This document shows, in pieces, positions 1 to 64,000 of a DNA stretch of 64,000 nt (its first letter is position 1; the number at the start of each line of letters is the position of its first letter). Under the pieces are notes generated by a model that saw nothing but the letters and a program-made list of their open reading frames with translations, was not told the DNA's origin and did no database searches. This DNA is from Megamerina dolium (lineage: Eukaryota; Arthropoda; Insecta; Diptera; Megamerinidae). The stretch spans positions 26,091,073-26,155,072 of the forward strand of contig OY978526.1 in the NCBI GenBank assembly GCA_963854835.1, read 5' to 3'. The position numbers were made by a program, and so were the translations under genes.

Positions 1-37
1 AAAGCAATAGTTCTAACGTAGTTAGTTAATTTCTTAC

Positions 38-2246
38 CGAAGTCAAAAGTTCACGATTTACGTTGACGTATCCTTTTAAGCTAACAACTGCAGGATTCAT
101 TTCGAGTGCAACAATGAATAGATCAATTTCATTTTTTGCCTCTTTGTCGGTTTTGCGTAAATCCGCTGAGAGGAGTACGTTTTGTACACCCTTCGCAACT
201 TCTAAAGTGGCGGCATGAGAGCAATCACAAAATATAAATAACAAAGCGCCACAATATATAGCATCAACGATTAAGCCAACTTCTTTATATGAAATGAAAC
301 TTCCATCGCTATGATCAACGATCTCTGCAAAAGCTCCATAAACTGCAATAACGATGTTAACGAAACTACAAATGAGTTATTACTGACACAAACTATGCAT
401 TTGCTAAAATTTGAGTGCTCTTACATAAAAATACAATAAGTAGAATAGGTTCTTGCGTATGCATTTCCCAATGATTGAAGTAATTCACTTAGGTTCAGCC
501 ATAGAAAGCGATATTTTGATATCACAACAGCCAAACAATCCTTGCGAACTTCCTGCATAAGAACAAAGTGGGTATTAAAATTGATTTTACTTAACCTGGC
601 CTTGACGTGATGAGATATGCCATGGCGCAAGGTCAAATATTGTGTTAAAAATTCTACTAAAATCAATAGACAATAGACTCTTCACACTGATATAGCCCGC
701 CCTACCAATGTTGGATTAAAAGGACGTATTAACATATATATTTATGATATTTATAGAGATTTAAAATTGAATGTAAAAAATAAAGTAAAACATATTGTAT
801 AAAAATGAAATTATATATTTACATATATAAACTTACATCCCGGAAGCACTTTGCTAGTGAAAATGATGCTGTTTTTATAGCCCTAGAGTTTATATACCAC
901 AATGCACAATTCATATTGATCATTATTATAATGTGATAATAAGCAAGGGTGTGCCATAGAGGATATCCTACGATTAAAAAGAAAAAACATCTCAGATTTA
1001 TATTCATCAACAAAAACTTGGTATTTTTATGATCACAGACCACTGAAATACCATTTTATTAACAGCGACCGTATACCAAATAGTTTCTAAAAGTAAGTCG
1101 CGAAATGGAATTAAATGATTATAATGTAACTAACAAATTACCATCTAAAAGAAAAGATAATAAAAGCAAAAAGAAAACAGCACACAAAAGGCATCCCACT
1201 GATATTATAACGATTAACATTTTCAATCGAGGAAATTGTAAAGACCTCCCTGTAACTCGATAAAATCTGAGCTGAAAGCAAAGAAATAATTTAAATTAAT
1301 CAATTAATTCGATATTATATTATATACAAAGCTTAATGTCAAATGTTGTTTGATAGAAGGATGTACGCAAGGTATAATTAAGAAGGTAAAGCAATCAGAA
1401 AATCCTCTTGATAAGTACAAGATATGCCAAAAATATATTCAGCAAATGTCAAAATCGTATCCTTAGTTTTTCTACTTCTTTCTTGAGAGAATGCATACTA
1501 CTCTGCAGGATTGCCTTACCATATATAATTAGACCATTGGGGTACGTTCGCAAACATCTCTCAGGAAAAATCGAGCAACATGTTATACATATGATGATTA
1601 TTACCTGAAAAGCACCCCACGATGTTTTGTATATAGCTACTTCATTGGCTACGCCCCACCCTACAAATGGAATCCAAAAATGTGGTACCAAATAAATTAC
1701 AAATATAATAGCATAAATATATTCATCAAATTTTTTGGTTTCATGCAATATTCGTATACGTTCTTGTGCAACAATTAGCACAATAACCGACATAAAGCTC
1801 CAAAATATGATTGCATAAATAGTAGCCGTAGATTTCCATGAAAAACTGATTCTTCCAGGAGAAGAGCGTAGTATTGGCATTACACCGAGTGCTCGGAAAA
1901 GATAAATTAATAACTTGTGATCTCTGTAGAACTGAAAAAAAAAAAACACAACACACACAGCCTTATGTAAATATATAACAAATATGGCGCTTTTCATTTG
2001 AATGTCTATCCACTGTACATTTAAGTTTAAATACAAATTTTTTTAACATACCTGGTCATGTTTTTCAACTGTGTCTCCATCTCGTGAATTTAGCTGAGCT
2101 CTAAGTTGTTCTCTTCTTCCATTTTGAGAATATAAATCTTGTTTTAATTTACTTGATATTGGCCTTGCGTAGGGACTTATCTCAGACTGTAGCAAGCCAT
2201 AATCCAGAAATTTATTATATGATAATGAAAACATTTTCGAAAGCAA
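38..2246 (-). CDS. Sugar-type gustatory receptor, duplicate copy 1 (last exon not found)
   Basis: A seven-transmembrane gustatory receptor of the insect sugar-receptor (Gr5a/Gr61a/Gr64, trehalose receptor) family, expected in the membrane of taste neurons. Exons by splice sites and phase: 2246-2052, 1931-1605, 1271-1142, 967-837, 552-425 and 365-38. Family blocks are FYRDHKLL with GVMP at the start of exon 2, PHFWIPFVGWGVA near its end, RFYRVTG at the start of exon 3, and INRELLTS-like (VNRELLTS) at the end of exon 6. Exon lengths 2 to 5 (327, 130, 131, 128 nt) equal those of the paralogue at 18867-23783. The terminal exon with the last membrane segment would lie left of the window. The exact orthologue (Gr5a, Gr61a or Gr64) is not decided. 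Confidence 0.85.
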
Positions 2247-2756
2247 TAACTGGTCAGCAAAATTATTAAGCCCTTATATACAAAAAATTTAGCATAAATA
2301 ATAAGCAAACAATTCAAAAGTTATTGATTTAAAAAAATAATTTTCATTTGTTTTTTATTTTGTTTATGTTTTGAATAATTACTTAATTTCTAATGTACAT
2401 TACACATATGTAAATGTGGTTCTCATCTAAGCGCTTAAATGCCTCGTAAATTATGCACGTTTCGTAAACTTACGAGCTCGCAAAACAGCTGTCCAAATTT
2501 ATATGTGAAGTGATTTACACCACAAATTGTGTAAGTTTAAGCGAAGGCAGAAAGTAACCGCGTTTAGTAGACAGCTGTTAATAATATAGAAATATTTAAG
2601 CAGACGTGTTCATCCAACACTGTGTGCAAACGCCTGAATTTCAGCGGTTAGTAAATTTAAACGTTTAAATGAATACCATTAATATGTAAAACTTGATATG
2701 TGACGAATTGATTCATTACAGATAAAAACTATGCGATTGTTATTACCCATTACCCA

Positions 2757-2965
2757 TTATCTGGTTCCGAACAACAGAGCCCTTGCGACATCCATTTTTC
2801 TAAGCTCTGTCACAGAGCTCTTTTAGAAGCTTATTCATGCCAAATTCTTTCTGCAGGAAGAATTACCAATTGCTTGCCGACAGGGGGGTATCGTTCGAAA
2901 CCAAACAAATATTTTCGGTATTAAAGTTGTGCCAGGGATTGAACCCACGACCTACAGATTAGTGT
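2757..2965 (-). repeat. Truncated tRNA-derived SINE
   Basis: Matches the body of the SINE at 6651-6990 (ggttccgaac start, paired tctgtcacagag segment, GGGATTGAACC B-box complement) but lacks the A-box head. It lies just upstream of the polycystin-like gene. An identical copy sits at 30368-30576. Confidence 0.6.
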
Positions 2966-5900
2966 ATTACAAGTGCTTAATATTGTTACGGAGTGTATAC
3001 ATGTGTTCATTATGGTTGCGGAGTGTATTACATGTGTTTACTATAATGTTGCTATGGCGATATAATGCCGTAAACGAAAAACTACAAACTATGAGTTATA
3101 GTAATCGCATTTACGACAAAATTACAATTGCTAAAAATGAGACTATTGTGGATATTGTATATTGGTGCAATAAAATGTCTACCATCTTGGACCGAGGTAC
3201 GTATATCAATTCAATTCAATAATCTGATATAAATTTTGCAACACGTTTAATTATTTTTCCCATAGGAAATGCCAACATTTCGAGTAATTGCTCCTCAAAT
3301 TATTTGCAAATCGGATACAAATGATTCCAGCTCACCAGCCACTAATGATATTACTATAAGGTAATAGGTATACATTATGTTTTCATACTTTTGTAATCGG
3401 AAATTAAGATTTCGCTATAGTTGAATAACATTTTAGTTTTCAGCCACACGATGGAATTAGACTCTCTTATAAATTTCGCATATTTTTCAAAAACCTCGGC
3501 CCCGATTTTACTCAGCGTGAAACCCTACTCGTATGGAAAATAGTACGAACCTTAGAATATCGTATCAATGTTAATAAACGATTGGAAATTTCTAATGATA
3601 ATCTACTCTTCTTAAATAAATCAGAGGTAAGTGATGATGTAGTCTGTAAAATTTGTAAAACACTTGAAATTTTCAAAATTTTCAAAATTTTCAAAATTTT
3701 GCGTATAAGAACTTTGCACTAATACATAGTTTTTGCTTTTCTTATTAAAGATTTTCTCTGGAATTACATATATTTTTCATGTAATTGGAATAACTGATGC
3801 TGGAGAGACCACCAAGGAGCAAACATTCAGTCTGCAATATCCAAATAGTATTGAACATGTACGCAAAATTTATATTATTTATTTTAATTTTCATTTAGGC
3901 GTGAAAAACATGTATTATGTGACAGATCGAAACCTTGAACATATATAAAAACAGAGTATACTCATTATAATTATATTCAATATTAGACTAAACTTTTTAT
4001 TTCCATCATTTAGAATTCGGAACGACCAAATCTTCTACTCATTGGATCGAATTTTGCTGTATCCAGTGAAACATATATTTTGCATGCTAAAACATCATTT
4101 TGTACAAATACGATCAACTTTTACGTAAGTAGAACTTGAGTGAGTTTTCGTTAAAAAACAACCCTGTTCCTAACCTAGACGTTATAGAGTAAATTCGAAA
4201 ACAGTAGTTTTCTACTTTGTAAATCATTTATATAAAAATAACATCGAAAGAAAAAGATAAAGAAGAATTTTATCGTACTGCGTTATTGGCAAATTCAGTC
4301 CTCTCAGTTTCTTTGTTGTTTTTAAGGTCTTTAGTAGTAATATTTTCTCTTCTTATCCATTTCTGTTACAGCTACGTTGGATAATCTATAATTTGAGTGA
4401 AGAACATCAACATATTCGCCATACAATCGGCTCAACTTTAAAAATACCACCAAATTCATTTGTGGCTGGATCCAATACGACCATAGAAGCACAAATTTTA
4501 GAAGCGAATACTTCAAAGTTATTAGCAAAGGTAAAGGGCTTCTAACCTAATTTACTGTAAAGTCAAATACGATGATAAAAGACATACTTTTTTTTCTAAG
4601 AATATTCCATAAATTTATACATTTTTTAAGCCGCACAATTGCAAAATCATTTGAATTTTTTTCGGCTTGTATTTTTAAAATATCACAACACAAACAATAC
4701 TAAAGCATGTCGAAATTTCGTGTTCTAGTGCTGCCATCTCGTTTAATTTGCGTTGTCTTTTTTTTCCTTTCACTTGATTTATTTTTTTTTTTAATTATGA
4801 TTTGTTATTTATTATTTAATTTACACATTTTTATACAATAATTTATTTTCAACAGGATACTATTGATATACATTTCCCGCAACGTGGTTTTCAAGCATAT
4901 ATACTACCTTCGTTCGCAAAAATTGGAATCAATTGTTCGTTACTTTTGCAATTGCTTATTAGAGATTTTGACAACAGTATTGATGATATTCAGGTACGTA
5001 TACAACGAATACCTAATAAGAGTTAGCAAAAATTATTCCCCTTGTGTGGATTGCTATAGCTATTATCTATGCGAAGCTCTAGTTTTCCAAATTCTAAAAA
5101 TTCAGCCCTGTACAGAGATGATAAACTATTTTGCCATTGATATAATTCTCTATAAAAAGGCACATTATTGTCCTTTTTACTTCCTATTTATTAGTGACTT
5201 ATAACAATTTTCAGATATCCTGGCAATATTATGAAATTAATTCGCCAATGAAGGTTTATGTGGATAATGCACAAAATGGAACCAAAATGCGCATCTCCTT
5301 TAATAAGGCAGGAAGGTAATTTGAATATTCTATAATTATTCTACTCAAATATATACATAATGACTTACAATATTTCATACTACTCTTCAGTTATCATGTT
5401 ATGGCTAAAGTGAAAACAAACAACAATATAATTACAAATGTCATAGCTGCTATAGAAGTAGTACCAGACATTTCTATACGATATGATTTTCAGAATGTTT
5501 TGAACATGAGCCCTGCTGCAAATCAAAGTTTTCATTTTAAAATATTAGTTTTGGGTTTGATGCAAAACTGTACAGCTGGCTGGATATGCGTGCAAGAAGA
5601 TGGTTTTAAATTTATTAACAAAGAAGAAAATGTAAGTATGTATTGTAACTATATGCCATATGTATGTACCATATGTACTATAGAATCTTATATTCAATAA
5701 CAATTTTTTATTTTAGAGTGAAGCGCATTTTGGTCATGTTGAAATTACGGATATAGAAAAAAAGAACTCTCTAAAATATGGTAATATTGAGGAGCAAAAA
5801 GTGAATAAGGAAATATTTTTGAGGATTCCACAATCAGATTTTACCAATAGTACTTGGAAAGGATTACAAGGTGATGCAAAATACAAATTCCGACTAGATG

Positions 5901-6545
5901 TTGTTTGTCCACCATATAGCAAATTTAGTTCAACACCTACTGCACCAGCCGTCACAAGTCATTTCGAATTCATTATTCATACCAATTCATGACAGTCCTT
6001 TATCATATGAACTATGTGGACGTTTTGAGAATTCCAAACTTTGTTTTGGGAAATTTTTAGAATATAAAAGCTGGAAAACTATTTTACCATATACAAGTAA
6101 GTAAAATAATATTTCTATTTAATGAAATTTGATATGAAAATGATAAATACTATTACTGTCAATAATGTCTCTTATATGCAATCAGATTGAGCTCATTAAA
6201 AGCATATCCAACATGTCGCAATTTAGCTCTTAATTATCTGATAATGATAAGAAGAAACTAAACATCACATACTTGAAATACTAGGCGACTTTACTTATAG
6301 CCTTTTGCATTTACAGAAAATATTTTTCTAAAATGTTGCCAGTTCTCTACATAAAAAATTCTGTATACTTTTGAAATCGCCGCAAATCGGAGACATCACA
6401 TACTTGGACACATCTGATACTAACTTCGCTTTCTTTTTTCTTCTCAGGTTTTTGGATTGGACCTCATTGGAGTTCATGTCTATACTTTATGGTTTAAATT
6501 ACGAAGGTTAATTTTTTTTTTATTTGATTTAAATACCAGATTTTT

Positions 6546-6556
6546 CTATATATATG

Positions 6557-6646
<90 letters not shown>
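6546..6646. repeat. (TA)n microsatellite
   Basis: About 100 bp of alternating TA with a few TG interruptions, in an intron next to a SINE end. The matching tract in the second duplicate (34380-34514) is longer and pure. Confidence 0.95.
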
Positions 6647-6648
<2 letters not shown>

Positions 6649-6650
6649 GC

Positions 6651-6990
6651 ACTTAAAGCCCCAAAGGGCTCATTGGCCCAGCTTCTCTTCCATTACTGTT
6701 GTGTGTCTTAAATTTGGACAGTAATAGAAGGAACATACTTATTTTAACCGGTTCCGAACGGCAGAACACTTGTGACATCACTTTTTCTGAGCTTTGTCAC
6801 AGAGTTCTTTTAGAAGCTTTTTCATGACAAGTTGTTACTGTCGGAAGAATTGCCAATTGCTTGCCGACAGGTGGGTACCATTCGAAAGAAAAATCTTATC
6901 GATATTAAATTTATTATGCATCAGCCGGGGATTGAACCACGACCTACAGATCAGAAGGCGAACACACTAACCACTGAGCTACGGCACCCA
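6651..6990 (-). repeat. tRNA-derived SINE
   Basis: Read on the minus strand from 6990, it begins with a tRNA-like head: TAGCTCAGTGG fits the Pol III A box and GGTTCAATCCC fits the B box. A non-tRNA body follows, ending at the (TA)n tract. The head does not fold as a complete tRNA and has no CCA-proximal acceptor match, so this is a SINE, not a tRNA gene. The same insertion is in the second duplicate at 34515-34858, so it predates the duplication. Confidence 0.75.
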
Positions 6991-9947
6991 CATCTGGTAA
7001 AACTTAACTATTGCCTGGAACTTTTTGAATCCCGGATAGTGTATAATGACCACGGTTGATTATTTTCTAAGCGTAATCACCATATATTCCATATGACGAA
7101 ACGGTTATGACAGCTGTTTAATTTTTAGGGTTTTTCTACCATTATTCGATAGCCTTAGGTCGATAGATAGTCTATTACCCTGAGACTGAGTCATAACCTA
7201 GCCATTGATATTCTGTTCACACTCGATAGAAGTTTAATTCATTTAAATGATCGTCGGATATTCCCCTATAATGAGATCAGACAACTCCACAGCAATTTGC
7301 ATTGTTACTTTTTATCTTAAATTTATTGCCCCGTAGTTAAAAAATCATCTTAGATTTTTACATAGGAAATATGTCAAATTAATCGTTACAAAGTTTATCT
7401 TATCTTTTTTTTTTGTAAAATTGTAAAATGTATTTGTCATTAAATGATTTTAGTTGCCCCAATTTTATATGTCCTGATTTGTGACATTCGCAATGCTTGC
7501 AATACTGTTTACACAAACAACATAACCGTAAATTTCATTGATCAGAGCGCAGATGATTATGAGAAGATGACATTACAGATTGCAGCATCATTTCTTCGAA
7601 CAGATTATGCGGATGGAAATAATTTAATAATGATGGCATCACTCACATATAAGGTATGTGCCTAGAGAGGGTCAATTTTGTATGGCGGAAAAATTATGAC
7701 AAACCTGAACAAAAAATATTATTTCATGGTTTTCCACTTCTATCCATTATATAATTTGAACTATTGTCTCTCTTTCAGCATGGCAATTCAAATTTGTATG
7801 AGAAATTTCGTCAATTTATTCGCAATTTAGTAAATAGAGAAATAAACAAATTGATTGAATATCCCGACGATCAATATTTTGTGTCCAAAACAGATGTAAT
7901 ACAATGTGTGGCACAAATAAAAATGAATTTAGAATTACTTCAGCTGAATGATATAAACACGCTAGAGAGACTACTAGAGGTTATTGAACAAATGACATCC
8001 TCCGATTCAAATGAGATGGACAATCGAGGCTTTTTTGGCATGCAAAACAATTATCAGGAATTTGAAGATCGTTATTCAAGAAAGTCGCACAGACAATCAG
8101 ACACAGCTGTGACCAGTGATTATGTTGACATTTATTTATCATTGATTGAAGACATGTATAGAGCACAATTGGTGGAAAATGTACAAAGCTTTAATTTAGT
8201 TGGTCGCATTGTTCTGTTAATGAGGCGAATGTGTTACAGTGACAATATCTTAACGAAGTACTTTGGTAAGTTTTCCAAATTAACAACATGGTATATGTGA
8301 TATTCACATTTGTTGCTATTACAGAATCTACAATAGCCTCAATATGGGTAGAAAAATACACCGGAAGCTATATTTTGAATAATGAATTCACTATATCGAA
8401 TTCTTCCAACGAACAAATAATAAAGTTAAAAATTATCAATGAACCTCTAATCTCAGAAAATAAAGATTACTGCATAGCTGTTGCTCAATTCCCGGTTGAT
8501 CATTTTACAAAGGAAACAGCTTTGTTGTCTAATATAATGCTTTACGATATGACAGACTTTTCGAGCATTATGGAAAAAACATCCAATGAAGAGAGAAGAG
8601 AATTAAGGCACGCCATTGAAATACAATTGCCCAAAAGATCGACATTTGAAAATATGGTACAATTTTCTTAATAATTATGATATGTTTTAATAACTAATGA
8701 ACATTTTCTCTTCACACAGTGTGTATTTCGTGTAAAAAATCAGTGGTCTTCAGAAGATTGTGAGGTTGCAGCCCTAAATGAATCCTTTGTAACATGTACT
8801 TGCTCACATCTTGGATTTTTCAAGTAAATTCGTACACTAAAAACCATAAACAATTGTAAGTAATAACGTTTATATTTAAATTTATACAGATTATCCAAGT
8901 CCGAAGGGAATGACTTAAGTTATTGGAGCACAAATGGTACGGCTAATTCCACAAAAAATATATTGCCTGCAGTAAATGGAAATACACAAATTCAAGGGAA
9001 TGAATTTACTAAAATTAAGACAGAAGGACTTACTAATCACATGGATTACGAAAACACAAACATTACGAAAGCTGGTACATCCCTTTCTAATGCCATGGTT
9101 ATAACATTAGTTAGAAATTTCATGTTCAGCAATCAAAACAATGATCTTATAACCATTATTATGAGTTACAAATGAACATTTCTATTTGCAGGTTCGATTT
9201 TAAATTATATTACTGTCGCTATACTCTTCTTAGTTGTGCTTGCCACTGTATTGCTAATAGTTTACAGACGTCATCGAAATATGAATGCCAAAAAAAGTGC
9301 AGTTCCATACACGCTAAACACGGTAATGTATTTCTATTTCATGGTCGTAGTAATTAAAAATTCAATCCATCTGTATTAGGATAGATTGCAGAAAGAAATT
9401 TGTTCCCTTTCGAGTTCTAACCGGGAGAAAAACATTTGAATTTTTATTCCATTCCACTCTTAATAGCATTAAGATTGAAGCTATGAATTTTCCTATAATT
9501 TTTCATTTCCTTAATGAAGCCGATTGTAGGTAAATCAACTAATCGTGGGTTTCACATTGTTGCAAAAAGCTTGCAACCGAATCAATCTCCATATAAATGA
9601 ATTTTATTCACATTTCTGTGTTGCTTTTCAAATTTGTTGGACAAAAGTAGAATTTACTCGTATATCCACCCCTTCAATTCTTACCTTAAAAGGAAAATTT
9701 ACAGAGTTGCTTAGACATGAGTTTGAAATATGTAGTAATGAATTCAAAGTATGCCTAATAAAACTCGTTGAAAGTTTGTTTGTATTATTAAATTAAATAC
9801 ATTATTTAATTTCTCTTAATTTACAGAAATTTCCTACGAGACGACGAAAAAGTGGTATCCAATATGCGGCAATACATGATAGCCATCTTCTACATGGAAC
9901 TTTTTAATTTAGGATAGTATTTGCAGCAATGTGTTTTAGGGCAGAGT

Positions 9948-10620
9948 CTAAAATTATACGCATACGCATCAATTCATTGTCAATATCATCAATTCAAATA
10001 GCATCAACCCAAAAACATTAAAATGGTAACATTGCACTAACGCTTTAGCTTCAAAATAATCTAATCATGCCTTAGGTCCACTACATGAAGTTGCAAAATA
10101 TATGCACATTGATACATACACATATATATAATTTGAAGTTACAAAGAATATAATGCTGCCATTTTGGTGCAATTGGTCCAAATTGTTGAAAAATTTTAAA
10201 TAATACAAAAGGTATATTAGATCTATGTGCGGGTCAAATATTTTCGAATAATTGGTAGATAATTCTCAACTTTTGTAATTTTGATAGATGTGATACATTC
10301 GAATATTTTAAAGATTTTTAATTTTCATAAAAGCCCGACTTCACACTAATGTTTGATATCAAACTATAAAACTCACTGATGCCATAGAATTAAACAACGT
10401 TGTTTTCAATAAATATCAAATTTCAAAATATTGAGCAAGTACATCTACCGTCGTTAAAAAATATTCCATAAATTAAGCATGTAAAAATATATATTGCGTT
10501 AACAATTAATAATGTTTAGGATATTGTATTAATTTAATGTCCATTTGGTTATGTTTATATGTTTATATTTATGAAAATCTTTCAAATCTAATTCTACAGT
10601 AGCAACTTAATAAAAAAAAA
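9948..10620. other. Intergenic, no gene seen
   Basis: AT-rich sequence past the right edge of the first duplicate. No open frame or splice pattern is convincing. It contains the first copy of the diverged repeat at 10277-10370. Confidence 0.5.
10277..10370 (+). repeat. Diverged dispersed repeat, copy a
   Basis: About 85-95 bp resembling 14588-14662 in direct orientation. Shared features are ttttgata, gatattttgaagat-like and cataaaag..cgact, followed by tgtttgata.caaa. The two copies bracket the 4.3 kb between duplicate 1 and the Fanzor upstream region. Confidence 0.55.
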
Positions 10621-10740
10621 AGTGTCTCGGTGGCAGCACTGAACAAAGATAAAAACATCAAAACCAAAGGCTACTGTTGTTACAAAAAAAACAACAACAA
10701 ACGACGCTTGATTTCAAATTTCTGCTACCATACATTTGCC

Positions 10741-12135
10741 ATAGTCAGTTGTGAAATGACTGCAGAAAGAGTAAGAAGTGAATAATTGAAAGTGTGTAGT
10801 GCATTGTGCGCAACATTGAATTGCTGCATTATATTAGTGATCTTTGGTAGTAATAATACAAAATTTAAAAGCATTAAAAGACATATAACGAGGTAAGTAA
10901 TTTTGTACAGTTTTCGTAGTTTAATTTATTACCTAAGGGTAATTACGAACCAAATTTAGAAGAATGATTTTATCTAGAAGTTTCTGAGTGCCGATTGTCG
11001 ATTTTGCTCATAATTACATATATTTCTTTTTCTACGAAAGTATCGTATTTCAAAAATTCTTTCTGTATTGAATTTCGGGCATTTCAATTACATTAAATTT
11101 TGTGTGTTTTTGACGCTTTCCAGTAAATGTACATATACATACATATATCTATAAAGACTTCATTGTGTTATTTGTGTTATGTGTTAAAATGCAATTTCAA
11201 TATTTAAAGTGAATTAAATCTAAAATCGCAAAAAACCGTTTTTTTTTATTCAACAAAACAAAATCAAACATAACGGTTCATATGTTCATAACTGTTCTGT
11301 ATCATATCTACGTAGGTACATACATAAGCGATGCATACACAACCTACGCACATGTTCGTAGCTTCGGCTTTATGGCAGCCGCAACCGAAGCTACAGACGA
11401 TGATGTGTATGTACATTAGAGAGCTGCAGAAATGTATTTCTTTTCAGTATTAAGAGAATTTCCAAATGAAAGTAAAGAGAATAGTCTTCTCGTAACTGAC
11501 TTCAATAACAAAACAGATCACATTACGTATATTTTACTCGCACTCTTTTCCATTCTATTTAGATAAGCTATTTACATGTTTTGAGTGTAAAGAGAATTAC
11601 AATATTAGAAAACCGAATAACATTCTTGCAGCTCTTTTATGTACATGTTGCACAAATTGCACACAGTGATGATTGTTGACGATCAAATTGATATTTATTT
11701 AACTTTTTTTAAAGCGTTCACTTTGAAATGTTTATGTTTATACAATCATATTATTAAATTCTATTAATTAATTCATATATTAATAATTATATTGCTATTA
11801 CTATTAAAATTTTTATCTCAAATTTTCTCTTCGTAGCATAATTGATTACCAGTAACTCGACACATTTTTGCATGATTTTGACACACACATTCTCTAGCAC
11901 TAATTGCTCCAAAAACGGCTTCGCGTCCAACAACAAATAACAAGGTAGGTTATTTTATGTAATTTTTGTGCTTTTTAGTATATATTCACTTTAAAATGTA
12001 TATGTTTATACAAAAATCTTACTATTAATAAATTATTACTTACTTATTGCAGCTCGACACATTTTTGCAACAGACAGACACACGTACGTCCACTTGGTGG
12101 CTAAATTGGCTTCATATCAAACAACAAATAACAAG
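10741..12135 (+). other. Candidate non-coding first exons (three donor sites, two repeated units)
   Basis: Three stretches end in good splice donors: near 10892 (ag/gtaagt), 11944 (caag/gtaggt) and 12135 (caag/gtcagt). The last two have acceptors just upstream (after 11852 and 12052). They share ctcgacacatttttgca at the start and aacaaataacaag at the end, so they are imperfect tandem copies of one 80-90 nt exon-like unit. No long reading frame crosses them. They could be 5' UTR exons of an unidentified transcript, possibly of the downstream Fanzor or Gip, or exons of a non-coding RNA. That is inference from splice signals only. Confidence 0.35.
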
Positions 12136-13305
12136 GTCAGTAATTTAGTTGTGGTTTTTAGTAAATGTTCATATTATGTTCCTATTAAGTCATTTTTCTT
12201 TTAAATCAATATATTTAAGGGTTTGCATTTTCCACGTTTAATATGCGTAAAGTGGCATACACTTTCAAATTCAATATTTTAGAAAAATTGGTAACATATT
12301 AAATGCATTTTGCTTTTGATATTTTGAAAGGACGAATAGTAATTACATATATGTAAAAGTTGATTAAAGAATGAAATTTAAGAATATTTTAAAGTGTTAC
12401 TAGAAACAATTAAATCAACGCCCTACATTTTTATAAGAAAAAATATTAAACTTGAATAACACACATTTTTTATTTCATGCATGTGCAATTGATTTTGTTA
12501 TTGATTGCAAATGTTTTCCAATAATTTGTGGCATCGCCATTGTTTTTGATTACTTCAATTAAGCCAAGAGATTTTAAGAGATTTTGAAATTGAAATTCCA
12601 TGCAGATGAAAAACTAAATAGTTGTCACTTGTGGTTTCGAAGAACTTTGTCCGAAAACGTGACTTGTGCTTTCCTTGTATTGAGTTATTACTATATGCTT
12701 TTTAGTTAATTGCATGTTCGAGCAAGTCATTAAAAATCGACTTATTTGGAGTGTGATTTGCAAGAATGCCTAATAGCTTAGACAGACGGCAGCCTAATTC
12801 CGGATTACCGAGTTAATTCGGATTAATTCGAGCATTAATTGCAGCTAATCCGCATTAACTCTATGAGAGAATTCTCAAAATAAAAGAGTATTAGGGCAAT
12901 TTGCGATGACAACACTGCTGAAAAATTTCTATTGTGAATTTTTCTCGATCCATCTTACAAAACAATTGGTGTGTTCGCAACAAAAAACTTTCAACAATTG
13001 TTAACAGTTTTCGACATGAAAAGCATGGCGAAAAAATAAATCCAGCTGTCAATTACGAAGTGTGAATGTCAATTTACAAGTTTCTGATAGTTTTCAGTTC
13101 ACATAGATTCTTGTAGATTTTCTCATATCGAGAGTGACAGATGACAGAAATTGATAGTGATAGTAATGTAAGTGAGCAGACCTAATAAAACAGCAATCAG
13201 CCGTTTCGTTAATCCGCAATTGATTGTGCTTTTCGAAATAAAATGCATTAAAATTAATTTAATAATAAAAAATTGTATTTGAGACGTAAGTTCGTGTTAT
13301 GACAT
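12136..13305. other. Non-coding, AT-rich; one long hairpin
   Basis: No gene recognised. It holds a 16 bp inverted repeat with one mismatch (12810-12825 with 12846-12861) around a 20 nt loop, which could be a small MITE-like or hairpin-forming sequence. Confidence 0.4.
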
Positions 13306-13669
13306 TTAATGTTTGAAAATTATTTCTGTTAAATCTTGTCCGCAATTGGCTCTTATATGATCCACTCTATGGGTACAATTTTTAAGCATCTCGCCGATAT
13401 TTTCATGCTCGCTTCTTATGCAGGAATCAATTGTGGTTTATCGACATAAACCGACATAAAATGCGTTTGATTTTACATACCCTCATAAAAAGTAATCCGA
13501 CGGCGTTAGATCACAAGATCTTGGAGGCCAATTTACAGAACCATTTCTTGATATAATGTTCTCATTAAAACTTTCTTTCAATAAATCGATGGTTTGGCGT
13601 ATTGTGTGGTTGATTTTGGAAATAAATTTCCACAATTTGCCAACGTTGTTCTGGCGTAAATCTATTCAT
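13306..13669 (-). pseudogene. Mariner transposase relic, internally deleted
   Basis: On the minus strand the relic starts MNRFTPEQRWQIVEIYFQN, the usual N-terminus of mariner transposases. After a frame change it continues directly into the C-terminal block NWPPRSCDLTPSDYFL with GYVKS, the region of the last catalytic Asp in mariner DD34D enzymes. It then runs to a stop at 13306. The central catalytic part is missing, there is an in-frame TGA after DYFL, and the reading frame changes at the junction. It is a dead deletion derivative; its ends were not found. Confidence 0.75.
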
Positions 13670-15035
13670 GGTGAAATGTCAATAAATAATGAACACAAGT
13701 GTCATATGAACATGACAGTTCTTGTGCGTGAGATGTCTGAGAATCCCTATTGGAAAAAGTACCTCCTATTGGATCACTCTTTACTACTGTTTCAAGTTCC
13801 AAACTATAAATTTTAAAAGCCAAAATTTGCATATAAAATCTTTTGATTTATTATAATGCGTTTTTTTTTTTTGCTTTTTCGTTAAACAATGTAATAAATT
13901 TTGAAAAATTACAGCATTTTATTTTAATTGAATCGTGCTCGTAAATAAACAAATAGAACATTGTGGGAAATTAATTGCAATCTACAAGAATTTCTTTAGT
14001 TAGGTTTAATGCAATCTTCGTTCTTGTACCACAATTATTGTAATAGTAATTCTAATTGCAAATATTGTATAATTTATACAATACATTATTTTGTAGTCAA
14101 ATATTTGTTTAATGTGAAATGGTAATTTTATTGCGTTATTGAATCACATTTAAGTGAATGTAATGTACAGATTTTGATAAAATTTGTTGTTTTTTATGTT
14201 GGCAGTTATTTTGTAGAATAACATCATGATATCCCCACGCTCATTGTTGCACTTTTGAAATATGGGAAAATGGGGAATAATATAAAGCCTTTTATGAAAA
14301 CGTAGGAAAAACATACTTTTTTTTTTAGGGCCAAATAACCGTGATTCTTGGTGTTAAAGATAATTTATTTATTTAGAAAAAAGAATTTCATTTATGAATT
14401 GTTCTTCGTATTTAAATAAACCGGTATTAAAAATTTTATTGCTGAGTAAAATTAACAAAACTGAGATTATGTATCGTTATGATTAAAATGGGAATATATT
14501 ATTTGAAAAGAAAAAACCAAATGATATGTGGTTTTATTCTTTTAATGATTTATTTAAATGTTTTCACATCCATTCTTAAATCGCAATTTTGATACATGCG
14601 GATATTTTGAAGATTTTCAATTTACATAAAAGTTCGACTACACAAATGTTTGATACCAAATTAGCCAATTTGCAAAAGAGTCCAAAAGGCTCATGAATTC
14701 ATAAATTTTCTGTGATTCATATTTGAGACTCCATTTCCATCCATAAGATCCATTTCCAACGCGACGTAATAAATGAATATATTTTATTGTCAATTTTGAT
14801 AGTTGCACATGTCAAAGTATTGTGCCATTGTACTAAATTATTCTTGCTATTTTTAAATTTTGTTTTAGGAACAACATCATTCCTGCACGTCAGCAATCGC
14901 GTTGCATTTCCCATTTCTCGTTTACATACATTATTATAGTGCATATAGCAGCATTTTTGTTAGTTGTTTTCTGTAGCGTTTTCATATTAAACAGGAGTAG
15001 TAGTGTCGTAGATTGAGTGCCTTTCTCACTCTTCA
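13670..15035. other. Non-coding region upstream of the Fanzor gene
   Basis: AT-rich with no recognised gene. It contains the second dispersed-repeat copy (14588-14662). A possible acceptor (tgttttag/gaac, near 14870) sits about 160 bp before the Fanzor start and could end a 5' UTR intron. No terminal inverted repeat or transposase marking the left end of a Fanzor-carrying element was found. Confidence 0.4.
14588..14662 (+). repeat. Diverged dispersed repeat, copy b
   Basis: Direct-orientation partner of 10277-10370, clearly similar but with several substitutions and small indels. Confidence 0.55.
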
Positions 15036-16781
15036 ATGCCGAAGAGGAAGCAGAAAGAAGATCAACCGCCTACAGAGAAAGTAACCGTAAAGTCCGGATT
15101 CCGGCATTGCTGTAAGAATGATAAGCTGTACGTGAAGATAGTAGAAGATGTTAGAGAAATCTCATCGCTGATAGTGGAGACGTCGCGATATATCCACTTC
15201 AGCTTGATGAAGAGATGGGAAGAGGATGATTTTGCGGCGCCAAGATTCCTCAACTTCTTCTACTGTCTCTGCCAGAAGCATCCGGAAAAGTACGTGTTGG
15301 ACAGCGAGTATGGCCTGTTGAGGAACGACCTACCTCTCTATAACAGCTCATACAGGTCAAACTTGTTTGTCGATGCTGCGAGCACGTACGAGACAATTTT
15401 CCACAACAACATATGGATGCACGCGTACAGCAGAATCCGTAGGTTCCTTAGGCGTGTTGATGGGTCTACACCAGCGACTATTTACAACACGCTAGACTAC
15501 CTGTTTGTGGACAATAGTTGCAAACAGCCTGATGAAACTTTGCTCTCCCAGATGCGAACACATTTGGACTGGGATGGGCAAAAGTTCAAGAACATCAAAA
15601 AGAGCAACGACTATTGGCAGTACATGCGCTTTTTCTACAAACTGCAGCGCTACAATGAGAAGAACAATTTCAAAAACTTTGCGCTGATCCCAATAAAGAA
15701 ATTCGGGGCACATCACGTACGGTATGACTCGTCTCAACTGCACGCCACACTATGTAGTGTTGGTCTGTTTAAGGGTAGCCAGAAAGCGTTTGAGCCTAAT
15801 CGAGACGCTGAATGGCGCAAGTATTTCGAGTTCCCTGAGACCACATCGAAAAAGTTCGGTTATTCAATGATGACGGACGGCGTCAGCATATCATTTTGCA
15901 TGGCTAAGACCCTGCAGGCAGCAGCAGCCACAACATCGCGGGTCAAGTGCCATAAGAAAGCAAATGATTATGCTGGGGATTTGAGCAAAATCCGAAATAC
16001 CGATTACGACATCAAAATCGGTCTCGATCCCGGCCTCCGTCTCATTGTGGGGGGAACTCGGAATGGCTTGCCGCTGAAGATCTCAAATAGCAGGTACCAA
16101 CACGAGGCAGGGTACCATTCAAGAAAGGTCAAACTGCAACGCTGGACACAGACCAAGACTAGCGAAAATATCTCTGAAGAAGAACAGAAGTTGCGGCAGC
16201 TGTCACCATACTCAGCTGATTTTCGCAGTTACACACGATATCAGCTGAGTATATTTGCCGCAAAGCAAGAGATATTTTCGCAGAGACGAGTCACGCGCCT
16301 AAAGCTGCAAAAATTTATATGCACCGAGAAGGCAGCACACCGCATAGCGACAGAGATCATAGGTACGGATTTGAAGAAGATAGCCTCCAATGCGTTGGTT
16401 TGCATTGGATCAACGAGCATCGCGGTGCTGATATAATGTTTGTAAACGAGTTCAGGACCACCAAATTGTGCGGGAAATGCCACGAAGAGAACATCACGTC
16501 CCGATCTCCACACAGGTACCAATTTTGCCCAAATTGCCGTACTTGTTGGAATCGGGACGTCAACGCTGGCGTGAACATCCTGTACATTGGCGAGTGCCTC
16601 ATCGGTGGAATAACGACCCATCAAAATTTCCACCGAAACAACGTAAGTTGAATCTGAAGCACTATTTAGAATCAAACATCATCTAATCAATCACTCTTTC
16701 ATTTCTCTTCATTTCTCTTTTCAGGACGATGAGCCCCCGCCGATGAAGAAGAAGAAGAACAAACCAAGTGCCACTAAGTGA
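15036..16781 (+). CDS. Fanzor (eukaryotic TnpB-type RNA-guided nuclease), frameshifted
   Basis: Fanzors are eukaryotic TnpB homologues that use an OMEGA RNA to cut DNA with a RuvC domain. The frame from 15036 runs 466 codons and includes KIGLDPGLRL, whose Asp (about residue 331) fits RuvC-I. At about 16400-16436 the frame must change by -1. The rest gives EFRTTKLCGKC, then FCPNC and NRDVNAG, fitting the Fanzor/TnpB pattern of TT, four-Cys zinc finger and RuvC-III Arg-Asp. The second exon is phase-correct: donor at 16643, pyrimidine-rich acceptor ending 16724, 82 bp intron, then DDEPPPMKKKKNKPSATK and TGA (16779-16781). That tail looks like an acidic patch plus nuclear localisation signal. The gene is visibly richer in GC than its surroundings, suggesting recent arrival. 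The segment between GSTSIA and VNEF looks short, so a deletion of 3n+1 nt is likelier than one lost base, or it is an assembly error. Confidence 0.85.
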
Positions 16782-16841
16782 TGTGTACTGTGGTCACTTG
16801 ACCCCCTTCATGCATTTGAAGGGGGTTTAAGCTTATGCTTA
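16766..16841 (+). ncRNA. Candidate OMEGA-RNA scaffold / element right end (76 bp, three hairpins)
   Basis: The segment overlaps the last codons and stop of the Fanzor gene. It can fold into three consecutive hairpins: AAGTGA/TCACTT (16776-16781 with 16794-16799), a strong 10 bp stem ACCCCCTTCA/TGAAGGGGGT (16801-16810 with 16817-16826, 6 nt loop) and TAAGC/GCTTA (16828-16832 with 16837-16841). TnpB and Fanzor guide RNAs commonly start in the 3' end of the gene and end at the element's right end. An identical copy lies at 18374-18449. The RNA role is inferred from position, structure and duplication only. Confidence 0.4.
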
Positions 16842-16939
16842 CTGTTTGAATTGCGTGTGGTTTTTGTAATGCTGTTATAGTTGATGTAGAAGTGCTACCA
16901 CCTGTAATGAAGCACTTAGTAATACTGAATTTTTACTAT

Positions 16940-16947
16940 TATCGATA
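16940..16947. promoter_or_regulatory. DRE motif (TATCGATA), Gip promoter
   Basis: Perfect palindromic DREF-binding octamer about 165 bp before the Gip start codon, followed by another cgtcgataa half match. This is usual for Drosophila housekeeping promoters. Confidence 0.55.
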
Positions 16948-17111
16948 ATTCGTCGATAAACAAGTACCGAGTTTGTGAGTAGTTAGTAAAAAAGTGTGAA
17001 TGGAATGATGCATTGGGGACTTACGCTATCATGTATGGCCACTGGGTCAGTAAAAATATAGAGTCAAGTGATTGCAACACTAATTCTTCTGTTCAAGTGG
17101 TTTCATTTAAT

Positions 17112-18253
17112 ATGAATTTGAAATTTGCTGCAAATTTAAACTTCCTTTTTAATGAAGGCGGAGGCAATATAATAGACAAGATAAAATTGGCTGCAAAATG
17201 CGGTTTTCGAGCAGTTGAAATTCCATATCCAGAATGTGATCATAATAGCCTCAGACAAGTAATAGAAGACTCGGGAGTTGAGGTATCGCTTATCAATATC
17301 GCTCTTGGTAATTGTTTGCACAACTTATCTTAGTTCTTAAAAATATATTTTCTCTGGTACTGTATTATTTGTATATAAAATAGGTGCGGATGACTTGTCA
17401 TTTGGAGCAGCAAGCATTCCAGGCAAGGAAGAAATCTTTAAAGAGCATTTAGTTAAAACGGTTCAATTGGCAAAGTCAATTAAATGCAAAAAGTATGTAA
17501 TAATTACTACTCTTATAAATATATACTTAAACCAAATTGCAATTTGCGATTTTTCATATCTATAGAATTCATATAATGTCTGGCAAGATAAAAGGAGAGG
17601 TGGAACTTGCCGATTATCTTGATACTTATAAAAGAAATCTTACATATGCAGCCGATTATTTGAAAGAAGCTGATATAGTGGGTGTTATAGAGCCAATCAA
17701 TAAATATGCATTGCCAAAGTATTTTTTGAACTGTTATGAAAAAGGTAAGTAAAGACCTAAGTGTGTTGTTCTGAAGCATCAATGAAAACTTTCTAAAAAA
17801 ATTCCCTAAAGACCTAGATATTTACAATTTACTGATAGTGGGTTTTATAGGTGCTAATTTTTTACTAAAATAATTTGTAAATTGTTCTTTCTGATTAAAG
17901 CTGTTGAAAAGAAATAAGTAATATGCATATTCTTTTTTTTTTTAGCAACTTCTGTAATTCGAGACATAAATAGTAATCATTTGAAACTGCTAGTAGATAT
18001 TTACCATCTTCAACATATTCGTGGAAACATAACAAACTCATTTAAAGAGATGGGCGACATAATTGGTCACATACAGATCGCTCAGGCCCCTCATAGACAT
18101 GAACCAGATGTAGATGGTGAACTTGACTTTTCTTATGTATTCAATTTAATTAAGGGCAGCGGTTATGATGGTTGTATTGGTTGTGAGTATAAACCGAAAA
18201 CAACCACTGTAGATGGTCTTAAATGGGTGGAAAAATATGGATTGAAGTTATAG
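17112..18253 (+). CDS. Gip: Putative hydroxypyruvate isomerase (Gip)
   Basis: TIM-barrel sugar isomerase family protein (AP endonuclease 2-like fold), expected in the cytosol and taken to interconvert hydroxypyruvate and tartronate semialdehyde. Four phase-consistent coding exons: 17112-17307, 17384-17492, 17566-17744 and 17946-18253. The start MNLKFAANLNFLFNE, the blocks FRAVEIPYP and VGVIEPIN, the metal-site-like DIYHLQHI, HIQIAQAPHRHEPD and the ending CEYKP with GLKWVEKYG are those of the family. I prefer the ATG at 17112 because homologues start there; an in-frame ATG at 17013 would add 33 unrelated residues. The transcript reaches a poly(A) signal (about 18369) where a copy of the Fanzor 3' hairpin segment is inserted. 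Confidence 0.92.
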
Positions 18254-18373
18254 TTTGCTATAAGAAAAAGACGTAAACGGAAATGCAGGAAAATTGCATA
18301 TAAGTATATAGAAAAGTCAGAAAAGTATCAATTGATAATAGTGTGTCAATAGCTATTTCTTAAAGAAAAATAA

Positions 18374-18449
18374 AAGTGCCACTAAGTGATGTGTACTGTG
18401 GTCACTTGACCCCCTTCATGCATTTGAAGGGGGTTTAAGCTTATGCTTA
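18374..18449 (+). repeat. Second, identical copy of the Fanzor 3' hairpin segment, in the Gip 3' end
   Basis: All 76 bases equal 16766-16841, same orientation, 1608 bp downstream and without any nuclease gene. It is bracketed by cttaaagaaaaataaaa on the left and cttaaagaaaataaaa on the right, a near-perfect direct repeat that looks like a target-site duplication. It begins directly after an AATAAA signal of Gip. Confidence 0.85.
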
Positions 18450-18866
18450 AAGAAAATAAAACATATAAACATATATTATATGTACATATAAACTTTTATG
18501 TAAAAATTTAATTTTGTAAATAATTTAATTTTTTTTTGTTTATAAAGGACCAAAAAGTCAAAATTATAATAAATAAAATACTGTTTCTTTTGAAATTAAT
18601 GAGTGTCTTATATTGTTTTTGTTTTTTGTAATTTTTTATCTTGTATTTGCTCAAATTAGTTTAGATGTAAAAACAATTTATTTCCTTAAATCGAACGTTT
18701 CGTGGTTTACATTGTTTACATACTTCAAAGTACTACTATAAAGTATTAATTTTAAATATTATATGTTTACTATATGTTTATTACGATGTTTTTCATTTCG
18801 TTAATTTATACGTTTATATTCACTTTATTAACTGATCGCTGGTTTATGTTTTTCTATGCACAAAAT
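18450..18866. other. Intergenic between Gip and a gustatory receptor
   Basis: Very AT-rich spacer between convergent 3' ends. No gene seen. Confidence 0.5.
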
Positions 18867-21800
18867 TTACATTTTCCTTTTTGTAATGGATGACTTTAAC
18901 GATTTTTCTGCAATGATGCTCAATTTGAATTGTAGTAATACGATCAAATAGATCGCAATTGTAGAAATAGTCTGAAAGAGAAAAAGAATATTATCAAATT
19001 GTAAATTTAAAAGTAATAAAGAAATTACTTACCGCTGTGAGCAGTTCACGATTTATTAATCCATACCCTTGCATGTTTACTACGGGTGGATTAAGTTCGA
19101 TGGCTGAAATGAAAATGTCAATCTCTCGTTGGGTTTGTATGTCTATCCGTAAAAGATCCACTGTCAGAAGTGTATCCTGCACACCCTGTGCCATAGCTGA
19201 AGTTGCACTATGTGCACAATCGCATATAATGAACATCAATGTTGCACAATAGATTGTCAGGACGACTAGTCCCAATACTTTAAGCGAAAATCCCGAGTCA
19301 AATATTTCCGATAGAGCTCCATAAGCACCAATTGTAATATTTATAGACCTAGTTTATAAAAAAAAAAAAAATGTAATGAAACATAATTAAAGACATAAAT
19401 TAGGTTCGTGAACATTGAATATTTTAACCACTTTCTTAAGCAGGGGAATATTTTTGTACTTTATAATCGCAATCGAATATATTTATTCTGTTTTTACTTA
19501 ATTTTTAGTCCAATTGAATGCCTCATATGCAATGCTCAACAATTTAAATTAATATTACTTTTTCAAATTCTTGTACTTGCCTCACCCTCAAGGATTACTC
19601 ACATTACTGACTCTCAGCAATCAGTGATATAACAATGGCGCTAGTCATTTGCTCTACATACGTGTACATTACATAAAACTTTTATTCGAAATTAGAACAA
19701 GAAAAAAAGTATCATACAGGCTTTAGAAAGGACTTCAGAAAAGTATTTTAAAATGTCGAGAACCAATTTTTAAAACTTTCTTCAGAATTTCAGATTTCAG
19801 ACTAGTTTTTAACATTTACATAGATTTTGCAATTACATTATTACACAAATTCAGGGTAAACTTTTTAAAAATTCCGAAATAAGTACTTACATAAATAAAC
19901 TATATGTGGAATATGTTCGAGAATAGGCATTTCCAAAAGTTTGCAGTATCTCGCTAAGGTTTAGCCATAAAAGTCTATATTGAGAAATCAGTTTAGCAGT
20001 GCATTCAGTTTTAATATCCTGCAATGGAATTTGTAAAAATCTCATAAAATTTACAACATCCCATTAATATTTACTTACCCGCTTAAGGCATACGGATAAA
20101 CTAAGCGATGCTCTTTTAATTGCCTTTGTATTAATATAGAACAAAGCTGCATTCATATTAATCATAGTGATGATATGAAAATAAGCTGTTGTGTGCCAGA
20201 GTAAAAATCCTATAATGTAATGAGTTTTATATATTGATTAAATCAATATTTACTTATCCTCACCATCCAATAGACGACTTAAACTATATAAAAATGCTAT
20301 CGATAATAGTACACAGCCGATAAATAGTATAATGATCAGGTAATTCAATCGCGGGAATATGAGCATTATTCCTGTTACTCTATAATATCGAACCTAATGT
20401 AGAAACAAAATATGAATTTGTTTTGAATACTTTTACTCACGGTACAGGAAATGGGTAAAATTTGCAAGTAGTAAAATAGTTGGCAAAATTACTCGCTCTA
20501 CCTGAAAAGATCCCCACATCGTTTTATATGTGGCAACGTGATTAGCAACACCCCAACCAACATATGGAATCCAAAAATGTGGCACCAGAAATATAACAAA
20601 GATAACTGCATAAATATATTCGTCAAATTCTGTGGTTGTTTGAATAATTTTGATTCTCTCATAACCAACACGCAGCACCAAACTAGTTGTAAATATATAA
20701 AGTCCGAACGCATACACCATTTGTGAAGATTTCCAATTGAATGTTACAACACCAGGTGCTGACCGAACTACTGGCATTACTCCAAGGAAAACAAATAATT
20801 TGAGAAGAAGCTGATGATCGCGATAAAACTGGAATCGAAAATAATTATAAATAGAGCAGCTCAATAAGGTGAATCAAGATCAAGAGTGCTCGAAAATTGC
20901 ATTTCAAAGAAAAAAAATATTTATATTTCATTTATAACACCTACAATCAAACAATACCTAACTAAATACCCCTAATTCTGGCACTTTTTGGAGTTTAATC
21001 CCGCCAAACAATTGCAATTCTAAAGAAAAAAAATAGAAGAGTACATGCTACTTTAGTGCTACTATAAAATAATATCGTAGAAGATGGTGAAAATATTGAC
21101 GACAAATCTTAAATTAATTATTTTCAATGTCAATGAACTCTTAGATACTGTGAACAAAATATAAATATTAGACATATTATATGGGCTTTCCCGATTTTTG
21201 AAAGCCCATATAAATATGTTCAATGGTTGGCTGCGCATTGCTGCTGTTCTGAAAATAGAACATACGGAATTAGTTATCGCAGCAGCCTTGGGCGTTCTAA
21301 TACTCCGTCTATCTACTCCTAATCGTGCTGTAATTCACCCACAAATCTACAGCACTCTCTTAAGCCTTTTAAGATCTAAAAGCAAAAACGATTTTTTCCG
21401 TAAATGCGCATACGGAACAGTAGAAGACTCTGTAATAGCCAGTGTAGGTTCACTACCCACCAAAGGAGCCTCTGCGTTTGAAGTATCCATAAGGAACGAA
21501 GGTTTCTCTTGACGGGTATGTCTTCTTGTCTCGGTTTTAAGTATGCTCAGTATTTAAGTAGAACCTGAGGCGTTCAGAACAAATTCCTTTACCGTGGAAA
21601 GTCCATGATTACTTCCTCAGAAGGGCAAAAGTCAGGAAAAATCCATTAAAATCCGACGAATATTTTCCTTCGGCTGCAAACTCCCCAATTGGAATGGTAA
21701 AGCCTTTCCCACAATCCAAAGTATCCAAAGGCTTTATGTAATATCAAGTCTAAAACCGTAATGTTATGTTTAATGAAGGGTCACCTCAGTCACCATGGCT

Positions 21801-23783
21801 GTTTCTAGCTATATTAAGAAAACCCGCCAACGCAGATACAGTATTGTGCAAAACTTAAGCAACTGGCATAGTGCTCTCATTGATTTCAAATTTACTAAAA
21901 AATAAAAGCGCTTAGATTGAATGTTTTAATATTTATTTGTTCCTTCATTAAATACATAAAAAACAACAACAACAAAAGTTCGGTATTCTTACGAAATTAA
22001 CTGTAAACAACAAAAAACAAATTATACTCATATTTCATCTGTGCAAAACTTAAGCAACTTTTAATATTTTGTGTAGTATCCCTTATTTTTAATTACTGCA
22101 GCACACCTTTTGGGCATAGAAGCTACTAATTTCGTTAAATATGATTTATTTATATTTTCCCATTCAGTTTTGAGGCCTAAAAATAGTTTGTCTTTATTTT
22201 TAAAGCGCTTTGAGCCCAAGCCTCGCTTTAAAATTGAAAACAAATTTTCAATAGGATTCAAGTCGGGCGATTGTGCCGGCCAATCAAGCACTTGAATCTT
22301 ATTTGACTGTAGCCAATCCGTCACAAACTTCGATGTGTGTTTCGGATCATTGTCGTGCTGAAACACCCATCGAAGTGGCATATTCCATTCCGCAAAAGGC
22401 AACATTGCAGTTTCTAAGATGTCCTTATACATAAATCTGTCCATTTTGTGGTCAATCCTATGCAACGGACCAAGTCCACTCCCCGAAAAACACTCCCACA
22501 CCATGACGTTCCCTCCTCCATGCTTTACAGTCTTTTTACAGTATCGCGGATTGAGGCCTTCACCTTTCGCATGTCGAACTCTTATTATTCCGTCTGAATT
22601 AAATAAATTTATTTTAACTTCATCACTGAACAGTGCGCCAAACCACTTTTTTATGGACCAGCCCACGTACTTCTTAGCAAATTCAAGTCTGGAAAAAAAA
22701 TATATGTTGTTGTTTTTGTTTTGAAGGCATTAAACCAAACATACCTTTTTTTTACATGTTTTGGTGTAAGCATTGGTTTTTTTACCGCTTTGTAGCTTTT
22801 TAAACCAACTTTAATCAAATGCCTTCTTACTGTGCTTGAATCGACATTTAAATTAAGAGTATTTACTATATCTTTTGAAGACATGAACGGATTTTTTTAA
22901 TCAATTTTTTAATTTGAATAGCTTCCCTATAAGAAATTTTTTGGGGTCTTTCTCCTGAATTTCGATCTGTAACGCTACCAGTTTTTTCAAATAATCGTAT
23001 CCATCTTGATATCATAGATTTGTTGATATTTAATGATTTTGCAATGTCATTCTGTGGTTTTCCTTCCTTAAATAACGATATAACCTTCATCTTAAATTGA
23101 TGACTATAACGGACACGTTGCATTTTGGATTTCAATATGTTTGAAAGAACTGTGCGCTAAGAAAGACTTTTTTGTACTGAGTTAGATCAATGTTAATGCA
23201 CAAAGCAGAAAAAACTCCGAAAAAGATCCGTTATTTTCTGAACAAAGAAATATCGAACACCTTTGCACTCCGAGTTGCTTAAGTTTTGCACAGATGAAAT
23301 ATGAGTATAATTTGTTTTTTGTTGTTTACAGTTAATTTCGTAAGAATACCGAACTTTTGTTGTTGTTGTTTTTTATGTATTTAATGAAGGAACAAATAAA
23401 TATTAAAACATTCAATCTAAGCGCTTTTATTTTTTAGTAAATTTGAAATCAATGAGAGCACTATGCCAGTTGCTTAAGTTTTGCACAATACTGTATATGC
23501 ACTCGCTGTGGTTTAAAAAAATACCATATCGTACTTTATAAAAATAACAACTATGATGAAGGATTCTGCAGATTGTTACCGAATATAAAAGACGAAATTT
23601 CAAAACTAATGATGATTTTAAACTTACTTGATCATAAATGTCAACAGTAATGCCATGGGTGGATTTTAATTCAATTCGTTTTTCTCTCTGTTCAAATTTT
23701 TCCAAATTCTCAGGATTTTTGTCAAATATTAAAATTTTATTTTTCGATATTTTTGCAGTGGATTTCATGTCCTCATGCAACAT
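18867..23783 (-). CDS. Sugar-type gustatory receptor, third member, complete
   Basis: Paralogue of the duplicated receptors, about 430 residues. Exons: 23783-23628 (start MLHEDMKSTAKI), 20828-20502, 20393-20264, 20209-20079, 20018-19891, 19348-19033 and 18971-18867. Family blocks are FYRDHQLLLKLF and GVMPVVR, PHFWIPYVGWGVA, RYYRVTGI, RTYSTYSLFM, NPPVVNMQGY with INRELLTAV, and a final membrane exon (TISTIAIYLIVLLQF). Phases agree at all joins. The 2.8 kb first intron holds a Tc1 transposon; the coding exons look undamaged. Family knowledge says sugar sensing in taste neurons; the exact ligand cannot be read from sequence. Confidence 0.88.
21179..21211. repeat. Perfect 12 bp inverted repeat
   Basis: atatgggctttc (21179-21190) and gaaagcccatat (21200-21211) with a 9 nt spacer, in the receptor intron. 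The next roughly 600 bp are less AT-rich and may be a decayed mobile-element fragment of unknown kind. Confidence 0.6.
21839..23493 (-). mobile_element. Tc1-like transposon, family B (1655 bp, long IR/DR ends)
   Basis: Bounded by TA dinucleotides (21837-21838 and 23494-23495), the Tc1 target duplication. The ends are near-perfect inverted repeats of about 220 bp (21839-22059 and 23274-23493). Each carries the 16 bp motif caaaacttaagcaact at its outer and inner edge, an IR/DR arrangement. It is inserted in the first intron of a gustatory receptor; the very similar long arms suggest a young insertion. Confidence 0.93.
22061..23135 (-). pseudogene. Tc1 transposase, family B, one frameshift, one likely intron
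   Basis: The helix-turn-helix part begins at 23135 (MKSKMQRVRYSHQFKMKVIS). At about 22886-22892 a run of seven A breaks the frame; eight would restore it. A 56 bp stretch (22744-22689) has GTATGT and a pyrimidine-rich CAG end. Removing it joins KHVKKR to LEFAKKYVGW in frame, so it is probably a spliced intron. The catalytic domain has SDEVKINLF, QHDNDPKHTS and SPDLNPIE with 34 residues between the second Asp and the Glu (DD34E), and ends NKGYYTKY at 22061. Apart from the homopolymer error it is intact. Confidence 0.85.
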
Positions 23784-24795
23784 GATTGAAGCTGTATTGC
23801 GATGCTATGAACTTCACCAAAAGCAAAACAAAATTCAAATGTCTAATATGGCGTATGTCTTGCATGAATATAAATATAGATAATTCGAAACATCGTTAAA
23901 ATGCCATTTGTTTGGTAATCAGTTATTGTTAATATTAAATTAAATAATCATTAAATACAATATTTATGTGTTTACCTGCCACCTGCTGAGTGTCAGCCCA
24001 CTTTTGTGCCGCAATGCTTATGAGGGGAAATAGAAAAACACGAAATGATTATTCCTGCTAATGTCAGTATAAAAATTAGACAGAAACATTTGATTAACAC
24101 TTCTAACCGCTTCTATTTATGCAAAAGAAAATAATATCGACATAAATTCCGTATTGTAGTTAATAAACGAACACACATCAGGCTCAAATGACCCGAGTTC
24201 ACTTCATTACTCGGGTACCATTTGTTTTCACCACATGTACATATATCCACCACACCACTCTGGTATATATGCTTTTGAAATTGAATGGAGTCATCTAAAC
24301 CATATTCAGATACTATAAGAATTGTTCAGAACTTTTCGTCTTTAAATATATTATGGTGGTCACAGATCGACAAGGGAAGAAAAAAAATGCAATAAAAATT
24401 TTAATAGTAACCAACAAAAAATATTTTTTTATAAAAATCGTCAAGCCATTCGAGAAAAAAAAATAGTATTTTTTTGTGTACCCACTATAACTCCTCATTA
24501 ATTTAATTAATTTATATGTAGTAGTTCTTCAGAAAATTCTGAAGAGATAAAAGTACTCAATTTCTTCCTGATTCCTTACCTATGGAAAGATTCTAAGAAG
24601 GCATTTCCTCACTAGATAGGTTGACTTATCGGATATGGTCGGATATCTTTTTGGAGTGAATTTTGTAAGTATCTTAGGTCATGACTTCAGTTTTCGGTGC
24701 GATAATGAGTTTTAAATGGTGCTGTAGCCTTAATGGGAACCAAAGCAGGTATTCTGCGGATCAGCTAGTTCCCTCAATGCACCAAGTAAATATAA

Positions 24796-24796
<1 letters not shown>
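23784..24796. other. Intergenic, no gene seen
   Basis: Upstream of the third gustatory receptor. AT-rich; only short chance open frames. Confidence 0.45.
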
Positions 24797-24836
<40 letters not shown>

Positions 24837-24840
24837 ATAT

Positions 24841-24903
<63 letters not shown>
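24797..24903. repeat. (TA)n microsatellite
   Basis: About 105 bp of TA repeats with small interruptions. Confidence 0.95.
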
Positions 24904-24907
<4 letters not shown>

Positions 24908-24940
24908 AAGCAAAAAGAGCCATGATACATATAAAACACT

Positions 24941-25010
24941 ATGGCTACCGTAACTCAGTTGGTGAGTGGTGAGTTAGAACCCAGGACGCAACGAATTCAA
25001 ACTTCGTTTA
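24941..25010 (+). repeat. Possible tRNA-like SINE head
   Basis: tggctaccgtaactcagttgg resembles a Pol III A-box region, and gaattcaaacttc about 45 nt later is a weak B box. It sits next to a (TA)n tract like the better SINE copies. Too short and degenerate to be a tRNA gene; tentative. Confidence 0.3.
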
Positions 25011-25302
25011 GGAACCAAAAAAGCTAAGCTTCATGCCTCAGGTATTTTTTTTTTTAGGCATAGAACTTTTCTTTGCAAGTGAAATACAAAAAAAAAATGA
25101 AATTGTCAATATTGTGGTTTTATTAGCTTGTAAATTTGAATGCATTTAGTGTTTATAAAGAATTCCGGGAATATGGCTACCTCGACTGTGTCGTTCCAAG
25201 TTTGTATCGGGAAATTTCAGTCCTCGCTCATGCTCACTTCTATAGCGACGATAATCCATTAAAGTGAACGTAAACATAAATTAGCCCATCGTATTACGTA
25301 TA

Positions 25303-26953
25303 CAGTGGCTCCCAGCTTATTTCGTACAGTGACAGTTTAAAAATTGCTGCAGTCGTAATTCCTAATATAGCAAAAATTTGAACAAAATATAAATGCCATT
25401 TTAGAAAGGAAGGTTTGTTTTTTATTTTCCAAAATTTACTTTTTCAAAATTTTAGTGTTTGACACTATAAAAAAATAAAATAAGAAAAAAATAGGAAAAT
25501 TCATGCCACAGCTTATTTCGTACAGTCTCTTTAAGTTCAAACTAAAAACAAAGTAAGTTGATTTTAATATTTAGTTGACATCCCTTAGCGTTAATGACAG
25601 CCTGGAGTCTATTTGGCATTGAATCCACCAATTTTTGAGTGATGTCTGGTGTGATTTTTTTCCATTCTTCCATCAGTACCTTCTTTAGGTCTTGCTTATT
25701 AGAAATCTTGTGTGTTCTTATTTTATTGTCCAAAATAGACCAAAGATTTTCAATCACATTCATGTCAGGTGACTGTGGTGGTGGAGACATCAAGTGTGGG
25801 CAGTTCCAAATAAGCCAAGATTGCACAATCCCAGATTTATGTTTTGGGTCATTATCTTGGTAGTACCGAAATTCTTCCCGCAAACCCAGTTTGTCTGCAC
25901 TTTGAAGTAAATTGTTTTTCAGAATCTCGAGGTACTTCATTTTGTCCATTGTTTCCTCAATAAAAACCAATTCACCTACTCCGGCTGCTGACATACAGGC
26001 CCAAACCATCACGCTACCGCCACCATGCTTCACTGTGGGCTTAAGGTTCTCCTTGTTTAGCTCGGTATTCGCTTTACGCCAAACATATGACATTCCGTCC
26101 GAGCCAAAAATATTAAACTTAGACTCATCCGCGAAAATAACGGTATTCCAGAACGCAGGAGTATTAATAATATGCTCTTTGGCGAAGTCAAGTCGGCGTT
26201 GTATATTCATTTTCGAAATGAATGGTTTCTTTCGGGCTACTCGACCGTTCAAGTCATGATTGCGCAGCACACGTCGGACAGTTTCAGCACTGGATGATTT
26301 TCCTATTTCACGCTGAACATCTGCAGCCAACTTCGGAGCGGATAACTTTGGATTTTTCTTAATTTTTCGTACAATATAACGCTCGTCTGAAGCGTTGAAA
26401 ATCTTATTAGGTGCTTCTCTGCCCTTGTTCTCCAACCGATTTTCGCGAACGAAGCGTTGAATGATGTATTGGACAGTTGAGGCACTTAAATTTGTCATTT
26501 CAGCAATTTTTCGCACACTCTGACCTTTCCTAAAATGGTTAATTACCAGTTTACGCTGTTCCATCGTTGTACGACGACCCATAACGCTAAATGTTTAATT
26601 TACAGCACTTTAACTATTTAAAATAATAATAATAAAAATTGTTATAATAGTTAAAAAGGTTCAAAAACTCATACAATTCAAAAAAACTTTGTAACTGCGC
26701 GGCAGAATGAAACTTACTTACATTGAAGTTTGTGTACGAAATAAGATGTGAGCTGAAAATCAGCTGATCAATAGTTTTTCTCTCTTGCATGACAAAAAGA
26801 ACAATTTTTGGGGTTCCCCGTTTTCTTATTAGGTTTACTAAACACATACATAGACATCTACATTCAAAACTTATTGATAAGTTTTTTAGTTTCGATGTTA
26901 CAGCCATGTACATAAAAATATATACACTGTACGAAATAAGCTGTGAGCCACTG
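25303..26953 (-). mobile_element. Tc1-like transposon, family A, copy 1 (1651 bp)
   Basis: Flanked by TA (25301-25302 and 26954-26955). The ends read cagtggctc.cagcttattt followed by cgtacagtg in inverted orientation. Inner repeats of cagcttatttcgtacagt lie near 25506-25526 and, inverted and weaker, near 26731-26754, again an IR/DR layout. A second copy in opposite orientation is at 42713-44362. Confidence 0.93.
25542..26582 (-). CDS. Tc1-like transposase, family A, near-intact
   Basis: A 346-codon frame starting MGRRTTMEQRKLVINHFRKG, with paired helix-turn-helix regions in the first 120 residues. The catalytic triad is FADESKFNIFG, YQDNDPKHKSG and SPDMNVIENLW with 34 residues between Asp and Glu (DD34E). 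Compared with the other copy, one base is missing near the end (around 25576), so the C-terminus reads GCQLNIKINLLCF instead of GCHTKY. The catalytic core is untouched; activity is possible but unproven. Confidence 0.92.
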   Translation of the reverse strand: MGRRTTMEQRKLVINHFRKGQSVRKIAEMTNLSASTVQYIIQRFVRENRLENKGREAPNKIFNASDERYIVRKIKKNPKLSAPKLAADVQREIGKSSSAETVRRVLRNHDLNGRVARKKPFISKMNIQRRLDFAKEHIINTPAFWNTVIFADESKFNIFGSDGMSYVWRKANTELNKENLKPTVKHGGGSVMVWACMSAAGVGELVFIEETMDKMKYLEILKNNLLQSADKLGLREEFRYYQDNDPKHKSGIVQSWLIWNCPHLMSPPPQSPDMNVIENLWSILDNKIRTHKISNKQDLKKVLMEEWKKITPDITQKLVDSMPNRLQAVINAKGCQLNIKINLLCF

Positions 26954-27581
26954 TATGCTGGTCAGATGTACACATAAAAAACCCCAAATTTTTGCATCAT
27001 TAACAGTTTTGTTTTTTGTTAAAATTAAATCTTATTTTTATTTTATATATCAATTATTGCAGTTTAATTTTTTGAAGTTCCTATGTATTTTAAGCGCCAT
27101 TATTGTGGATAATATTATCTCCTGTAGATAATTTATTTCTCGAATAAAGTCAATTAACCAGCTGTAACATAATCAACAATTACTGCATCTTCATATTCAT
27201 TTGTTTATATCTCGAAATGTTCATAGCTTACCTCATTATGTGAATCATATGTACATATACATATGTTAATATCCGATTACTTTTTCCTCTGAACTAATTA
27301 AGAGAGAATTTAAACTGAACTAAAACCAGTAAGTAAATAGTAATAGTTGAAATTGACTGCAAATGAATAAAATATGTATTTAATTCAAGTGTAGTTATGT
27401 CCTTCCATATAAAATATATTGTATGTAGTAGGACATGTGAAGTTTTCTTATGGGAAGACAGTAGTACATTTGTTTATTGTTAGGCACCCATTTCAGCGAA
27501 ATCATAAACACTGAGAGGTGGTTTAATTAACCCCAATACCACCCTTGTCTGTACCACATAACATTTGATATTGATTTTATT
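26954..27581. other. Intergenic between Tc1 copy and second duplicate
   Basis: AT-rich. The last exon of the gustatory receptor copy 2 should lie here. The only splice-compatible short frame (acceptor near 27128) does not resemble the family's final membrane exon, so no exon is claimed. Confidence 0.45.
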
Positions 27582-27618
27582 AAAGCAATAGTTCTAACGT
27601 AGTTAGTTAATTTCTTAC

Positions 27619-29857
27619 CGAAGTCAAAAGTTCACGATTTACATTGACGTATCCTTTTAAGCTAACAACTGCAGGATTCATTTCGAGTGCAACAATGAAT
27701 AGATCAATTTCATTTTTTGCCTCTTTGTCGGTTTTGCGTAAATCCGCTGAGAGGAGTACGTTTTGTACACCCTTCGCAACTTCTAAAGTGGCGGCATGAG
27801 AGCAATCACAAAATATAAATAACAAAGCGCCACAATATATAGCATCAACGATTAAGCCAACTTCTTTATATGAAATGAAACTTCCATCGCTATGATCAAC
27901 GATCTCTGCAAAAGCTCCATAAACTGCAATAACGATGTTAACGAAACTACAAATGAGTTATTACTGACACAAACTATGCATTTGCTAAAATTTGAGTGTT
28001 CTTACATAAAAATACAATAAGTAGAATAGGTTCTTGCGTATGCATTTCCCAATGATTGAAGTAATTCACTTAGGTTCAGCCATAGAAAGCGATATTTTGA
28101 TATCACAACAGCCAAACAATCCTTGCGAACTTCCTGCATAAGAACAAAGTGGGTATTAAAATTGATTTTACTTAACCTGGCCTTGACGTGATGAGATATG
28201 CCATGGCGCAAGGTCAAATATTGTGTTAAAAATTCTACTAAAATCAATAGACAATAGACTCTTGACACTGATATAGCCAGCCCTACCAATGTTGGATTAA
28301 AAGGACGTATTAACATATATATTTATGATATTTATAGAGATTTAAAATTGAATGTAAAAAATAAAGTAAAACATATTGTATAAAAATGAAATTATATATT
28401 TACATATATAAACTTACATCCCGGAAGCACTTTGCTAGTGAAAATGATGCTGTTTTTATAGCCCTAGAGTTTATATACCACAACGCACAATTCATATTGA
28501 TCATTATTATAATGTGATAATAAGCAAGGGTGTGCCATAGAGGATATCCTACGATTAAAAAGGAAAACCCTATAGAAACATTTATGATGTCTTGGTAAAA
28601 CATCTCAGATTTATATTCATCAACAAAAACTTGGTATTTTTATGATCACAGACCACTGAAATACCATTTTATTAATAGCAACCGTATACCAAATAGTTTC
28701 TAAAAGTAAGTCGCGAAATGGAATTAAATGATTATAATGTAACTAACAAATTACCATCTAAAAGAAAAGATAATAAAAGCAAAAAGAAAACAGCACACAA
28801 AAGGCATCCCACTGATATTATAACGATTAACATTTTCAATCGAGGAAATTGTAAAGACCTCCCTGTAACTCGATAAAATCTGAGCTGAAAGCAAAGAAAT
28901 AATTTAAATTAATCAATTAATTCGATATTATATTATATACAAAGCTTAATGTCAAATGTTGTTTGATAGAAGGATGTACGCAAGGTATAATTAAGAAGGT
29001 AAAGCAATCAGAAAATCCTCTTGATAAGTACAAGATATGCCAAAAATATATTCAGCAAATGTCAAAATCGTATCCTTAGTTTTTCTACTTCTTTCTTGAG
29101 AGAATGCATACTACTCTGCAGGATTGCCTTACCATATATAATTAGACCATTGGGGTACGTTCGCAAACATCTCTCAGGAAAAATCGAGCAACATGTTATA
29201 CATATGATGATTATTACCTGAAAAGCACCCCACGATGTTTTGTATATAGCTACTTCATTGGCTACGCCCCACCCTACAAATGGAATCCAAAAATGTGGTA
29301 CCAAATAAATTACAAATATAATAGCATAAATATATTCATCAAATTTTTTGGTTTCATGCAATATTCGTATACGTTCTTGTGCAACAATTAGCACAATAAC
29401 CGACATAAAGCTCCAAAATATGATTGCATAAATAGTAGCCGTAGATTTCCATGAAAAACTGATTCTTCCAGGAGAAGAGCGTAGTATTGGCATTACACCG
29501 AGTGCTCGGAAAAGATAAATTAATAACTTGTGATCTCTGTAGAACTGAAAAAAAAAACACAACACACACAGCCTTATGTAAATATATAACAAATATGGCG
29601 CTTTTCATTTGAATGTCTATCCACTGTACATTTAAGTTTAAATACAAATTTTTTTAACATACCTGGTCATGTTTTTCAACTGTGTCTCCATCTCGTGAAT
29701 TTAGCTGAGCTCTAAGTTGTTCTCTTCTTCCATTTTGAGAATATAAATCTTGTTTTAATTTACTTGATATTGGCCTTGCGTAGGGACTTATCTCAGACTG
29801 TAGCAAGCCATAATCCAGAAATTTATTATATGATAATGAAAACATTTTCGAAAGCAA
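27619..29857 (-). CDS. Sugar-type gustatory receptor, duplicate copy 2 (last exon not found)
   Basis: Exons 29857-29663, 29544-29218, 28884-28755, 28548-28418, 28133-28006 and 27946-27619 join in phase to about 413 residues, starting MLSKMFSLSYNKFLDYG. Compared with copy 1 the exons show very few, mostly silent changes, while one intron has a 32 bp indel. The last exon seen ends at VNRELLTS with a good donor (GTAAGA). A family-typical final membrane exon was not found in the 660 bp before the Tc1 element, so the gene may be truncated or the exon may lie further left. Divergent to the polycystin-like gene, 0.9 kb apart. Confidence 0.83.
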
Positions 29858-30367
29858 TAACTGGTCAGCAAAATTATTAAGCCCTTATATACAAAAAATT
29901 TAGCATAAATAATAAGCAAACAATTCAAAAGTTATTGATTTAAAAAAATAATTTTCATTTGTTTTTTATTTTGTTTATGTTTTGAATAATTACTTAATTT
30001 CTAATGTACATTACACATATGTAAATGTGGTTCTCATCTAAGCGCTTAAATGCCTCGTAAATTATGCACGTTTCGTAAACTTACGAGCTCGCAAAACAGC
30101 TGTCCAAATTTATATGTGAAGTGATTTACACCACAAATTGTGTAAGTTTAAGCGAAGGCAGAAAGTAACCGCGTTTAGTAGACAGCTGTTAATAATATAG
30201 AAATATTTAAGCAGACGTGTTCATCCAACACTGTGTGCAAACGCCTGAATTTCAGCGGTTAGTAAATTTAAACGTTTAAATGAATACCATTAATATGTAA
30301 AACTTGATATGTGACGAATTGATTCATTACAGATAAAAACTATGCGATTGTTATTACCCATTACCCA

Positions 30368-30576
30368 TTATCTGGTTCCGAACAACAGAGCCCTTGCGAC
30401 ATCCATTTTTCTAAGCTCTGTCACAGAGCTCTTTTAGAAGCTTATTCATGCCAAATTCTTTCTGCAGGAAGAATTACCAATTGCTTGCCGACAGGGGGGT
30501 ATCGTTCGAAACCAAACAAATATTTTCGGTATTAAAGTTGTGCCAGGGATTGAACCCACGACCTACAGATTAGTGT
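30368..30576 (-). repeat. Truncated tRNA-derived SINE (duplicate)
   Basis: Second copy of the 2757-2965 fragment, carried along in the duplication. Confidence 0.6.
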
Positions 30577-30747
30577 ATTACAAGTGCTTAATATTGTTAC
30601 GGAGTGTATACATGTGTTCATTATGGTTGCGGAGTGTATTACATGTGTTTACTATAATGTTGCTATGGCGATATAATGCCGTAAACGAAAAACTACAAAC
30701 TATGAGTTATAGTAATCGCATTTACGACAAAATTACAATTGCTAAAA

Positions 30748-37769
<7,022 letters not shown>

Positions 37770-37809
37770 TTTAAGATAGTATTTGCAGCAATGTGTTTTA
37801 GGGCAGAGT

Positions 37810-40047
37810 AAAATTGAATTTATAAGATTATTTTTAGTATAAATTTTAATAACGTGTAATTTTTTAAAAATTAATAAGAGAATTTATGATAAAAAATGAA
37901 AAATTAAACATCAAAATTAAAATTTTTTAATAGATTCTTTTTTTAAATTAAGGGATGATAATGCTACTCTATGATTTAAAAATAATTTATGATAAACTAA
38001 TAGCAACAAACTGACCAAGAAATAGAGCATCATCAATTGAAGTGCTGGCAAATGGGGAAAAATAATCAACAAAACGTTGACAGTAAAGCATGAAATATGA
38101 ATGAAATTATCAGCGCACGAAAACATGTGCTTCACTATGCAGTAGCAGAACAAAAAAACAAATTATGTACACATTTTACATTTCATAAAATTCGTATTTC
38201 CGTAAAATAATAATAATAATCACACTTTACAAAGTGAAAGCAACTATTGTATGAAAGTCATTTGCATACTATACTAGTATAAAAACTACACTAATTTACT
38301 ATATTTAATTCGAATGTATTCAATAAATATTTGTTTTCCACCACTCAGAAGTCGTTTTATCCGTTTATACCGAGCGATCATCGAAGAAACATTACCAAGT
38401 TATGCCTTTAAAAGACACGAACAAGGTAAAGTTCAAATCCTCACGCTACAGATAAAACGATATACCTCTTCATCGCGGGTGGGAATTTCTTTCACTTTGG
38501 GGTGAAAGTAAATGAAGACTGACTACAGAAATGATCCTGTGAAGTATAGTCTTAACTAAAACAAAATAAACTAAACTATATATCTCTATTTACAATATAA
38601 ACCAAATGAGAAGTATGTCAATTTAACACAAGCATTGAAAAACTACTTTTGTGTTATGTAGAAGTATATAAATACTTACGGTATGAGGGTAGTTTAAATA
38701 CGCAGAATATGAAAACTACAATACATACACATATGAGTACCTACTATACGAATTTTATTGTTTCATGCGGCTATATGATTTTAGCTATTCTAATTTTAGC
38801 TGTTAGATACATTAGGGCAAATCAAATTTGAGTGGCGTCAAATTTGTCAAATCATACAGCCTAAAAATAAACTATCGTTGACTCAAAGTATATTTGCCAA
38901 GAAACTATGGATCTAAGATCAATGTAAACAACTCGCATTTCGACAAATAAATATTTTTATCCATACAAATTGGTTCATTCTCGTTTTGCTACACGAATGT
39001 GGATAATGTGACCCACCATAATGTACATACATACATATGTGCTTATTTACAAAAGCTTTCAAAAAGTATCTATTTACAGTAAAAACAGCAAGAGATACTA
39101 TAAACAATTGCTTGTGTGCTAACAGCGCTGCAGGTAGGCTGTTATCAAAATATGTATACTTACATTTTTTCTTGTTTTCAATTTTAAATTCTCCATTATT
39201 GAAGTCATCTAAAATCTTTGGCCAGTAAAACTAAGATTTTTTTATAAAATTTTGTGTGGGGAATATGTCAAACAAGTCGATTCTAACTCTACGATGATTG
39301 TAACTTTGACTATAGCTACGAGCCTTCTTTTTTAAAGACAAACAATTACGATCTGCTACTTCTCTTGGTCAACAATAAAAAAAAATATTAAAAAAAACGA
39401 AGTAAACAACACATGTTTTTCTTGCCTTACGTCTGTGGAAAAAACGAAAACTGCACAAGTTTAAAGCAATAATATCCGAAATTTCAATTGTACTAATGCA
39501 CAAAATACTCAATATTTTTTTAAAAAGGGAAATTCGATAAGTTTTGATGTCATTGGTACACAAATATATTTCGATAAGTTTTACTCGAGGGTCCGATATT
39601 CAAAAATCGGAGTTTAATAATAATGCTGTGATAATAAATAATAATTCGTTTTCATTTTAAGATTTTGCTTAGATATATACATAAATTGAGAAATAAATCG
39701 GCGAATTTCAGTTTTTTGTTCTATAAAGTCGATATAAAGAAAACAATTATTATAAGCAATAAAAAAATGTATAATCATTATTTCTGAGCAAAAAATTAAG
39801 AATTAAAAATAATACAATGAAGTCAAACGCCTACATCGTGTCATATCATAATAACGAAAAACGAACTTTTGCATCTCTTTCTACATTTTATTAATATTAA
39901 TTTAGTACACACGTCAGATGTACTAAATGATTTTCCAATTGCTTTACCTGGTATGACGAAATCAATTGAGTAACCTTAACGAATCAGCTGATTCTGTTTT
40001 TACAGCTGTTTGTGTTTACAAACAATAACATTTATGCATACATTAAA
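37810..40047. other. Intergenic, no gene seen
   Basis: Strongly AT-rich with short chance frames only. A B-box-like gttcaaatcc near 38427 has no matching A box. Confidence 0.5.
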
Positions 40048-40583
40048 ATGAGGCTAACAAATATTTTTTTAAAACCGAAAGCATCCGAGGTGCTAACTGC
40101 TTATTTGAAACAGTGCAATGAACCTCCTTGGACGTCATATTTTGTGAAAGTTAGTATCGCCATAAGCTACTTGAAGAATTGAATTCTAACCGTGCTTACA
40201 TATTAATTTATAGTTTAAAGATGTCGAAAACGATCAGCGTGGAATGTCGCACTTCAATTGGACCCTGGAATCAGGTGTGAATTATCACATATTAAGAAGT
40301 GGTTGTTATCCATATATGAAATATCATTGCACTAAAAGGAATGTACAAGATCTATCCTTAGAGGATACATTCTTTCGTATCTTGAAAATTATAAATTTGG
40401 GTAAGTTGAAAGTTTGACTAAACTTTCTTTAAGTCATTTTTGCTTATTATAGGTCTTCCAATGCTCTTTTATGGATTGGCTGCAATTCACTTAATAAGCC
40501 ATACCGAAACGGTATATTTACCTGACGGTAAAAAAGTGCCTATATATTTTCTGTATGCTGAAGACAAAGGTTCCCGATTTTAA
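40048..40583 (+). CDS. C15orf61-like conserved small protein
   Basis: Three phase-consistent exons (40048-40149, 40214-40400, 40453-40583) give about 139 residues starting MRLTNIFLKPKASEVLTAYL. The blocks WTSYFVKF, DQRGMSHFNW, NYHILRSGCYPYMKYHC and TETVYLPDG with VPIYFLYAEDKG match the vertebrate C15orf61 family from memory. The function of that family is not established. A hydrophobic stretch (LPMLFYGLAAIHL) is the only membrane-like segment; the basic N-terminus could be a targeting sequence. Convergent with the acid phosphatase, 125 bp apart. Confidence 0.85.
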
Positions 40584-40707
40584 ATAATTGTTCAATTATA
40601 TAGTGAGAAAAAAGTAGCTATTTTCAATAAGAAAAATATAATGATAAAATAAGTAACAGTTTCTTTTAAGTAACATGTATATTTAACAATTTAACAAAAA
40701 ATATGTT

Positions 40708-42360
40708 TTAATTTTTACATTCCGTTATTGCATTTTCACAAGTTTCATCGTAATTATCCATAAGCAACGAACTTATAGATTCACTGAATTGTGTTAACGA
40801 ACACGGTGGATCACAATTGGGTATATTAATTTCCTTGGGGAATTTGTCATCACTGTTGTAATAGTAAACAATCTTTAAAAGAAATGCAATATATTTATAT
40901 CTGCCCACATCAAAGTAAATTGTATGCATGTATGTACTTTTACTTCAAAGTCGTCCTTAAACAATGAACTGTGATGTAGTTCAAATGCAAGCGCTGAAGC
41001 ATAATCTGGCAATTTCGCTGTCTGTTCAAGTATATTTAACGAATTCATAACATTCACCATGGTGACATCGTGCCCAGAATAGAGAAAGATTTTTCGATCC
41101 GGGCTTAAATTCTTTTTATGCTTACTTAGCATATTTTTGTGAATTTCTGTTAAAAATGCGCCGCCTTTTACCTTCTTCATTAGCTTGGTTTCGGTGAAGA
41201 GCGCATAGCTACGTTCCGCCAGTGGCTCCAATTGATCTGGATAAATATTCTCTGTCCAATCTGGTAATATCAAGCCAGCTTCCACTTCGGTTTTTAACGT
41301 ATTAAATAAAAGTTCCACATCTAGCACCGTTGAAACATTATTTCCAGTATGCTTTGCCAGCAGCCTGTAAAGTTCTGCATTCTTTTCATCCAGTTCTCGC
41401 AATTCGGGTGGTGGATTTTTGTACAATTTGCTGAGAACATTATCATATTTAGCACATGGTTTTTTCTGAGCTAAAAGCTACGAAATATTATGTTCATATA
41501 GCCATCGATGATGATATATAGTGATTGTATGATTACCGTGTCATCCTTACGTGGAATTGAATTCACTGCGACGGGCTGCCATGGAATTGGCAAAATGTTA
41601 TTATGCTGAAGTGGTGGCATAAAGCCAGCTAAAACACTTTGAGCTGTCATGAGACAACGCTCTGCTGCCGAGCTTAACACATACACCTGCTGCTGCGTAT
41701 AGATGCCATTAGGTGGTAGTAGACGATAATAACGCATGCGTAAATTTTTACCCAAATTATACGCTTGCAAATTACCTTTCTAGAGATAGGTAATAGTAAA
41801 ATGATGAAATTGTTTTTCTAATATTTTTTAAAAACATTTATATTGTATAGTATACCAGTGTTAAAGCTCCCAAACCGCCTGGCCAATCATGTGTTGCATG
41901 GGGGTCATTAGGATAAAATTTTGTAGGATTTTTTTCACCATGACGAAAGAGCTAAAAGAAGAATTATTGCTACATAAAAATACAATCTTAATTTTGTAAA
42001 TAACAAACCTTTTTTAATGTATTTTTAAGGTACTTACAATTGAAATCATACGTAAATTTCGTAGGCCACGTTCATCATTGTTGTCGCCAAACACAAAATA
42101 TGCCATCATTATAGCAAATAATGCACCGCCCAATATTACCACCGATATTTTTGTGCCACGCCTCGATTTACAATCAATATTAGCCATTTTATCTGCATGT
42201 GTACGTTTGCCTGCCGAATCAGTTTCACTCTAAAAGCTTTTTATATTTTATTAGCAATATTTTCTTAATCTTTTAAATTCACATCAAGCGTGTACACCTT
42301 TTTAAATTGTTTGTGGTGTTTTGATTCTGACCGTTTTCTTATTTCTGCATGCACTTGCAT
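40708..42360 (-). CDS. Membrane-anchored histidine acid phosphatase
   Basis: Histidine-phosphatase superfamily, prostatic/lysosomal acid phosphatase type, hydrolysing phosphomonoesters in the lumen or outside the cell. Six exons join in phase to 432 residues: 42360-42298, 42229-42038, 41951-41856, 41779-41537, 41477-40938 and 40872-40708. The N-terminus is basic and cytosolic-looking, followed by one membrane helix (ISVVILGGALFAIMMAYFVF, about residues 48-67), as in a type II anchor. The catalytic motif is LFRHGEKNP, with the nucleophile His in RHG. The proton donor motif is YSGHDVTMV. Paired Cys near the C-terminus (CDPPC, CENAITEC) fit disulphides. In the usual RHGxRxP motif the second Arg is Lys here. 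The first exon is the least certain, supported by phase and an ATG only. Confidence 0.88.
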
Positions 42361-42712
42361 TTTCTATAATAATCACAATTATGAAAACATGCGCGTCTAT
42401 AAATAGCTTCGGTTTTTCATGTTTTATATCATATTATTTATGTTTATGCGTGCGGTGACCCAAAGATTGAAGAAATGAATTGCATTGATTGCAATATACA
42501 TTTGTATGAATATAAATATTTATATAATTCAGTATATGCTCATATTACATATTACAAATGAATACGACTCACTCCATCCACCAACATCAAGTAACTATAC
42601 ATTTGACACAAATGTATCTATATTTCTATACATATTTCATTTGTTTTAATGCATGCATTACATTTTTCGTTCATCTCCCTATCATCACCTCGTTTGTTTA
42701 AACATACTTATA
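42361..42712. other. Intergenic, promoter side of acid phosphatase
   Basis: AT-rich; no gene or clear core promoter seen before the Tc1 insertion. Confidence 0.4.
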
Positions 42713-44362
42713 CAGTGGCTCACAGCTTATTTCGTACAGTGTATATATTTTTATGTACATGGCTGTAACATCGAAACTAAAAACTTATCGATAAGTTTTG
42801 AATGTAGATGTCTGTGTATGTGTTTAGTAAACCTAATAAGAAAACGGGGAACCCCAAAAATTTTTCTTTTTGTTATGCAAGAGAGAAAAACTATTGATCA
42901 GCTGATTTTCAGCTCACATCTTATTTCGTACACAAACTTCAATGTAGGTAAGTTTCATTCTGCCGCGCAGTTACAAAGTTTTTTTGAATTGTATGAGTTT
43001 TTGGACCTTTTTAACTATTATAACAATTTTTATTATTATTATTTTAAATAGTTAAAGTGCTGTAAATTAAACATTTAGCGTTATGGGTCGTCGTACAACG
43101 ATGGAACAGCGTAAACTGGTAATTAACCATTTTAGGAAAGGTCAGAGTGTGCGAAAAATTGCTGAAATGACAAATTTAAGTGCCTCAACTGTCCAATACA
43201 TCATTCAACGCTTCGTTCGCGAAAATCGGTTGGAGAACAAGGACAGAGAAGCACCTAATAAGATTTTCAACGCATCAGACGAGCGTTATATTGTACGAAA
43301 AGTTAAGAAAAATCCAAAGTTATCCGCTCCGAAGTTGGCTGCAGAGGTTCAGCGTGAAATAGGAAAATCATCCAGTGCTGAAACTGTCCGACGTGTGCTG
43401 CGCAATCATGACTTGAACGGTCGAGTAGCCCGAAAGAAACCATTCATTTCAAAAATGAATATACAACGCCGACTTGACTTCGCCAAAGAGCATATTATTA
43501 ATACTCCTGCGTTCTGGAATACCGTTATTTTCGCGGATGAGTCTAAGTTTAATATTTTTGGCTCGGACGGAATGTCATATGTTTGGCGTAAAGCGAATAC
43601 CGAGCTAAACAAGGAGAACCTTAAGCCCACAGTGAAGCATGGTGGCGGTAGCGTGATGGTTTGGGCCTGTATGTCAGCAGCCGGAGTAGGTGAATTGGTT
43701 TTTATTGAGGAAACAATGGACAAAATGAAGTACCTCGAGATTCTGAAAAACAATTTACTTCAAAGTGCAGACAAACTGGGTTTGCGGGAAGAATTTCGGT
43801 ATTACCAAGATAATGACCCAAAACATAAATCTGGGATTGTGCAATCTTGGCTTATTTGAACTGCTCACACTTGATGTCTCCACCACCACAGTCACCTGAC
43901 ATGAATGTGATTGAAAATCTTTAGTCTATTTTGGACAATAAAATAAGAAGACACAAGATTTCTAATAAGCAAGACCTAAAGAAGGTACTGATGGAGGAAT
44001 GGAAAAAAATCACACCAGACATCACTCAAAAATTGGTGGATTCAATGCCAAGTAGACTCCAGGCTGTCATTAACGCTAAGGGATGTCATACTAAATATTA
44101 AAATCAACTTACTTTGTTTTTAGTTTGAACTTAAAGAGACTGTACGAAATAAGCTGTGACATGAATTTTCCTATTTTTTTCTTATTTTATTTTTTTATAG
44201 TGTCAAACACTAAAATTTTGAAAAAGTAAATTTTGGAAAATAAAAAACAAACCTTCCTTTCAAAAATGGCATTTATATTTTGTTCAAATTTTTGCTATAT
44301 TAGGAATTACGACTGCAGCAATTTTTAAACTGTCACTGTACGAAATAAGCTGGGAGCCACTG
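42713..44362 (+). mobile_element. Tc1-like transposon, family A, copy 2 (1650 bp, inverted relative to copy 1)
   Basis: TA at 42711-42712 and 44363-44364. Ends read cagtggctcacagcttattt with cgtacagtg, inverted at the other side. Nearly identical to 25303-26953 but on the opposite strand. Confidence 0.93.
43083..44101 (+). pseudogene. Tc1-like transposase, family A, broken
   Basis: Same protein as at 25542-26582 for the first 258 residues. A G missing at about 43857 (attTGGaac in copy 1, atttgaac here) causes an immediate TGA within SWLIWN. In the original frame a second lesion changes Trp of NLWS to TAG (near 43923). The catalytic Glu region is therefore lost. The extreme C-terminus (GCHTKY, TAA at 44099-44101) is the undamaged form that copy 1 lacks. 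Confidence 0.92.
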
Positions 44363-46112
44363 TATGTAAATTATATAATATATATAATCTAATTAACGAC
44401 TACGTAGATGTACAAACAGGCTGTTTTGCTTGTTTATAATCATATTTAGATAAAGTCACACTAGAAAATATAATTATGGCATATAATAGAGATAACCAAT
44501 TAGGCCCATGTTACGCAGGCAGCCACAGTCTCGAGTTAGTATACTTTCAATAAAAAATGAACATATGGAAGAGTAAAATTATAAAAATACAAAATTTTTT
44601 CTTGCAGTCCCAAAATGTATGTAGGCCATTCACAAAATCACGACATGAATTTGAGCGTAAAATAGTAATAGTAATGCTATTTAGATGACTGTCAATGTAA
44701 CAATCCACTTTGCAACTTTATAATCAATTTTTTGTTTCTGAGAAGATATGGACGAAATACATTATCGAAGTCCGGAGGTGATAGAAAAAGTAAGGCTGAT
44801 GAAATATAAACGGTAATATGATTGCAAAACACAGCACTTTTAAGGTCATTATTGTTTGGTGATTACCGGAAATATGCTGTTATACCTTCGCACGGGTTTT
44901 CGATCTACAGCCACATACCTACGTATATAATTTCTGTTTTATTACTTGTTTAATGCTCTTTTATTTTCACAATTCCACTTTGTCATTCTGTGGTTTTTAT
45001 TGTTTTGTGATTTGTGATTAAAATGATGAACAGTGAAAATGTTAATATTAGCATAAAATATTCAAATAAAATAGTCTCGTACTTGTGACTGGAAAGCACA
45101 GACAAGGTGCAAAAATAAAAAGTTCGTGCAAAGCGGTACCATGGGTAGGAAGATTAAATAAATTACAATGTGGTTTTGTTTAAAATGAACTTCAACTGGT
45201 AGATAGTTATCTATGGACACCTTCAACAATCTTTTAGAACTTGAAGAAAACGACGTGAATAGAACGGAAAACAAATCACAGAAATAAACGAGTATCGTAT
45301 TGTAAATTATAAAATAAATAATATAAACAATACCTACATTTAAAAAATGAAACACAAATTAAAAAAAAAGAAAACATCGCGCAGTAAAGCTGAGCTCCAT
45401 ACCAGGTTTTTTAGGTATTGCAGCTTTAGACGACCAATCCTTAGATGATTTAGTGCAATCGTATGGAAGATCCTCCACAACCGAAGTCCGAAAAAGCTGA
45501 AAAGCCTGAAAGATGCAAAGCTTCGAAATTTTTTCAGGCTTTGCAGCAGACTTTTCAGGCGTAGTCTGACAGTTAACTCATTCCAACAGGTGTATGATTA
45601 TGTTGATGGTGTAATCGATATCACATACCACATTTTAAGATAATTTTACACAAATTTTAGACAATAAAACACAAGGAACCATTTTTATTATTTGAAAATT
45701 AATATGAAAAAGGTGAACAAAAGTACTGAATCGATTAAAATTAAATGGTAAAATATCGCTTTGATCGAACTACAATCAAAAAGATGTTCGGCAATCTTAT
45801 CAAAATTAAAAAATTCGAACCGAATACAAATCTTATTCGAACTGTCAAAATTCTATTGTTTTGTTGCTGCGTGCATTGTTTACATTTGTATTTAATTGTA
45901 CTTTTTTAATTCATATGTATATAACAAATATAACAAAAAGTTTAAAAAAAATTAGCTTTTGTGGCTGCGATTCCCATTGAAAGAGAACAAAATAAAATGG
46001 AAACAATAAAGCCGCATTCTTGTGATTTCCCCTTTACATAAACATAAATACTGAATATTTTATAAAAAATATGGAAGCCATGCTTTATACTTACATTTCC
46101 TAATATTTTATA
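44363..46112. other. Intergenic, no gene seen
   Basis: AT-rich. A short frame at 44749 (MDEIHYRSPEVIEKV) ending at a possible donor is not enough to call a gene. A less AT-rich patch at 45390-45580 holds caggctt and cttttcagg repeats of unknown origin. Confidence 0.4.
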
Positions 46113-47335
46113 CAGTCAGGGACTAAAGTTTAAATACACCCATAAAACATCGCTTTAAATAAAAATAAAGCATTTTAACACAAATGTAAGTATGCAGTTT
46201 ATTTTTAGTTGAATAATGACCAATATCGAAAATCAAAACAATTCACTTTTTTTCATAGATAACTTAAAATTCATCAAAAACTAAAAAAATACATGGGACA
46301 AAAGTTTAAATACAATACAAAATTTTCTTTCTTTAGCTGATTTTAGCTTAATTAAAAAACGTTAAACTTAAATTAATATTTGGTAGGTCCGCCTTGAGCT
46401 TCAATGACTGCCTGCAGACGACGTGGCATAGACAGAACCAAATTTTCTGTTTCGGATGTGCTGATTTCTGGCCAGGCCTTTTTCAGAGCCTCTTTAAGGG
46501 ATTCTTTGTTCTTTAAAGCTGCGCGATTGATTTTTCGGTCCAATAATTCCCAAGCGTGTTCAATTGGGTTTAAGTCCGGTGATTGGGGAGGACTACAGAG
46601 CTGACGTGCAGCATAATACAGCAACCAGTCCTTCACCAAATGCGCGGTATGCTTAGGGTCGTTGTCTTGTTGAAATATCCAACTTCTTCCCAGACCCAAG
46701 CTATCCACAGAAGGCTGCAAATTTTGTTCCAATATACTTTTATACATGTGTTTGTCCATTATTCCATCGATAAAAGCCAAGTGTCCCACGACAGCTGCTG
46801 CAATTGCTCCCCAAACCATCACACTACCGCCCCCATGTTTAACGGTTGGTATTAAATTTTTGGTTTGAAGTGCTGTGGCGGGCTTGCGCCAAATTTTTGC
46901 GCGACCATCGCTGCCAAAAATATTAAATTTAGATTCATCTGTGAATAAGACTCTTCGCCAAAAGTCCTCATCCATATCCTTGTACTTGTTTGCAAAATCC
47001 AGACGAAGTTGTCTATTTTTTTCAGAAATAAGCGGTTTTTTACGTAGAACTCTGCTTCGATAGCCGTTATACCGTAAAGCTCTTTGTACGGTTTTTGGGT
47101 GAACATGTTTGCCTGACACCGCAGCAATACTACCGGCTAACTTTGGAGCACTTATTTTTGGATTTTTGTCCACTTCTCTTAGGATAAGGTTTACATCTCG
47201 GCAAGAAAGATTTTTAAGTCGACCAGTTCTGGGCCTATTTTCCACTGTTTTGTAAGTTTTATATTTTCTTATTACGTTTTGCACACTTGCACAGGACAAA
47301 TTCAAAATTTTTCCTATATCACGGTAGGATTTGCT

Positions 47336-47349
47336 TTCTTTAAAGTGTT
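47336..47349. repeat. Target-site duplication, 3' side of RTE element
   Basis: ttctttaaagtgtt, identical to 50489-50502. Confidence 0.92.
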
Positions 47350-50300
47350 ACTTACTTACTTACTTATGTGGCCATAACAACCGAATATCGATTTAGGCCG
47401 AAAATAACATGCTTCGCCAGCCATCTCTGTTCTTCGCTAGCTGGCGCCAGTTAGAAATTCCAAGCGCCGTCAGGTTCTCCAGTACTTGGTCTTTCCACCG
47501 GAGGTTTGGTCTTCCTCTTTTGCGTCGTCCTCCAGCGGGTTCCGAATATAACACCTTCTTAGCTGGAGCGTGTTCTTCCATTCGCTCGACATGACCTAGC
47601 CAGCGCAGCCGCTGGATTTTGATGCGCTTTACTATGTCAATATCGGCATACAGCTCGTACAGCTCATGGTTGTACCTTATTCGGTACTCGCCACCAACGC
47701 AAATAGGTCCAAAGATCTTGCGTAGGACTTTTCTCTCGAAAACTCCAAGTATTCGCTCATCCGAGGTGGAAATTGTCCAGGCTTCAGCGCCATATGTTAG
47801 GACAGGCATGATGAGAGACTTGTAGAGTGTAGTTTTCGTTCTTCGAGAGAGGGCTCGACTTCTCAATTGCTTACCCAGCCCAAAGTAACACCTGTTAGCA
47901 AGAGTTATCCTACGCATGATCTCCAAGCTGACGTCATTACTGCTGTTAATGCTGGTTCCAAGATAGACAAAGTCCCTTACTACTTCAAAAGCGTAGTTGT
48001 CAACAGTGACGTGCTGTCCAAGACGCCGGGACTCTTTGTTTGTTGACACTAGATACTTCGTCTTGCCCTCGTTCACCGTGAGACCCATCCGACGCGACTC
48101 TCTTTCCAACTCTGAGAATGCTGCACTGACTGCTCACGTGTTCATGCCGATTATGTCAATATCGTCGGCATACGCTAACAACATGACACTTTTGTTGAAG
48201 ATAGTGCCATTACGTCGTAGATCATCAGCTCGTATTATTTTCTCCATAATAAGATTGAAGAAGTCGCACGATAACGAATCACCTTGTCTGAAACCCCGTT
48301 CGGTATTAAACGGTGCGGAGAGGTCCTTCCCAATTTTCACTGCACAACGGGAGTTATGCAGTGTCATTCTACAAAGTCGAATGAGCTTTGCAGGAATACC
48401 GAACTCAGACATTGTTGCGTAGAGGTAATCCCTTACCGGACTGTCGAAAGCGGCTTTATAATCAACAAATAGGTGGTGTGTGTCGATCTGTTTTTCTTGG
48501 GTCTTCTCCAGGATTTGGCGCAGTGTGAAAATCTGGTCGATGGTGGATTTACCAGGTCTGAAGCCACACTGATAAGGTCCAATCAGGTTGCTGAGCATAG
48601 GCTTCAATCTTTCACACAGTACGCTCGATAGAACCTTGTACGCGATGCTCAGGAGACTTATTCCACGGTAGTTGGCGCAAATTGTGGGGTCTCCTTTTTT
48701 ATGTACAGGACAGAGAACACTGAGCCTCCAATCATCAGGCATGCTTTCATCCGACCATATTCTGCTTATGAGCTGGTGCATGCGGGTGAGCAGCTCATCG
48801 CCTCCGGTCTTAAACAACTCGGCAGGCAGGCCATCAGCACCTGCAGCTTTGTTGTTCTTCAGCCTTAAAATGGCCGTTTCAACCTCGTCATAGTCGGGTG
48901 GTGGAACATCAACACCATCATCTGTAATTGGGGTTATCGGGCATTCTCCTCCACTGGCGGAATTGTTCGTAGCATCGCCATTCAGTAACGTGGAGAAGTG
49001 TTCCCTCCATAGGCTCAGTACACTCTGGACATCCGTAACCAGATTCCCATTTCCATCACGACAAGAAGAGGCTCCGGAATTTAAACCTCCACTCAGGCGC
49101 TTGATCTTTTCAAAGAATTTTCGAGTCTCATTCTTGTCGGTGCACATCTCTATCTCCTCACACTCGCGTCTTTCCAACTCCCTCTTCTTGCGCCTGAAAA
49201 GACGTCTCTCTGCACTCCTTTTCTCTCTATACCGCTCCTTAACAGCTCGCGTTACGCCTGCACGCAGGGTTTTTCTGTAGGCGGCGTCTTTCTCTGCGGT
49301 AGCGTCGCGACACTCCTGATCATACCACTCATTCCTCAGAGGCCGGTAGTAACCGATTACCTCCTCGGCAGCAGTAGTCATGGAGTGGGATATATGTGTC
49401 CACCGTGCGCATGTATCATCAAGTGGGGGAGTGTTCTGCATAAGCAGATCCGATAGTCGAGTGGAAAATGCATCTGCTGTCTCTGGTGATTGCAGCTTAC
49501 TGACGTCGAGCTTTCTCTGTGTGGGACTTCTCTTGTTATTTGCGACACATAGCCGTGTGCGCACCTTAGCTGCAACAAGGTAGTGATCCGAGTCGATGTT
49601 GGCACCACGGATCGATTTCACGTCCATCACACTGGAAGCATGCCTTCCGTCAATCAACACATGATCAATTTGGTTTCTTGTACGATGATCTGGAGACAGC
49701 CATGTCGCTTTGTGGATGTCGAGATGCTGGAATCTGGTACCACCAATTACCATGTTTCGTGCTGCGGCGAAGTCGATCAGCCTCATTCCGTTATCGGAGG
49801 TGTTTTGGTGGAGGCTGAATTTTCCGACAGTTGGACCAAAGGTACCTTCCTTGCCCACCCTGGCATTAAAGTCGCCAAGCACGATTTTGATATCGTGGCG
49901 GGGGCAGCGGTCATAAGCTTCTTCGAGGCGCTGAAAGAAGCTCTCCTTGGTCACATTGTCCTTCTCATCCGTCGGAGCGTGGGCACATATAAGGCTGATG
50001 TTGAAAAATTTTGCCTTGATGCGGATTGTGGCCAGCCGTTCGTTCACAGGCGTGAACTGTGAGACAAGATGTCGTAGTCTCTTTCTGACCAAAAATCCAC
50101 ATCCTAATTCGTGCCTTTCAGCATGGCAACTGTAGTAGATGTCACAGGACGCTCTTTTGGAGCAGCCCTGTCCTGTCCATCGCATTTCCTGGAGAGCGGT
50201 GATGTCAGCTCTGTATTTTTCGAGGACATCAACCAGCTGGATAGAGGCACCCTCCCTATAAAGGGATCGGACATTCCAGGTGCATATCCGTAAATCATTG

Positions 50301-50488
50301 TCCTTTTTTCGTTTGTGGGGGTCATCAACAAAAGCGGTAGTCCTTATCCGAGGCATTTTAGTTTTTTTCATTGGAGGGGTTTTTTATGTGGCGGGTCCCA
50401 AACCCAACGCACAACCTCTAACCGAGGAGATTTTCGCCACTCACTTCAGCCGCCTCCCAGCGGGTGCCAGTAAGACGGTGCCCGGTGG
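47350..50488 (-). mobile_element. RTE-clade non-LTR retrotransposon, apparently full length (3139 bp)
   Basis: It has 14 bp target duplications, a single long reading frame on the minus strand, a short 5' leader (117 nt) and a microsatellite-like 3' tail of four AAGT units instead of poly(A). The small size, single EN-RT frame and short tandem tail are typical of the RTE clade. It is inserted in the transposase gene of a Tc1 element. Confidence 0.92.
47393..50371 (-). pseudogene. RTE endonuclease-reverse transcriptase, one nonsense codon
   Basis: 992-codon frame starting MKKTKMPRIRTTAF. An apurinic-type endonuclease fills about residues 25-260 (ICTWNVRSLYREG, TALQEMRWTGQG, VLGDFNARVG, SDHYLVAAK). 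The reverse transcriptase follows, with NNKAAGADGLPAE, NYRGISLLSI, CGFRPGKSTIDQ, VDYKAAFDS, RQGDSLS and AYADDIDI. A C-terminal part with RLRWLGHVERM is usual for this clade. A single in-frame TGA (48134-48136) follows GMNT, 11 codons after YADD; otherwise the frame is open, so the copy is young. Confidence 0.93.
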
Positions 50489-50502
50489 TTCTTTAAAGTG
50501 TT
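50489..50502. repeat. Target-site duplication, 5' side of RTE element
   Basis: ttctttaaagtgtt, identical to 47336-47349. Confidence 0.92.
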
Positions 50503-50882
50503 TAATTATTAAATCTTTAACACCAGACTCTATTTGTTTTCCTTTGCCCATTATTTTGCTTTCAAGTCTACCGACAACGATGAAATCACTAATAATACTG
50601 AATAAATATGCGTAAGTGAAGAAAGCAAAAAAAATATAACGGTACTTTTCCAAAGAAATTGCAAAAACACGTGTTTTCTTGTATTGTATTTAAACTTTTG
50701 TCCAGCGTATTTTTTGAGTTTTTGATGAATTTACAGTTATCTATGCGACAAATACAAATTTTTTGTTGTGTTTGCTTACTGATAGACTGCAAAAAAACTG
50801 CTTACTTAGATTTTCGCAGCAATGCTTTATACGAGTTAAAATTAAGATTTGTGGGGTGTATTTAAACTTTAGTCCCTGACTG

Positions 50883-52509
50883 TACTTTATAAAACTGTAA
50901 AAAACATAATTATTCAGCAAAATTAAACTTTGTCGGATTTATTCGAACGGAAATTTCCGTTAAATCGAACTACAGATCACCAAATAAGATGAACAATCAG
51001 ATTCGAACATTGATTCCAATAATTCGATAGGATTACAGAACAAACTTCTGCCTTCCCTAATTTTTATCGAAAATTATTCGATATCAACTGACAAATCGTC
51101 CAAACAAATATAAGAAAATAATATACAATTAAAGCTACAGCACACATAATATTTTCAATGGATACAAAAAAGGAAATTATTGAAAAATTGTTATGTCGAG
51201 CGTATTACTTAATACAAAATTTTGAAAGAGAATTACCTCATTAGTAAGTTATTCATTTTGAATTATCAATCGAATTACGAAGACATCTTTAAAAGATTAC
51301 AAAGGCATCTTTACCTTCCATAATTTTTATCGGAAATTTATCGAAATCAGGTGACAAATAGAAATAAAAAAGTTGACAAAACAAATAAAAGAAAACAATA
51401 AACAAATAAGCTACATCAAACATAATAGTGAGATTCATGAAAACGTATAAAAGTCGCGTAAACCGCGTACCTTATAAACCAGCTGTCACATATTTTAAAA
51501 AGAGTTTACGCGATGATTTCATCGTGTAAATGACCAGATAAAATGATACGATTTGAAATGCAACTCTGTGAAACACGTTTTTGTTTTGACGATATAAAAT
51601 TACACGATTTATACGGTTAACGATTGGATGAATCACACTATATTTTTCAATAAGAATATAAAAAATGAAATTATTAAATAGATATATCGAAGAGATTATG
51701 AAAGTATAAAAAATAAAAATATTTAATATTATTTAATTTAATACAAAAATGTATACACTTTTAACAATAACATTTTGCATCCATTTTATTAGAAATTAAA
51801 AACAAAAACAGACAGAACTTCCGAATAGAATTAAGTATATGCCGTGTGAACGGAGTAATGCACGATCAGTGTTGCCATATTTACAGTTTTAACTGTAAAT
51901 AACAGTTTTTTAGACAAGCTCACATTACAGTTTTTTATTTCAAATTTAAAAAGAGAAATAAAAAACATTTATATTTTTTTAATTTTAATAAACGTATATT
52001 ATATATTTGTCTACAGGGAACAGCACTGTAGATAAATAAATAAATGAAAGCTCACGGGGACCCTGTGATTAAATTGCAACCATGCTTCGATACGGCAATT
52101 TGTTTGTCATTTGTGTATTGCTATTGTTTTCTGAGTGAAGAAGAAGTTTTCTGTACGTTGGTGGCTGTTTGATCTTTTTTCCGTTAAAAATGGACAAGTT
52201 TTGAACAAAAAGTGGTAAGAAATCTAAGAGTAAATGGAATTCGAATTTTTATGTCAAATTTTATAATTTAGGTAGTAGAAAACGACAAGGGAGTACTGAA
52301 AACGAAGCAAACCCGGTACATTCTCCGCCACTCACCATTCAAAATGAATTGTTTTGTGTTATGTTTTTTTAATAAAATTAAAAAAAGAAACGTTATTTTA
52401 CAAAAATCTCGTTTTTGAAGGTTACAGTTTTTTGGTTCAAAATACAGTTTTTTTTGTCAGTTTCACAGTTTTTTGAAAAAAAAATCTGGCAACATTGTGC
52501 ACGATAGTA
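50883..52509. other. Intergenic, no gene seen
   Basis: AT-rich. It holds a perfect 16 bp palindrome at 50946-50961 (aacggaaatttccgtt). Near 51504-51529 is a 12 bp inverted repeat with one mismatch (tttacgcgatga / tcatcgtgtaaa). Repeated acagttttt tracts occur around 51880-52480. Confidence 0.45.
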
Positions 52510-52676
52510 ATGCTGCAACTAGCCACCGACGTAAAAACGTAGAACGTGTCAGCTGACACGACCTATCTTATGGGAATGTCGTGTTAACGAAAACTCACCA
52601 CCGTATGACGCTGACGTAGTCGTTGCTCGGAGCGGGCGGTACGTACGTACGCTACGTCGGTGGCTAGGTGCAGCAT
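52510..52676. repeat. MITE-like inverted-repeat unit upstream of the MNS1 homologue
   Basis: 24 bp ends (52510-52533 and 52653-52676) are inverted copies with one mismatch (atgctgca.ctagccaccg start). Inside lies a perfect 16 bp palindrome cgtgtcagctgacacg (52545-52560). The unit is much richer in GC and CpG than its surroundings. No coding capacity; either a small MITE or a structured promoter element. Confidence 0.65.
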
Positions 52677-52747
52677 AATTGGGAGAGCGAACGAAGTAAT
52701 TCATAGTGCTGTGGGAAAGCATTAAATAAAAACATCAATACTCCAAA

Positions 52748-52755
52748 TATCGATA
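52748..52755. promoter_or_regulatory. DRE motif (TATCGATA), MNS1-homologue promoter
   Basis: Perfect DREF octamer 113 bp before the start codon. Confidence 0.5.
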
Positions 52756-52867
52756 TATTGCTCGCATCCCCAATTTAGCCCTTTAATGTTTTTGGTTGTT
52801 GTCATAGAAATGTTTTTATTTCAATTTGTTTATTAGAAGTGTATTATCATATATTTTATTATTTAAA

Positions 52868-54342
52868 ATGTTCAATAATATTAGATGTACCATTCCACAG
52901 GATATACAGCGCCAGACGGACAAGAGAAATAAGCATATTATAAATGTTGTGCTTTATGAAGACAAGTTGGTTAAGAATTTGCGCTCACAGGAACTGAAAT
53001 TAACTGCAGAGAATCCTCGTATTCGCCAACAAAATGAAACCACTGAGATATCGGCTGAATTACGTGACTATAAACGTGATCAATTTTTAGATAAAAAAAG
53101 ACGCCAGCAATTACTGGAAACCAGTCATGATCTGCGGCAACTTCAAATTCAAATTCGTGCTGCACATGCCTCTAAACAACTGATTGACCAGCTTTCAATG
53201 TTACATAAAAAAAGAGAGGAAGATAAGCAGGAAAAACGAAAAGAGAATGAGGAATTTGAAGCTGAACGAAAACGTACTATGGCTAAGCTAGAACAGATGA
53301 ACATTGAAGAACGTAAAAAGAAGGACGCCTTTCGTGGGGTATTGCAAGGCCAAATGGCAGAAGGGCGTGAGCGCCGATTACAGCAATACGAAGAAGTATT
53401 GAATGAAAGGGAGGAAATGAAGAAATTATTAGCTCGCTTGGAAGAGGAACGCGCTGCGGAACAAAGAGAATTGGAAAAACGTAAACAGATTTCCAAAGAA
53501 GAGATGCGACAATTTATACAAATGCAAGAGTTGATTAAATCGCAAGCGCATGCGCAAAAAATTGATGAAAATGAGCGTTTCTTGGAAGTGATGCGGCAAC
53601 GCGATGAGGACCGCTTACGATTAGAGTTGGAAAAACGACGTACACGTGAGAAAAGACAAGAACTAAGTGAACATATTGGACAGAAACTTTTTGAAATTAA
53701 GGTATCAGCAACCAGTAATATTTTGTTCATTTGGGAAATTACTTTTAGTTTACATTTAGAGTGAAAAGAGTAGACGGGAGGATCTACTACTTGACCTATT
53801 GGTGGAAGAACGTAAGGCAAATGAGGATCTACGTTATCGTCATAATTTGGAAAAACAAATGCAAGAACGTATTCATGTTCGTCAGGAATTAGAAAGCTAT
53901 CGTCAAGATGTTCTACGCCACAAAGAACAACATCTGAGAGAGGAAGAGGAACTGCGCAAACAACAAATGCAGGTTATGGCAGAACGCGACAAGTTGGCAC
54001 AATTGTCGGATGAAAAACGTCGTCAAAAACGGTATGAGCACAGACAAGCGATATTAGAAATGATCGAAGTAAAACGTCGTCAGCGTTCTATTGAGGCTGC
54101 CAAGAAACTAGAAGAATTTGAGATGTTGTCTAACGACCAACGTAAAAAGTAATTAAATAAATGTTCAGTAATTTTTTGTTAAAATGTTTACTAATCAAAA
54201 TAATAAATGTTTCAGGGAAAAACAAATTGAAGATGAGCGCATTCGTTTGCTGAAGAATACACCGTCTGATGTTTTGCGTTATTTATCTGTTGGAGTACTT
54301 CGAGATACGGATCAAGAATTTTTGGCACTACCTGCCACTTAA
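52868..54342 (+). CDS. MNS1 homologue (axonemal/coiled-coil protein)
   Basis: Three exons (52868-53701, 53760-54148, 54216-54342), phases correct, about 450 residues. Almost the whole protein is charged coiled coil rich in Glu, Lys, Arg and Gln. The block LRQLQIQIRAAHASKQ and the ending DERIRLLKNTPSDVLRYLSVGVL match meiosis-specific nuclear structural protein 1, known in animals as a motile-cilium and sperm-flagellum axoneme component. In a fly the likely site is the sperm axoneme; that is inference. I prefer the ATG at 52868 (context ttaaaATG); an upstream in-frame ATG at 52826 would add a hydrophobic stretch not seen in the family. Confidence 0.82.
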
Positions 54343-55802
54343 TGTAACAGCTTGCAGACTAAATTATAATGCATTCCCCACCAAACCAACTGGCACAATT
54401 AAATTTAATAAAAATAAAATTTTAGATGATGTTTTCACAGATCCACTTTGAACATTTTTCTAATTTGCGAAAAATTGGGTTTCATGCACGATGTATTTTG
54501 CTTTTAGCGTTCTATGGAGGTAAGATGCATTTAATCCTGGAAGCAGTATACAACTGCTTTCATTGTCCCAAGGTAACCAGTCATTGCTGTTGTTGTTTTG
54601 ACAGCAATTCGTAGTCGTCAAATGATTGTCTTTAGATAACCATTTTTTAAAGTTATTTCCTAAGAATATTTATTTCAAAAACCAGACGAACCTTTTTTTT
54701 CACCATTTCACGCGTGATATATTTTTTTATAAAAGCTAGTTTATATCTTAAGCAGAATGGGACTTGTGTAGGAGGTTTTTAAGAATGTATGAGGAAATTC
54801 GGCATGTGTGATAAATAAAGTTAGCAGTATATTACAACATGTGGCTCTTATGTGGGCGCAAACACATTTTAAGGCGCTCAACCTTAATTTGACTATTCTT
54901 CAAAATTGACTTAATTGATAATCAATACAACTCTGCTCGCAATGTTTCTGTTAAAATAGGACATGCAATTATCTGGGTTTGCTCACATGGATCACTTTTT
55001 CGTTGGAATTGAAATTATGACAAATGACTTCATGAGGCCTTGTAAAAGGCCCTATTGACGGATTAACTGATCGCACAAGTGGTTGACCAACTAAACGAAA
55101 TTCTATACACTCGAAGCAACCAGTTGGTCGATTTCATTTCAGCGAAAATGTTTGAATTGTAATGTTGTTGTTGTAACATCATTTTTCTCTGAGTTGACAA
55201 TCTTTGAACTGGAATGACCAGGGTATTTTACGGTACGAAGGCCGAATTTCCGTGCGAAAATGTGAACTGTAATCATGTCGGATGGTGACATTTTAGTAAC
55301 GAGCATTAAACGTTTTTCGATCTGTTGTTTTACTGTCTATATTTATTGCAAAGTGACAAATTAAAATTTGAATAAAGAACAAATAAATTATGTGGTTCGC
55401 ATAACGTGGGGACTACTTAAGCCTCTTAAATATAAAAGAAAATGTATTCCAAGTCAATCCCTTTTTACTTGCTGTCAAACATTAAAAAATTTACAAAAGT
55501 AATAAATTCCACCCTCTTTCCTTAAAATACAAATTAGATCTCGGTAAAGGGTTGAATTACATGACCTCCGAATTTTTAACGAAATAAAAGCAGGCGACAA
55601 ATAATACTGATTCATTACTGTGCGTTTTATATAACACAATAGTAAATCATTTCTTCTCTAGTGTTAAAATATCGATTAATGGTATGGTATTGCGATCGCT
55701 ATATCGGCCATCCTTAGCGGGTATTCTTGACAGCTGAGTTTCTTTACACGTGCAGTCATTTTCTAATATCAATTATAATAGAAAATTTATTAATTTTGCA
55801 CA
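54343..55802. other. Intergenic, no gene seen
   Basis: Spacer between the MNS1 and NIFK homologues. No supported frame; a cgattaat-type partial DRE lies near 55672. Confidence 0.5.
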
Positions 55803-57062
55803 ATGCCGCCGTTTAGGAAAAATAAAAAACAAGCAAAACGTACAGAAGATTGCCCTGTTGAAGAAAAGCAACAGGTTACGGCTATATCTGGTCAGGTAAT
55901 TCGGCGTCACGATAATTGTAATATTGAACCTACATTTTTCATTTCTTATTCACATTCTGTAGTTGCAAAAAAAATTAAACAAGAAACAAAAAAAAGTTGG
56001 ACTTGAACGCGGAGTAGTTTTTGTTAAACATTTACCACATGGATTCTTCGAAGATCAGCTAAAGAATTATTTTCAGCAGTTTGGCAAAGTAACTCGTTTG
56101 CGGTTGTCTCGCTCCAAGCGTACTGGTGGTAGCAAAGGTTTTGCATTTATCGAATTCGAGTACCCTGAAGTTGCACAGGTAGCCGCGGAGACTATGGATA
56201 ACTACCTAATGTTCAAAAAAATTGTAAAAGCTAAATATATACCCCCAGAAGATCAGCGATTTAATTATTTTAAAAGTTCTATACGTCGAGTTAAAAATAA
56301 GGTAATGTACCGTGATGTCACGTAGCATGGCGTACTGACAAATTTTATTTATCCCAGGCTGGAAAACTCATCTACGTTTCCGGGAAAACACGTTCAATAC
56401 AGCGCAAATTGAAAGAACATAATAATTGGAATGATAATAACTATCAAACGCGAACAATCTCCCAGCAGAAAAAAGTGGACAAATTGGGTAAAAAATATGC
56501 GCACTTGGGAATTGATTTTTCCAAAATTGTTTTAGAAGCAAAATTGAATGCAAATGCTGAACAAAATGATACTGTAGAAAGTCCAAAAAAGACTCTGGAT
56601 AAGAAGAAAAAAAATGAAAAGGAAAACAATAAAAATCAATTGAAACTTGAAGATTTGCTAGGGAATACTATCAATGATGATTCCGATGATGAGGACTTTG
56701 TTGTTGCACCGCATAGTGATGGCGAAACTACATCCGACGAAGAAGCGTATGGTATATCAATAGATTCCGATGAGGATTGTTCCAGTGAAATCGAAAAACC
56801 CCCAAAAAAGAAATTAAAAAAGTCTGTTCAGGAGTCGATTAAACAAAAACAGTCAAATGTGGACGGTTTTGAGAAACTGATTAAACGTAAACCTCTTACG
56901 GGTGGTATTAAGAAACAAAAGATGAAAGTTGTGAAGAAAGCTCCAGTAACCACAAAGAAGAGTAATATGAAAATGGCAGTAGCTGAGGATATGGTAAAAT
57001 TCCTGCCGAAAACTAGCGTCAAAAATTCAAAAGCAAAGGTCGGAAAGAAACAAAAGCGTTAA
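55803..57062 (+). CDS. NIFK-like nucleolar RNA-binding protein
   Basis: Three exons (55803-55895, 55963-56301, 56358-57062), all phase 0, giving 378 residues. A single RRM at about residues 48-125 has GVVFVKHLPHGF as RNP2 and SKGFAFIEFEY as RNP1. It is preceded by a lysine-rich segment and followed by AGKLIYVSGKTRS. The C-terminal half is low complexity: acidic patches (DDSDDEDF, SDEEAY) and basic clusters (KKKLKK, GGIKKQKMKV), as in nucleolar ribosome-biogenesis factors. The RRM resembles MKI67 FHA-interacting nucleolar phosphoprotein (NIFK, fly CG6937), which acts in pre-60S rRNA maturation. Confidence 0.88.
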
Positions 57063-57171
57063 ATTTTGTTATATATTGTAATTTTATTATGTATAAAATT
57101 AAGTGATATGAAATAATTAAGTACAATAAAATAGAATTGAAACTTTTTTATGTATACATGTACGTCTTATA

Positions 57172-57651
57172 CTAATTATTAGCTTCTAACATGAGACGTT
57201 TCCACTTCATACGTCTGTTTTGGAACCATACTTTCACCTGGAAATACAAATAAAAAAAAAGAAAACATTTTAATTGATTCAGCTTATAATTGGCAAATAA
57301 AGGTGAAATGAATATAGTAGAGTACATATGAGGCATGCTGAATTTGAATAATATTGAAAGTCACTGAAACCACACATATCAAGCAGGTTTTCATGGCACG
57401 TCCTACGTGAGAACAGTCAAAATGATATTCCATATGTATTTCTCATACTCTAATCATATAACTACGTACTTGGCGTTCTGTTAAATCCAAAGCTACCGCA
57501 ATTTCATATCGCCTCAATCTTGTTAAATAATTTGCGTGTGAAAATTCTGCTTCCAACTCTCGAATTTGATCCTTCGTAAATGCTGTTCGCTCTTTTCGAT
57601 TTGATCCTGACACTACTGGGACCATCTGCTTACCAGCATTCGTGTGTATAT
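57172..57651 (-). CDS. btn: MOX-type homeodomain protein, probably buttonless (5' exon missing)
   Basis: Two exons (57651-57470 and 57237-57172) join in phase to give [20 protein letters not shown], then [35 protein letters not shown] and a short tail ending LEANN. This is a complete homeodomain with Gln50 and Asn51 in WFQN, with the [10 protein letters not shown] signature of the MEOX/buttonless family. Buttonless is a nuclear transcription factor needed for dorsal median cell fate in the fly embryo. The intron splits the homeodomain just before the recognition helix. The first coding exon was not found upstream to 58966; it may lie beyond the LTR element. Convergent with the NIFK-like gene. 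Confidence 0.88.
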
Positions 57652-58966
57652 CTATAACAAACAAAAAACCAAAGGATATTAATGTAGTTTTAATATGAGC
57701 AACGGATAAAAAATGATCTTGTAGAATTTTGTATGTTACAAAATCCGTTATTAGCATATTTGAACTATAAATAAGGGTATCATCCCTGACGCTTGCATGA
57801 AAATAGTAATATCGTCAAAGATTTTTCCATTGACATGGTTACAGAAAAGCTTTGACGTAATTATTCGAGGCTGTTACTACCATATACCGTTATGTATAGC
57901 TAAAGCTGAGGTATTACGTTTTTTCGATAATATCGAAATATTCGAATCTAATTTTGGACCTTATTAGAAGTTGAATTCGATTGTCGATCTTCGCTGGCTA
58001 TCGAAAATGGAAGATCGAAAATCAAATTCATATTATGGGATGTACAACCCTGCCGAAATTTTCGCTGAGAATCGCATTTTCTGTCGAACAGAAATTGCTG
58101 AAAATGTAAGTATTTTGCGTGTTTTTTACTTTTTGGCAACTAAACACTAATTTTAAACAATTTCTATCAATATCATGCAAGTCTAAGGTTGTGCGTACCC
58201 AACAACAAGTGGATAGGATGGTTTCACTGACAAAAGAAAATTCAGCCTAATCTAGTGAAATGCATAATAACGCTATTCTTCATCGAATGAGAGTCATAAT
58301 AGCAAATTCGTTTGATCACTGCTTTCGACCACAGTCGAAGATAGAATACAACTCATCAAATTAAAGCTACAACCGAAGAATAGTATTTAGATTCTTGGTA
58401 GGCATAATAATTCCAGGTAAAACAATTGGAAAATCGCTTCCCATAGTTTTCAAATAGTGCCAAAATCTTGAATCTTCTTCTTTTCATGTTTGTGTGTTTA
58501 TTGATTATTTTCTTAAATAACTACTCTCTGAGATTGCCTTTCCATCTGTATATATACCATGATGTAGATTTTTAGAGAAATCTGTCAAAAGTCAATTCGA
58601 ATTTCGAGTCTTCTGAAAGCTGCAAAAATAGTCGAAACCAATGTTTTTGAGGATAGAAAATAACCTGAAGGTGATGGGTGAAATTCGATAACAATTCAAA
58701 TTCAGCGACGCAAAGTTCATACAATGTAACTACTCTACCGTCGGACATCCTAGATGCTGTATATTCTTTACATTAGCGAGTGTAATTTAGTCAAAAATCT
58801 ATTTAATTTTTTTTTGACGATGAGTATTCGAAAACTTCAAAACGAAAAACTGACACTAAACGATATAATGTGATTACTTGATCTCTTTGAAAATGGCTCA
58901 ACTTTCCCAAAGTTAGTTTGAGTACACTTTTTTAATGTAAAAAAAATATTTAAACATTAAAAATAT
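57652..58966. other. Putative btn intron or upstream region, no gene seen
   Basis: AT-rich with many ttcgaa/tcgaa-type short palindromic words. No exon recognised before the LTR element. Confidence 0.4.
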
Positions 58967-59404
58967 TGTAACGAGTATCGATAGTTGATTACTCATCACT
59001 ATTGTGACTGACTCTATTGGCAGCATCGAAACGAATGTCAACAAAAAGAAATAAGCGATAACCAGAACAAGCCAACGAGAAAGGAAGAGAAGAATCTCGA
59101 TAAAGGAAGATTCTGGGGTGTTGCCAACAGAGTATAAATAGAGCCAGTGTTGAGAATTGACAATCAATCTAATTCCGAACGTGATTGCGAAAACATTGAT
59201 ACAGAGGCAAAAGTTGCAAGTACATTTAAGTGTTATAGTAAATAGTTGATTGTAAACAGTGTTGATTGTAAATAGAGATTATTAAATAAATTGTTGCTGT
59301 ATATAGTTGTATAAAATAAGTGTTGCAGTTATCATTAACAGAATCCAGTGATCGAACAAGGTAATTCAAATAGAATTAAACGTTCACAGAATAAAAACGT
59401 AACA
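58967..59404 (+). repeat. 5' LTR
   Basis: Starts tgtaacgag and ends gtaaca; its first 108 bases recur at 63893-64000. It contains a DRE octamer TATCGATA (58976-58983), a TATA box tataaata (59133-59140) and AATAAA (59285-59290). The promoter and poly(A) order fits an LTR. Confidence 0.9.
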
Positions 59405-59406
59405 AT

Positions 59407-59424
59407 TGGTGTCAGAAGTGGGAT
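59407..59424 (+). other. Primer binding site
   Basis: tggtgtcagaagtgggat, two bases after the LTR, begins with TGG as expected for pairing with a tRNA 3' end. From memory it fits tRNA-Leu; a comparison with fly tRNA sequences would settle that. Confidence 0.7.
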
Positions 59425-59433
59425 TCTGTAAAG

Positions 59434-60816
59434 ATGGTGAAAATTGACCAACTAAAAGTGGACCAGCTTAAAAAGCTGTTGCTAGAGATGAATCTATCGT
59501 CATCAGGTGCAAAGGCGGAACTGCTGGTGAGGCTGAGGCAAGCTATGGAGGCTAAGGGAATTAATGTAGAAGAACATGAGTTCTTTGAGGAAGCCGATAT
59601 ACAAGCAGTTGTGCACGCTGAGGAAGAGAGCAAAATAGATTCGAGTGGTCAACTAATGGAACTCATGAAATCCATGATGCAACAACAGCAGCAGTAACTG
59701 CAAGGAATTAATGCGAAGCTACAAGAAAATGCGTCTCGCCAAGAAAACGTTATGGGAGAATTTCAGAAAACAATTGACTACAAGCTTCAAGAACATTCGG
59801 CTGAATTGCGTATAGAAATTCAAGAAGGTTCGGCTCGACAAGAACACGTCATCGAAAATCTACAAAAAGGAATTGAGATTAGATTTCAGGGAATTTCCGG
59901 AACCATTAATGAAAAAGTCATGGATCTGAAGGAACATGAAGATGACTTGGAAGATAAGTTCGAGAAATTACAGCACGATCTCAACCAACTAAAAATTAAT
60001 GGGCCAGCAACATCAGTGATTAGAGATTCAAGTACAATCAAACTAAAGCCACCAACATTTGACGGAAGCACGCCATTCAATATCTTCAAGCTTCAATTCG
60101 AGACAACCGCTTCGAAGAATCAATGGGATGATAGCGACAAGACTGCTGCTTTAATAGTCGCATTAAAAGGTAATGCTTCCGACGTGTGACAGATGATTCC
60201 AGAGAAAGATCGTGGTAGCTATCAGTCATTGATGGACACACTCCAGCGAAAATATGGAAATGAATACAAGAGTCAATTACATCAAGTGGAATTGAGATCG
60301 CGAGTGCAACGGAGTAATGAGAGCCTTCAGGAATTCACTTCCGATATTGAGCGCTTATGTCATCTAGCGTTCTCCGGTAATTCGGAAGAGTTCGTCGAAA
60401 AAATCAAAATAGAGGCTTTCATAGATGGTATACGTGATGGAGAGACAAAGCGTGCCCTAGTCATGTCACCAAGGAATACTTATGCCGAAACAGTCAGTAG
60501 TGCATTGACGTTTGAAGCCGCCAGTTTGATGTGTCGACCAATGCCACGGGTACGCCAACTAGAAACAGAAACAGCAGATCTGGTTGAAGCAGTGTGTCAG
60601 GCATTCAAATCTGTAGTGCAGCCTGAAGGAAGAACAACAGGTCGACGCGAAAACAAATTTACTGGTAAGTGCTTTATTTGCGACAAACCAGGACACATGG
60701 CGCGTGACTGCCGTCTACGACGAAAGCGATCAAGATCGAATTCTCCAGGAAGACAAAAGAAGGAGAATAACGTGGATAGCGATCGCTCCACTAACACAAA
60801 TCCATCGTTAAACTAA
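59434..60816 (+). pseudogene. Gag, with N-terminal SAP-like domain and zinc knuckle; two nonsense codons
   Basis: One frame of 460 codons interrupted by TAA (59695-59697) and TGA (60187-60189). Residues about 5-40 (LKVDQLKKLLLEMNLS, then GAKAELLVRL) look like a SAP DNA-binding helix pair. A coiled-coil region and a capsid-like region with PPTFDGSTPFNIFKLQFE follow. A CCHC zinc knuckle, CFICDKPGHMARDC, lies at about residues 413-426. The frame ends LN-stop inside the frameshift signal. Confidence 0.88.
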
Positions 60817-60865
60817 ATCGAGTCAGTTCAGCGGGGCGTGAACTGACTCCAACAGTGGGTGCCCC
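60807..60865 (+). promoter_or_regulatory. Programmed -1 ribosomal frameshift signal between gag and pol
   Basis: Slippery heptamer G TTA AAC (60807-60813) in the gag frame is followed at once by the gag stop TAA. After a 6 nt spacer comes an 11 bp perfect stem (60820-60830 with 60839-60849) with an 8 nt loop gcggggcg. The loop bases GGGGC (60833-60837) can pair with GCCCC (60861-60865), giving an H-type pseudoknot with a 2 nt first loop and an 11 nt last loop. Pol is open in exactly the -1 frame across this site. Confidence 0.85.
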
Positions 60866-63854
60866 CATCATTCACATTTCACAACTACAGCGTGTGCCAA
60901 GCAGCTTGACTATTGATGGAAAATTGGACAATATGGAATTCATGTTAACCCTGGACACTGGTGCATCACATTCTATAATCAAGAGCGATTTGGTAAAGAG
61001 GTTTGAGCCTTTAATGGGAATAAAATTGCGTACAGCAACGGGTGAGGATGCACAATTTCTGGGTAAGATAAAGAAACGAGTATCTATTGGAAATTACACG
61101 TGGGAACATGAATTCATTGTGGCTGACATCATAGATGACGTAATAATTGGTGTTGATTTTATGATTGACAACGGATTTAGGTTAGATTTAAATCAACGGA
61201 TACTGCGCTATGCAAATGTCGAACTACCACTGAACATCGGTTACAAGCGTAGTGGGAACATCAAACGAGTACTGGCATGTCAACGCCAAGAGGTTCCAGC
61301 AAAATCAGAAGCGGTGATATGGGCACAGATGAATGTGGATGATGGGACAGGCAAGTTGTGGCTGGTGGAAGCAGATAAAGAAATAACGAATAAAAACATC
61401 ATACTTGGTAGGACGTTAGTAGAACCTAAAGAAAATGGAATGCACACACTATCTGGTGCGAAGTGGTTCTCAACTCTTGATTTGCAAAGTGGCTACTGGC
61501 AAGTGGAACTTGGTAAGGAAGACAAAGAGAAAACAGCTTTCAGTATTGGTGATGGTCTATGGCAATTTACAGTCATGCCATTTGGTTTATGCAATGCGCC
61601 AGCTACTTTCAAACGTTTGATGGAGCGTGTACTCAGAGGACTACACTGGAAAACGTGCTTGGTGTACCTCGATGACATTATTGTGATGGGAAAAGATCTT
61701 AACGACCACCTGGAAAAGCTGAAAGAAGTATTTGAGCGTATACAAACAGCAGGGCTTAAACTGAATATGAAAAAGTGTTCACTCTTCAGGCGAGAAGTTA
61801 AATATCTTGGTCATAAAGTAACAACAGAAGGGGTACATACCGACGAGGAGAAAGTAGCAGTAGTACAAGAATGGCCTATTCCGTCGAATCTTCACGAGTT
61901 AAGAAGCTTCCTAGGCTTATGCACCTACTATAGACGATTTGTTCCTGGATTTGCAAACATCGCCAGCAGTCTGCATGAGTTAACAAGAAAGAACATACCA
62001 TTTGTATGGGGCGAAGACCAACAGAAAGCATTCGAACAGCTGAAAGAAAAACTCTGTTCAGCACCAATATTAGCGTATCCAGTACCTGGTCAAAAGTTTG
62101 TGTTGGACACAGATGCGAGTGGCTATGGAATAGGTGGTGTGCTCTCTCAGATCATAGATGGGCAAGAAAAAGTAATAGCATACTACAGTAAAATCCTGTC
62201 GAAGCCAGAAAGAAATTACTGTGTCACACGAAGAGAGTTGCTCGCAATACTGGAATGTGTAAAGTATTTCCATAAATACTTGTACGGTCAGTCATTTCAT
62301 CTACGAACTGACCACTCAGCGCTAAGGTGGTTATTGCAATTTAAAAACCCAGAAGGACAATTGGCGCGCTGGATTGAAAGGCTGCAGAGTTATGATTTTA
62401 CCATCGAACATCGTAAAGGAGGACATCACGGCAACGCGGATGCTCTATCTCGTCGTCCTTGCAAAATGGAATGTAAACATTGTTCTCGAGTGGAAAGCAA
62501 GGAGCACATTGTCGACATACGACTTACGAATATATTGCCGGAGAAGTCATGGACCACCGAACGAGTGCAAGAAGATCAGCGGAACGACCCAGATCTCGTA
62601 AAGATTATGGAATACAAGGAGCAGGGCATACGTCCAGATTGGCAAGAAATGGCTAATGAGAGTCCAATAGCAAAGGCATACTGGGCGCAGTGGCAAAGCC
62701 TGCACTTACGAGACGGATGTTTATTCCGAGCATGGGAAAGTGAGGATGGAAAAATTACTAATGATCTTCTAGTGGTACCCAAGGCGAGAATAAATGAAGT
62801 GATAGCTGAGTATCACAATGCCTCCAGTGGAGGGCATTTGGGAATCACCAAAACCGTCGAGAAAATAAAGAACCGATTTTATTGGGTTGGATGTCATGAC
62901 CTTGTCGCTGATTGGATTCGGAAATGTAAGCAATGTGCAATGGCCAAAGGTCCCACTAAGGAAAGTCGAGGTAAGATGCACCAATACACCGTGGGTGCTC
63001 CATTTGAGTGAATTGCTATGGACATCGCTGGGCCATTTTCAATAAGCAACGCAGGAAACAAGTATGTTCTGGTGGTTATAGATTACTTCAGTAAATGGCC
63101 TGAAGTATACCCCATTCCATATCAGGAAGCTAGTACAGTTGCGGATGTATTCGTCAACCAATGGGTTACTCGTTTTGGTGTACCGATGGAGTTACACTCA
63201 GACCAAGGTCGAAATTTCGAATCAGTTGTATTCCAAGAGATATGCCGTATGCTGGGTATATACAAAACTCGTACAACACCTTTGCATCCACAATCTGATG
63301 GCATGGTAGAACGAATTAACCGTACCTTGGAGGAATATTTGAGAAAAGTCGTAGATAAATACCAAAGAGACTGGGATGTACATATACCAATGTTCCTCAT
63401 GGCATATCGATGCGCACAACATGATACGACGGCTACTACACCGGCAATGGCAATTTTTGGAAACGAGTTAAGACTGCCAGCTGATTTAAAATTTGGAGCC
63501 GTAACACCAACGAGATCAACCGAAGGTAATTATACTAGCGAAAAGCGGGAACAGTTGGATGAAGTACATCGGTTCATCAGAGAGCGGTCGCAGATGATAA
63601 GCGATAAGATGAAGGCCAGGTATGACCTGAAAGCAAATTCAAAAGGGTTCTATGAAGGAGAGCTTGTAATGCTTCATAATCCACAACGAAAGAAAGGCCT
63701 GTCTCCTAAACTACAGACTCATTGGGAAGGACCATATGAGATTATAGCAAAGATAAATGACGTAGTGTATCGCATTCAACGTGCCTGGAATAAAAGAGCA
63801 AAGTTTAAAGCAGTGCACTTGGAGCGACTTGCGCCATATCGAGGGGAAGTATAA
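60855..63854 (+). pseudogene. Pol: protease, truncated RT, RNase H, integrase; one nonsense codon
   Basis: Entered by -1 frameshift near 60813; the coordinate given is the first near-cognate start in frame. Aspartic protease LDTGASHS is near residue 34. RT has WFSTLDLQSGYWQ and VYLDDIIV; RNase H has LDTDASGYGIGG and RTDHSALRWL. Integrase has an H2C2 zinc finger (HNASSGGH, CKQC), the first Asp in MDIAGPF, the second in HSDQGRNFES and Glu in VERINRTLEEY. Between TLVEPKENG and LSGAKWF (near 61435) the protease-RT linker and RT finger blocks are missing, an in-frame internal deletion. A TGA at 63009-63011 falls just before the integrase core. Confidence 0.9.
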
Positions 63855-63879
63855 AAACTTGTTCGGGACGAACAAGGTT

Positions 63880-63892
63880 AAGAGGAGGGCAG
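63880..63892 (+). other. Polypurine tract
   Basis: aagaggagggcag directly before the 3' LTR. An 8 bp perfect hairpin cttgttcg/cgaacaag (63858-63865 with 63869-63876) lies between the pol stop and this tract. Confidence 0.8.
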
Positions 63893-64000
63893 TGTAACGA
63901 GTATCGATAGTTGATTACTCATCACTATTGTGACTGACTCTATTGGCAGCATCGAAACGAATGTCAACAAAAAGAAATAAGCGATAACCAGAACAAGCCA
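63893..64000 (+). repeat. 3' LTR, first 108 bp
   Basis: Identical by eye to the start of the 5' LTR at 58967, which implies a recent insertion; cut by the window end. Confidence 0.93.

What the first reader, a model, noticed from the sequence alone, without database searches (positions are those of the whole stretch)
16766..18449. Fanzor 3' hairpin segment duplicated, identical, at the poly(A) signal of Gip
76 bp covering the Fanzor stop codon and three hairpins recurs 1608 bp away without the nuclease. The second copy lies in the 3' end of a metabolic gene, between near-perfect 16-17 bp direct repeats differing by one A. Candidate explanations: retroposition of an OMEGA-RNA-like transcript with target-site duplication, a MITE-like derivative using the same right end, or local gene conversion. 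It would give a nuclease-free scaffold followed by new sequence in the guide position.
Basis: partly seen in the sequence, partly recalled or inferred. Interest (0 to 1): 0.9.

Follow-up and report, generated by a model that had tools for sequence, protein, structure and literature searches.

The report
Stray right end of Fanzor1 transposon
A 76-base hairpin stretch near an insect metabolic gene is a leftover end of a multicopy jumping gene that carries an RNA-guided DNA cutter; it was most likely not copied from the neighbouring cutter gene, and only an RNA test can say whether it still makes a guide RNA.

Summary
Window 16766-16841 and 18374-18449 are identical over 76 bp and fold into three abutting stems; the second copy sits between 17/16-bp direct repeats differing by one A. 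The whole genome changes the reading. The 76-mer is the right end of a dispersed Fanzor1 element with variable left ends. Of 36 sites matching its last 29 nt, 29 have other element DNA upstream and 7 (6 independent) have only the 3' end. Copy 2 was probably not made from copy 1: a sister Gip block, 99.9% identical over 4,990 bp, carries the same solo end with no Fanzor beside it. Best explanation: an extreme 5'-truncated, 3'-intact insertion with target duplication, like the Chlamydomonas CRe-1/2/3 Fanzor1 elements. Retroposition is disfavoured (no tail, no donor guide sequence). The adjacent Fanzor frame is broken by a 70-bp deletion not shared by 21 other loci measured; 9 of 38 sequences examined hold a frame open to the splice donor, so a protein able to use the solo scaffold may exist. 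A scaffold role is possible but untested. New variant of a known kind.

The parts
9947..16841 (+). Fanzor1 transposon copy (about 6.9 kb); homology to other copies starts at 9947 here, right end at 16841; sits at the junction of a tandem duplication
   Evidence: BLAST of this region against 8 extended family copies starts at 9947 in L033, L036, L039, L041 and L045 and at 9962 in L034; staircase of left ends; common right end
15036..16642 (+). Fanzor1 exon 1, interrupted by a 70-bp deletion near 16422
   Evidence: ORFs 15036-16436 and 16220-16651 in different frames; TNB domain PF07282 E 2.8e-10; anchor spacing
16643..16724 (+). intron of the Fanzor gene (GTAAGT...TTTCAG), inferred from sequence
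   Evidence: TTTCAG motif in the same stretch of 32 of 37 fetched loci
16725..16781 (+). Fanzor exon 2, DDEPPPMKKKKNKPSATK-stop, lysine-rich tail
   Evidence: sequence
16766..16841 (+). copy 1 of the 76-bp right end: three stem-loops, putative OMEGA-RNA scaffold, ends at the element's right boundary
17112..18253 (+). Gip-like gene (TIM barrel), presumed first ATG to stop, with introns
18359..18375 (+). left target-site repeat of copy 2, with AATAAA
18374..18449 (+). copy 2: solo right end (3'-end-only insertion) in the 3' end of the Gip-like gene
18446..18461 (+). right target-site repeat of copy 2 (one A shorter), with AATAAA; the would-be guide position starts at 18450

Best explanation
Copy 2 is a solo right end of a multicopy Fanzor1 transposon. 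The element spreads by copying DNA from a fixed 3' end, and the copying often stops early or runs on at the 5' side (inferred, by analogy with the Chlamydomonas CRe-1/2/3 Fanzor1 elements). Here copying took only the last 76 nt, stopping at the foot of the first of three stems, and inserted into the poly(A) region of the Gip-like gene, duplicating 15-17 bp of target. By parsimony this happened before the Gip block was tandemly duplicated, so it is independent of the Fanzor element now 1.6 kb away. Shown: identity, fold, repeats, dispersed family, common right end with variable left ends, and presence in both Gip copies. Inferred: the 3'-anchored copying mechanism, and that the 76 nt is an OMEGA-RNA scaffold.
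For: 40 genome places were scored for the 76-mer (of 155 candidates); 7 are identical over 76 nt. In the 30 loci fetched with it, 25 end exactly in GCTTA, and the 500 bp behind the end is unrelated in every pair except L003/L005; L026/L030 share a 148-bp repeat further out. Of 36 sites matching the last 29 nt with 3 mismatches or fewer (control pattern 0), 29 have other element DNA within 700 bp upstream and 7 do not: L003 and L005 (one event), L059, L070, L071, L072, L075. Left ends form a staircase. L033 (C2:84.8 Mb) has a 25-bp exact Gip stretch just outside its left end, and L034 (C2:26.3 Mb) 98 bp at 98%, so flanking DNA seems to have travelled with an element. Target repeats: copy 2 and L039, GATAAGTCTTAYATA, 14 of 15. 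Sister Gip block: 5 differences in 4,990 bp, solo end present; a sensitive search of 9.7 kb to its left finds no Fanzor coding sequence, only three short pieces like window 12770-13220, 7 kb or more away. Precedent: PMC3627910 Results, CRe elements 5'-truncated, 3' intact, TSDs about 7-19 bp.
Against: A clear target duplication was seen in only 2 of 16 copies or solos tested; for L041 and L053 the fetched left side was short or not the true end, and L035's 9-bp match is at control level. The true left end and any transposase of the family were not found; a search for a Helitron domain did not complete. L039's repeat is not preceded by a T-rich tetranucleotide as in CRe. The 5' breakpoints of copy 2 and of L059 coincide with the first base of stem 1, which a random truncation would not predict. 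The 3'-end-only sites were found by their right end, so pieces from elsewhere in the element would have been missed. There is no empty Gip allele in this genome: both Gip 3' ends carry the insertion.
Confidence: 0.6

Rival explanations
1. Retroposition: a processed scaffold RNA was reverse-transcribed into a nicked Gip 3' end, primed by pairing of its 3' CUUA with the target, giving a 15-17 bp target duplication.
For: The copied unit coincides with the folded RNA domain; target duplication; 4-bp CTTA match at the right junction and 2-bp AA at the left; L059, a second independent solo, starts at the same base.
Against: No poly(A) or other tail. None of the donor's downstream guide sequence is present, although mature RNAs in S. 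punctatus extend 14-15 nt past the scaffold (PMC10432273 section 7). Other solos start elsewhere (about 39, 41 and 50 nt long). Family copies mostly keep the intron (acceptor motif in 32 of 37 loci), though this says nothing about a scaffold-only RNA.
Confidence: 0.14
2. Repair of a staggered break in the Gip 3' end with templated filler copied from some Fanzor right end through short shared bases.
For: Microhomology at both junctions (CTTA, AA); direct repeats expected from filled-in overhangs; the element next door sits at a tandem-duplication junction, so repair errors happened in this region.
Against: The inserted DNA of copy 2 ends exactly at the element's right boundary and at the foot of stem 1, which arbitrary filler would not be expected to do; other 3'-end-only sites exist, although these were found by their right end, so their sharing it is no test.
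Confidence: 0.16
3. Internal-deletion or left-end-deleted remnant of a once full element in Gip.
For: Internal-deletion derivatives exist in the family (L024/L053).
Against: The 17/16-bp repeat directly abuts the 76 bp on both sides, so a later deletion would have had to stop exactly at the repeat.
Confidence: 0.06
4. Local gene conversion or duplication from the Fanzor copy 1.6 kb upstream.
For: Identity and closeness.
Against: The sister Gip block has the solo end and its repeats but unrelated DNA in place of the Fanzor; five further identical 76-mers exist in the genome, the sister's included.
Confidence: 0.04

Closest known systems
CRe-1, CRe-2, CRe-3 Fanzor1 elements of Chlamydomonas (Helitron2 group; Bao and Jurka 2013, PMC3627910)
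   Same: Fanzor1 gene; copies with intact 3' end and variable 5' truncation; variable-length target duplications in part of the copies (7-19 bp there, 15-17 here); occasional extra DNA at the 5' side.
   Different: Here an insect; no Helitron protein or left-end structure shown; target duplications in 2 of 16 tested copies; T-rich tetranucleotide rule not clear; truncation down to the scaffold alone.
Ghost Spu-1 elements of Spizellomyces punctatus (Saito et al. 2023, PMC10432273)
   Same: Scaffold present without the protein; conserved unit of about 75 nt.
   Different: Spu ghosts keep both inverted repeats and about 550 nt; the copy here has only the right end.
Insect-virus Fanzor1 elements, for example of SfAV (Yoon et al. 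2023, PMC10711439 section 27)
   Same: Three-stem guide-RNA scaffold at the right end, guide taken from the flank; insect context.
   Different: Those elements have clear terminal inverted repeats and short TSDs (TTAN with 13-bp repeats in PMC3627910); no matching left repeat was found here, though 25 of 30 fetched right ends finish in GCTTA.

Membership tests
Fanzor1 protein | D-X(125,275)-[TS][TS]-X-X-C4 zinc finger-X(5,50)-RD (PMC3627910) | tested here: met
   Copy L033: D331, TT498 (166 between), C4, RD530. In the window copy the motif is split between two frames.
Fanzor1 protein | conserved G and E (G500, E536 in SPu-1) | tested here: met
   G458 and E495 in L033, 37 apart, matched by eye to SPu-1's spacing of 36; 70 bp between them is missing in the window copy.
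Fanzor1 protein | position in the Fanzor1 clade of a protein tree | not tested
Fanzor1 OMEGA-RNA scaffold | structured unit at the 3' end of the gene, three-stem shape, next to variable flank | tested here: met
Fanzor1 OMEGA-RNA scaffold | compensatory changes across copies | tested here: inconclusive
   27 rows, 14 distinct; 1 pair changed on both sides; 127 of 500 shuffles do as well.
Fanzor1 OMEGA-RNA scaffold | small RNA bound to the protein, with guide | not testable with these tools
   needs small-RNA sequencing
Helitron2 (CRe type) | 3' ends intact, 5' ends variably truncated | tested here: met
   the sites were found by their 3' end
Helitron2 (CRe type) | variable-length TSD in truncated copies | tested here: inconclusive
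   clear in copy 2 and L039, not in the other 14 tested
Helitron2 (CRe type) | asymmetrical terminal inverted repeats, 5' hairpin, RepHel protein in autonomous members | not tested
   true left end not reached; family search PF14214 unanswered
Retroposed copy | 3' tail (poly(A) or template tail) beside the target duplication | tested here: not met
   duplication present, no tail
MITE | both element ends with inverted repeats | tested here: not met
   no left end between repeat and stem 1 in copy 2; inverted right end not found in 12000-15040 (169 of 200 shuffles score as high)

The most novel reading that the evidence does not exclude
The element's copying tends to stop at the feet of the scaffold hairpins, so it seeds the genome with scaffold-only copies, each with a new guide taken from its landing site. 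Fanzor proteins made by intact copies elsewhere use these as trans-acting guides. The Gip copy would then aim the nuclease at the uninterrupted Gip allele and drive its own spread by repair.
Probability: 0.1. Interest if true: 0.85.

Novelty: new variant of a known kind. Interest (0 to 1): 0.45.

Why it matters
It gives an insect genome in which a Fanzor1 family has many copies, nine examined loci with a frame open to the splice donor, and several 3'-end-only copies. That makes two open points testable: how Fanzor1 elements without a known transposase copy themselves, and whether protein-less scaffolds feed guides to Fanzor proteins in trans. It also shows that closeness of two identical segments can mislead: the neighbour was probably not the source.

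Tried and rejected
Local copying from the Fanzor 1.6 kb away: rejected by the sister Gip block. A left end as inverted copy of the right end near the Fanzor gene: best match no better than shuffles (169 of 200 reach it). Target repeat around the Fanzor unit of copy 1: not found at the ends; the right flank's best upstream match, at 12150-12165, beats most shuffles (8 of 200 reach it) but lies inside the element. TTAN target duplication as in insect-virus Fanzor1 elements: 25 of 30 right ends finish in GCTTA, but no matching left repeat was shown; L071 has TTAA on both sides of a 38-bp insert, and L059 a weak 10-bp repeat further upstream (score 7), both possibly chance. Clusters of solo 5' breakpoints at stem feet (copy 2 and L059 at position 1; L070 and L071 near position 36; L072 at position 27; L075 longer and diverged): suggestive, too few to test. 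Covariation: inconclusive. Structure prediction of the 466-aa frame without an alignment: mean pLDDT 32.5, not used. PDB sequence search: only weak matches, the relevant ones to TnpB-type and related nucleases in the zinc-ribbon part. Viral contigs: no relative, no hairpin match. In the automatic tally L003 and L005 were labelled exon2+RE because their A-rich repeat aligns with the exon at 7 of 11 positions; I count them as solo ends since the repeat matches the right flank far better. A note of mine gives the Fanzor deletion as 67 bp; the anchor spacing gives 70.

Full report
What is there. The 76-bp duplication is exact and maximal. It spans the end of the Fanzor gene's second exon and its stop codon, and folds into three stem-loops that abut one another and fill it from end to end. 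Copy 2 lies about 120 bp past the stop codon of a TIM-barrel gene (Pfam AP_endonuc_2; the name Gip is recalled). It sits between 17- and 16-bp direct repeats that differ by one A, far above controls (score 14; 600 placed controls up to 9; 400 shuffles up to 11). Each repeat holds an AATAAA, so the insertion doubled a poly(A) signal motif.

The gene beside it. The window's Fanzor frame is open to 16436 and continues in another frame (16220-16651) with the TNB zinc ribbon. The spacing of two anchors around this point is 43 bp here, 113 bp in 19 of 21 other loci that could be measured, and 85 and 70 bp in L049 and L065. Of 38 sequences examined (37 fetched loci and the window), 13 held the start motif that I searched for, and 9 of these are open from the ATG to the splice donor. 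Copy L033 meets the published Fanzor1 motif: D331, TT498, C4, RD530, with G458 and E495 (motif from PMC3627910, Results section read).

Genome-wide. The window lies at C2:26091073-26155072 of a 500.5-Mb assembly. The 76-mer has 155 candidate places, of which 40 were scored; 7 are identical over all 76 bases. There are 36 sites with at most 3 mismatches to the last 29 nt (control pattern 0), 30 of them on C2. I sorted all 36: 29 have other element DNA within 700 bp upstream; 7 do not. These 7 are copy 2 and its twin L005, L059, L070, L071, L072 and L075. Of the 30 loci fetched with the 76-mer, 25 end exactly in GCTTA; L018, L026, L027, L028 and L029 do not. Their 500-bp right flanks are unrelated to one another except L003/L005; L026 and L030 share a repeat further out.

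Copy 2 is probably independent of copy 1. C2:26083684-26088673 matches window 16849-21838 with 5 differences in 4,990 bp and no gap. It holds the same gene with the same solo end and repeats (L005), but other DNA where the window has the Fanzor element. A sensitive search of C2:26074001-26091072 with the whole element finds, besides the solo end, only three pieces like window 12770-13220, 7 kb or more to the left. By parsimony the solo end is older than the tandem duplication and was not copied from the present neighbour; later conversion between the two blocks cannot be excluded. The genome search found only these two Gip 3' ends, both with the insertion, so there is no internal empty site.

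How the family moves. Left ends differ from copy to copy while the right end is shared. L034 begins beside 98 bp of the Gip gene, and L033, 58 Mb away, begins beside an exact 25-bp Gip stretch, so flanking DNA seems to have been carried along at the 5' side. L039 has a 15-bp target repeat, 14 of 15 alike, with about 130 bp behind it that L041 does not share. No clear repeat was found for copy 1, L033, L034, L035, L036, L041, L042, L044, L045 and L053 or for the solos L059, L070, L071 and L072; L075 was not tested. The picture resembles the Chlamydomonas CRe elements. I do not file this family as Helitron2, because its terminal structures and RepHel could not be tested.

Why not retroposition. 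There is no tail, and the 14-15 nt that mature scaffold RNAs carry beyond the scaffold in S. punctatus (PMC10432273 section 7) is absent. The family keeps its intron (acceptor motif in 32 of 37 loci; misses are L053, L057, L058, L059, L066), which speaks against mRNA copying of the family but not against copying of a scaffold RNA. In favour: the unit equals the folded domain, and L059 starts at the same base. I keep 0.14 for it.

Scaffold role. Insect-virus Fanzor1 guide RNAs have a three-stem shape and extend about 15 nt past the target duplication (PMC10711439 section 27). The 76-mer fits that shape. Covariation among 14 distinct sequences (27 right ends aligned) is inconclusive; the gaps in the alignment fall in loop positions except one in stem 3 of L019 and part of the stem-1 tip in L059. 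Whether copy 2 is transcribed into a guide RNA is unknown. Its would-be guide is AAGAAAATAAAACAT.

Literature seen: PMC3627910 (outline and Results), PMC10432273 (passages and section 7), PMC10711439 (passages and section 27), PMC11423790 (passages), plus listings of five searches, in which I saw no listed title on a scaffold-only Fanzor copy in a fly; the listings were capped. Bao and Jurka list Mayetiola destructor with 13 Fanzor1 families. That the host of this window is a fly is my reading of its genes, not a call.

Noticed in passing
window 1-9955, 16849-37815; C2:26083684-26091072: A 17-21 kb tandem duplication (Gip-like gene, chemosensory receptor and more), about 97-99.9% identical, has the 6.9-kb Fanzor element at its junction: homology stops at 9955 and resumes at 16849. 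The element may have caused the duplication.
   Followed up: partly
window 16842-16853: The dozen bases after the Fanzor right end differ at several positions from the sister block, although the 4,990 bp from 16849 on have only 5 differences; this looks like error-prone joining.
   Followed up: no
L034/L085 (C2:26347000 region), L033/L080 (C2:84822000 region): Fragments of the Gip first exon (98 bp and 25 bp) lie directly outside the left ends of two Fanzor copies 58 Mb apart.
   Followed up: partly
C2, whole contig: 30 of 36 right-end sites are on one contig (C2, 95 Mb of 500 Mb); the cause (local hopping, low recombination, sex linkage) is unknown.
   Followed up: no
C5 and C3: 24 of the 40 places scored with the left-end query match only its later part (from base 31-36 on), at 89-95%, 21 of them on C5 and 3 on C3: a related family or shared module.
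   Followed up: no
window 25300-26956 and 42710-44365: Two inverted mariner-type copies 98.7% identical; further transposase frame at 46373-47347, a LINE-type frame at 47393-50383 and a Gypsy-type element at 59698-63854 (types recalled from the frames).
   Followed up: no
window 38340-38553 (-): U3 snoRNA, Rfam RF00012, 118.5 bits.
   Followed up: no
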